The notes under the pieces: generated by a model
Told to the model about the DNA's origin: nothing
Databases searched by the model: none
What the model saw: only the letters and a program-made list of their open reading frames with translations
Position numbers and translations under genes: made by a program
Source of the DNA: Bacillota bacterium
GTDB lineage: Bacteria; Bacillota_I; Bacilli_A; Erysipelotrichales; Erysipelotrichaceae
DNA: 39,384 bases
Assembly: GCA_023249475.1 (NCBI GenBank)
Contig: JAHFCO010000022.1
Location: forward strand, 1-39,384
Direction of reading: 5' to 3'
Shown here: in pieces, positions 1-39,384 of the stretch
Layout: each line of letters begins with the position of its first letter
Position numbering within the stretch: the first letter of the stretch is position 1

Positions 1-25
1 TAAAAAAGACACAACGACGAAGAAA

Positions 26-57
26 AAAGAGAAGGATTTTTGAGTCTCCTTCTCTTT
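26..57 (-). terminator. Rho-independent terminator of the GRE1-activase unit
   Basis: An 11-bp perfect stem pairs 26-36 with 47-57 around a 10-base loop. Read on the minus strand it is followed by a T-rich tail. It lies about 45 bases past the activase stop codon, where a terminator for the leftward two-gene unit is expected. Confidence 0.8.
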
Positions 58-100
58 CACCCACACTGAATTTTATAGCGTGCTTTTCCTAAACCACACT

Positions 101-1012
101 CTATCTTAGAGTGCTGTTTTCAAGAACAACGTTCTTGATTTTGTTTTTCTTGATTTCTTCTCTCCAGAACATTTTTACCTGATCTTCCGCGACATCATAG
201 AATTCGCGTTCGTTCACCAGATGGAACACTTGTTTTTTACGTAGCTTATGGTAAGGAAGCAGATCGATCTGCGTTATGTTTGGATAAGCTTCTTGAATAA
301 GCGCGATTTGTTTGAAGTGATCCTGTGTATCGTTGATTCCTGGAATCAACACGCAACGAAGCACCACGTCTTTTTTCGCTTTTATCAACGTATCCAGCAT
401 GATCTTTGGATCGAACTTCCTTCCCACATACTTTTCATACTTCGAATCGTCGCTGAGTTTATAGTCCACCAGATAAAGGTCGATCCAATCCGTCGTTTGA
501 CCGATGAGTTTCGCCGGGTCGTTCCCGGAAACATCCAGCGTCAGATGGATGTTTCTCTTCTTCAGTTCGACGGCACATTCTTGGATGAACGGCCATTGGT
601 TGAGGGCTTCCCCGCCGGAGAACGTTACCCCTCCGTTCGAGGTTTCATAATAGTCCTTGTCTTTCATCACTTCGTTCACCAAATCTTCCACGGTGATTTC
701 ATCCCCGAATTTGCCGAAGGCTTTTTTGGGGCAAACGTCGATCAATGCGAGGTTTTGGTCATGAAGCTGCATGTCGACGATGGCTTTGCCGTTTTCAAGC
801 GTGATTCCATTACCCTGTACGAATTCGACGCATTTACCGCAACCGTTACAACGGGATTCATCATAGCTGAGTTGGACATAGGATGCGATCGATTCAGGAT
901 TGTGGCACCATCGGCAACGCAGACCACAGCCTTTAAAGAAGACGGTCGTCCGGATTCCGGGACCGTCGTTGACGCTGAATCGTTGGATGTCGAAAACCAA
1001 ACCTTTATTCAT
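101..1012 (-). CDS. Glycyl radical enzyme activating protein (radical SAM), partner of GRE1
   Basis: Cytoplasmic radical-SAM enzyme expected to install the glycyl radical on the GRE encoded just upstream. About 303 residues. The N-terminus has the pyruvate formate-lyase activase signature DGPGIRTTVF followed by CGLRCRWC, the CX3CX2C cluster that binds S-adenosylmethionine. A short ferredoxin-like insert follows with CNGCGKC and a later isolated CP, so only enough Cys for one extra 4Fe-4S cluster instead of the usual two. GGVTFSGGEAL is the family's GGE-type SAM motif. The ATG at 1012 is chosen because AAAGGA precedes it; it overlaps the GRE1 stop by 8 bases, indicating translational coupling. 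Upstream in-frame Met codons lie inside GRE1 and lack such a site. Family assignment is firm; the partner is inferred from position. Confidence 0.93.
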   Translation of the reverse strand: MNKGLVFDIQRFSVNDGPGIRTTVFFKGCGLRCRWCHNPESIASYVQLSYDESRCNGCGKCVEFVQGNGITLENGKAIVDMQLHDQNLALIDVCPKKAFGKFGDEITVEDLVNEVMKDKDYYETSNGGVTFSGGEALNQWPFIQECAVELKKRNIHLTLDVSGNDPAKLIGQTTDWIDLYLVDYKLSDDSKYEKYVGRKFDPKIMLDTLIKAKKDVVLRCVLIPGINDTQDHFKQIALIQEAYPNITQIDLLPYHKLRKKQVFHLVNEREFYDVAEDQVKMFWREEIKKNKIKNVVLENSTLR

Positions 1013-3293
1013 TGCATGTCCTTTCCAGGATTTCTTTCTGGACATCCCGGTCGAGATTGACATAGCGTGCGCTAAACCCGCCGACACGGACGATCAGGTC
1101 GCGATGACGTTCGGGATGGTGATAGGCGTCGGTGAGTTCTTCCTGGTTGACGATGTTGACCATGAGTTGCGGTCCGCCTTTTCTGAAGTAGGTCGTGAAG
1201 AGGGCTTTGACTTTCTCGCGTTCCATCGTAAACATACGGCGGGAGAACTTGATGTTCTGTACGGTTCCGGCACTGAGGTCGGCCCGTATTTTCGCCAACG
1301 AATTCAACATCGCCGTGGGTCCGTTGACATCCGCCCCGCTTTGCGGGTTGTTCGCATTGGACATATACATCCCGGCGATCCGTCCGTCGGGGGAACTTCC
1401 GGTGGCTCTTCCCCATTCCGTATTCACTTGATTGTTGATGACGACGACCAACCAGCTGTCCAATCCGATCTTGGAGGCTTGCGCCGCCACTTCGTTGCAG
1501 GTGAATTCATGGAGTTCGGCCGCGATTTTGTCGACTTCTTCCAGGTCGTTGCCGAACTTGGGTGCTTCCAGCATCCATTCTTTGATTTCGTCATACCCGT
1601 CGAAATCGTTTCTCAACACATCCTGAAGTTGAGTCATCGTGAGCTTCTTTTCATCGAAAACCAACTGTTTGATCGCCATCAAGGAATCCGCGGCGTTCAT
1701 GTTGCCATACATTTCATTGGTTCCGCCCAAATGGCGAACCCCGCCGTCCAAGACGGACTTCCCTCTTCCGATGCAATCATGGGTCAGGATGCTGGTATAG
1801 ATGAATCCGACCGCCTGGTTCATCGTACGGTAGGAATTCGTATGGGCGATTGAACCGATTTGGATATAGTAGGACAAGAGTTTCTTATATTCGTCGAAAA
1901 GTTCATCGAAGCTCTCGATGTCTTTCATGGGTTTTGTTATGTGGGTTCCGGTTCTAGGCTTGAAATCCCAGGTATCCACTCCATCATTCAATAGGATGGT
2001 CAATGACTTCAACAGGTTGACACAGACATTGGGTGTACCGACCCCCATGCCCGAGAGGACGAATTCGCCGCACCCGAAGGGGACATAGTTCTCCGCCGTC
2101 TTTTCATCCACATGCATGGTATTCATCACGGAGGGGACATTGACATCGTCGTTGTAGAGGATCGGATAGGTCACCCCGGTCGCGATGCTTTCCAACGCCT
2201 TGTCCATGATTTCAGGGTCCATGCCCTCATAGAAACGAAGGGTGAATTGCGGCTCGACGAGTTGGGCGCGTTTGGTCGCTTCGATCGCGAGTTTACAGAA
2301 AACATCTGCGTTTTCTTCGTTGCGGCGGCCCTTCCCACCGACGATGACCCGACCGTTGACGTTGGTGCGTTTGACTTCGATCAAACGCCATTGCGATTCG
2401 ATCAGATCGATCGCATCCTGCTCGCTCAGTCTTCCGCTCTTCAAATCGGAAACCAGGTAATCCCCGAGATAATCATCCATCCGACCGAAATTGACGACGC
2501 CGGCCATCGAAGAGTATAGCCATGCCAATTGCATGGCCGAGATCATCGAATTGGGTTTCCCGTGTTCGATCTGCTTCAATGCTGTTAGAAGCCGTTCCAT
2601 TTGGCGACGACGTTTGGGGGAGAGTTGTTGGTTGATGAGTTTGACTTCGACTTCTTGGATATGATGATGGATCGTTTCGCTCAATAGCTTCAGTGCATCG
2701 ATCATCGCATCATACAGGGTCGACGAAGCCGGAAGATCGCGTTTCTTCAACGAGATGACTTCCTTCAGTCCATCGATGCCATGGTCAAGCAAGAGGTTAT
2801 AGTCGAGATACATCCCGCTAAAGCGGGCGGTGACGATCATCGGATAAAGGACATCGACGAACCGTCCGGAAACATTTTCCACCAGGTTATCGCGATAGAA
2901 GACTTCCCGCGTATCATGGATTTTCCAATATTCCATCAGTTCGTTCAAGACGTCGTCTTTTTCACCTTTAAATCTCTTCTTCATTTTTTCGACTTGGTCG
3001 AAGCGGCAGTAATGTCCCGGCGCACCGACGGACGTTACGCTGCCAAACCCGATCGGTAAGGAATCATACCTTCCGACGATCAAATCATCCTCGTACATCG
3101 GACGGAAGACGCGCGGAAAAAGCACGCGCAGGCATGCCATTTCACGTTCGAACTTCTGATCTTCCCGATACGACGCATGCGTCTGGGTATAGCGAACCAT
3201 CAGTTCCAATTGTTCAAGGTCGCTTAAATAGAGCGGTTCTTTCGGAGCCACCGCCACGTTTTGTTCGTTTTTACGGAGTACACGTTCGATCAT
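1005..3293 (-). CDS. Glycyl radical enzyme GRE1 (PFL/dehydratase family, substrate unknown)
   Basis: A 762-residue glycyl radical enzyme of the pyruvate formate-lyase-like family. The C-terminal radical loop is RVGGFSARY with the radical glycine near residue 739. The active-site thiyl cysteine is Cys408 in FGCGEF. A single Cys followed two residues later by Glu matches eliminase/dehydratase-type GREs (usual motif GCVE) and not pyruvate formate-lyase, which needs adjacent Cys-Cys. The V to G change inside the motif is unusual, so the reaction cannot be assigned. The start at 3293 is set by GAGGG 5 bases upstream; a longer reading from 3347 would run through the -10 box. It is first in a two-gene unit with its activase. 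A TTGATT-N17-TATAAT promoter and a TTGTATATACAA palindrome lie upstream. The same palindrome lies at the SIS operon promoter near 39040, so co-regulation is likely. Confidence 0.93.
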   Translation of the reverse strand: MIERVLRKNEQNVAVAPKEPLYLSDLEQLELMVRYTQTHASYREDQKFEREMACLRVLFPRVFRPMYEDDLIVGRYDSLPIGFGSVTSVGAPGHYCRFDQVEKMKKRFKGEKDDVLNELMEYWKIHDTREVFYRDNLVENVSGRFVDVLYPMIVTARFSGMYLDYNLLLDHGIDGLKEVISLKKRDLPASSTLYDAMIDALKLLSETIHHHIQEVEVKLINQQLSPKRRRQMERLLTALKQIEHGKPNSMISAMQLAWLYSSMAGVVNFGRMDDYLGDYLVSDLKSGRLSEQDAIDLIESQWRLIEVKRTNVNGRVIVGGKGRRNEENADVFCKLAIEATKRAQLVEPQFTLRFYEGMDPEIMDKALESIATGVTYPILYNDDVNVPSVMNTMHVDEKTAENYVPFGCGEFVLSGMGVGTPNVCVNLLKSLTILLNDGVDTWDFKPRTGTHITKPMKDIESFDELFDEYKKLLSYYIQIGSIAHTNSYRTMNQAVGFIYTSILTHDCIGRGKSVLDGGVRHLGGTNEMYGNMNAADSLMAIKQLVFDEKKLTMTQLQDVLRNDFDGYDEIKEWMLEAPKFGNDLEEVDKIAAELHEFTCNEVAAQASKIGLDSWLVVVINNQVNTEWGRATGSSPDGRIAGMYMSNANNPQSGADVNGPTAMLNSLAKIRADLSAGTVQNIKFSRRMFTMEREKVKALFTTYFRKGGPQLMVNIVNQEELTDAYHHPERHRDLIVRVGGFSARYVNLDRDVQKEILERTCNE

Positions 3294-3323
3294 CGGATTC
3301 CCTCGCTTTGTGTTTACCCTTGA

Positions 3324-3352
3324 ATTATACGCCCCTCCGTCGATCAAATCAA
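3324..3352 (-). promoter_or_regulatory. Sigma-70-type promoter of GRE1
   Basis: Minus-strand -35 TTGATT (3347-3352), 17-base spacer and perfect -10 TATAAT (3324-3329), about 30 bases before the GRE1 start codon. Confidence 0.75.
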
Positions 3353-3367
3353 TGATTTTTATGTTAC

Positions 3368-3379
3368 TTGTATATACAA
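3368..3379. promoter_or_regulatory. Palindromic operator TTGTATATACAA upstream of GRE1
   Basis: A 12-bp perfect palindrome lies just upstream of the GRE1 -35 box. From memory, the Bacillus subtilis TreR operator (GntR/UTRA family) has this core. The same palindrome, extended to 16 bp, overlaps the promoter at 39037-39052. Here it sits upstream of the -35 box, a position that suits an activator or a looping repressor. Site identity is seen; the regulator is inferred. Confidence 0.55.
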
Positions 3380-4133
3380 ATTTGTAGTAATGAATTCAAG
3401 CAAAGGAAATTGATAGATGGAACCGCACTTGAATGCGTTTACTGTCTCTTCGAACTTTGAAAACATTTAGAAGATTTATGAATCAATTAGAAATAGAAAA
3501 AACCCGAATTGAGGCAACACGGGCACAAGGTATGGAGGAAAGTTGGTGGAAGTGAGCCGAGTATCACAACATCCAGCAAATTGAGTCGTGATGCACTCAA
3601 ATCAAATAAAGTAACAACTCTCAAAGCCTACTTTTCTCAATATGGGAAAACCAACCACTAAACCAAAAAGCTATAACGAATGAGTTCCAAAATCAATTCG
3701 ATTAGGGAAACCATCGTTATCGCCATCATTCGAAACCATGACTATCAGTTAACTCCACTTTCAAACACAGATTGATGGATAAACAAAAATCATTCATTCG
3801 ATTTGTTATCTCATGGTGTTGGCAACAGTAATTGATTTAAACCTTTCCCATTTCTCCCATACACCATTTCAATGCAGAATCGTTCATTTCAATGAAGTAC
3901 TTTTCTTATTTTTAACAAATTGTATAGTCACGGACATGACACAGGAAGGTTGATCAACACTTTGTATCTCGGGCGTATAGTCTCAATTATTTTATCGTTG
4001 ACCAATCAATCCAATCATGAAAAAAAACATGTGTGTCCACCTATTCGTATCTACCTATGCTTGAATTGTACAAACATTGTTGTTACTGCCAAATACACCT
4101 AATCAAGTAAGCGAGTTATTACAATTCAATAGT
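3380..4133. other. AT-rich stretch without an intact gene
   Basis: About 750 bases, clearly richer in A and T than the flanking operons. Six frames give only short, frequently interrupted readings. The plus-strand frame from about 3480 to 3840 contains several stretches of 15-30 protein-like residues separated by stops, which could be a decayed gene, but nothing recognisable remains. No terminal inverted repeats or transposase motifs were seen. Confidence 0.5.
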
Positions 4134-4703
4134 TCATTTCAACATCTTTTTCCACTCAGAATGGATAAATGGAGTTATGATAAACCCCGAAACCAATATA
4201 GTCCAAAAAACTACTTTTACAAAATAGTCTAGCAGAGGCATTCTATAAACAACTGCACTTGTATTCTCAAAATCTTGGATAATTTCAATACGCCCTAAAA
4301 TGTTGCGTTTTATGTACTTCATTCCACTAGTAGTTACGAATATTTCCTTGTTGCTGTTCAATTTGCTATATACTGTGGAAAACTGGTCTTCTCTTTGAGA
4401 TAAAACAACTCCATTCAAATCCATTACATAGACAGTAGATGCATCCGATAAAAGGATTGAGTCGTCATTCTCTATTGTAAAAAGATATCCTTTTGTAGTC
4501 ATTGGAAATATCGACTTAACTAGTGACTGATCTATGTACACTTCAATTTTCGAATCTTTCCCTACATATAGCTTCCCAAACGAGTCAACTGCGAATGAAT
4601 ATGTGTTCAATGATACTTTTCCACTAATTAGTAATATGAAACACACTACAGTCATTGGAACACCGACAGATAGATACTTGATTAATAATTTAGGAATTTT
4701 CAT
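4134..4703 (-). CDS. Small membrane protein with two terminal TM helices and an extracytoplasmic beta-rich domain
   Basis: Unrecognised protein of 189 residues. One hydrophobic helix lies near residues 8-28 and another near residues 160-180, followed by a basic tail ending KKMLK. The middle is rich in short beta-like segments (for example YSFAVDSFGKLYVGKDSKIEVYID, quoted here only in part as FAVDSFGKLYVG) resembling NHL/WD-type repeat blades, which would lie outside the membrane. The ATG at 4703 has AGGTGA about 7 bases upstream, better than the GTG at 4712. It follows the frameshifted secreted-protein reading by 9 bases, so the two probably formed one unit. Base composition is AT-rich, unlike the neighbouring operons, which suggests separate origin. 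Function unknown. Confidence 0.6.
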   Translation of the reverse strand: MKIPKLLIKYLSVGVPMTVVCFILLISGKVSLNTYSFAVDSFGKLYVGKDSKIEVYIDQSLVKSIFPMTTKGYLFTIENDDSILLSDASTVYVMDLNGVVLSQREDQFSTVYSKLNSNKEIFVTTSGMKYIKRNILGRIEIIQDFENTSAVVYRMPLLDYFVKVVFWTILVSGFIITPFIHSEWKKMLK

Positions 4704-4712
4704 AATGTTCAC

Positions 4713-4975
4713 CTACCATTCTATCAGTTTAACATATGCCTTGGCCACATAGCGGAAATCATCGGTTAGGAAGTATTTGACATTTGCTTCACGTTTCTCT
4801 TCCACTTCCTGCATCGGGACATCCTCGGAAGGATCGATGGCCGCTTGAACCTCTTGAATGACATTCGTGGGCTTGGATTCCGGGATGGAATCCATTGCCC
4901 AGACCCGTTGAATCAAATACGAAAAACCAACGCAGTAACGATCGTTGCGATGAGAACGTGATGTAATTGTTTCAT
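4713..4975 (-). pseudogene. Frameshifted small secreted or membrane protein
   Basis: An ATG at 4975 with GGGGGA 7 bases upstream starts a signal-peptide-like stretch (MKQLHHVLIATIVTALVF) that stops after 20 codons. The adjacent frame is open from there to the stop at 4713 and encodes about 67 residues, acidic in the middle and ending YVKLIEW. Adding one T to the five-T run at 4922-4926 (A-run on the plus strand) joins the two into a secreted protein of roughly 87 residues. So this is a one-base deletion pseudogene, a sequencing error in a homopolymer, or a slippage-expressed gene. No family is recognised. Confidence 0.5.
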
Positions 4976-5000
4976 ACTTGTTCCCCCGTATGTTGATTTC

Positions 5001-5031
5001 ATAGTAACACTTCGCATAGAGGGCTTGTCAA
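5001..5031 (-). promoter_or_regulatory. Possible promoter of the small secreted/membrane protein pair
   Basis: Minus-strand perfect -35 TTGACA (5026-5031) with TACTAT (5001-5006) 19 bases downstream, or a shifted TTACTA at 18. The spacing is long, so this is tentative. Confidence 0.4.
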
Positions 5032-5082
5032 CATCCTTTTGTATGCATTTACAGTTTTCTTAAGTATAAACATGTTCTTCAT

Positions 5083-5988
5083 CTATAAGGCGTTTTCCAC
5101 ATGCACATCAAACCCCATCGATTCAAGCTTTTCTTTGATTTCTTGGATCTTTACATTATCGGTCTTCTTCTGGTCCTTCATCGGATATTCCTCACCCAAT
5201 GCCACATACTTCCCTTCGCCGAAATTGTGATAGGCCAGAAGTTCGATACGTTGGAATGCCGAGGGATGATGTTTGAGCCAATCGAATCGCTTCTCCCATT
5301 CTTGATCCGTATCGTTAACCCAATCGAGAAGCACCATTCTCAAAACGATGTTCTTTTTTAACCGGATCAATTTCTCCAAGTTGGTCAGGATGTTTTCGTT
5401 GTCTTGTCCGGTGTACCGAAGATGCTGGATCGGATCGATGAACTTCAGGTCATACAGATAGAGATCGACATAGGGATCGATCGCCTCGAACGCTTCGAAC
5501 CCCACGTTCCCCGCGGTTTCGATCGCGATATGGATCCCTTCTTTTTTCAGGTGTTTTACGACTTCTTTGAGGAATTCGGGTTGAAGTAAGGGTTCCCCTC
5601 CGCTGAAGGTCACACCGCCTCGAGACTCTTCATAAAACAAACGGTCGCGCAAACACGTTTTCGCGACGTCTTCCGCTTCGATTTCTTCATTCACCCTCAC
5701 AAATACCTTGTACGGGCAGACCGCGATGAATTTCGCCAATTCTTTTTGTGGATCAAAGATCAAGGATTTCCCATTCAGTGTTAGTGCTTGGTCGGTGTCG
5801 ATCAATAGACAGGCGGCACATCCCGTGCAACGGGACGTGAACACCATGATTCTCTCTTCGTTACGCAGGGATTCGGGGTTGCTGCACCACAAACATCTCA
5901 GACCACAACCTGCTAAAAAGACGGTCGTCCGGATTCCGGGACCGTCATGCAGGCTATAGCGTTGGATGTTGGTGACGTGACCCTTCAC
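5083..5988 (-). CDS. Glycyl radical enzyme activating protein (radical SAM), partner of GRE2
   Basis: A 301-residue PflA-type activase, last gene of the 12-gene operon. It has DGPGIRTTVF and CGLRCLWC near residues 17-36 for the SAM-binding cluster, a CTGCAAC insert with a later VCP for one extra 4Fe-4S cluster, and GGVTFSGGEPL. The start is GTG at 5988, overlapping the GRE2 stop as GTGA with GGAG upstream, indicating coupled translation. It is similar in layout to the activase at 101-1012, with the same reduced ferredoxin insert, so the two GRE-activase pairs probably share ancestry. No obvious terminator hairpin follows its stop. Confidence 0.93.
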   Translation of the reverse strand: MKGHVTNIQRYSLHDGPGIRTTVFLAGCGLRCLWCSNPESLRNEERIMVFTSRCTGCAACLLIDTDQALTLNGKSLIFDPQKELAKFIAVCPYKVFVRVNEEIEAEDVAKTCLRDRLFYEESRGGVTFSGGEPLLQPEFLKEVVKHLKKEGIHIAIETAGNVGFEAFEAIDPYVDLYLYDLKFIDPIQHLRYTGQDNENILTNLEKLIRLKKNIVLRMVLLDWVNDTDQEWEKRFDWLKHHPSAFQRIELLAYHNFGEGKYVALGEEYPMKDQKKTDNVKIQEIKEKLESMGFDVHVENAL

Positions 5989-8381
5989 ACGCTGACTCCG
6001 TTTTCACTTCGCGCCAGAATCGCTTCTTGCGCCTGGGGCATCAACGAGACAAATTGTGCACAGTACCCTGCGACCCTGACCATCAAGTCCCCGTAGTTTT
6101 CCGGATGCGCCATCGCATCCCGTAGGACTTTGGAATCCAGGACATTGAATTGATTGTGATAGATACCCAAACGGACAGATGTTTTCAATAACGCTTTGAA
6201 TTTGGCCAGACTTTCCGGACTTTTCATCGAGGAAGGAGAGAAACGCATGTTCAGTAACTGTCCGGCCGCGACTTTCTCGTTGGGGAGTTTCGCGACGGAA
6301 AGAAGCACGGCGGTGGGACCGCAAGTATCGCTACCTTGGGTCGGGGAACAGCCTTCGTTGAGCGGACTCTTCGCACTGCGTCCATCGGGGGTCGCTCCGA
6401 CTTCCATCCCGTTGGGGACATAGGAAGTGATGTTCGAGGTGGACATCGTATAGGCGCTGATGCGCGGTCCTTTTCCTTTGCGAAGGGTTTCCAATTTAGG
6501 CAACAATTCGAGATAGGAATCGAAAACGTCCTTGACGATTTGATCCACGTCGTCGAGGTCATTGCCATACTTTTCCACATCCAACACCTGTCTTCGGATC
6601 ATCGCGCTGTCACGGGATGTCCAATTGTCTTCCATCGCGGCTTTGAGTTGAGCCAGGGTGAATTTCTTCTCTTCGATGACCAATTTCTTCAGCACCATCA
6701 ATGAATTCCCGACGACGCTGGGTCCGATGTTGGACTGGGAGATAATGTCGTAGCGACATCCGCCTTCCTTCACCGTCTTTCCTAGCGCAAGGCAATCGAG
6801 CATCATGGACGATGAGAAAGGGTCGGCGTCATAAATTTCAAGCGAGGCGTCGCAGATTTGGTCGGCTTCAACCGCCAAGTTCGTATAGAAATCCAACACG
6901 TTTTGCCATGCCTTGAATAAATCGTCGTAGTTCGTAATGATGAATTCATCGGAATCCTGCTCCTGAACCTTCAGTAAGCGAATCCCGCTTTGCGGGTCTC
7001 TCCCGTTGTAAAGCATGAGTTCAAGCATCTTTCCCCAATTACTGTAGGTCATCCCGGTCGGACGGTGTCCATACTTTCCAGGTATCCCGGTCTCGACGCA
7101 TCCGATCGCGACGTAGTCACGGGCTTCGGGTAAGGGAATCCCCAAATCGACCAAACCTTTGATGGCGACCTCGTCGTTAAACATCGAAGGCATACCGCCT
7201 CCCGTGGCGATCAGCTTCACCGCCGTTTCCAGCAGTTCATCGGGTGTATCGCGATGATAGCGCATGGAGAAGTTCGGCTCGTTGAGCGCGGTCTGGTTCA
7301 TGGCTTCAAGGCAAAGATACGACAGATCGTTGGTCGCGTCGTTGCCATTCTCATCGATGCCTCCGATCATGAGGTTGGTGTAGAGCGGATAGCCTTGGGA
7401 ATAGACGGTATGGGCGTTGGGACGCAGTTTATTGAGGGAGTTGGTCATCAGGAAGAAATGGATGAGGGTTTCAAGGGCTTGTTCCTTTGAAAGAGTGCCG
7501 GATTCCATATCTTTCTTATAATAGGGGTAGAGGGTTTGGTCGAATCGACCGAAACAAAAGGAATGACCGTTGCTTTCGATCGATTGCATCACATGGATCA
7601 GATACATCGCCTGCACGGCGTCTTGAAAAGAAGATGCGGGGCCTTCAAACAAGCGGTTCGCCCGATCCGACATTTCCAGGAGTTCTTGTTTTCGTCGAGC
7701 TTGGTTTTCATGATCCGATAATTCTTTGCATAAACCCGCGTACCGTTTCGCAAACGCCAACGCCGCGCTTAGCGCGATGCGTACGCCACGATAAAAGTCG
7801 TTGGTCTCGTCGATCGAGTCGAGGACGGATCGGAATCCATGCGCCAAAACCGTTGGGAAATCCGGCACCAAATGACCGTCGCCGCTCATCGAAATCCCGC
7901 CCAGGTGAAGGGCGCCTTGGCGTGTGGCGAGTTTGATTTCCTCGGTGAGATTACGATTCACCTCATCCTGATGTGTCTTCCCTTTCCAAAAACCGACGAT
8001 GGAAAGGATGTCGTTTCTTACTTTGGGGTCGACCGCGAACGCATCGCCTTGGCGAAGGGCGAACGTGTCGATTTCCTTTTCGATCCAGTCGATGGAATAT
8101 TCAGGGAAGACCGGGGCGGCGAAATTGCGCGAGGCTTGGTTTCCGAAGATCAGACTGTCTTCTTCGATAGAGATGCTCATGTGGCGAAGGGTATGCGAAA
8201 AGGCCTGCGCTTTACGCAGGATCATCGCTTGACCTTCGGTTTCTTGAAAGGATCGGGTATAGAAAAGCGCCCGTTCGCTGCACAGGGAGGCGTCGTGACG
8301 CAACATCTTGCGTCGTAAACGGTCGATCCGGTTCAGATCGATCGCTGTAAGGTCAACGTTCTGTGTAAGCTGCGGGCGCAT
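5985..8381 (-). CDS. Glycyl radical enzyme GRE2 (dehydratase/eliminase-type)
   Basis: A 798-residue glycyl radical enzyme. Cys428 lies in IGCVETG, the Cys-x-Glu arrangement of glycerol/propanediol dehydratase-type GREs, and the radical loop is RVAGYCAQF with the radical Gly at about residue 772. The missing Cys-Cys pair argues against pyruvate formate-lyase. The family removes water, amines or sulfite from small polar substrates, or decarboxylates; the substrate here is not readable from sequence. It lies directly after the DeoC-type aldolase with a 4-base gap and is coupled to its own activase. Context (sugar-type regulator, aldolase, hexulose-phosphate enzymes) suggests a polyol or sugar-derived substrate, an inference only. 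Start ATG at 8381 with AAGGA upstream. Confidence 0.93.
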   Translation of the reverse strand: MRPQLTQNVDLTAIDLNRIDRLRRKMLRHDASLCSERALFYTRSFQETEGQAMILRKAQAFSHTLRHMSISIEEDSLIFGNQASRNFAAPVFPEYSIDWIEKEIDTFALRQGDAFAVDPKVRNDILSIVGFWKGKTHQDEVNRNLTEEIKLATRQGALHLGGISMSGDGHLVPDFPTVLAHGFRSVLDSIDETNDFYRGVRIALSAALAFAKRYAGLCKELSDHENQARRKQELLEMSDRANRLFEGPASSFQDAVQAMYLIHVMQSIESNGHSFCFGRFDQTLYPYYKKDMESGTLSKEQALETLIHFFLMTNSLNKLRPNAHTVYSQGYPLYTNLMIGGIDENGNDATNDLSYLCLEAMNQTALNEPNFSMRYHRDTPDELLETAVKLIATGGGMPSMFNDEVAIKGLVDLGIPLPEARDYVAIGCVETGIPGKYGHRPTGMTYSNWGKMLELMLYNGRDPQSGIRLLKVQEQDSDEFIITNYDDLFKAWQNVLDFYTNLAVEADQICDASLEIYDADPFSSSMMLDCLALGKTVKEGGCRYDIISQSNIGPSVVGNSLMVLKKLVIEEKKFTLAQLKAAMEDNWTSRDSAMIRRQVLDVEKYGNDLDDVDQIVKDVFDSYLELLPKLETLRKGKGPRISAYTMSTSNITSYVPNGMEVGATPDGRSAKSPLNEGCSPTQGSDTCGPTAVLLSVAKLPNEKVAAGQLLNMRFSPSSMKSPESLAKFKALLKTSVRLGIYHNQFNVLDSKVLRDAMAHPENYGDLMVRVAGYCAQFVSLMPQAQEAILARSENGVSV

Positions 8382-8385
8382 GGGT

Positions 8386-9114
8386 TTACTTTCCTTCCCG
8401 TACGTCTTCGATCGTCGTGTTTAAAACCAGACCGGTGGATTTATAGCCGATCCCCATACGGTCGACACCCAGATCGATGTATTCAAGGAAACGTTCGCGG
8501 GTACGGATCCCGCCCGATCCTTTGACTTTGCATTTCCCCTGCACGGCATCGAACATCACAGCCAAGACTTCCGGCGTCGCGCCGTCGCTCTTTCCGCCGG
8601 TGAAGAAACCGGTCGAGGTCTTCACGAAGTCGACGCCGACTTTCGCACTGATTTCACAGGCTTTGCGGACTTCATCCAAGGTCAAGGCATCGGTTTCGAA
8701 GATGACCTTGATCTCGACTTTGTGTTGGTGGCAGGCGTCGGTGACGGCCTTCAGGTCTTCTTCGACCAGATCCCAGCGTCCGCTGCGGATGTGACCGTAG
8801 TTGGCGACGATGTCCAGTTCGAAAATATCCCAATGTTCGCAATAGTAATGGATCTGGTCGACCCGTAACTTGGTCGGGGAGAGACCGAAGGGGAAATCCG
8901 CGACGACGCAGATCTTGGTCGGCGTACCCCGGGTCAATTCCTGGGCGATGTCAAGGGAAGTCGGGTTGATACAAACGGTCTTGCATCCGAAATCGACGCC
9001 TTCCTGGACATATTTACGAATCTCTTCCTCGGTGAATTCCGGTTTGAGGACGGATTGGTCGACGTATTGGGCTAATTCCAGACGGGTCATCTCAATCGCT
9101 TTTTTACGTGCCAT
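8386..9114 (-). CDS. deoC: DeoC-family aldolase (deoxyribose-phosphate aldolase or related)
   Basis: A 242-residue TIM-barrel class I aldolase. Deoxyribose-5-phosphate aldolase splits its substrate to acetaldehyde and glyceraldehyde-3-phosphate. The catalytic set is present: Asp101 in ELDIV, Schiff-base Lys165 in DFVKTSTGF and Lys198 in VKGSGGIRT (usual VKASGGIR). AAAGGAGG lies before the ATG at 9114. Within the operon it sits between the corrinoid activator and GRE2. No deoB, deoA or nucleoside transporter is nearby, so the physiological substrate may differ from deoxyribose-5-phosphate. A link to the GRE2 product, or to formaldehyde or glycolaldehyde chemistry, is possible but unproven. Confidence 0.88.
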   Translation of the reverse strand: MARKKAIEMTRLELAQYVDQSVLKPEFTEEEIRKYVQEGVDFGCKTVCINPTSLDIAQELTRGTPTKICVVADFPFGLSPTKLRVDQIHYYCEHWDIFELDIVANYGHIRSGRWDLVEEDLKAVTDACHQHKVEIKVIFETDALTLDEVRKACEISAKVGVDFVKTSTGFFTGGKSDGATPEVLAVMFDAVQGKCKVKGSGGIRTRERFLEYIDLGVDRMGIGYKSTGLVLNTTIEDVREGK

Positions 9115-9125
9115 GATAGCCTCCT

Positions 9126-10586
9126 TTAGTTGAAATACAAAGCATCGACGAATTCATCCATGAGCGAGGGTTCATCCGCCAACTCGACGGTATGGATCCG
9201 ACTCAGGTCGATCGGATCCTGCGATTCATCGAGAAGCAATTTCATCGTTCCTCGAAGCGCGGTATTTCCGACCGTGTGGATCTTCCCGTTGAATTCTTTC
9301 GGAAACAATCCGATGGTGATCGCGGCGTCGATGCGTAAGCCGCTGCCGAATCCTCCTGCCAAATCGAAACGTTCGATCTCTTTAGCTTGAGTATCCGTCT
9401 TTTTGAGTAAAATTTCAATCCCTGTTCGAATCGCGGCCTTCGCCAACTGAAACATACGGACATCCTGTTGGGTCAATCCGATCTCCGGGGTCAGTTCGAC
9501 GATTTCGTCAAGATGTCCCCCTTCGTCCATCTCCTGGCCAAGGAGTACGCTGAAGAGGTCGATGTACCCTGATCCGCAGATGCCGACCGGCGGTTCATCG
9601 GAGAGGGTTTCAAACCCGATCGAACCGTCGTCGTTGCGGAACACGTTGTGGATCGCCCCGTCGATGCTTCCGCACCCGCATGACAGGTTCCCTCCCTCAA
9701 AGGCGGGACCCGCGGCCGTACTGGTCGCATAGGCGATGCCGTTTTTAAGCAGGACGAGTTCCCCGTTGGTGCCCAGATCCAGAAACAGATGGGTACCTTT
9801 GCGACTGAAGAAGTCGAGTTCGACCAAGCCGCAGAGGATGTCCGCGCCGACATAGGCGGAGATCGGCGGATAGACGATGATTTCGGCCGGGTAGTCCAAT
9901 GCGGGGAAAAGGTCGGTGAGCTGAAAGACTTTGGTTTCCTTGACGGAAACGGAATACGGGACGCGGATGATCGGTTCGACGGGGGCTTGCATGAAGAAAT
10001 GCGTCATGGTCGGATTGCCCGTCACACCGATTTTGTATCGTGACCCGGGGTATTTGGTGAAAAGGGAAACGAGGGCGGATTCAAGAGAGTGAAGCAATGC
10101 ATCCGAAATCGGTTTGATCCCGAGTTCCTGACTGGCTTGGATCCGTGACAGGACATCCGCGCCATAGGCGCGTTGAGGGTTCAGGAATCGGATCTCATCC
10201 AGGACCGTGCCCGAACCATCGACCGCAAGCAAGACCACCGTGGTGGTTCCGATGTCGATCGCGATCCGGATCGTCTCATCCGGATGGTCGGTATGGAAAT
10301 GGCGGACGTCGGATCCAAGGATCGTGAATTCCGCTTCTTCCAAACGTTCGATCGTCGTGTCCGCGTCGATCGTATGACGACAGGCCAAACGGATCCCGGC
10401 ATTAAGCTCATCCGGTTGAAGCAACTTGATTTCTTCAGAAGAAGGCAACGGGATGGGATCGATGAACCTTACCTTGCATTTGCCGCAAGTCCCCTTCCCG
10501 TTGCATGTGGCGTCGATCGGGATCTTCCGTTCTTGCAGGTAGGCGAGGAAGGTTTGGTCGGTCTTCGGGATGATCATCCGACTCAC
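9126..10586 (-). CDS. Corrinoid activation protein (ferredoxin domain plus ASKHA/DUF4445), RamA/RACE-like
   Basis: A 486-residue protein of the class that reductively reactivates inactive Co(II) corrinoid on methyltransferases, using ATP. The N-terminus is a 2Fe-2S ferredoxin domain with Cys28, Cys34, Cys37 and Cys69 (CX5CX2CX31C). From about residue 105 there is an ASKHA-type fold with IAIDIGTTTVVLLAVD and later LFLDLGTNGE and DLAGGFGSG. It overlaps the upstream UroD-type gene as GTGA; an internal ATG at 10577 is an alternative start. Its place next to a corrinoid protein and two UroD-type methyltransferases supports the activation role. Family assignment is strong, partner inferred. Confidence 0.88.
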   Translation of the reverse strand: MSRMIIPKTDQTFLAYLQERKIPIDATCNGKGTCGKCKVRFIDPIPLPSSEEIKLLQPDELNAGIRLACRHTIDADTTIERLEEAEFTILGSDVRHFHTDHPDETIRIAIDIGTTTVVLLAVDGSGTVLDEIRFLNPQRAYGADVLSRIQASQELGIKPISDALLHSLESALVSLFTKYPGSRYKIGVTGNPTMTHFFMQAPVEPIIRVPYSVSVKETKVFQLTDLFPALDYPAEIIVYPPISAYVGADILCGLVELDFFSRKGTHLFLDLGTNGELVLLKNGIAYATSTAAGPAFEGGNLSCGCGSIDGAIHNVFRNDDGSIGFETLSDEPPVGICGSGYIDLFSVLLGQEMDEGGHLDEIVELTPEIGLTQQDVRMFQLAKAAIRTGIEILLKKTDTQAKEIERFDLAGGFGSGLRIDAAITIGLFPKEFNGKIHTVGNTALRGTMKLLLDESQDPIDLSRIHTVELADEPSLMDEFVDALYFN

Positions 10587-11722
10587 GGATGGATGTCTTT
10601 GGTCGTCGCCGGGGATTCGTGGTTGCCGGATCGACCTTCTTTCGTGATCTTTTCGCCGTATTCATACATTTCCTCGAAGAACGCCCTCATGTTTTCATTG
10701 GGGATGTCTTTGCCCAGACGGTTTCCGCTACTGAACACCGCATGTCCCTTTCCCGGGTGGTAGAAGGTATCCATGAGGAAACGCATTTCCTGACGGACAT
10801 CCTCGGGGGTTCCGAAAGGTAGGATGCGCTGGACTTCCATGCCCGCCCAGATGCAGATCTTATCGCCGTAAAGTTCGGCGATCTTCTTCTCGTCCATCGT
10901 GTACTTTTGGATTGGATGCAAGACATCCAACCCCATTTCGACGAAATGCGGGATGAAGGGTTCGACGTTGCCGCAGGTATGCAACCACACATCCAAGCCC
11001 TTTGAATGGGCGTAGTCGATGACTTCTTTATAGTGGGGTTTGAGGAATTCGATGAAGATGTCTTCCGAGAAGAAGGGACGGTCCTGCATCCCGATGTCGT
11101 CGGTGAACGCGATCGCGTCGAACTTGTATTCGTCGCTGCTCGCCCGGTCGATGGCACGCATCAGGACATGTTTCAACCGATCCAACAGGTCTTTGATTTC
11201 ATCGGGATTGAGGTAGAAATCCATCAGGGTTTCGCTCATTCCGCGGAAATGCCAAAGACGCTCGAACGAAAGTCGGGTCCAGAAAACACCGCGATATCGT
11301 CCGTCGTCTTCGAAATAGTTCTGGACCAATGATTTCGGAGCGAAGGGATCTGGGATATCCCGGGTGATTTTTTGGATGGTTTCCCAATCCAAGGCGGTCT
11401 TTTCGTCGATCCCGATCGTTTCCCCAGGTTTGAGTTTCAACATCGGGTCGGCCCCTTCGACATCGCACCACACATAGCGGTCGCCGGGTTTCCCGAAATT
11501 GGCGGGACGGGTGTATTCGAAGAACACGGCGTCGTCGGGGTATTCTTCGATCAGATTCTGCATGAATTCTTGCCGTTCGGGTTGTTCTTCGGGAACGAAA
11601 AGCAAGGGGGTGATGACTTGGGCGGGACGGGTTTTCCCTTCCCCGCGTAATATGGCTTTGACTTCTTCCCGGCTCAGAATGTTTTTCTTCGCCTTGGGGA
11701 ATTTTGATGGATCTAGTGGCAT
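10583..11722 (-). CDS. UroD-family protein, probable corrinoid methyltransferase subunit
   Basis: A 379-residue member of the uroporphyrinogen decarboxylase/cobamide methyltransferase superfamily. HTCGN at residues 248-252 gives the His-x-Cys part of the zinc site used by MtaA/MtbA-type enzymes to bind a thiol. The usual third ligand Cys near the C-terminus is replaced in the segment around Ser331-Ser332, so zinc may be bound differently or absent. It lies directly downstream of the corrinoid protein gene, with TAGGAGG 5 bases before its start. It could be the substrate-specific component that demethylates a donor, or the second methyltransferase. Real uroporphyrinogen decarboxylase is unlikely given this context and the HxC motif. 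Confidence 0.8.
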   Translation of the reverse strand: MPLDPSKFPKAKKNILSREEVKAILRGEGKTRPAQVITPLLFVPEEQPERQEFMQNLIEEYPDDAVFFEYTRPANFGKPGDRYVWCDVEGADPMLKLKPGETIGIDEKTALDWETIQKITRDIPDPFAPKSLVQNYFEDDGRYRGVFWTRLSFERLWHFRGMSETLMDFYLNPDEIKDLLDRLKHVLMRAIDRASSDEYKFDAIAFTDDIGMQDRPFFSEDIFIEFLKPHYKEVIDYAHSKGLDVWLHTCGNVEPFIPHFVEMGLDVLHPIQKYTMDEKKIAELYGDKICIWAGMEVQRILPFGTPEDVRQEMRFLMDTFYHPGKGHAVFSSGNRLGKDIPNENMRAFFEEMYEYGEKITKEGRSGNHESPATTKDIHP

Positions 11723-11731
11723 ATGTACCTC

Positions 11732-12370
11732 CTAGGCCAAACGTCTTTCAAGATGTTCGGCGAACGTCACGGCATCCGGTTCGAAGATATCGGCTTCGAT
11801 CTGCGAAGCGAAGGTGGCGGTGACCGGCGCGCCTCCGACACAGATCAGGACGGAATCGCGTAAACCCGCTTCTTTGAAGGCTTGGACGACTTCGGTGAAA
11901 TGGATCATCGAGGTGGTGAGAAGCGCGGACATACAGACGACTTTCGCGCCGCTTTCCTTCACGGCTTGAACGAATTTAGCAGGTGCAACATCGACACCCA
12001 AATCGATGCATTCGAATCCATGCGACTTCAGCATCAATCCGACGATGTTTTTCCCGATGTCGTGAAGGTCGTCCTTGACCGTCCCCAAGACGACTTTGGC
12101 CTTGGGTTTTTGATTCCCTAAGACAAGATACGGTTCAAGGATCGCCAATCCGACATTCAAGGCACGGGCTGCGATCAGGACTTCGGGGATAAAGACCGTC
12201 CCGTTTTTCCACCGCTCGGCGACGATCTGCATGGCGGCGAGCAGTCCGTCATCCAGAATCTTGAAGGCGCTGACGCCCTTCTCCAATGCTTCCCTGCATA
12301 AACGATCCACATCCTTGACTTTACCTCGCGTGACACTCAGAATCAATTCTTCATAAAAAGCCTGGTCCAT
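11732..12370 (-). CDS. Corrinoid-binding methyltransferase protein (MtaC/MtbC-like)
   Basis: A 212-residue cobalamin-binding shuttle protein. Residues 1-85 form the helical cap domain typical of methionine-synthase-type B12 modules. A Rossmann-like B12 domain follows, with DLHDIG at 101-106 in which His103 is the lower axial cobalt ligand (DxHxxG motif). It carries the methyl group between two methyltransferases, here presumably the two UroD-type proteins in the operon. The start at 12370 has GGGAGG upstream. Length and motif are typical of the family. Confidence 0.93.
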   Translation of the reverse strand: MDQAFYEELILSVTRGKVKDVDRLCREALEKGVSAFKILDDGLLAAMQIVAERWKNGTVFIPEVLIAARALNVGLAILEPYLVLGNQKPKAKVVLGTVKDDLHDIGKNIVGLMLKSHGFECIDLGVDVAPAKFVQAVKESGAKVVCMSALLTTSMIHFTEVVQAFKEAGLRDSVLICVGGAPVTATFASQIEADIFEPDAVTFAEHLERRLA

Positions 12371-12373
12371 GGT

Positions 12374-13081
12374 TCATTCCTCCCTTGTTTTTTCACGATC
12401 ATGGTTTCGATTGACGGTGGTCAGGATTTCTTCATAATCATAAATCCCGACGAATTTCTCATGGGGGTGAAGCGTGACGCAGACGTGGTCGTCGTCCCCC
12501 TTCAGCATCCTTCTCAACAATCCCAAATCCCCTTCGATCACGGAATAATAGCCTTCTTCTTTGCGTCGGATCTGCGATTCTTCCCCGTCCAATCCGAGTT
12601 TGATGTAGGTGACGGGGGTCGAAAACTTATCGTAAAGCATCGAGAATACGTAATCCGCGTTGTCTTCCCCGTACTCCTCGGAGATTTTCCGATATTCCGG
12701 CGATGTCCGGGCGAAATACTCGTCGTCGCGCTCGCCATAGGACAGGCAATGGTAGCGTTTGTGGGGATTCCCTTCGAAGCGTTTCCGATAGGCAGCGTTA
12801 GACCCCATCAGGGCGGCGGCACAATCGTGAACCCTCAGCACCTTGATCGGAATCCCTTTGGAAACGAGCGGTAGGATCGCATTCCCGCACAGACCGTAAA
12901 ACAAGAGGATTTCATCGACGTCTTTCGTTTCGTCGATGATCGATTGGATCGAACGGGCCAAAAGTTCTGGATGGTCGTGTTGACGGATCTCCAGATAATC
13001 CACGGCTTCGACGCCGCTTTCTTCGAGTAGTTTGTCCAGATAAGGTTTGAAGACCTCGCAGGCGATGATTCTGCGGCTCAT
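12374..13081 (-). CDS. DUF1638 family protein
   Basis: A 235-residue protein matching the DUF1638 pattern: ACEVF at the N-terminus, YGLCGNA near residue 62 and RVHDCAAALMGS near 83, giving several conserved Cys and His residues that could bind metal. No biochemical role is established that I know of. From memory the family often sits beside corrinoid methyltransferase genes, as here, immediately upstream of the corrinoid protein with a 3-base gap. A role in corrinoid or metal handling is a reasonable inference. Confidence 0.8.
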   Translation of the reverse strand: MSRRIIACEVFKPYLDKLLEESGVEAVDYLEIRQHDHPELLARSIQSIIDETKDVDEILLFYGLCGNAILPLVSKGIPIKVLRVHDCAAALMGSNAAYRKRFEGNPHKRYHCLSYGERDDEYFARTSPEYRKISEEYGEDNADYVFSMLYDKFSTPVTYIKLGLDGEESQIRRKEEGYYSVIEGDLGLLRRMLKGDDDHVCVTLHPHEKFVGIYDYEEILTTVNRNHDREKTREE

Positions 13082-13983
13082 GGTTTGAGCCTCGCTTGAG
13101 GATGATGGCGATGAAGCGTTTCAAGGATGTCTTGGGAAGAGGATTCCTTCGCGGAATAAAGCATCACGATCTCATCGGCAGTCTCGCTCTCCATTTCGAT
13201 CAAGCGGGATATCCCGGCGATTTCGATGCGATAGCCTTGATCGTCCGTTCGGATCGTCCCTTTCAAGCGCAGAAGATACGGTTGAACTTCCCGTAAAAAC
13301 GATGTGATCGTGGGAAGGTCCTTCCACTTCCCGCAAAAGACGGTGAGTTCGGACGACGAGATGTCTTTTTTGGAACCCCGATGAATCGGATCCTGGATCG
13401 ACAAAGAATGAAACCTGAGCCGGTCGCGATCGAAGTTTCCATAACTCCCCGTCAGTTGGACGGCATGCGGGTTAAGTTGCTTCAAAACGGTACTAAGTTC
13501 TTCGATTTGGGAAAGCGTGGCGATGTCGGTTTTGTGGATCAAGATCACATCCGCGCATTCCACCTGTTTGCGAAGCATCGCCATCGAACCGATCAGTTTC
13601 ATGAAGGTCGACGGATCGACCAGTGAAATCGCCGAGACGTCGGCGCTTTCGATCTTTGCTAGGTTCATCGCTTGGACGATCAACCCGTCCATCGCGCTCG
13701 GATCGGCGAACCCGCTGGATTCGACCAAGATCCGATCGTGTCCTTCACGAAGAAGCTTGGACAACACATCGATGAATTCCGGGGCTTTGCATGTACAGAA
13801 GATGGACCCGTGATGGATCGACGTCACGGCGTCGCTGAGTCGTCCCAAACGATCGGCGTCATAGGTCGTTTTCCCGAACTCGTTGACGATGACGGGGAAC
13901 GGTAATTGCGATTCCTGAAGGAAGCGTTGGATCAGGGTGGTCTTTCCGCTGCCTAAAAACCCGTTGACGACGATCAATTCCAT
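13078..13983 (-). CDS. CobW/P47K-family GTPase, probable metallochaperone
   Basis: A 301-residue G3E GTPase with Walker A GFLGSGKT at residues 8-15 and the NEFG switch motif. The usual metal-binding CxCC loop is reduced to FCTCKAPEF, still two Cys. The C-terminal half carries a CobW C-like domain (about residues 205-295). Family members deliver zinc or cobalt to target enzymes. In this operon the natural clients are the zinc-type UroD methyltransferases or the corrinoid protein (inferred). It overlaps the flanking genes on both sides (TAATG upstream, ATGA downstream), indicating tight coupling. Confidence 0.88.
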   Translation of the reverse strand: MELIVVNGFLGSGKTTLIQRFLQESQLPFPVIVNEFGKTTYDADRLGRLSDAVTSIHHGSIFCTCKAPEFIDVLSKLLREGHDRILVESSGFADPSAMDGLIVQAMNLAKIESADVSAISLVDPSTFMKLIGSMAMLRKQVECADVILIHKTDIATLSQIEELSTVLKQLNPHAVQLTGSYGNFDRDRLRFHSLSIQDPIHRGSKKDISSSELTVFCGKWKDLPTITSFLREVQPYLLRLKGTIRTDDQGYRIEIAGISRLIEMESETADEIVMLYSAKESSSQDILETLHRHHPQARLKP

Positions 13984-15341
13984 TACTTTTTTACCTTTTG
14001 GATTTCCGCGATCAATTCGGATTGACTGGGGATGAGCGATGAGTAGACCAAATTACCGTTGATGTATAAGGAAGGAAGATGCTGGACCTTCATTTCCATG
14101 CAGCGTTTGATGTTTTCTTTCTTGGTGAACTTGTATTCGATATAGTCGAAGGTTTCACCCAGTTCCTCTTTGACACTGTGGACCATGCCCATCATGTACC
14201 CGCAGGCGGCGCAACTGGCGGAATCCAAGGTAAAGACCTCGACCAAGGGTTTCTTCAATAAGGAATATTCAGGCAGATCGACCGTGATGCCGCTGAGATC
14301 CAACGATCCGTCGTCGCTCCCCAACATCGCTCTTGCTTCCTCGGGATGATGGATGGCATACGATGCGGCGATGGCGTTGTCGATGGGGGTCGCGTAGGGC
14401 ATATCGCATCCCGGGCTGACGATCAGGTTCTTCGTACCGCACGCATCCAGGATATCGAGGACCGCTTTCATGTTCGCGTTCTGCGAGCCGTGAAGCATCG
14501 TGATGGTCAGCTGGATGTTCCCGCCGATCGTGACGTTGTACTTGTCGCAAATCGCCTTGGCGGCCTTGATGTCGATGTTCTCGTCGATCGAGATGCTGTC
14601 GGGGGTGCATCGGCACATCGCTTCGATGTTGCGGGTCGCATCGCCGCAGACGAAGAAGGAAGAGAAGGTTTTCTTATCACGAAGGTCTTTGAAGATTCCG
14701 GTATACGGCAAGGTTAGGAACTCTTCGAAATGGTCGCTGGAGATCTGTGAGACCAAGGGGTCCACCAACGCGATGACATCCATGCCCGCATCGATGTACA
14801 TCGCCGCCATCTTCTTGGCGACCGACGCACAATATTTCAGCAACCCGATGACGAAGTCCGGGTCGTCGTAAAGGTCCAGAAACAAATCGGTGCCGCGCAG
14901 ATGCGAAGCCAAGGTGAAAGGTCCGGTGATCAAGCCGTAAAGCGCGGTCGTTTCGCCGACCTTCGCTTTCATTTCACGCATCGCCCCGAGAATCATCGGC
15001 AACCGTCCGTCGTGTTCGTCCGGGATCAAACATTCGCAGGGGATCTTCTTGTCTTTGGCTAAAGGATGGCTGGATACCATCGGCGGACTGTCGTCGACCC
15101 AGGTGAGGTCGCATCCAAGAATCTCCGCTTCGACCTGAAGGTCGAACAATACGGGCTGTCCGTCGGGTGCGTAGGCACGGTTGACTTCCAATAGACTCTC
15201 GACCAGTTTCGCTTGGTCCTGCAGGACTTCCTTGGCGCTATACCCTTTCAATGATCCCGCATGGACACCGCAAAACGGCACCCAGGGGGCACGGTCGACG
15301 TCTTCATGTCGCAAGGCTTGAAAAACGAGTTCTTTTCCCAT
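13983..15341 (-). CDS. UroD-type methyltransferase fused to a C-terminal thioredoxin-like domain
   Basis: A 452-residue two-domain protein. Residues 1 to about 365 form a UroD/MtaA-type barrel with Cys232 in VCGDATRN and Cys312 in SPGCDMPYATP, two Cys of the H-x-C...C zinc site. The His two residues before the first Cys is Phe here. Residues about 370-452 resemble a small thioredoxin/glutaredoxin: CAAC redox pair at 377-380 and a cis-Pro in HLPSLYINGN. The ATG at 15341 is chosen for its AAAGGAG site; the GTG at 15359 lacks one. The fused thioredoxin could reduce the zinc-site thiolate or a disulfide formed on the methyl acceptor. I do not know this fusion as a characterised enzyme. Confidence 0.82.
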   Translation of the reverse strand: MGKELVFQALRHEDVDRAPWVPFCGVHAGSLKGYSAKEVLQDQAKLVESLLEVNRAYAPDGQPVLFDLQVEAEILGCDLTWVDDSPPMVSSHPLAKDKKIPCECLIPDEHDGRLPMILGAMREMKAKVGETTALYGLITGPFTLASHLRGTDLFLDLYDDPDFVIGLLKYCASVAKKMAAMYIDAGMDVIALVDPLVSQISSDHFEEFLTLPYTGIFKDLRDKKTFSSFFVCGDATRNIEAMCRCTPDSISIDENIDIKAAKAICDKYNVTIGGNIQLTITMLHGSQNANMKAVLDILDACGTKNLIVSPGCDMPYATPIDNAIAASYAIHHPEEARAMLGSDDGSLDLSGITVDLPEYSLLKKPLVEVFTLDSASCAACGYMMGMVHSVKEELGETFDYIEYKFTKKENIKRCMEMKVQHLPSLYINGNLVYSSLIPSQSELIAEIQKVKK

Positions 15342-15355
15342 GGTGGCTCCTTTGG

Positions 15356-15916
15356 TCACTCCAGATTGGCGTGACGTGTGAACATCTCGCTGCCCGTCAA
15401 ATTCATCTTATCCATCATCAACATCACGCAGATATCCAGGTAAAGTAGAAGGGATTGTTCGAAGAGGTTCCCCATCGGCTGGATGCTTTTGAGATCCCCT
15501 TCCTTGGCGGCCTTCGGTGAAGGCGCGTTGATGCGTACGCAGACATCGGCGAGTTTCCCGATGGTCGATTCCGGATTGATCGTCACCAGGACGACCTTCG
15601 CATCCAACGACTTGGCTTTTTGGGCCATGGAAACCAGACTCTTGGTTTCCCCCGACCCCGAACACACGACCAACACGTCGCTTTGACGCAGGTTGGGCGT
15701 CACGGTTTCCCCGACCAGATAGACTTTGCGTCCCATGTGCATCAGACGCATCGTGAAGGCGCGCGCCATGAATCCGCTGCGGCCGGCACCGCAGACGAAG
15801 ATCTCGTCCGCGCCTTCCAACGTCTCGATCATCAAATCGACGCTTTTTGGATCGATCTGGTTCAACGCCTGGTTCAGTTCACTTGTCACTGCGTTGGAAT
15901 ACTCATGCAGATTCAT
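15356..15916 (-). CDS. hxlB: 6-phospho-3-hexuloisomerase (SIS domain)
   Basis: A 186-residue single SIS-domain protein of the phosphohexuloisomerase family, interconverting D-arabino-3-hexulose-6-phosphate and fructose-6-phosphate in the ribulose monophosphate cycle. Typical features are FVCGAGRSGFMARAF near residue 40, CSGSGETKS near 88 and the family-specific SIQPMGNLFEQSLLLYLD stretch near 150. It overlaps the synthase gene by 14 bases with GAGGATG as its binding site. The pair is the standard formaldehyde-fixing or formaldehyde-releasing couple. Confidence 0.93.
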   Translation of the reverse strand: MNLHEYSNAVTSELNQALNQIDPKSVDLMIETLEGADEIFVCGAGRSGFMARAFTMRLMHMGRKVYLVGETVTPNLRQSDVLVVCSGSGETKSLVSMAQKAKSLDAKVVLVTINPESTIGKLADVCVRINAPSPKAAKEGDLKSIQPMGNLFEQSLLLYLDICVMLMMDKMNLTGSEMFTRHANLE

Positions 15917-16541
15917 GGTTCATCCTCGCTTTCATGGTCTTCGCGGCTTGGATCGGATCGGCTTGGTTGGTGATGCCCCCGCCGACCACGATGATCGAAG
16001 GTTTCAACCGGGCGATCGCACCCAAGGTCGACAGTTTCACGCCTCCCGCGACTCCGGCTTTGGCGTTTTCAAGGACGCTCAATATGATCTCCAGTTCCGC
16101 CAAGGGATTGGCACCGCTGGATTGTAAGTCGAAAGCCGTATGGACGCAGATCACATCGACCCCCAGACGATCGACTTCGATCGTCCGCTGACGCAGGTCG
16201 TGCACGTCGATCATGTCGACCATGACTTTACGGTTGTATTTACGTGCCGCGCTGACGACACCCGAGATCGTGGTGTCGTGGCTGACCCCCAGGACCGTGA
16301 CATAATCCGCCCCGGCTTCGAAACACTGGGAGGCTTCATATTCACCGGCATCCATGATCTTCGCGTCGGCGAGGACTTCCAGATCCGGGAAACGCCCCTT
16401 CATTTCACGTACCGCCCACAGTCCGTACTCAAGCAACACGGGCGTCCCGATTTCGACGATGTCCACGGTATCCTTCACTTTCTCGACCAAATCCAGGCAT
16501 TGTTTGAGGGATAGGGTATCCAGGGCGAGCTGCAGTTTCAT
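15903..16541 (-). CDS. hxlA: 3-hexulose-6-phosphate synthase
   Basis: A 212-residue enzyme of the OMP decarboxylase superfamily that condenses formaldehyde with ribulose-5-phosphate, or runs in reverse. The active-site residues are visible: Asp8, Glu30 and the DxKxxD motif at 59-64 (LADAKIMDAG). VTVLGVSHDTT and VMVDMID match hexulose-phosphate synthase better than 3-keto-gulonate-6-phosphate decarboxylase (UlaD). Start ATG at 16541 with GGAGG, overlapping the DeoR stop as ATGA. Being the first enzyme after the regulator, it marks C1/pentose-phosphate exchange as central to the operon. Confidence 0.92.
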   Translation of the reverse strand: MKLQLALDTLSLKQCLDLVEKVKDTVDIVEIGTPVLLEYGLWAVREMKGRFPDLEVLADAKIMDAGEYEASQCFEAGADYVTVLGVSHDTTISGVVSAARKYNRKVMVDMIDVHDLRQRTIEVDRLGVDVICVHTAFDLQSSGANPLAELEIILSVLENAKAGVAGGVKLSTLGAIARLKPSIIVVGGGITNQADPIQAAKTMKARMNHESA

Positions 16542-17305
16542 TGAATTTCCTCCGTGAATTTCCATTCATTCGTGTAAGGTAGGTTCTGCGCATCCGCTTT
16601 CCCTTCCGCATTGGTGATCAAGACATCGAAATCATCGAATTTGCCATAGGTATAGGTTCCGGTCACATCGAATTTACTCTCATCGAAAATCAGGATCTTC
16701 GTATCGCTTCGACGCAACACTTCCTTTTTGACCAGGCTTTCTTCATAGGAGAAGGTCGTCGGTCCGCGTTGCCCTTTGAATCCGTCGGTGCCCATGATCG
16801 CCAAATCGAAGTGCAGGTCCATCAGTTGGTCGACGGCGAACCGTCCGACCAAGGATTCGGAACTCCGTTGCACCCGGCCGCCCAACAAGATGATTTCATG
16901 CTGGGACGGAAGCAGGATGGAGGCCGCGGCGATCGAGTTGGTGAAGATCGTCAGTTCTTCCTTCTGCCAGAGCAGACGCGCCAGTTCAAGGGCCGTGCTG
17001 CCCGGATCCAGGAAAAGTTTGCATTTCTCGGGGATGTACGCCAAGGCTTCCTTGGCGATTTTACGCTTTTGCATCGTCCTCTCGCTCATCTTCACGCCGA
17101 TCGGCTGTTCGGAGTAGGGACCGCTCAACAGCGCTTCCCCGTGGCCTTTGATCAAGAGCCCTTTTTGCTGGAGATAGTCCAAATCTTTTCGGATCGTTTC
17201 CGTGCTCACGCCGAAAATCTCGGCCAATTCCTTGACCGTCGCCTTTCCGTCCTGAATGATTCGATTCGCCATTCCCTTGCGCCGATTCAGTTGCTCATTT
17301 GCCAT
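16538..17305 (-). CDS. DeoR-family transcriptional regulator of the 12-gene operon
   Basis: A 255-residue repressor-type regulator. The N-terminal winged helix (about residues 5-60) contains VKELAEIFGVSTETIRKDL, the DeoR signature. The C-terminal DeoRC domain has KLFLDPGSTALELARLL and LLGGRVQ, the phosphosugar-sensing fold. The ATG at 17305 follows GGAGG; the longer reading from 17344 would start inside the -10 region. It is first in the operon, so autoregulation is likely; TTGGTT-type repeats flank its promoter. The effector is probably a sugar phosphate such as hexulose- or ribulose-phosphate (inferred). Confidence 0.92.
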   Translation of the reverse strand: MANEQLNRRKGMANRIIQDGKATVKELAEIFGVSTETIRKDLDYLQQKGLLIKGHGEALLSGPYSEQPIGVKMSERTMQKRKIAKEALAYIPEKCKLFLDPGSTALELARLLWQKEELTIFTNSIAAASILLPSQHEIILLGGRVQRSSESLVGRFAVDQLMDLHFDLAIMGTDGFKGQRGPTTFSYEESLVKKEVLRRSDTKILIFDESKFDVTGTYTYGKFDDFDVLITNAEGKADAQNLPYTNEWKFTEEIQ

Positions 17306-17328
17306 GCATCGTCCTCCAATGCCAACGT

Positions 17329-17364
17329 TAACCAAATTATACACTTGGTTATCATTGGTTTCAA
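17329..17364 (-). promoter_or_regulatory. Promoter and inverted-repeat operator of the 12-gene operon
   Basis: Minus-strand -35 TTGAAA (17359-17364), 17-base spacer, -10 TATAAT (17336-17341). The inverted repeat TAACCAA (17329-17335) / TTGGTTA (17345-17351) brackets the -10 box, and a third TTGGTT (17355-17360) overlaps the -35 box. This is a textbook repressor position, probably for the DeoR protein encoded just downstream. Confidence 0.75.
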
Positions 17365-17366
17365 TC

Positions 17367-17385
17367 CGATTCTAGAAGATTTTGC
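17367..17385 (-). promoter_or_regulatory. 19-bp element shared with the glycosyltransferase promoter
   Basis: Read on the minus strand this is GCAAAATCTTCTAGAATCG, matching 20580-20598 on the plus strand at 18 of 19 positions. In both places it lies just upstream of a -35-like box. It is probably a regulator binding site. Confidence 0.5.
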
Positions 17386-17427
17386 GAATTTTTGTCGTTT
17401 TATGTCGGAAACAAACAAAGAACCGTT

Positions 17428-17433
17428 TATAAT
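17428..17433 (+). promoter_or_regulatory. Putative -10 box for the rightward membrane-protein pair
   Basis: Perfect TATAAT 34 bases before the ATG at 17468, without a good -35 box at the right distance. The promoter is therefore tentative. Confidence 0.4.
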
Positions 17434-17467
17434 AAGAGAGAGGAAAAAGGGAGAACACGTCGCACTC

Positions 17468-18013
17468 ATGTCGAAAGTCAACATCACCGAAGAAGAAGCC
17501 TCCTTACGGCGGATCAACATCTTCAAAAACCGCCATCGTCAGTTCATCTATGTGCGCAAATGGCGCAAGAAAGCCTATGTCATCAACAAGTCGGATTTCC
17601 GTTTTATCGGCTATTACCAAAACCGCATCTTCCTGGTTCTCCTGGTGTTCATGGTCCTGACCATCTTGACCAACACCGTCGCCCCTTGGCCGATCCTCGC
17701 CGCGTTGGCGAGTTGGGGGATCAGCGAAGCCGCCTTCGAATTCTTGGTCGTACGTCATTATTCATCGACGAAGTTCCCGGAGGACATCAAGGAGATCGGG
17801 TTCGTCGCTTCGGCGATGACGGAAGACCCCAAAATCGTCAACATCAAGATCGTCTCCTATTTCGCCGTCGCGCTGATGTCGGGGATCACCGCTTTCGTCA
17901 GTAAGTACGAAGGAATCTATCTGTTGGGGATGATCGGGATCGCGCTTTATGGATTCTTCCAGGCCGTCTTCTACATGAGCGTGCAAATGAAACGCAAGAA
18001 AGGAAACGTGTGA
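17468..18013 (+). CDS. Unknown four-helix membrane protein
   Basis: A 181-residue protein, not recognised. A basic cytoplasmic N-terminus (residues 1-55, with many Arg and Lys) precedes two hydrophobic helices at about 55-75 and 77-97, then a polar loop and two more at about 133-150 and 153-172, and a basic KRKK tail. The ATG at 17468 has only a distant GGGAG (about 14 bases), so expression may be weak or the start uncertain. It is followed after one base by the tail-anchored protein at 18015, so the two probably work together. Divergent from the 12-gene operon. Confidence 0.7.
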   Translation: MSKVNITEEEASLRRINIFKNRHRQFIYVRKWRKKAYVINKSDFRFIGYYQNRIFLVLLVFMVLTILTNTVAPWPILAALASWGISEAAFEFLVVRHYSSTKFPEDIKEIGFVASAMTEDPKIVNIKIVSYFAVALMSGITAFVSKYEGIYLLGMIGIALYGFFQAVFYMSVQMKRKKGNV

Positions 18014-18014
18014 C

Positions 18015-18800
18015 ATGAAAACGTATAAAGAAATGTATGATACATTGAGTCGTTTTACCCAACTGGATTATGAGGAAGTCTATGTGGACGAACGTTATGT
18101 CGATACGCCTTATCTGAAGATCGAAGACGTGTTCGACGAAACGATCGAATTGGCGAAAACCCTCACGAAAGAAGAAGCGACGAAATTGATCGTGCATTTG
18201 ATCAAGTCGACCGAAGCCAACATCAACTGCCGTTTCACCATCCTGAAGGATTATCGCTTAGGGTATGCGGTCGAATCCGCGAAATGCGCGAAGTCGTATC
18301 TCGATGCGGCCGATGCGCTGATGAGTGTGGATTTCGCAAGCTTCGTGACGACGGATCCAAGTAAGATCAAAGCGATTCTGAATAAAACCAAAGCCGTGGT
18401 CGCGCAGTTCATGAATACCCCGCGTACGATCGTCGTCTATGACCGTAAACCGGACTATGTCCCCGATATGATCCAGACCACGGTCAGTCCGTCCAAGATC
18501 GTCGACTTCAATCCGTTGGACCATTGCCAAGAACCGAAGGAAGTGTGGCAGAAGTACCTGCAGGATTTCTCGGTCGGCGTTGAATTGCCGACGAAAGAAG
18601 CGTTTGAGACGTACATGAAGAATCATCGGATGGTCAAGGAATACATTAAGAACGAACCGAAATCCAAGAACATGTACAAACACAAAGGGTTCGACAAGAC
18701 CTTCAACTATGTCCGTGAGACAAGGCAGAGCAAACGGGTCGGATTGATCGTGTTGGGCTTGGCCATCCTCGCCGTCATCTACTTCCTGGTCTTTGCATAA
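18015..18800 (+). CDS. Unknown tail-anchored protein
   Basis: A 261-residue protein of unknown function. The first 235 residues are soluble, charged and mostly helical. The C-terminus has a single hydrophobic segment (about residues 243-260, VGLIVLGLAILAVIYFLV) after a basic stretch, giving a C-terminally anchored cytoplasmic protein. AAAGGAAA precedes the ATG. It overlaps nothing but lies one base after the four-helix protein stop, and is followed by a strong terminator. No motif suggests an enzyme. Confidence 0.75.
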   Translation: MKTYKEMYDTLSRFTQLDYEEVYVDERYVDTPYLKIEDVFDETIELAKTLTKEEATKLIVHLIKSTEANINCRFTILKDYRLGYAVESAKCAKSYLDAADALMSVDFASFVTTDPSKIKAILNKTKAVVAQFMNTPRTIVVYDRKPDYVPDMIQTTVSPSKIVDFNPLDHCQEPKEVWQKYLQDFSVGVELPTKEAFETYMKNHRMVKEYIKNEPKSKNMYKHKGFDKTFNYVRETRQSKRVGLIVLGLAILAVIYFLVFA

Positions 18801-18806
18801 AAAAAC

Positions 18807-18844
18807 AGCCCTGATCGATGCATCGCATGAATCAGGGCTTTCTT
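18807..18844. terminator. Bidirectional rho-independent terminator
   Basis: A 9-bp stem pairs AGCCCTGAT (18807-18815) with ATCAGGGCT (18831-18839). An A-run lies on its left and a T-rich run on its right, so it can stop transcription from both convergent genes. Confidence 0.85.
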
Positions 18845-18852
18845 TCGTTCTT

Positions 18853-19587
18853 TTAGTGTTTGACGTTCTCGGATTTGCGCCAGTTGTCTTGATAACCGCT
18901 CAGCATGTCGACGAAGCGCTTGGCGATCAGGTGCGGACGGGTGATGGCACCCCCCACCACGACGGCATGGGCACCCAGGAACACGCATTTCATCGCGTCT
19001 TCCGGGGTATAGACATGGCCTTCCATGAAGACATAGGCGTCCTTCGACAATTCACGGCAGAAATCCGCGAACATCCGGTAATCCGCCCCTTCGATGTGGG
19101 CGGTTTCCTTGGTATAGCCATAGAGGGTCGGGGCGACGATGTCGGCGCCCAATCTTACCGCTTCCCTGGCTTCTTCGATCGTGGAGACATCGGCGAAGAC
19201 CGGGACGTCGGGGAATTCCTTCTTGAACTCAGGCAGCAGGTCGATCGCGCGACGTCCGTCCTGATTGAGCTGGAACGTGCAATCCATCGCGACGATATCG
19301 CAACCCGCTTCGATGATGTCGCGGGCGCCCTGCAGTGTCGGGGTGATGAAGACATCGGTGTTGTCGAACCACATCTTATACAACCCGATCAGGGGAAGCT
19401 TGACTTTTTCCTTGATCTTGCGGATTTGTTCCGGTCCGTTGGCACGGATGCCGACCGCCCCCGCCCATTCCGCGGCCTGGGCCATGATGACCATCATCTC
19501 GTCGCTGTGGATGATTTCATCGGGGTACGATTGGCAGGATACGATCAACCCGCCCTTCATTTTTTCAATCATTTCATTTTGTTTCAC
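18853..19587 (-). CDS. nanE: N-acetylmannosamine-6-phosphate 2-epimerase (copy 1)
   Basis: A 244-residue NanE-type TIM barrel converting ManNAc-6-phosphate to GlcNAc-6-phosphate. Family motifs are KGGLIVSCQS, GAVGIRANGPEQI, PLIGLYK, VAMDCT and the C-terminal GAHAVVVGGAITRP. The GTG at 19587 is chosen because GGGAGG lies 9 bases upstream; it overlaps the DeoR2 stop by 14 bases. It forms a two-gene unit with DeoR2 and ends at the bidirectional terminator. A second copy lies at 26259, about 35-40% similar by eye. This copy has a longer C-terminus. Confidence 0.9.
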   Translation of the reverse strand: MKQNEMIEKMKGGLIVSCQSYPDEIIHSDEMMVIMAQAAEWAGAVGIRANGPEQIRKIKEKVKLPLIGLYKMWFDNTDVFITPTLQGARDIIEAGCDIVAMDCTFQLNQDGRRAIDLLPEFKKEFPDVPVFADVSTIEEAREAVRLGADIVAPTLYGYTKETAHIEGADYRMFADFCRELSKDAYVFMEGHVYTPEDAMKCVFLGAHAVVVGGAITRPHLIAKRFVDMLSGYQDNWRKSENVKH

Positions 19588-20353
19588 TACGTTTTTCCTC
19601 CCAAGAGTGCAGATTATCCATCGCATGTTCGCCTTGTGGAAGCAGGTCCGTGAAGACGGCTTCGAAGTCGTCCGTGCTGCAGCAATAACAGAATGCGCGC
19701 TGCGAGAACTTGCTTGAATCGACGATCAGGAAGTTACGCAGCGAGTTCTTCATCGCCGCGACTTTATTGACGACGGTTTCGATGGTCGCGCTATAGACTT
19801 CCTTCGTCAGCGGGTCGACCCCGCCGGCACCGAAGAACGCCAGGTCGTATCTGAATTCGGACGTCGCCTGCGTGGCCTTGCTTCCGATCGACATGTCGAA
19901 GAAGGGTTCATAGGTCCCGCCGATGATCTGTACGCTGCATTGGCTATGGCCGAGATTGCGTACGAAGCGGATGTTCGGGGTGACGATATGAATCTTCTTG
20001 TTTTTCAGATAGGGGATCAGGAAACTCATCGTCGAACCGCCATCGATGTAGATGCAATCGCCGTCGCGGACGATTTCGGACGCCAATTCACAGGCTTTGC
20101 GTTTCCCTTCGGTATGCATCATCGTTTTCTCGTTGATCGTCCAATCGGTCGATTCCGAAATGGTATGAAGCATACTGTTGAGGACCGCCCCGCCGTGTTG
20201 ACGTTTCAGTTTCCCTTGCCGTTGCAGTTCGTCCAGATCGCGCCGGACCGTCGCCTCGGAAATGTTGAGTTCCAACGACATCTCACGGATGGTCACCGCG
20301 GGATGTTCCTTCAATCGATCCAGAATGTACATTAACCGTTCACTTGCTAGCAT
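19574..20353 (-). CDS. DeoR-family transcriptional regulator 2
   Basis: A 259-residue DeoR regulator. The N-terminal winged helix includes VTIREMSLELNISEATVRRDLDEL (the recognition helix is SEATVRRDL near residue 32). The C-terminal sensor domain shows CIYIDGGSTMSFLIPYL and IIGGTYE. It is co-transcribed with the NanE copy 1 gene, so it probably senses an amino-sugar phosphate. TGTCA-type repeats lie in its promoter region (20387-20466). Start ATG at 20353 with GAGG upstream. Confidence 0.9.
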   Translation of the reverse strand: MLASERLMYILDRLKEHPAVTIREMSLELNISEATVRRDLDELQRQGKLKRQHGGAVLNSMLHTISESTDWTINEKTMMHTEGKRKACELASEIVRDGDCIYIDGGSTMSFLIPYLKNKKIHIVTPNIRFVRNLGHSQCSVQIIGGTYEPFFDMSIGSKATQATSEFRYDLAFFGAGGVDPLTKEVYSATIETVVNKVAAMKNSLRNFLIVDSSKFSQRAFCYCCSTDDFEAVFTDLLPQGEHAMDNLHSWEEKRSETK

Positions 20354-20386
20354 GCGTATCGCCTCTTTCTTTCATTATATTCCAAA

Positions 20387-20466
20387 TTCTGTCAGATGTG
20401 TAAACATTCTGACATTTTCTGTCATATTTTTTTGTCTTTTTTCGGTCTTCCTTGTGAAATGTCAGG
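20387..20466. promoter_or_regulatory. TGTCA repeat cluster upstream of DeoR2
   Basis: CTGTCAG (20389-20395) and TCTGACAT (20408-20415) form an inverted pair, followed by TCTGTCAT (about 20418-20425) and ATGTCAGG (about 20459-20466). Four copies of a TGTCA/TGACA unit in 80 bases look like a DeoR-type operator for autoregulation. The rest of the 310-base gap is AT-rich and holds the rightward glycosyltransferase promoter. Confidence 0.5.
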
Positions 20467-20579
20467 CTACTTTTAGATTATATCACGGAATTTTCACAAA
20501 AAATCGGCGTTTCGACCATGAATGCACATTTTTCCCTGTCATTTTGCATATTTCTCTCATCATCGTTTTTAAGAAGTTT

Positions 20580-20627
20580 GCAAAATCTTCTAAAATCGTT
20601 CAAATCCCTGCTCAAAAATCGTAAAAA
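20580..20627 (+). promoter_or_regulatory. Shared 19-bp element and weak promoter of the GT14-like gene
   Basis: GCAAAATCTTCTAAAATCG (20580-20598) repeats the element at 17367-17385. It is directly followed by TTCAAA (20599-20604), a 17-base spacer and TAAAAA (20622-20627), a weak -35/-10 pair. A TATCAT further down is an alternative -10. Confidence 0.4.
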
Positions 20628-20663
20628 TAAAGTATCATTAAGGAAGAGAAACGAGGAAGAGCC

Positions 20664-21560
20664 ATGAAAATCTGTTATCTACTGCAAGGCCGGGACGAGC
20701 CCGAGATTGCGCTGCAGTACGCGGTCGCATTGAGTAAGGAAGATTATGTCGTATTGTCGCTCAATGACGACAAGTGGCGCAACGAAGCGTATTTCACCCT
20801 GGTGAAGAACCCCAACATCCTGCTTTCGACGTCGACCCCCTTCGCTCAGGAAGGCGACCTCTCTTCGGCGCGTTGCTGGTTGTATCAGATGAAGGACGCC
20901 CTTGAGAAATACGATTTCGACCTCTGCGTCAACCTGACCGAAAAGACCTTGCCGACGGTTTCGCGCGAAACCTGGGTGAAGATGCTTACCGACCAACAGA
21001 TCACCAACGCCATCCGTTTTGACCGCGATAGCGAGACGGACCCCGTGTTCGCCGCGACGATCAAACGCTACTACATGTCGACCAACTCGAATAAATTCGC
21101 GGTTTCCGAGAAATTCAGGAAGAACGCCCGGCGTACCGCGGACTTGATTTATGCCTTGGGTTTTCGCCGTAAGTTGACGGACGTGGTCTATGAAGGCGAA
21201 CCGTGGTTTGTGTTCGACAAGAACACCGCCAGCAACTTCAGCGCCAATCTCGTCTACCTGACGGAACATTTCCTCTTGGGATGGTATCCCGAACGGGTCA
21301 TCTTCCAGACGATGTGGAAGAAATTCCTGGGACACAAACAACTCGAGAACACGAACTTCGTCGAGACCGAATCAACCGGCGAAACGAAGTGCTTCAAGAA
21401 ATACGATGTCCTCCCTTCACGCAAAGACATCGCGGAGATCCTCAGACAATACCAACCCCTCTATGTCCCGCCGTATGAATTCATCGCGGATGAGATCGTC
21501 GAAGAAGACAAACGCAGCGTCCTCAACCGGATGATCGACCGTTTCAAAGGAAAACAATAG
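20664..21560 (+). CDS. GT14-like glycosyltransferase (core-2/I-branching type, distant)
   Basis: A 298-residue protein. The layout resembles bacterial beta-1,6-N-acetylglucosaminyltransferase-like (GT14) proteins: MKICYLLQGRDEPE start, SSARCWLYQMKDALEKYDFD in place of the family's A-x-L-x-L...YDY region, and GEPWFVFDKNTAS in place of the GSxWxxL motif. The usual SGQDxP motif reads LTEKTLP, so it may be inactive or altered. No signal peptide or TM helix. Single gene between the DeoR2 promoter and a terminator, with GAGGAAG upstream of ATG. A link to cell-envelope polysaccharide is inferred only. Confidence 0.5.
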   Translation: MKICYLLQGRDEPEIALQYAVALSKEDYVVLSLNDDKWRNEAYFTLVKNPNILLSTSTPFAQEGDLSSARCWLYQMKDALEKYDFDLCVNLTEKTLPTVSRETWVKMLTDQQITNAIRFDRDSETDPVFAATIKRYYMSTNSNKFAVSEKFRKNARRTADLIYALGFRRKLTDVVYEGEPWFVFDKNTASNFSANLVYLTEHFLLGWYPERVIFQTMWKKFLGHKQLENTNFVETESTGETKCFKKYDVLPSRKDIAEILRQYQPLYVPPYEFIADEIVEEDKRSVLNRMIDRFKGKQ

Positions 21561-21565
21561 TAAAA

Positions 21566-21595
21566 AAAGAAAGTTCGCTCGCGCGGACTTTCTTT
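21566..21595. terminator. Bidirectional rho-independent terminator
   Basis: AAAGAAAGT (21566-21574) pairs with ACTTTCTTT (21587-21595) around a GC-rich loop. It separates the convergent glycosyltransferase and SIS genes and touches the SIS stop codon. Confidence 0.7.
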
Positions 21596-22668
21596 CATTC
21601 TTCCCTGACTTTCAATTGTTTTTGATAATCGGCGAACACGACGGTCCCGATGTCGCCATAGCCCTTCAACCGCGCCCAGGCGATGATGCAGGCATGGACG
21701 ACGGGAAAGAACTGCGCCGTCGTATACTGTTTGGAATCCATGATTTCCAACGCCAAACCCTCGCGCGGCGCCCCTTGTCCGATCCAGAGCACGTCATGCC
21801 CTCTCGCACGGATGACGGGATAAACACGCCGGACAAACGCTTCGCTCTTGCCATCCACCAAAAGGATGACCAGATTGTCTTTGGGGTCGGTGGCGCAGAT
21901 GCCATGGAGGAATTCTTCGGTTTCGACCGCCAGGGAGTAACGTCCCTGGACTTCGATCGATTTGATCGCGAATTCCATGGCGGTCTCGACCAAGTCCGCG
22001 GTTCCCAAAACGGAAATCGTCTTCGCTTTCTCAAACACATCCACGTTCTTTTCGACCCAATCCGTCGCAATCGCCGCCAGCTCGTCATAACGCAGGGTCA
22101 ATGAACGGATTTCTTCGATGTTTTTATAGAGCTCGGTTTTCGTGATCCGGACATTATGATAGGCCAATCCGAGAATGACGATCCAAAACGCATAAAGAAG
22201 GCCGATGACCCCGGTGACTTTATAGCCGACATGCTCGACGCATTCGGGAAAAACAAAGGGGAACTCCGCTTCTTTGGCGACAGGCGAGCCCGCCGTCGCG
22301 GTCAATGAGATCGTACGGGCGCTCTTCCCTTTCGCAAGACGTAGGCTTTCAACCACTTCATGGCTGGTTCCGGTCTGGGAAATCGCGACCACGATGTCGT
22401 CGGGACGCACCGCCTCCACCAACCCATGGGTGAACGAATACGGGGTGACGCATGAAGGCAGGATGCCAAGCAGGCTTACCGACAGGAAGGAAGCGATCCT
22501 CGCCCCTTCGCCGGAAGATCCGTTTCCGATGAAATAAAGACGGGTGGATTCATGCACGGGAAGATCGACCAATTTCGATACGATCGCCTCATGGCGATCC
22601 AAAATCGAAAGCAGATGGGTTTGAGTCGAATTCAAATAACCGGTCATCAATTCGATTTCGTGTTTCAT
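21595..22668 (-). CDS. Two-SIS-domain sugar-phosphate isomerase/deaminase (GlmS/FrlB/AgaS-like)
   Basis: A 357-residue protein with two SIS domains. The first has FIGNGSSGEGARIAS near residue 46 and SQTGTSHEVVESL near 97. The second, from about residue 205, has SVLGTADLVE and the ETEEFLHG motif that in GlmS/FrlB relatives carries the catalytic Glu. Such enzymes isomerise or deaminate amino-sugar phosphates or deglycate fructosamine phosphates. It is the last gene of the PTS unit. Since no NagB is seen, it is the best candidate here for making fructose-6-phosphate from glucosamine-6-phosphate (inferred). ATGA overlap with the preceding gene. Confidence 0.82.
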   Translation of the reverse strand: MKHEIELMTGYLNSTQTHLLSILDRHEAIVSKLVDLPVHESTRLYFIGNGSSGEGARIASFLSVSLLGILPSCVTPYSFTHGLVEAVRPDDIVVAISQTGTSHEVVESLRLAKGKSARTISLTATAGSPVAKEAEFPFVFPECVEHVGYKVTGVIGLLYAFWIVILGLAYHNVRITKTELYKNIEEIRSLTLRYDELAAIATDWVEKNVDVFEKAKTISVLGTADLVETAMEFAIKSIEVQGRYSLAVETEEFLHGICATDPKDNLVILLVDGKSEAFVRRVYPVIRARGHDVLWIGQGAPREGLALEIMDSKQYTTAQFFPVVHACIIAWARLKGYGDIGTVVFADYQKQLKVREE

Positions 22669-22994
22669 TTCACCTTACCGCCCGTTTTCAAGTTCAGTTG
22701 GTCGATGAGCGAAAGGACGTGTTTCCGTCCGTTGATCAATGCGATGACGACCAGACCCGAGAAAAACAGCGCGCAGGCACCGACCGCCGTGGCGATCCAT
22801 GCGATGGGTTGACGCGTCGCGACGCTGATGTTGGGGAGAAACGCATCGCTGACGCCTGAAAAGCCCCAGAACGCGATCAGGGCGCAGACCAGCACCAACA
22901 TCGTACTCAACACGAACCAAATCCTCATTTGACGCAGATAAATGTTTTTGGTTAAGATTTCTTGACGCAGACGTTCGATTTCCGTTTTTTTCAT
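22665..22994 (-). CDS. Small two-helix membrane protein in the PTS operon
   Basis: A 109-residue protein, unrecognised. A charged N-terminal helix (residues 1-24) is followed by two TM helices at about 26-46 and 65-87, then a short basic cytoplasmic tail. AAAGGAG lies before the ATG. It sits between PTS IID and the SIS enzyme and overlaps the latter by 4 bases, so it is probably co-expressed with them. It could be an accessory or regulator of the transporter, but nothing in the sequence proves it. Confidence 0.7.
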   Translation of the reverse strand: MKKTEIERLRQEILTKNIYLRQMRIWFVLSTMLVLVCALIAFWGFSGVSDAFLPNISVATRQPIAWIATAVGACALFFSGLVVIALINGRKHVLSLIDQLNLKTGGKVK

Positions 22995-23014
22995 CGTTCG
23001 GACTCCTTTGATAG

Positions 23015-23042
23015 AAAAGCCCCGCCGCTAAGCAGGGCTTTT
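23015..23042 (-). terminator. Intercistronic hairpin after PTS IID (terminator or attenuator)
   Basis: AAAAGCCC (23015-23022) pairs with GGGCTTTT (23035-23042), with a possible inner GC/GC pair. On the minus strand it is followed by a short T-run. It lies inside an otherwise leftward operon, so it may reduce expression of the two downstream genes. Confidence 0.6.
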
Positions 23043-23057
23043 TCAACGAATGATAGA

Positions 23058-23915
23058 TTAGTAAGACAGACCCGGGTCGAAGAAGCCGATCAGAACGCCG
23101 ACCAATGCGACGACAACGAGAATCAACATGACCGTGATCGGAGACATTTTCTTCTTCGTCATCAGATACCAGGTGAACAATACGGTCAACAAGGACAAGA
23201 GGTTCGGGAAAATCCCGTTCAAGGTGTCTTGCAGACGGAGGACATTCGCGACTTGTTCGCCGGCGGCATTGTAGTAGGTGCCGAGGTCGAATTTCAACGC
23301 GGTGGATACGCCGATCCAGGAAGCGGCCAAGGACCCGATAACGATGGTACCGACCATAACCATGGATTCACGGAACGCCGTGGCTTGTTCGCCGATAACG
23401 ACATCGACAGCACGGCCGCCCAGTTCGTAGCCTTTGTCAAAGATATACTTCATGAAGAACGTCATGGTTCCGATATAGACGACGGCATAGAAGATCGCGC
23501 CTAACGGGGAACCGTCGGTGGATAAACCTAAAGCGATGGACAACAAGATCGGGATATAGGTGCCCGGAATCAAGGAGTCGCCGATACCGGCTAACGGACC
23601 CATCAAACCAGCGCGGATACCATTGATCATTTCATCGTCGATTTCTTCATGTCCGTTCGCACGGGCTTCTTCCAAACCGACGGAGATACCGACAACCATC
23701 GAACCGATTTGCGGTTCGGTGTTGAAGAACGGCGTATAGGTCTTCAAGGAGCGCAGACGATGCGTATCGTCTTTGTACAATTCTTTGATGACCGGGATCA
23801 TCGCACACATAAAGCCAAACGTCTGCATATGTTGGTGGGTGAATCCAGTCAAGTTTCCATTATACCACCACCAGAATGCCTGATCTTTCGTCTTTTTATT
23901 TAATTTAACGCTCAT
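23058..23915 (-). CDS. PTS system, mannose family, IID component
   Basis: A 285-residue membrane component of a mannose/fructose/sorbose-family phosphotransferase system. Typical IID features are the FWWWYNGNL and GFTHQHMQTFGFMCAMIPVI region near residue 15, then EEIDDEMINGIRAGLMGPLAGIGDSL and several TM helices in the C-terminal half. With IIC it forms the sugar channel. The ATG at 23915 is set by GGAGG; the reading from 23960 overlaps the IIC end without a better site. Substrate is probably mannose, ManNAc or a related amino sugar, judging from NanE and isomerase neighbours. Confidence 0.93.
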   Translation of the reverse strand: MSVKLNKKTKDQAFWWWYNGNLTGFTHQHMQTFGFMCAMIPVIKELYKDDTHRLRSLKTYTPFFNTEPQIGSMVVGISVGLEEARANGHEEIDDEMINGIRAGLMGPLAGIGDSLIPGTYIPILLSIALGLSTDGSPLGAIFYAVVYIGTMTFFMKYIFDKGYELGGRAVDVVIGEQATAFRESMVMVGTIVIGSLAASWIGVSTALKFDLGTYYNAAGEQVANVLRLQDTLNGIFPNLLSLLTVLFTWYLMTKKKMSPITVMLILVVVALVGVLIGFFDPGLSY

Positions 23916-23916
23916 C

Positions 23917-24741
23917 TTAGAGATCCTCCTCATGGGAAGCGGACTTCTTACCGGCTCCAACCATAATAATCTTGTAATTCAAGAAGGCAATCATAGCGCC
24001 GACGAACGCGGCTCCGACCAAGTTGATCTTCAAGGCTGCGGCGAGAGTGAAGCCGAAGAAGAAGATGATGAGGTCGACTGGATTCTGAACGACTTGTTTC
24101 AACAGGATCCCGATACCAACGGCCGGTAGTAACGAACCGAGGGTGAACATCGTCTTCATCGGGATACCGTCCATCGGCAACCATTCTTTCAAGTTCGCGA
24201 CGATATCGGTACCGTAGTAGGTAATGAAGAACGTCGGGATGAAAGCGATGACGAGGTGGGAAATCAACGGGAAGATGAAGTTCGTAAGATAGATGATTCT
24301 GTAATTCAGTTTGTCGATGGCTTTCCAACCGATTTGTTGCCAAATCAGGTTCATCGTCGCGGTGGAATAGAACATGACGGTTCCGACCGTACCGACCAAA
24401 GCACCGATGGAAACGGCCAAACCGGCTCCTTGCGCGGATGCAGGATTCAAACCGGCGCCCTTAACGGCAGCAACCGCCAACGGGATACCGATATACGAAA
24501 CGGCGCGCAAGTCGGCGGATACGGTTCCGCCCGGAGTAACCAACGCGATGTAAACGACTTGGATCGCGGCTCCGACCATGATGGACGTCTTCACGTCACC
24601 TAAAATCAAACCGACGACAAGAGATGCGACCAACGGTCTGGACAAGGTGTACCAAGAGTACGTCGTGCCGAGAGCGCCGATGACGGATGTCAGCGATGCC
24701 ATGATCGCTAACAATAAGGCTTGAAAGATATTAATCTCCAT
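23917..24741 (-). CDS. PTS system, mannose family, IIC component
   Basis: A 274-residue polytopic permease. It shows IIC-family features: TYSWYTLSRPLVASLVVGLILGDVKTSIMVGA near the N-terminus (loop and helix 2), PGGTVSADLRAVSYIGIPLA, and multiple TM helices. GGGAGGG precedes the ATG at 24741. It begins 1 base after the IID coding end, so the two are translated as a unit. The 58-base gap to IIB holds no obvious control site. Confidence 0.93.
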   Translation of the reverse strand: MEINIFQALLLAIMASLTSVIGALGTTYSWYTLSRPLVASLVVGLILGDVKTSIMVGAAIQVVYIALVTPGGTVSADLRAVSYIGIPLAVAAVKGAGLNPASAQGAGLAVSIGALVGTVGTVMFYSTATMNLIWQQIGWKAIDKLNYRIIYLTNFIFPLISHLVIAFIPTFFITYYGTDIVANLKEWLPMDGIPMKTMFTLGSLLPAVGIGILLKQVVQNPVDLIIFFFGFTLAAALKINLVGAAFVGAMIAFLNYKIIMVGAGKKSASHEEDL

Positions 24742-24799
24742 AAAACCCTCCCTTTCTTTCAGGTTTTTAATCTATCAATATCGGATTGACAAGTCACTC

Positions 24800-25294
24800 T
24801 CACTTGTATCCGAACATTGAACGGAATTTGGGCCAGTATCCGACCGCGTCTTCTTTGACGAGCGCGAACAGGATTTCATAACCGGCTTGGTGGATCTTCT
24901 CGAATGCATCCGCTTCGTTTTGCATCAGAGACTGGTTGTTCCCGATCTTGACGGCACCGGGACGGTCGTTGGCGGGTCCGACGCAGACCAGTTTCGGTCC
25001 GGGCTTGAATCCGTCGTCGACGAGGATCTTCGCCATCAGCATCGGTTCCTTGGTGATCAAGAAATAGTTCTTCTGGCTTTGTAAGACTTTGTCGCATTTT
25101 TCCAACCATTCGGCATATGTCCAGATGTAGGTCGGTTTGCCGGTGGCGGAGAGGAACGAAGCTTTGATGAACGATGTGTTCGCCGCATGGTCGTTGACCG
25201 CTACGATCGCATCGCAGGGGTATTCCTTCGACCAACGGGTGGTGATTTGACCGTGGATAATCCGGTCATCGACGCGTAAGAATGTGATTGCCAT
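24800..25294 (-). CDS. PTS system, mannose family, IIB component
   Basis: A 164-residue cytoplasmic phosphocarrier. FLRVDDRIIHGQITTRW at the N-terminus contains the phosphorylated His14 (usual motif RVDDRLIHGQV). It accepts phosphate from IIA and passes it to the incoming sugar. TAGGAGG precedes the ATG at 25294. Normal length for the family. Confidence 0.94.
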   Translation of the reverse strand: MAITFLRVDDRIIHGQITTRWSKEYPCDAIVAVNDHAANTSFIKASFLSATGKPTYIWTYAEWLEKCDKVLQSQKNYFLITKEPMLMAKILVDDGFKPGPKLVCVGPANDRPGAVKIGNNQSLMQNEADAFEKIHQAGYEILFALVKEDAVGYWPKFRSMFGYK

Positions 25295-25303
25295 ACTAAC
25301 CTC

Positions 25304-25735
25304 CTAGAGTTCTTCCTCTTGATAATCGGTAACGGCGTCCATCTGGAACAGAGTGACCCCGAGTCTGCCTTCGCTCAATACCGCCTCGATCATGTCTTGC
25401 TTTTCAAGATTGTCTTTCATCAGGACGGCCGTCAGAACCATCGGCATGTTCATGCCTGCGAAGACCGTCGTTTTGGCGAACAATCCGCGTTGGTTCAACA
25501 CTTCGATCGACGTCGTGAACGGGGATCCGCTCAGGATGTCGCTAAACAAAAGAACTTCGTCGTCGCTTGTGAGCGGTTCGACCAGTTTCCTAAAATTCTC
25601 GGCGAAATCGTTGGTGCCCATATCCTCTTCCAGGGATGTACTTAGGATGTCGTCGCGCTTTCCGCTCATCATCATGACGGCGGATTGTAATCCTTGCGCG
25701 AAATGACCGTGACTTACCAAGATGACATATTTCAT
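25304..25735 (-). CDS. PTS system, mannose family, IIA component
   Basis: A 143-residue IIA domain. VSHGHFAQG at residues 7-15 includes His9, which takes phosphate from HPr. LLFSDILSGSPFTTS is the conserved D-x-x-GGSP-type segment, here DILSGSP. Encoded as a separate polypeptide and not fused to IIB. First gene of the PTS operon; AAGGAG precedes the ATG and a TTGCAT-N17-TATGAT promoter lies upstream. Confidence 0.93.
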   Translation of the reverse strand: MKYVILVSHGHFAQGLQSAVMMMSGKRDDILSTSLEEDMGTNDFAENFRKLVEPLTSDDEVLLFSDILSGSPFTTSIEVLNQRGLFAKTTVFAGMNMPMVLTAVLMKDNLEKQDMIEAVLSEGRLGVTLFQMDAVTDYQEEEL

Positions 25736-25782
25736 GTTTTGTTCTCCTTCAATCGAAAGGGGTTACATTAACTTCTAAACCT

Positions 25783-25811
25783 ATCATAGTTTATTTTTTT
25801 AGCCAATGCAA
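25783..25811 (-). promoter_or_regulatory. Promoter of the PTS-SIS operon
   Basis: Minus-strand -35 TTGCAT (25806-25811), 17-base spacer and -10 TATGAT (25783-25788), about 48 bases before the IIA start. The rest of the 183-base gap is AT-rich. Confidence 0.65.
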
Positions 25812-25918
25812 GACGATTTTGAAATAAATTGTAATTATTTGGAATGTTTTTATCGTTTTTGTCGGTTGTGTGAAATACAAGATTTGTTTAGACATATTAT
25901 ACTATACAAACCAGGTCT

Positions 25919-26257
25919 CTAGTCAAGGAATTTCAGAAGCCCCAACGCCTGGATCGCATAAAGGACGATGAAGACGACGACCGGGATCCCGATGATGACC
26001 CAATACACGCGGTTGAACTTGGTCTGGAACTTGTTCCAGTTTTCCTCGCTGTAGTAAAAGCGGTTGTCCTCGGTCCGTATGAGGATGTTGTCGGCCATCA
26101 TGTTGGTGATGGTGTAGGCGATGACGTTGGAAGAGAGCGGAAGATCCTTGCAGATCTCCGCCGGTTGGGCGGTCTTCTCGCTGAAAGCCCGATGTTCCTT
26201 GAACGTGTCAAGGACCAGTCTTCCGGCGGTTTTGCGTGGATTGATTTTGGTGGCCAT
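25919..26257 (-). CDS. Small winged-helix-like protein with a C-terminal membrane anchor
   Basis: A 112-residue protein, not recognised as a named family. Residues about 15-75 look like a winged helix: TAQPAEICKDLPLSSNVIAYTI as the helix-turn-helix and ILIRTEDNRFYYS as the wing. A single TM helix lies at about 85-107 (WVIIGIPVVVFIVLYAIQAL). A membrane-tethered DNA-binding or protein-binding domain is possible. ATG at 26257 has AAAGGA upstream. It is last in the leftward unit PMI-cPGI-NanE, with overlap to NanE of 0-2 bases. Confidence 0.65.
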   Translation of the reverse strand: MATKINPRKTAGRLVLDTFKEHRAFSEKTAQPAEICKDLPLSSNVIAYTITNMMADNILIRTEDNRFYYSEENWNKFQTKFNRVYWVIIGIPVVVFIVLYAIQALGLLKFLD

Positions 26258-26258
26258 G

Positions 26259-26951
26259 TTATTTCCTTTGGAGCGCTTCGACAAAACGTTGGGCGGTCAG
26301 ATGCGGTCGTGTGATCGCACCCCCCACGACGACGCACAACGCACCCAGTTCGATGCAACGGCGCGCTTCGTCGGTCGTATTGATTTTCCCTTCGGCGATG
26401 ACCTTACCCGGGAAATCGCGGCAGAGTCTTTCGATCATCGGGAAACTGGGACCGTCGTATTGGTCGGAATAATCCGTATACCCGCAGAGCGTCGTGCCGA
26501 TGAAATCAGCCCCGAGCTTGACGGCGTTGGCGCCTTCTTCATACGTCGAACAATCCGCCATGACGAGTGCATCGGGATATTTCGCTTTGATCTTTCTGAT
26601 TAAATCATATGCCTTTTCACCCGTCGGCGCAAGACGGTTCGTACAATCGATCGCGATGATGTCGCTGCCGGCTTCCATCAAGGCATCGACTTCGGCCATG
26701 GTCGGCGTAATGTAGACGTCGCTGCCTTCGAACTCCTGTTTCCAGATCCCGATCACCGGCAATCCGGTCGCGTCTTTCATCTCTTTGACGTTCTTGGGTT
26801 CGTTGGCACGCAGTCCGACCGCCCCCGCCCATTTGGCGCTTTCCGCCATTTTCAGCATGATCCCTTCCCCATGGATGGGTTCGCCTTCGAAACTCTGACA
26901 GGAGACGATCAAACCGCCTTCGATCTGTCGGATCAGTTCTTCTTTTTTCAT
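26259..26951 (-). CDS. nanE: N-acetylmannosamine-6-phosphate 2-epimerase (copy 2)
   Basis: A 230-residue NanE with EGGLIVSCQS, GAVGLRANEPKNV, PVIGIWK, IAIDCTNR, and GALCVVVGGAITRP. It catalyses ManNAc-6-P to GlcNAc-6-P. ATG at 26951 with GAGG, overlapping the isomerase stop as ATGA. It belongs to the leftward unit with cupin-type PGI and a long mannose-6-phosphate isomerase. Compared with copy 1 it is the more standard length. Two epimerases under different regulators in one locus is unusual. Confidence 0.92.
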   Translation of the reverse strand: MKKEELIRQIEGGLIVSCQSFEGEPIHGEGIMLKMAESAKWAGAVGLRANEPKNVKEMKDATGLPVIGIWKQEFEGSDVYITPTMAEVDALMEAGSDIIAIDCTNRLAPTGEKAYDLIRKIKAKYPDALVMADCSTYEEGANAVKLGADFIGTTLCGYTDYSDQYDGPSFPMIERLCRDFPGKVIAEGKINTTDEARRCIELGALCVVVGGAITRPHLTAQRFVEALQRK

Positions 26952-27511
26952 ACGTTCGCCTCTTTCCATTCCGGTTGGCCGTCGACCTTGAAACAGCGCA
27001 CCGGGAATCCGCCGCGATCGATCGTTTCATAGTCGTGCCCCGCCAACACGTTCCAGCACGCCCCGACCGCCATGACGTCGCCATCGTGGGTGTTGATGAG
27101 CCGGTGGGCATATTTCCCGTTGATGTAGTGGACGGAACCGGGAAAGACCTTCTCCGCGAACACTTCGTCCTTTCCGTCCCAATACAACAAGAATCCTTCG
27201 CCGGAAAGCCCGAAATAGTATTCGTCGTAGTTCTTATCCGCATGGAAATGGCCGCGGGTGAAACTGTATTCCCCGTCGACGGTATACGGATTCAGGTAAG
27301 TGACGCCGAAATTAAGCGTCCCCGCCACGGCCGGGGTCGGCGCGGGGATCGATACGACGCGATAGGCGATCTTCTCCTGGAGGTCGCTTGGGATCGGATG
27401 CCGGTAGGAAGCGCTTAGCGCCCCGACCTTCTTCTCATACGCATCCAGATGGTCTCCACCGAGTGAAAAAGGCAGTGGAAAACGAAAAGCGGCTGTGTTA
27501 CGAATTTCCAT
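26948..27511 (-). CDS. Cupin-type glucose-6-phosphate isomerase
   Basis: A 187-residue cupin of the archaeal-type phosphoglucose isomerase family, interconverting glucose-6-P and fructose-6-P. Metal ligands are His88, His90, Glu97 and His136, in TRGHFHADKNYDEYYFG and YAHRLIN; from memory these are the same positions as in the Pyrococcus furiosus enzyme. ATG at 27511 follows GGGAGG by 6 bases; the earlier Met at 27517 abuts the binding site. It is not homologous to the common PGI fold, so it may act as a backup or respond to different metals. Confidence 0.88.
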   Translation of the reverse strand: MEIRNTAAFRFPLPFSLGGDHLDAYEKKVGALSASYRHPIPSDLQEKIAYRVVSIPAPTPAVAGTLNFGVTYLNPYTVDGEYSFTRGHFHADKNYDEYYFGLSGEGFLLYWDGKDEVFAEKVFPGSVHYINGKYAHRLINTHDGDVMAVGACWNVLAGHDYETIDRGGFPVRCFKVDGQPEWKEANV

Positions 27512-29249
27512 AGTCATCCTCCCTTGTGCCACGGACGAACGCGTGGATCAATGCATGTTTCCCTTCGCCGACCGGTTTGACGATGAATCGTTTGACCGCT
27601 GCGGGCACGATGAAACATTCCGCATAGTGGAATTCGGTATCTTCGAAATGGTGGTCGGGGTCGCTGATGACGACGCTTTGCCCTTCCACCAACATCAATT
27701 CGTGGACGGTGTTCCCGGTGTCGATTTCAAACGGTCTGTCGAACCAGGTGCGTACGGTCTCGATGAATTCCAGTTCATGCAGACCGGTCCGCTCTTGTCT
27801 GATCCCCTCTTCTTCATGGAGAAGTCGGATGTTGTTGACCAGATGGGAATGGACCCATTCCGTATCCCGGTCGACCTGGATGACATGCTCGGCATGGTCG
27901 AGATGGACGGGGCGAGGACGTCCGTCCATGCCCAGTCTTCCCCAGTCCCAAAGTTTGAAGGTGAAAATATACGGCGTGGCGCTGATTTCCAAAACCACGG
28001 ATTGCGTCCCGCTGCAGTGGATCGTCCCGCCGGGGATCAGGAAATGATCGTGTTTCTTGGCCGGGATGTTGTTGATGAAGCGTGCGTCGTCGAAGCGTTT
28101 CTCCCCGCGTTGCGCCGCTCGGAGATCTTCCATCAGGTCGTCGAGCTTCGTGCCGGTCTTTACCCCGAGATAGACATGGGCGCCTTCCCCCGCATCCAGC
28201 ATATAATAACTCTCGTCCTGGGTATAGGTCATCCCGAAGGTCCGTTGGATATAGTCGGTCAGCGGATGGACTTGCAGGGAAAGGTTCCCGCCTCCCATCG
28301 TGTCCAAGAAGTCGAAGCGGATCGGATATTCCCGTCCGAAGCGCGCGACGGTTTTCGCCCCCATGAGGTTTTTGGATTCAAACAAGACCGCATCCATGGC
28401 TTGGAGCGTAAAGGTTTCTTCATCGATCTTGAAACAGATCGCATTCTCTTCCGGAACGCCGTTGAACGACCAGGCGTAGTTGGGTTTATCTTGGGGAAGG
28501 TTGCAGTGTTCCTTCATCCATTGTCCGCCCCATACCCCGGGGTCGAAGTACGGGACCATGCTGAACGGCTTGGACGCGGTTTCACGCAACGCCAGGTCGA
28601 CCGCATGTTTACTCAACAGTTTCGGTGTACCGGCAAGATCGTCGTCCAAGACATAGGCGACACGGTTCCAGATCGAGATTTTATGACGATCGGCGATCCG
28701 CCAATCGACGAAATAGCCGCGTTTAAACATACGCAGGGGATCTTCTTTGAAGTTGCCTGCGTTATAGTTGTCCGACTCCCCGCGCCGGAAGCGAAGCTGG
28801 ATTTCCCAACGCGATACGCTGGTCAGCCAGATGAGCGCGTCCTGACAATAGAGCGAACTCCCCAAACCGATCAACAAGCGCTTCCCCGTCGAGTCGTCGA
28901 AATCGTCCTGCAGTTTCGCCGAGCGCTCGGGATGTCGCAGATCCTTGATCGTCTTGTGGGTGATGTGACCGAAAACCCGATCCTCGGTAAGATCGCTTGC
29001 CAAGAGCGCATCGAGCTCCTCGCCGGAAAGATTGGCTTGGTCCGTGTCGAAGACTTCATCGAAGAGCCCTGAAAGTTCTTGGATCAGTCGTGCTTTGTTT
29101 GTCCCGGGATAGGTTTCGATCGCGACGACATCCTGGGTCATCAACAGCACCGCCAGTTCGTTGCGCAGCGCTTCGTAGCCGGTCCGGATCTTTTCATCGA
29201 CCGCTGTGATTTGGATGCGTGGATGAGGACGGTAGAGATTTTTTTGCAT
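27498..29249 (-). CDS. Long mannose-6-phosphate isomerase with N-terminal kinase-like domain
   Basis: A 583-residue class I mannose-6-phosphate isomerase. Residues 1 to about 215 resemble a nucleoside/uridine kinase-like fold whose P-loop is degenerate (YPGTNKARLI where GxxxxGKS would be). The isomerase cupin follows, with LSLQVHPL, QDESYYMLDAGE and IPGGTIHCSG supplying zinc-type ligands (Gln, His, Glu, His). It converts mannose-6-P to fructose-6-P. CGGAGG precedes the ATG at 29249. First gene of the leftward unit and divergent from the GntR gene. Confidence 0.85.
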   Translation of the reverse strand: MQKNLYRPHPRIQITAVDEKIRTGYEALRNELAVLLMTQDVVAIETYPGTNKARLIQELSGLFDEVFDTDQANLSGEELDALLASDLTEDRVFGHITHKTIKDLRHPERSAKLQDDFDDSTGKRLLIGLGSSLYCQDALIWLTSVSRWEIQLRFRRGESDNYNAGNFKEDPLRMFKRGYFVDWRIADRHKISIWNRVAYVLDDDLAGTPKLLSKHAVDLALRETASKPFSMVPYFDPGVWGGQWMKEHCNLPQDKPNYAWSFNGVPEENAICFKIDEETFTLQAMDAVLFESKNLMGAKTVARFGREYPIRFDFLDTMGGGNLSLQVHPLTDYIQRTFGMTYTQDESYYMLDAGEGAHVYLGVKTGTKLDDLMEDLRAAQRGEKRFDDARFINNIPAKKHDHFLIPGGTIHCSGTQSVVLEISATPYIFTFKLWDWGRLGMDGRPRPVHLDHAEHVIQVDRDTEWVHSHLVNNIRLLHEEEGIRQERTGLHELEFIETVRTWFDRPFEIDTGNTVHELMLVEGQSVVISDPDHHFEDTEFHYAECFIVPAAVKRFIVKPVGEGKHALIHAFVRGTREDDYGNS

Positions 29250-29278
29250 GGTTTACCTCCGAATTGTGCAGGAATACA

Positions 29279-29307
29279 TTGAAACTTCCGCCAATACACC
29301 GTAAAGT
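29279..29307 (+). promoter_or_regulatory. Promoter of the GntR regulator
   Basis: TTGAAA (29279-29284), 17-base spacer, TAAAGT (29302-29307), 26 bases before the GntR ATG. It lies in the 84-base divergent gap. The opposite promoter for the isomerase gene is not clear. Confidence 0.5.
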
Positions 29308-29333
29308 TAAAGATAAGAGAAGAGGGCTCGACG

Positions 29334-30023
29334 ATGACGAAATATCAAGAAATCGCGCAGGATCTGATCCAGTTGATCAAATCGGGGACGTACCGCGCCT
29401 GGGGCGCCATGGAAGGCGAACACATGTTGGCGAAACGCTATCAAGTGAGTCGCGCCACCATCCGCAAAGCGTTGAACGTCCTAAAGGAACAAGGCTATAT
29501 CCATTCAAGGCAAGGTTCCGGCATTTACGTGAATCCTGAAGAGTTTTATCAGGAACGCCTGATGTTTACGATGTCCGACCGTTTCCGCAAGACACGTTTG
29601 GATTCGAAGGTTCTGAAATACACCGTCGAAGAAGCCAGCCCCGAATTGGATCGCCAATTCAGTTTGGGAAGCGACAAGCGGTTGGTCCATTATCTTCGCC
29701 TGCGCTCGCTGGAGAAGAAACCCTTGGTGTTGGAAGAAACTTGGATGCCGGTGGAACTGTTTCCGACCTTGACGAAGGAAATTCTGTTCGGATCCATCAT
29801 GCAGTTCATGGAAGACCAAGGAAACGTCATCAGCCATGATTTCAAGACGATCCGGGCGATTCGGCTGGACGCGAACCAGGCGAAGCATCTTCGCAAGGAA
29901 ACCGACGACCTAAGTTTACAAATCACCCATCATGTCTACTTCCTGAAATCGATCTTGGCGCAGATCACGATCGAAACGCAGGGCGACAACGAGATGAACG
30001 CCCTCTCCGTCCGCGAAAGATAA
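29334..30023 (+). CDS. GntR-family regulator with UTRA domain
   Basis: A 229-residue regulator. The N-terminal winged helix (about 1-68) has LAKRYQVSRATIRKALNVLKEQGYIHSRQGSGIYV, the GntR signature. Residues about 80-225 form a UTRA ligand domain, with LVLEETWMPVELFP and LSLQITHHVYF, which in NagR/TreR relatives binds a sugar phosphate. Divergent from the isomerase/NanE unit, so it likely controls that unit. It is also the only GntR/UTRA protein in the window and so a candidate for the TTGTATATACAA sites at both ends. GAGGG precedes the ATG. Confidence 0.9.
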   Translation: MTKYQEIAQDLIQLIKSGTYRAWGAMEGEHMLAKRYQVSRATIRKALNVLKEQGYIHSRQGSGIYVNPEEFYQERLMFTMSDRFRKTRLDSKVLKYTVEEASPELDRQFSLGSDKRLVHYLRLRSLEKKPLVLEETWMPVELFPTLTKEILFGSIMQFMEDQGNVISHDFKTIRAIRLDANQAKHLRKETDDLSLQITHHVYFLKSILAQITIETQGDNEMNALSVRER

Positions 30024-30039
30024 GAAATTTTCAACCACA

Positions 30040-30103
30040 GTGCGACTGATATTCAGTCGCGCTTCGACTTTTAGTCGCACCGTGATTGAGAATCAATCAC
30101 GGT
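30040..30103. repeat. Cluster of three hairpins between convergent genes
   Basis: GCGACTGA/TCAGTCGC (30042-30060), CGACT/AGTCG (30065-30077) and ACCGTGATTG/CAATCACGGT (30079-30103) form three consecutive hairpins. An alternative pairing joins 30040-30047 with 30073-30080. The third contains the stop codon of the isomerase gene. No long T-run follows, so this is not a classic terminator. Confidence 0.6.
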
Positions 30104-31031
30104 AGCTACTAATCAACGTCGTGATCTTTCCGTCGATTTCGACTTCGCCGAATGAATCCGGCACCAACAATGTGGTTCCGGGGCGAACGTCGATGTCATC
30201 GACCTTGCCTTCGCCCTCGATCACCGTGATGAAATAGAAATGCGGGTCGTCGAAGACGCCGTGGGTTTCCGTTTCGATTTTGCGTAGTGTGAATTTCTTC
30301 GGTTCGTCGATGAATTCGCTGATCAAACACCCTTTAAAAAGGAACGGTTCAGGATGGATCGGTCCTTTTTCTTGATGGGGGATCGTCAGGACATCCATCG
30401 CACGGTCGAGATGAAGGTCGCGATGCATGCCGGTCTTGGCATCGACGCGATTGTAATCGAAAATACGGTAGGTGATGTCCGCGTTGCGCGAGATTTCGAA
30501 GGTGACGACGTTTTTCCCGATCGCATGGATCGTCCCGGCGGGGACGTTGAGGAAATCCCCCGCGTTCGCCTCCACATAGGAGAGAAGTTCATCCCATTTC
30601 CCGTCATTCGCCTTCTTCAAGAACTCTTCCTTGGTCTTGGCCGTGTGTCCGAATTGGATTTTATGGTTCCCGTTGGTTTCCAAAACATACCAGGCTTCCG
30701 GTTTCCCATACGAACCGTAATGTTCCGTCGCATAGCCTTCGGTCGGATGAACCTGGACCGAAAGGTTGTCGATGGGATCCATCAAGGTGCAGCGGAGCGG
30801 GAACTGTTCGCTGGCGCAGTTGAACCATTCCGGTAGTTTTTCATAGGCTTCGCTCAGCGACATCCCGAGTTCGGTCAAACGGTTATCCCCGTTGCCTTTG
30901 AGCGCGGCGACGCACCACATTTCTCCGATGCGGTCGATGTCCGTCTCTCCGTGGAATCTTGTCTTCATCATCGTTCCGCCCCAGATTCTCTCTTTGAAGA
31001 TCGGTTCGACATGTACGATTTGCTTTTTCAT
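30093..31031 (-). CDS. manA: Mannose-6-phosphate isomerase, class I (short form)
   Basis: A 312-residue type I enzyme. It has FKERIWGG near the N-terminus, SVQVHPTE (Gln and His zinc ligands), GKPEAWYVLE (Glu ligand) and PAGTIHAIG (His ligand). ATG at 31031 with AAGGGG, overlapping the NagA-ManA fusion stop by ATGA. The pair is transcribed leftward from the promoter near 33185. It is a complete isomerase right next to a fusion protein that carries a second such domain. Confidence 0.92.
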   Translation of the reverse strand: MKKQIVHVEPIFKERIWGGTMMKTRFHGETDIDRIGEMWCVAALKGNGDNRLTELGMSLSEAYEKLPEWFNCASEQFPLRCTLMDPIDNLSVQVHPTEGYATEHYGSYGKPEAWYVLETNGNHKIQFGHTAKTKEEFLKKANDGKWDELLSYVEANAGDFLNVPAGTIHAIGKNVVTFEISRNADITYRIFDYNRVDAKTGMHRDLHLDRAMDVLTIPHQEKGPIHPEPFLFKGCLISEFIDEPKKFTLRKIETETHGVFDDPHFYFITVIEGEGKVDDIDVRPGTTLLVPDSFGEVEIDGKITTLISSYRD

Positions 31032-33151
31032 ACTTTCCCCTTCCGTTGATAGGTGACATAGGCGATGCAGCATTTCCCTGTGATCTTGATGCGCGGGGAT
31101 TCGCAGGGCACGAACCAGGTTTCGCCTGCAATGAATTCCTGGTCGTCGATCTTTCCGTTTCCATCCAGTATTGTCAGGAAATAGAATTCGTCGCGTTGGA
31201 AATACCCCTCGTGTTCGACTTCCAGCTTCCCGGCGGTATAGACCCCGGGTTCATCGTGGAAGACCGTATGGACGATCCCTTCTTCTTCGATGGGATGCAG
31301 GGCGACCGGCCGGGTATCGTCGTTGGGAATCCGGATGTTGTCGAGGACTTGCCGGACATGCAAGGGGCGTGGATTCTTCGTGATCGGATCGATCCGATCG
31401 TAATCATAGAGGCGATAGGTCAGATCCGCGTTCTGGGTGAACTCGATCAAGGTGACCCCGCCGCCGAAGGCATGGAGCGTCCCGTAGGGGACATCCACGA
31501 AGTCGCCGGAGCGCACCGGGATGACGCGCACCAACGCGTCGAACGCCTTCGCATCGACCTTCGCTTTGAATTCTTCGTATGTTTGCGCGGTATGTCCGAG
31601 CACCATCGTGCCTTCCCCTTCGATGAAATAGACGCCGTCGGGTTTCCCTTTCTTCCCTTCGTGCTTCATCGCATACGCATCGTCGGGATGCAGCTGGATG
31701 GACATCGGGATGATCGGGTTGGCCATGGCGGTCCGCACGGGCATTTCGTCGGTATCGCTTTTAAAAAGATCGGGATGCGCGAGATAGAAGTCGGAAAGTT
31801 TCTGTCCGGTGGCTTCGACCGTGCAATCCAGATGCCCTTTCATCGCGATGACGTTGTAGCACTCGCCGATGTTGGGGAGGTCGCTGACATAGCCGTATTT
31901 TTCTTTCAACCGGTTTCCGCCCCAGATGCGGTAGTTGAAAACCGGCAGGATTTTATAGAGTTTTTTATCGGTTTCACGCTGAAACACCCGTTTGCCTTCG
32001 CGATAGGTCGCGACGACGTCATAATGATCGTCCAGAATCGTGAAATCCGCGCATTTCCCGGGTTTCAGTCCGCCGATCTTCTCGAGTTTCAACAGTTTCG
32101 CCGGGTTGACGCTGGTCATTTCGACCGCTTCCTCGATCGAACATCCCGTGAACTCCAGGATGTTCTTGAAGGCATCGATCATCCCGATCGTCGATCCCGC
32201 GATCCGTCCCGTGGCTTTGGTGAGCGCTTTGCGACCGACATTCACGCATTCGACGCCTCCGAAGATGAACTCCCCGTCCCCCATCCCTTTGGCCGGGTTG
32301 GCATCGGTGATGCAGATCAAACGGCGGCTTCCCAGGATCTGGTAGGTCAGCTTCACGACCAACGGGTCGATATGGAAACCATCCGTAATGAGCTCACAGT
32401 AGCTGTCGCCCTTCAATAACGCCGCCGTGACGGCGCCGGGACTGCGGTGGGTGTGTTGGGTCATCGCGTTGTAGAGGTGGGTGAACCCGTCCCCGCCCGC
32501 CGCAAGGGCGTGCAAGGTCTGTTGGGCCGTCGCATCGGTATGCGCGAACATCACCGCCACCTGATGATGATGGCATTCTTCGATGAACACTTCGATCCCA
32601 TCGGATTCGGGCGCGACCGTCACCATCCGTAGTTTATTTCTCGTGAGTTGCACATCGTCGTCGATTTCACCCTTGACGATCTTGCGGATGCCCTCGGCTT
32701 CCATCATCGCCTTGAACTTGAGACTCAGGAAAGGTCCTTCGTTGTGGATCCCGATCCAGCGCGCCCCTTCTTCGGGCGCATCCATTTTCCCGTAGGTTTC
32801 AAGTAAATCACGTTCGATGGGTCTCGGCTTCGCCATCAGCGACGTCAAAAACGAAGTCGTCCCTTCGCCGGCATAGAACTTCGCGACCTTTCCCAACTTT
32901 TCAAGATCGGGGTCGATGAAATCATGTCCGAGGGCGCCGTGGGTATGGATGTCGAGGAACCCGGGGATGAGGGTCGATGCCCCGTGATGCACCTGAGTGA
33001 CCGCGGGATCGCGGAGGTACTCGCGTAGCGCCGGGTCTTCGGGTCGGGTCACCAAGACGATGTATCCGTCTTTCTCAAGCAGGATGCCGTCGTCGATCCT
33101 GGGTCCGTATCCGGGCACGATCGTTTTCGCAAAGTGTAGGGTACAGGTCAT
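31028..33151 (-). CDS. Fusion of N-acetylglucosamine-6-phosphate deacetylase and mannose-6-phosphate isomerase
   Basis: A 707-residue bifunctional protein. Residues 1 to about 393 are NagA: DIHTHGALGHD, Glu138 in HNEGPF, the His pair in FAHTDAT and THLYNAM, and catalytic Asp283 in CITDANPAKG. Residues about 397-707 are a class I mannose-6-phosphate isomerase: YRIWGGNRL, SIQLHPDD, GKPDGVYFIEGE and PYGTLHAFGG. The usual KPE zinc-site Glu is Asp. No stop or frameshift lies at the junction. ATG at 33151 is chosen for GAGGTG; the GTG at 33160 overlaps it. It would deacetylate GlcNAc-6-P and also isomerise mannose-6-P to fructose-6-P. Confidence 0.9.
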   Translation of the reverse strand: MTCTLHFAKTIVPGYGPRIDDGILLEKDGYIVLVTRPEDPALREYLRDPAVTQVHHGASTLIPGFLDIHTHGALGHDFIDPDLEKLGKVAKFYAGEGTTSFLTSLMAKPRPIERDLLETYGKMDAPEEGARWIGIHNEGPFLSLKFKAMMEAEGIRKIVKGEIDDDVQLTRNKLRMVTVAPESDGIEVFIEECHHHQVAVMFAHTDATAQQTLHALAAGGDGFTHLYNAMTQHTHRSPGAVTAALLKGDSYCELITDGFHIDPLVVKLTYQILGSRRLICITDANPAKGMGDGEFIFGGVECVNVGRKALTKATGRIAGSTIGMIDAFKNILEFTGCSIEEAVEMTSVNPAKLLKLEKIGGLKPGKCADFTILDDHYDVVATYREGKRVFQRETDKKLYKILPVFNYRIWGGNRLKEKYGYVSDLPNIGECYNVIAMKGHLDCTVEATGQKLSDFYLAHPDLFKSDTDEMPVRTAMANPIIPMSIQLHPDDAYAMKHEGKKGKPDGVYFIEGEGTMVLGHTAQTYEEFKAKVDAKAFDALVRVIPVRSGDFVDVPYGTLHAFGGGVTLIEFTQNADLTYRLYDYDRIDPITKNPRPLHVRQVLDNIRIPNDDTRPVALHPIEEEGIVHTVFHDEPGVYTAGKLEVEHEGYFQRDEFYFLTILDGNGKIDDQEFIAGETWFVPCESPRIKITGKCCIAYVTYQRKGKV

Positions 33152-33176
33152 CTCGATCACCTCTTTGTTTCTATTG

Positions 33177-33224
33177 TACGATAGATTATGCGTTTTTACG
33201 ATAGTTTTTGAGAGATAATGATAG
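33177..33224. promoter_or_regulatory. Three direct repeats at exact 20-bp spacing upstream of the NagA-ManA fusion
   Basis: TACGATAG at 33177-33184 and 33197-33204 and AATGATAG at 33217-33224 recur every 20 bases, about two helical turns. A minus-strand -10-like CATAAT lies at 33185-33190 between the first two. This suggests an operator array for a regulator that binds one DNA face. Confidence 0.5.
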
Positions 33225-33247
33225 ATATATTTTGGGATTTGAAAGAA

Positions 33248-33271
33248 AAAGAAGACGTTCCCGCCTTCTTT
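33248..33271 (-). terminator. Rho-independent terminator after the C_GCAxxG gene
   Basis: AAAGAAG (33248-33254) pairs with CTTCTTT (33265-33271) and overlaps the stop codon at 33270. The minus strand continues T-rich. Confidence 0.65.
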
Positions 33272-33713
33272 AGCCTTGATTTCGTTGATTCATACGGTAG
33301 TTTTCCGCCAACCGCACGGCTTGTCTCACCAAATGTTCGCATTCTTTGACGGGTTTCCCGTCGATCTCCATTTTCGGGCGTGACTTGTTGAATTCAAGCA
33401 GATCGTCGCAACGCGTCGATCCTTTCGCGTCACGGAACGCTTCCCCGATTTCCTTGATGTCCGCATAGAACTTCGTCTTGGTTTCCTTGTCGACCGGATG
33501 GCCGTAGCCATATTCCAGACCCAAAGCCATGAAGGAACCGGTCAAGGCACCGCAGGCTTCCCCTAAGTGTCCCATCCCGCCACCGAACGAGGACGAAAGA
33601 TGGGCGGCTTGGTCGAGGTTCAATCCAAGATCGTCGGCGTAGGCGCAGAATACGGATTGTGCGCAGTTGTATCCTTGTCGAAAGAGTTCGACGGCTTTTT
33701 CTTCACGGTTCAT
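33270..33713 (-). CDS. C_GCAxxG_C_C family redox-type protein
   Basis: A 147-residue protein of the C_GCAxxG_C_C family. The sequence has GYNCAQSVF near residue 14, GEACGALTGSFMALGL near 52, then single Cys in TRCDDLL and KECEHLV. These conserved Cys residues are thought to bind a metal or cluster or act in redox; the function is not established. AGGTGG precedes the ATG at 33713, which overlaps the PHP gene stop by ATGA, so the two are one unit. Confidence 0.85.
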   Translation of the reverse strand: MNREEKAVELFRQGYNCAQSVFCAYADDLGLNLDQAAHLSSSFGGGMGHLGEACGALTGSFMALGLEYGYGHPVDKETKTKFYADIKEIGEAFRDAKGSTRCDDLLEFNKSRPKMEIDGKPVKECEHLVRQAVRLAENYRMNQRNQG

Positions 33714-34486
33714 TTTTCCACCTGTCTTTCATGGGTATGAGGGTATAAGTTGGGAAGTTTGGTTCCCGCATGTTTTTTCTCAAGATGGCGCAGAAAGGCT
33801 TCCGCATCCGTATTGACAATCAAGTCCAACGGGAAACCTACTTCGTCCAGTAATGTCAGGCAATTGTCGACGATGCCGACCTGCGATTCATGATGGGCGT
33901 CGCTGCTGACCAGGATCTTGATCCCCTTCCGTTTACACAAACCCAGCATCTCCAGGTTGTTTTCACGGACGTTGGGGCGGGCTTGGGGATGGGCCAGGGA
34001 ATTGTTGTTGAGTTCGAGAAGGACGTCGTATTCCTTCGCCGCATCGGTCACGATATCATAGTCCAAGGGAACCGACCCGTCGTCGGGATGGCTGACGATG
34101 TCGACCCATCCGCTTTTCATCGCGTTGACGATCGCATCGGTGTTTTGTTCCTTGGTCCCGGGGACATAGCAGAATTTATGGATCCCGGCGATCCGCAGTT
34201 CCATCTGGTTCATCAGACGCTCCGGCATGCTTAAGGTTCCTTCATAATCCAGGATATTGAGTTCGACCCCAAGCAAAAGATCGACACCCGCCTGATGGCG
34301 AGGGACGACGCTATAGTTGGAGAAGTAGAGATAGGAGCAGGTTCCCGGAACCCCTTCGGCGTGCTCCGTCACCCCGAGGATCTTCAGTCCCCGCCGTGAC
34401 GCGGCGTTGACCATTTCCCCCAAGGTGCTGTAGGCATGACCGCTGGCGATCGTATGGGTATGCACATCCAATTCAAAATGAAACAT
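33710..34486 (-). CDS. PHP-domain metal-dependent phosphatase (YcdX-like)
   Basis: A 258-residue PHP protein. It has DVHTHTIASGHAYSTLGEM near residue 7, VTEHAEG near 39, VSHPDD near 135 and SSDAHHESQVG near 205, the metal-binding His/Asp set of YcdX-type phosphatases. The likely activity is hydrolysis of a small sugar phosphate. GGAGGACG precedes the ATG at 34486. A -10 TATACT at 34511-34516 probably drives it and the downstream C_GCAxxG gene. The role in the local pathway is not clear. Confidence 0.85.
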   Translation of the reverse strand: MFHFELDVHTHTIASGHAYSTLGEMVNAASRRGLKILGVTEHAEGVPGTCSYLYFSNYSVVPRHQAGVDLLLGVELNILDYEGTLSMPERLMNQMELRIAGIHKFCYVPGTKEQNTDAIVNAMKSGWVDIVSHPDDGSVPLDYDIVTDAAKEYDVLLELNNNSLAHPQARPNVRENNLEMLGLCKRKGIKILVSSDAHHESQVGIVDNCLTLLDEVGFPLDLIVNTDAEAFLRHLEKKHAGTKLPNLYPHTHERQVEK

Positions 34487-34510
34487 GACACGTCCTCCGA
34501 ATCTACAACA

Positions 34511-34516
34511 AGTATA
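34511..34516 (-). promoter_or_regulatory. Putative -10 box of the PHP-C_GCAxxG unit
   Basis: Minus-strand TATACT 25 bases before the start codon. The -35 position falls inside the terminator hairpin at 34530-34557 and is weak. Confidence 0.4.
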
Positions 34517-34529
34517 GCACCATCGTAAA

Positions 34530-34557
34530 AAAAACGACGCGGATTCCCGTCGTTTTT
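34530..34557 (-). terminator. Rho-independent terminator of the SIS-to-aldolase operon
   Basis: AAAAACGACG (34530-34539) pairs with CGTCGTTTTT (34548-34557); on the minus strand an eight-T run follows. It ends the leftward operon right after the aldolase stop. Confidence 0.85.
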
Positions 34558-35195
34558 CAGATTGTTTTGCGCGCTTTTTCGACGATGCTTACAAATTCGC
34601 GCGAACGTTGTCGGATGTTTTCCAGAAACCCCTCGCTCCCGCTTTTCTTAAGGTCGGCCAATTGACTGCCGATGCCGATCGCGCTCGCCCCGGCGGACAA
34701 GTAGTCGTAGGCGTTGTCGAGGCCGATGCCGCCGGTGACCATGATGGGGATGCGGGGTAGAGGCGCTTTGATGTTTTTCAGGTAGTCCGGACCCAGTTGG
34801 ACGGCCGGGAAAAGCTTCACCATGTCCGCGCCGGCGAAAGCCGCCTTGGCGATTTCGGTGGGGGTGAAAACGCCGGGGACCACTTCGACGTTGCGCAGTT
34901 TGCAGTACTTGACCACCTCGACATCCAAGATCGGGGAGACGATGAACGTGGCGCCGGCCACAAGGGCTTTGCGGGCTTGGTCGAGGGTCAGTACCGTCCC
35001 GGCACCCAATGTGATCCCGTCGATGTCTTTGCAGGCTTCGACGGCTGCGTAGCCGCCCTCGTTTTCAACGGTGATTTCGATGGCGAAAACACCGCTTTCC
35101 TTCAGCGTTTCGACGACTTCGCGGATATTGCTTGCCGTGGCGTTGCGCAACACGGCGACGACGCCCGATTTCGCGATCGCTTCCTGTAGTTTCAT
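34557..35195 (-). CDS. KDPG/KHG aldolase-like class I aldolase
   Basis: A 212-residue TIM barrel of the 2-keto-3-deoxy-6-phosphogluconate aldolase family, which cleaves 2-keto-3-deoxy sugar acids to pyruvate and an aldehyde. Catalytic Glu40 in AIEITVEN and Schiff-base Lys127 in MVKLFPA are present. The usual EVTLRT Arg is Glu44 here, so the sugar-acid specificity may differ. ATG at 35195 with GAGGG; the GTG at 35207 overlaps the previous gene. Last in the operon, fitting a role as the final cleavage step. No 2-keto-3-deoxygluconate kinase or sugar-acid dehydratase is in the window. Confidence 0.88.
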   Translation of the reverse strand: MKLQEAIAKSGVVAVLRNATASNIREVVETLKESGVFAIEITVENEGGYAAVEACKDIDGITLGAGTVLTLDQARKALVAGATFIVSPILDVEVVKYCKLRNVEVVPGVFTPTEIAKAAFAGADMVKLFPAVQLGPDYLKNIKAPLPRIPIMVTGGIGLDNAYDYLSAGASAIGIGSQLADLKKSGSEGFLENIRQRSREFVSIVEKARKTI

Positions 35196-35203
35196 TGAAT
35201 CCC

Positions 35204-36145
35204 TCACTTTCGGAAGGCTAAGACACGGCGTGGATTGTGGATGAAGAGATCGTCGATGATGCGTTTCGAATCCAACGTTTCCGCATCCAACCGCTCTCTC
35301 AATTCTTCCTTGAACGTCTTCAGCAGATAGTCCAGACCGAACGTACCGCCGTATCCTTTAAAGTAGCTTTGGCGCGCGAAGTCGCCGCTGATCAGGATCT
35401 GGGTATGCAGGTTCTCTTTCGCCAAGCGCAGGATGTAGTCGATCGCCCGCTCTTTCGTATTGTACTTCGCTTTCGGGATGGAATCGTAGCCTAAGAACGC
35501 ACCGCGTTTCACCAGTTCGTAGTGGACGCTGAAATCATCCAGTTGATCCATGTGGCCCAGGATGATCGACGAAGGGTCAAGCCCTTCTTCGACGAAGAGG
35601 TCGAGCTGTTCCTTCGCCATGGTCCCCGCCTGGGTGTGGGTGGTGATGGGGATGCCCGTTGCGAGCGATGCGCGGGAAATCGCACGGAGTCCGATTTCCT
35701 CCCAGGGATGGATGACGTTCAAACTGGTGCCGATCTTCAACACACCCGGACGGATCCCGCTCCCGTCGACCCCCTCCTCGACTTCTTGGATCAATTCACG
35801 TGCGACCTCGTCGATCGACCGGTTCTCAAGAAACGCACGGTTGTACGTCCCTTTATTGAAGCCTCCGGTCGCGACGATGGATACGCCGCTTCTTTCATTG
35901 AGTTCTTTTAACTTAAAAATGTTTCGTCCATAATCGACCGTGGTCACTTCCACGATGAGCGATCCGCCGGCTTCCTTAAACAATCCAAGGTCGACGACGA
36001 TCTTGTCGAGGTCGTCGAGGACCATGGTCGGGTTTTCCGCCGCCACTTCTTGTGTCGCCGTCGTGTAGAGATGTTCATGGACATAGGTGTTCCCCACATC
36101 CTTCGCATCCACGAAGCCCATTACGGTTAAAATCTGTCCTTTCAC
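35204..36145 (-). CDS. Phosphotriesterase-family metallohydrolase, probable lactonase
   Basis: A 313-residue member of the phosphotriesterase-related (amidohydrolase) family. Metal ligands are His23 and His25 in VHEHL, carbamylated-type Lys137 in GVLKIGTS, His170 in TTHTQAG, His198 in LGHMDQ and Asp255 in SGDFAR. Relatives act as lactonases. Next to a dehydrogenase and an aldolase, opening of a sugar lactone is the best guess (inferred). GTG start at 36145 with AGGAGG, overlapping the oxidoreductase stop by 4 bases. Confidence 0.87.
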   Translation of the reverse strand: MKGQILTVMGFVDAKDVGNTYVHEHLYTTATQEVAAENPTMVLDDLDKIVVDLGLFKEAGGSLIVEVTTVDYGRNIFKLKELNERSGVSIVATGGFNKGTYNRAFLENRSIDEVARELIQEVEEGVDGSGIRPGVLKIGTSLNVIHPWEEIGLRAISRASLATGIPITTHTQAGTMAKEQLDLFVEEGLDPSSIILGHMDQLDDFSVHYELVKRGAFLGYDSIPKAKYNTKERAIDYILRLAKENLHTQILISGDFARQSYFKGYGGTFGLDYLLKTFKEELRERLDAETLDSKRIIDDLFIHNPRRVLAFRK

Positions 36146-37461
36146 ACCGGTTCCTCCTGTCGTAGGGTAAGGATCGCCCCGTTGGCGATCAAGGTTTTCT
36201 GTAGTTGTTTGATGTCGATGTCTTTGGGTGCTTTATGTTGCATGTACGCTAGGCTGGCGGCGGTTCCCGCCGCTTGTCCCATCGCCATGCATTGTCCCAT
36301 ACTGCGGACCGAGGCATGGGCGTCATGGGTCGCGGACAGGCAACGTCCGGCGACCAAGAGATTTTCGCTGTCTTTCGGGATCAATGAACGATAAGGAACC
36401 TGATAGGTCTGCCCTTCGGGAAGATAGGCCCAAACCGTCGAACTGGTTTGGTTGTGGTCTTCGATCGGCGCGCCGCATTCCACCACCGCGTCTTCGAATT
36501 GACGGGCGGATAAGACATCTTCGCGGGTCAAGGTATACTCGCCGAAGATCCGTCGTGTTTCACGCACCCCGATCTGGGTGCTGAAGTTCAGGAAACCGGC
36601 GTTTTCATAGCCGGGGAGATAATCTTTCATGAAGCGGAAATACTCGAGGGCTTGGCGTCGACCCAGGATCTCCGCCTTGGAGAGTTCGACGATATCGGTC
36701 GGGTCGGGAAGCGAAAGACGGACCATGTTGGTGGCCATGACGCCGGGCAGGGTCGTGATGTGGACGCTGCCTTCTTCACGGGGCAACCAATACTTGCCGC
36801 TGGCGTTGGCTTCCTTCATCCAAGCCCACATTTGGTTCTTGGTGAAGGTTTTGGCTTTTTCGTTATCGACGTTGCATAGCCTGAAGGTGGTCGTCAAGGC
36901 TTGGACCGGTTCATGCGAACCGATGCCGTCAAACGGAAGACCGGCGAGCGCGACGATGTCCGCGTCGCCCGAGGCATCGACGACGATGTCGGCCTCGATC
37001 TTCAGGAAACCGGATTTGTTGACGACGATCACCCCGGTGATCCTGTTTCCCTCCTTGACCACATCGACCACGAAACTATGCAGAAGGATATCGACTTTGG
37101 ATTCGGTCAACAGTTCTTCATAGACGACTTTCAGGGTTTCGGGATCATAGGTGATCCCCGTCCCCGCCCCGTAGGTGTTGGGGCGCAGCAACATCGCCCC
37201 TCTTTCCTTGAGTTTATCCAAAATCAGATCGGGGATGCCGCCGACCACTTTACGTCCTTCCTTGCCCGGGAGATAGAACCCGTAGAAGGTATCCAGGATG
37301 TAGGTGCTGGTCCCTCCCACGAAGCCATAGCGTTCCACCAGCATCGTCTTGCGGCCTTCCCTGGCGGAAGCGATCGCGGCGTTGCATCCGGCGCTACCGG
37401 CGCCCACGACCAAAATCTCGGTCTGTACGGTTCGGTCGATTCGTTTCGTGTAGTTTGTCAT
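36142..37461 (-). CDS. FAD-dependent oxidoreductase (FAD_oxidored family)
   Basis: A 439-residue flavoprotein. VVGAGSAGCNAAIASAREG near residue 18 is the dinucleotide-binding GxGxxG, followed by LVERYGFVGGTST, a second nucleotide-binding region near DIVVDASGDADI, and LLVAGRCLSATHDAHAS with SMGQCMAMGQAAGTAA at the C-terminus. These are typical of the FAD_oxidored group, whose substrates are mostly unknown. It overlaps the SDR stop by ATGA. With the SDR it gives two oxidation steps in the same operon. Confidence 0.87.
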   Translation of the reverse strand: MTNYTKRIDRTVQTEILVVGAGSAGCNAAIASAREGRKTMLVERYGFVGGTSTYILDTFYGFYLPGKEGRKVVGGIPDLILDKLKERGAMLLRPNTYGAGTGITYDPETLKVVYEELLTESKVDILLHSFVVDVVKEGNRITGVIVVNKSGFLKIEADIVVDASGDADIVALAGLPFDGIGSHEPVQALTTTFRLCNVDNEKAKTFTKNQMWAWMKEANASGKYWLPREEGSVHITTLPGVMATNMVRLSLPDPTDIVELSKAEILGRRQALEYFRFMKDYLPGYENAGFLNFSTQIGVRETRRIFGEYTLTREDVLSARQFEDAVVECGAPIEDHNQTSSTVWAYLPEGQTYQVPYRSLIPKDSENLLVAGRCLSATHDAHASVRSMGQCMAMGQAAGTAASLAYMQHKAPKDIDIKQLQKTLIANGAILTLRQEEPV

Positions 37462-38240
37462 TGGGCTGTCCAACCTCCGTCCACCGGGAGGATGATCCCG
37501 GTGATGAAATCCGATTCTGCGGCTGCGAGGAAGGTCGCGGCCTTCGCGACCGACAACGGGTTCCCCAGCGTGTGTTTGTGGGCATAGATGGGTTGTTTGT
37601 AATCCATATACTTCAGGATGTCCTCATCGCTTTGCGCCCGTAGACTCATGGGCGTTTCGATCAAGCCGGGTGCGATGACGTTGACCCGGATGTGTTGTTT
37701 GGCATAGTAGATCGCCATCGCCCTTGACAACCCGATGATGGCCGCCTTGGAGGCGGCATAGGCGTGGGTCGAAAACATTTCGTTTCCCCCGACCATGCCC
37801 AGGACGGAAGCGGTGTTGATGATGCACCCCGGACGGTTTGCATCCAGCCAACGCTTCACCATGAACTTGCTCATGACGATCTGGGTCGTGAGGTTGAGGT
37901 CGAAGGTTTGGCGATAGGCGTCCATCGAGAGTGAATGCAGGGGACCGTCGCCGAATCGGCGTCCGCTCCCGCCGGCGATGTTGAAGAGGACCTCGATTAA
38001 GCCGAATTCCTTTTCGATGCGCTCGAGGACGGCTTCGACTTGAACTTCGTCGGTACAGTCCACCGCTTCATAGCGGAAAGATTCCGGATCGGAAGAAAGA
38101 AGCGCGAGAACCAAAGGATCGTCTGCAGGTTTTACGTCGATCCCGACTACCTTGTCCCCTTGATTGAGAAACAGATTGACCGACGCTTGCCCGATCCCGC
38201 CCAGGGCGCCCGTGATCACGACGACGCGCCGCGGGTTCAT
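37458..38240 (-). CDS. SDR-family NAD(P)-dependent dehydrogenase
   Basis: A 260-residue classical short-chain dehydrogenase. It has TGALGGIG at residues 10-17 for cofactor binding, NIAG at 87-90, Ser145 in NTAS, and catalytic Tyr161 and Lys165 in YAASK. Asp35 after the second strand (GIDV) suggests preference for NAD. It would oxidise a hydroxyl, for example on a sugar or sugar acid. Overlaps the SIS gene by ATGA. No clear binding site, so expression probably depends on coupling. Confidence 0.92.
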   Translation of the reverse strand: MNPRRVVVITGALGGIGQASVNLFLNQGDKVVGIDVKPADDPLVLALLSSDPESFRYEAVDCTDEVQVEAVLERIEKEFGLIEVLFNIAGGSGRRFGDGPLHSLSMDAYRQTFDLNLTTQIVMSKFMVKRWLDANRPGCIINTASVLGMVGGNEMFSTHAYAASKAAIIGLSRAMAIYYAKQHIRVNVIAPGLIETPMSLRAQSDEDILKYMDYKQPIYAHKHTLGNPLSVAKAATFLAAAESDFITGIILPVDGGWTAQ

Positions 38241-39007
38241 TGGTTGCGCAAGGTACGACGACGATAGTCGTTGTAGGTGGCTTCGAAGACGGCGCGGGAG
38301 GCGTCGATGCCGATGAAATGGGGACTGGTCAAGACCAAGGGCGGTTGTCCGGCTTGGGTCAGCAATTCGGCGACGCGGGCTTTGATGAGGTTGACGACCA
38401 AGGTGTTCCCGATCGTCGAGGTCGGGGAGACGGGATAGATCAAGTCGGGGACGCGGACCGCCGCATCCCCCAGGGGGACGCAGGTATCGATGACCAGGTC
38501 GGCGATGTCGATCAGTTTCTTGCCGCTGGAATGTTTGACCGGGGTTTTCAGGCTGTTTTCAACCGCGACGACCGCGACCACGAACATCCCCCGCTGCTTG
38601 GCCCCCATCGCCATCTCGATGACGACGTTGCCCACGCCGCTGGTGGAGAAAAGCAAGAAAACGTCTTTGGGGTAAAAGACGAAATTGCGTAGGATCTGTT
38701 CGGCCAAGCCTTCCACGTTCTCGATGAACATGGCTTGGCGCTGTCCGTTGGCGCCGACGACCTGGTTGTGGTAGGTCATCGAAAGTTCGACGATGGGATG
38801 GAAGCCGGGATAGCTGCCATAGCGCGGAAAGACTTCTTCCACCGCCATGCGGGAATGGCCCGAGCCATAGACATGGACCAAGCCGCCGTCGGCGATGGCG
38901 TCGGCGAAACGCTTGGAAGCTTCCTCGATTTTGTCCATCTGGGTTTCGGCGATGTCGTCGACGATTTTTCTCGTCGCTCTCAAGTATTGTGCGTATACGT
39001 CGTTCAT
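38237..39007 (-). CDS. SIS-domain sugar isomerase-like protein (SIS_2 family)
   Basis: A 256-residue single SIS-domain protein. VHVYGSGHSRMAVEEVFPRYG near residue 44, LLFSTSGVGNVVIEMA near 118 and a conserved TPVKHSSGKKLIDIADLVIDTCVPLGDA segment match a family of putative phosphosugar isomerases. AAAGGG precedes the ATG at 39007. First gene of the operon, with promoter and palindrome directly upstream. A partial paralogue follows at the right edge. Its substrate is unknown. Confidence 0.82.
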   Translation of the reverse strand: MNDVYAQYLRATRKIVDDIAETQMDKIEEASKRFADAIADGGLVHVYGSGHSRMAVEEVFPRYGSYPGFHPIVELSMTYHNQVVGANGQRQAMFIENVEGLAEQILRNFVFYPKDVFLLFSTSGVGNVVIEMAMGAKQRGMFVVAVVAVENSLKTPVKHSSGKKLIDIADLVIDTCVPLGDAAVRVPDLIYPVSPTSTIGNTLVVNLIKARVAELLTQAGQPPLVLTSPHFIGIDASRAVFEATYNDYRRRTLRNQ

Positions 39008-39036
39008 GGTTTCCCTTTCAGAAGTTCTTCTTCTAT

Positions 39037-39079
39037 ATTTGTATATACAAATTATAGAATGTCGGATGAATTATCGCAA
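39037..39079 (-). promoter_or_regulatory. Promoter with a 16-bp perfect palindrome for the SIS-to-aldolase operon
   Basis: Minus-strand -35 TTGCGA (39074-39079), 17-base spacer, -10 TATAAT (39051-39056). ATTTGTATATACAAAT (39037-39052) is a perfect 16-bp palindrome overlapping the -10 and start site, a repressor position, with the same core as 3368-3379. Confidence 0.7.
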
Positions 39080-39089
39080 TCCTAACGCC

Positions 39090-39384
39090 TTATCGGCGGC
39101 TTCGCCGATCGTACTCGTCCATGACGGCGTCGAACGCTTCTTTGGCGGCTTCATCCCCGATGACCTGGGCGCCGGTGATGACAAACGGCGGTTTCTTCGC
39201 CTCGGTCAGCAGTTGGGCGACCCGTACCTTGATCCCGTTGACGATGGCGGAGTTGGCGATGGTCGACATCGGTCCAACCGGATACTTCAGACAGTCGATC
39301 CACATCGCGGCGTCGCCCACGGGCACGCAGGTATCGATCACAACGTCGCAGACGTCGACGAGTTTTTGCCCGGTCGAATGTTTC
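39090..39384 (-). CDS. SIS-domain protein, second copy (cut by the window edge)
   Basis: The C-terminal 97 or so residues of a protein closely resembling the 38237-39007 gene product: KHSTGQKLVDVCDVVIDTCVP against KHSSGKKLIDIADLVIDTCVP, and later PVGPMSTIANS. The N-terminus lies outside the window. Its stop is 30 bases past the palindromic promoter region, so it is likely upstream and perhaps separately controlled. Tandem duplication is likely. Confidence 0.85.
   Translation of the reverse strand, partial: KHSTGQKLVDVCDVVIDTCVPVGDAAMWIDCLKYPVGPMSTIANSAIVNGIKVRVAQLLTEAKKPPFVITGAQVIGDEAAKEAFDAVMDEYDRRSRR

Follow-up and report, generated by a model that had tools for sequence, protein, structure and literature searches.

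The locus analysed here raises two questions: whether its NagA-like and ManA-like sequences really form one protein and, if so, what such a protein would contribute to amino-sugar metabolism. In the window (the whole stretch of DNA that was analysed, 39,384 nucleotides), which comes from a genus of Erysipelotrichaceae-type bacteria, a single open frame on the minus strand (31028-33151, 707 codons plus stop) includes a NagA-type amidohydrolase domain (31982-33151, residues 1-390 of 707) followed by a domain of the type I phosphomannose isomerase fold (31031-31966, residues 396-707 of 707), which was delimited by comparison with PDB 1qwr and placed by a phylogenetic tree into a group referred to below as the D-type clade. 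The two meet at the junction GATAAAAAACTC (31958-31969, minus strand). The same frame has an alternative GTG start at 33160 (31028-33160, 710 aa). The ATG at 33151 appears to be the better start, since it is preceded by AAAGAGGTGATCGAG, in which the SD-like AGGTGA makes a good ribosome-binding sequence, and since it agrees with the end coordinate of the first-pass annotation. At the other end, the TGA of the fusion gene overlaps the ATG of manA2 (30093-31031, minus strand) as ATGA. ManA2 is a separate isomerase paralogue, which keeps the normal Glu at the zinc-ligand position. Both the uninterrupted two-domain frame and the free-standing isomerase directly after it, as described in the first-pass annotation, are therefore confirmed. 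A third ManA-like sequence is found within 6 kb: it constitutes the C-terminal part of a 583-aa protein (27498-29249, minus strand), for which no Pfam or NCBIfam match was found, its N-terminal approximately 205 residues included.

The NagA half matches PDB 2vhl (E=1.7e-52) and exceeds the cut-off of the NCBIfam model TIGR00221 (256.9-259.1 vs 225.65 bits). The ManA half matches PDB 1qwr (E=7e-40) and scores below the cut-off of the equivalog model TIGR00218 (74.2 vs 116.2 bits). The AlphaFold2 model of the fusion (mean pLDDT 94.9, pTM 0.68, dipping to 76 in the linker) predicts two well-defined domains, their mutual arrangement being uncertain. VIA-align superimposes 2vhl over fusion residues 2-396 (Z 54.9) and 1qwr over residues 396-701 (Z 40.7, 302 residues, rmsd 1.4). 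Both domains are complete, and folding as separate units is confidently predicted for them.

A frame of this kind could also be an artefact, two separate genes being joined because a stop codon was missed or a homopolymer misread, and the run of six A (AAAAAA) that the window's genome has at the junction would fit such an error. The second genome of the genus (G001, UBA12416, DOUE01000021; L009/L038/L057) argues against it. It carries the same fusion in frame, 89% identical at the amino-acid level over residues 1-710, and its junction GAGCGCAAA has no A run (codons GAA-ACG-GAG-CGC-AAA-CTC vs GAA-ACC-GAT-AAA-AAA-CTC in the window). The upstream region is near-identical in the two genomes and the ATGA overlap downstream is also kept. 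Between them, dN/dS (Nei-Gojobori) amounts to 0.116 in the NagA half and 0.138 in the ManA half, with 0.198 in a short junction stretch: both halves are under purifying selection, in two species. Since the frame is kept despite different junction bases and dN/dS is low on either side of them, neither chance nor an assembly slip accounts for it, and a sequencing or assembly error as the source of the fusion can be practically dismissed. Judging from the open frame shared by the two genomes and the selection on each of its parts, the single-polypeptide NagA-ManA gene fusion is real, and it is rare.

Of the 272 family genomes searched, a match over both halves came solely from the two members of this genus. 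No other NagA-ManA fusion was present among the matches listed for 395 genomes of the class (ManA query) and 392 genomes of the phylum, nor among those listed for 398 genomes of a clostridial phylum, and on plasmids there was no place covering 80% of the fusion query. These genome sets overlap and, as each search scored just the top candidates of a genome under an E-value limit, a divergent fusion may have escaped notice. Long frames in G1121, G1152, G977 and G856 were inspected and none of them is NagA-ManA; the one in G910 is apparently a GH1-ManA fusion (765 aa, L141:2030-4327 of a clostridial genome), the partner being judged from the N-terminal sequence only. As in the NagA-ManA protein, the ManA domain is placed there behind another carbohydrate enzyme, but the partner resembles a family 1 glycosidase and the event is unrelated. 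The literature searched (mostly papers readable without subscription) describes no NagA-ManA fusion either, in line with the earlier statement that no characterised fusion of these two enzymes is known. The search for the domain pair in related genomes, proposed at the same time, has found it in both genomes of the genus and nowhere else searched.

How the fusion could have arisen is suggested by a sister genus, g8 (G008, G281, G282, G283, G286), in which nagA and a D-type manA are separate, immediately adjacent genes of the same operon. The g8 nagA product is 48-49% identical to the NagA half of the fusion and the g8 manA product is 62-64% identical to the ManA half. In all four g8 genomes with both sides of the junction read, the two genes overlap, the manA start being located inside the nagA end as ATGAGTAA (G008, G286), ATGAATAA (G282) or ATGA (G281). 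Within GATGAGTAAACTC of G008, TAA terminates nagA and the overlapping ATG begins manA. The fusion junction is one base shorter than this counterpart; therefore, a one-base deletion together with substitutions would yield the fused frame. The separate pair and the fusion have the operon, the paralogues and the immediate adjacency in common and differ in that g8 makes two proteins from overlapping genes, with no in-frame junction. We propose that in the ancestor of one genus adjacent overlapping nagA and a specialised manA paralogue merged when a one-base deletion in the overlap took out the nagA stop and brought manA into frame. This is the simplest reconstruction and a probable one, the event itself not being directly witnessed. 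The fusion is thus a lineage-specific union of specialised paralogues of two known families and not a new kind of system.

The first-pass annotation regarded the NagA half as a complete deacetylase. This holds for the fold and the metal ligands: H69, H71, E138, H204, H225 and D283 (707 numbering) are all present, as are the phosphate-site motifs, and the whole-domain fold, the metal ligands, THLYNAM and HRxPG are shared with canonical NagA (2vhl, 1ymy, 6fv3). It does not hold for the catalytic loop, which reads K-G-A-(H/Q) in canonical NagA and K-A-M-M in the fusion. The catalytic His after K-G-A (Gln in several Firmicutes) is absent and, according to the alignment, Met150 (707 numbering; codon 32702-32704, minus strand) occupies its position. 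The isomerase at the C terminus is the other difference from the canonical enzymes. The loop His was shown to be essential in M. marinum NagA (PMC6016474). In the nearest NagA paralogues of the family the loop is mostly K-A-(L/M/V/I)-M, and Met at this position is, by alignment, a clade trait of a NagA subgroup; other NagA copies of the same genome (L003, L004) retain the canonical loop. In several other genera, NagA paralogues of this group (L144, L146, L148, L149, L151, L055, L142) directly adjoin a gene for a DeoC-family aldolase as a conserved pair, and most of these DeoC-adjacent paralogues have a K-A-(L/M)-M loop, the loop having been read in L144, L146, L148 and L055.

In the ManA half, alignment with 1qwr confirms the Asp reported earlier in place of the usual zinc-site Glu (Asp508 in 710 numbering, Asp505 of 707; codon 31637-31639, minus strand). 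Of the metal-ligand set Gln, His, Glu, His, the fusion has Gln489, His491 and His563, with Asp508 substituting for Glu. The other active-site residues are retained (Q489, H491, K506, H563 and R583, 710 numbering), and the first four match Gln98, His100, Lys116 and His175 of the B. amyloliquefaciens mannose-6-phosphate isomerase (M6PI), in which Glu118 is a metal ligand and takes part in proton transfer together with Lys116 (PMC4718643). The inactivity of B. subtilis M6PI is explained by a naturally occurring substitution of the adjacent Gln ligand (PMC4718643). Overall, the fused domain shares the fold, Gln, two His, Lys and Arg with type I ManA (TIGR00218; 1qwr, 2wfp, 1pmi) and differs in Glu to Asp, in the change of the following x-W to G-V, in the sub-cut-off TIGR00218 score and in the N-terminal fusion.

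At the Asp position, 59 aligned ManA sequences have Glu (48), Asp (10) or Ser (1). The ten Asp-containing proteins form one clade (support 98/95, four genera) in a tree built without the motif columns, and eight of them are unfused, only two being fused. Since this D-type clade is monophyletic and mostly unfused, Asp predates the fusion, and its origin as a product of the fusion is rejected. Accordingly, the earlier claim stands for the Asp itself but not for its tie to the fusion: it is a trait of an older ManA clade consisting mostly of separate proteins. Each of the four genera with a D-type ManA has it either fused to nagA or encoded beside nagA or nanE. The close outgroups of the clade include two tandem ManA paralogues with Glu, located beside a mannose-type PTS (G215 L131:6311-8215).

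These alignments trace both halves of the fusion to groups of paralogues that are altered at catalytic positions. With its Asp, the ManA domain may have lost activity, changed its specificity or kept ordinary activity. A fusion in which the deacetylase is active while the ManA domain is catalytically dead, serving as a structural or sugar-sensing module, would agree with Asp replacing a catalytic and metal-binding Glu and with the location of the Glu-type manA2 directly after the fusion gene. We nevertheless find a dead domain quite improbable: an Asp can still serve as a metal ligand, the domain, with dN/dS of 0.138, retains its Gln, Lys and Arg as well as both His, and the D-type protein is stand-alone in three other genera, where a purely structural role for NagA is unlikely.

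The surroundings of the fusion gene bear on its expression and its pathway. Upstream of it, three direct repeats CTATC(A/G)T(A/T) are located exactly 20 nt apart (33177-33224, minus strand); the last one lies over a TACAAT box and the repeats are kept in the second genome, so the region is a probable promoter/operator. Terminator-like hairpins, both of them consensus matches only, are found between the fusion gene and the upstream gene (33248-33271, minus strand) and after manA2 (30031-30049, minus strand). Flanked by them on both sides, the fusion gene would share a unit of its own with manA2 alone. The linked operon (34557-39007, minus strand) is headed by a gene for a UPF0309 SIS protein (38237-39007), followed by those for an SDR (37458-38240), an FAD oxidoreductase (36142-37473), a PTE/phospho-lactonase-type protein closest to 3pnz (35204-36145) and a KDPG aldolase (34557-35207). 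In the sister genus the SIS - SDR - FAD oxidoreductase - PTE - KDPG aldolase series is located directly before nagA - manA, while in the window PHP and C_GCAxxG_C_C genes intervene between the KDPG aldolase gene and the fusion. Streptomyces NagS (PDB 9eol, E=1.7e-24) is a homologue of the SIS protein, which retains the essential NagS residues H53, R64, E94 and D179 and has Met instead of Ser91; N228 is not aligned. NagS is a GlcNAc-6P dehydratase, and its product, 6P-chromogen I, can be deacetylated by NagA (PMC12680351).

Elsewhere in the window, HxlA and HxlB (3-hexulose-6-P synthase and isomerase; 15356-16565, minus strand) are encoded beside corrinoid methyltransferase-like genes, as judged by sequence only; Enterococcus avium and two genomes of the family have HxlAB beside a ManA paralogue (L046, L058, L130). 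The window also encodes two glycyl radical enzymes (1005-3347 and 5985-8381, minus strand), accompanied by their activases; neither enzyme passes a substrate-specific NCBIfam equivalog cut-off.

The reading that we favour, and consider probable, is a single-chain fusion of nagA and a specialised manA, with both domains working in the amino-sugar pathway to which the linked operon would belong. The NagA domain would remove acetyl from an N-acetyl-amino-sugar 6-phosphate and the ManA domain would isomerise a sugar phosphate in an aldose-ketose-type reaction. The main effect of the fusion would be to fix the 1:1 ratio and the co-location of enzymes already produced from adjacent overlapping genes. 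We infer that each domain is a working metal-dependent enzyme, against which stand the role of the replaced Glu as a metal ligand and proton-transfer residue in type I isomerases (PMC4718643), the loop His to Met change, the sub-cut-off score of the fused ManA, the absence of an intermediate common to the textbook reactions that would account for the pairing, and the occurrence of the fusion in only two genomes. The inherited clade traits, Asp and Met, probably reflect altered specificity rather than loss of function, and we suspect the substrate to be an amino-sugar phosphate other than GlcNAc-6P or Man-6P. Canonical-loop NagA copies, a canonical-clade ManA and PF01182 (NagB-family) proteins are all encoded elsewhere in the genome.

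The obvious alternative is a bifunctional enzyme of the textbook kind, in which GlcNAc-6P deacetylase and mannose-6-phosphate isomerase would direct both sugars (e.g., those of N-glycans) to fructose-6-phosphate. The family assignments of both halves agree with it, as does the proximity of two NanE genes and a mannose-type PTS. Yet it seems unlikely to us, as the genome encodes canonical NagA paralogues and a ManA of the canonical clade at other loci, both active sites have clade-specific changes, and the operon partners (SIS, oxidoreductases, PTE and KDPG aldolase) include neither NagB nor a mannosidase. In view of the Met loop and the clade-derived Asp, the fused protein may not carry out the textbook GlcNAc-6P deacetylase and Man-6P isomerase reactions. 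Substrate channelling between the textbook reactions was also considered and rejected, there being no shared intermediate (GlcN-6P is not known to be a ManA substrate). The idea that D-type ManA takes the place of an absent NagB is weakened by the presence of PF01182 proteins in all nine genomes checked.

A more specific scheme, to which we assign a small chance, places a neofunctionalised pair in an Entner-Doudoroff-like route for an N-acetyl-amino-sugar phosphate. The NagS-like SIS protein would dehydrate the substrate to a 6P-chromogen-I-type compound, which the NagA domain would deacetylate to a 2-imino/2-keto-3-deoxy sugar phosphate; the D-type isomerase together with the SDR and FAD oxidoreductases would convert and oxidise the deacetylated product, the PTE would open the lactone, and the route would end at the KDPG aldolase, giving pyruvate and glyceraldehyde-3-P. 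The NagS homology, the known deacetylation of chromogen I and the PTE and KDPG aldolase genes of the operon speak for this route. Against it are the Met in place of NagS Ser91 and the inactivity of three other NagS homologues (25-36% identity) on GlcNAc-6P (PMC12680351).

Returning to the favoured reading of two working, specialised domains, standard family models label the first half of the fusion as plain NagA. The fusion can be seen alongside its unfused sister state, and its probable one-base cause is readable in the sequence. Since the NagA and ManA paralogue groups, both with changed catalytic residues, are linked to one and the same operon, their real substrates are testable.
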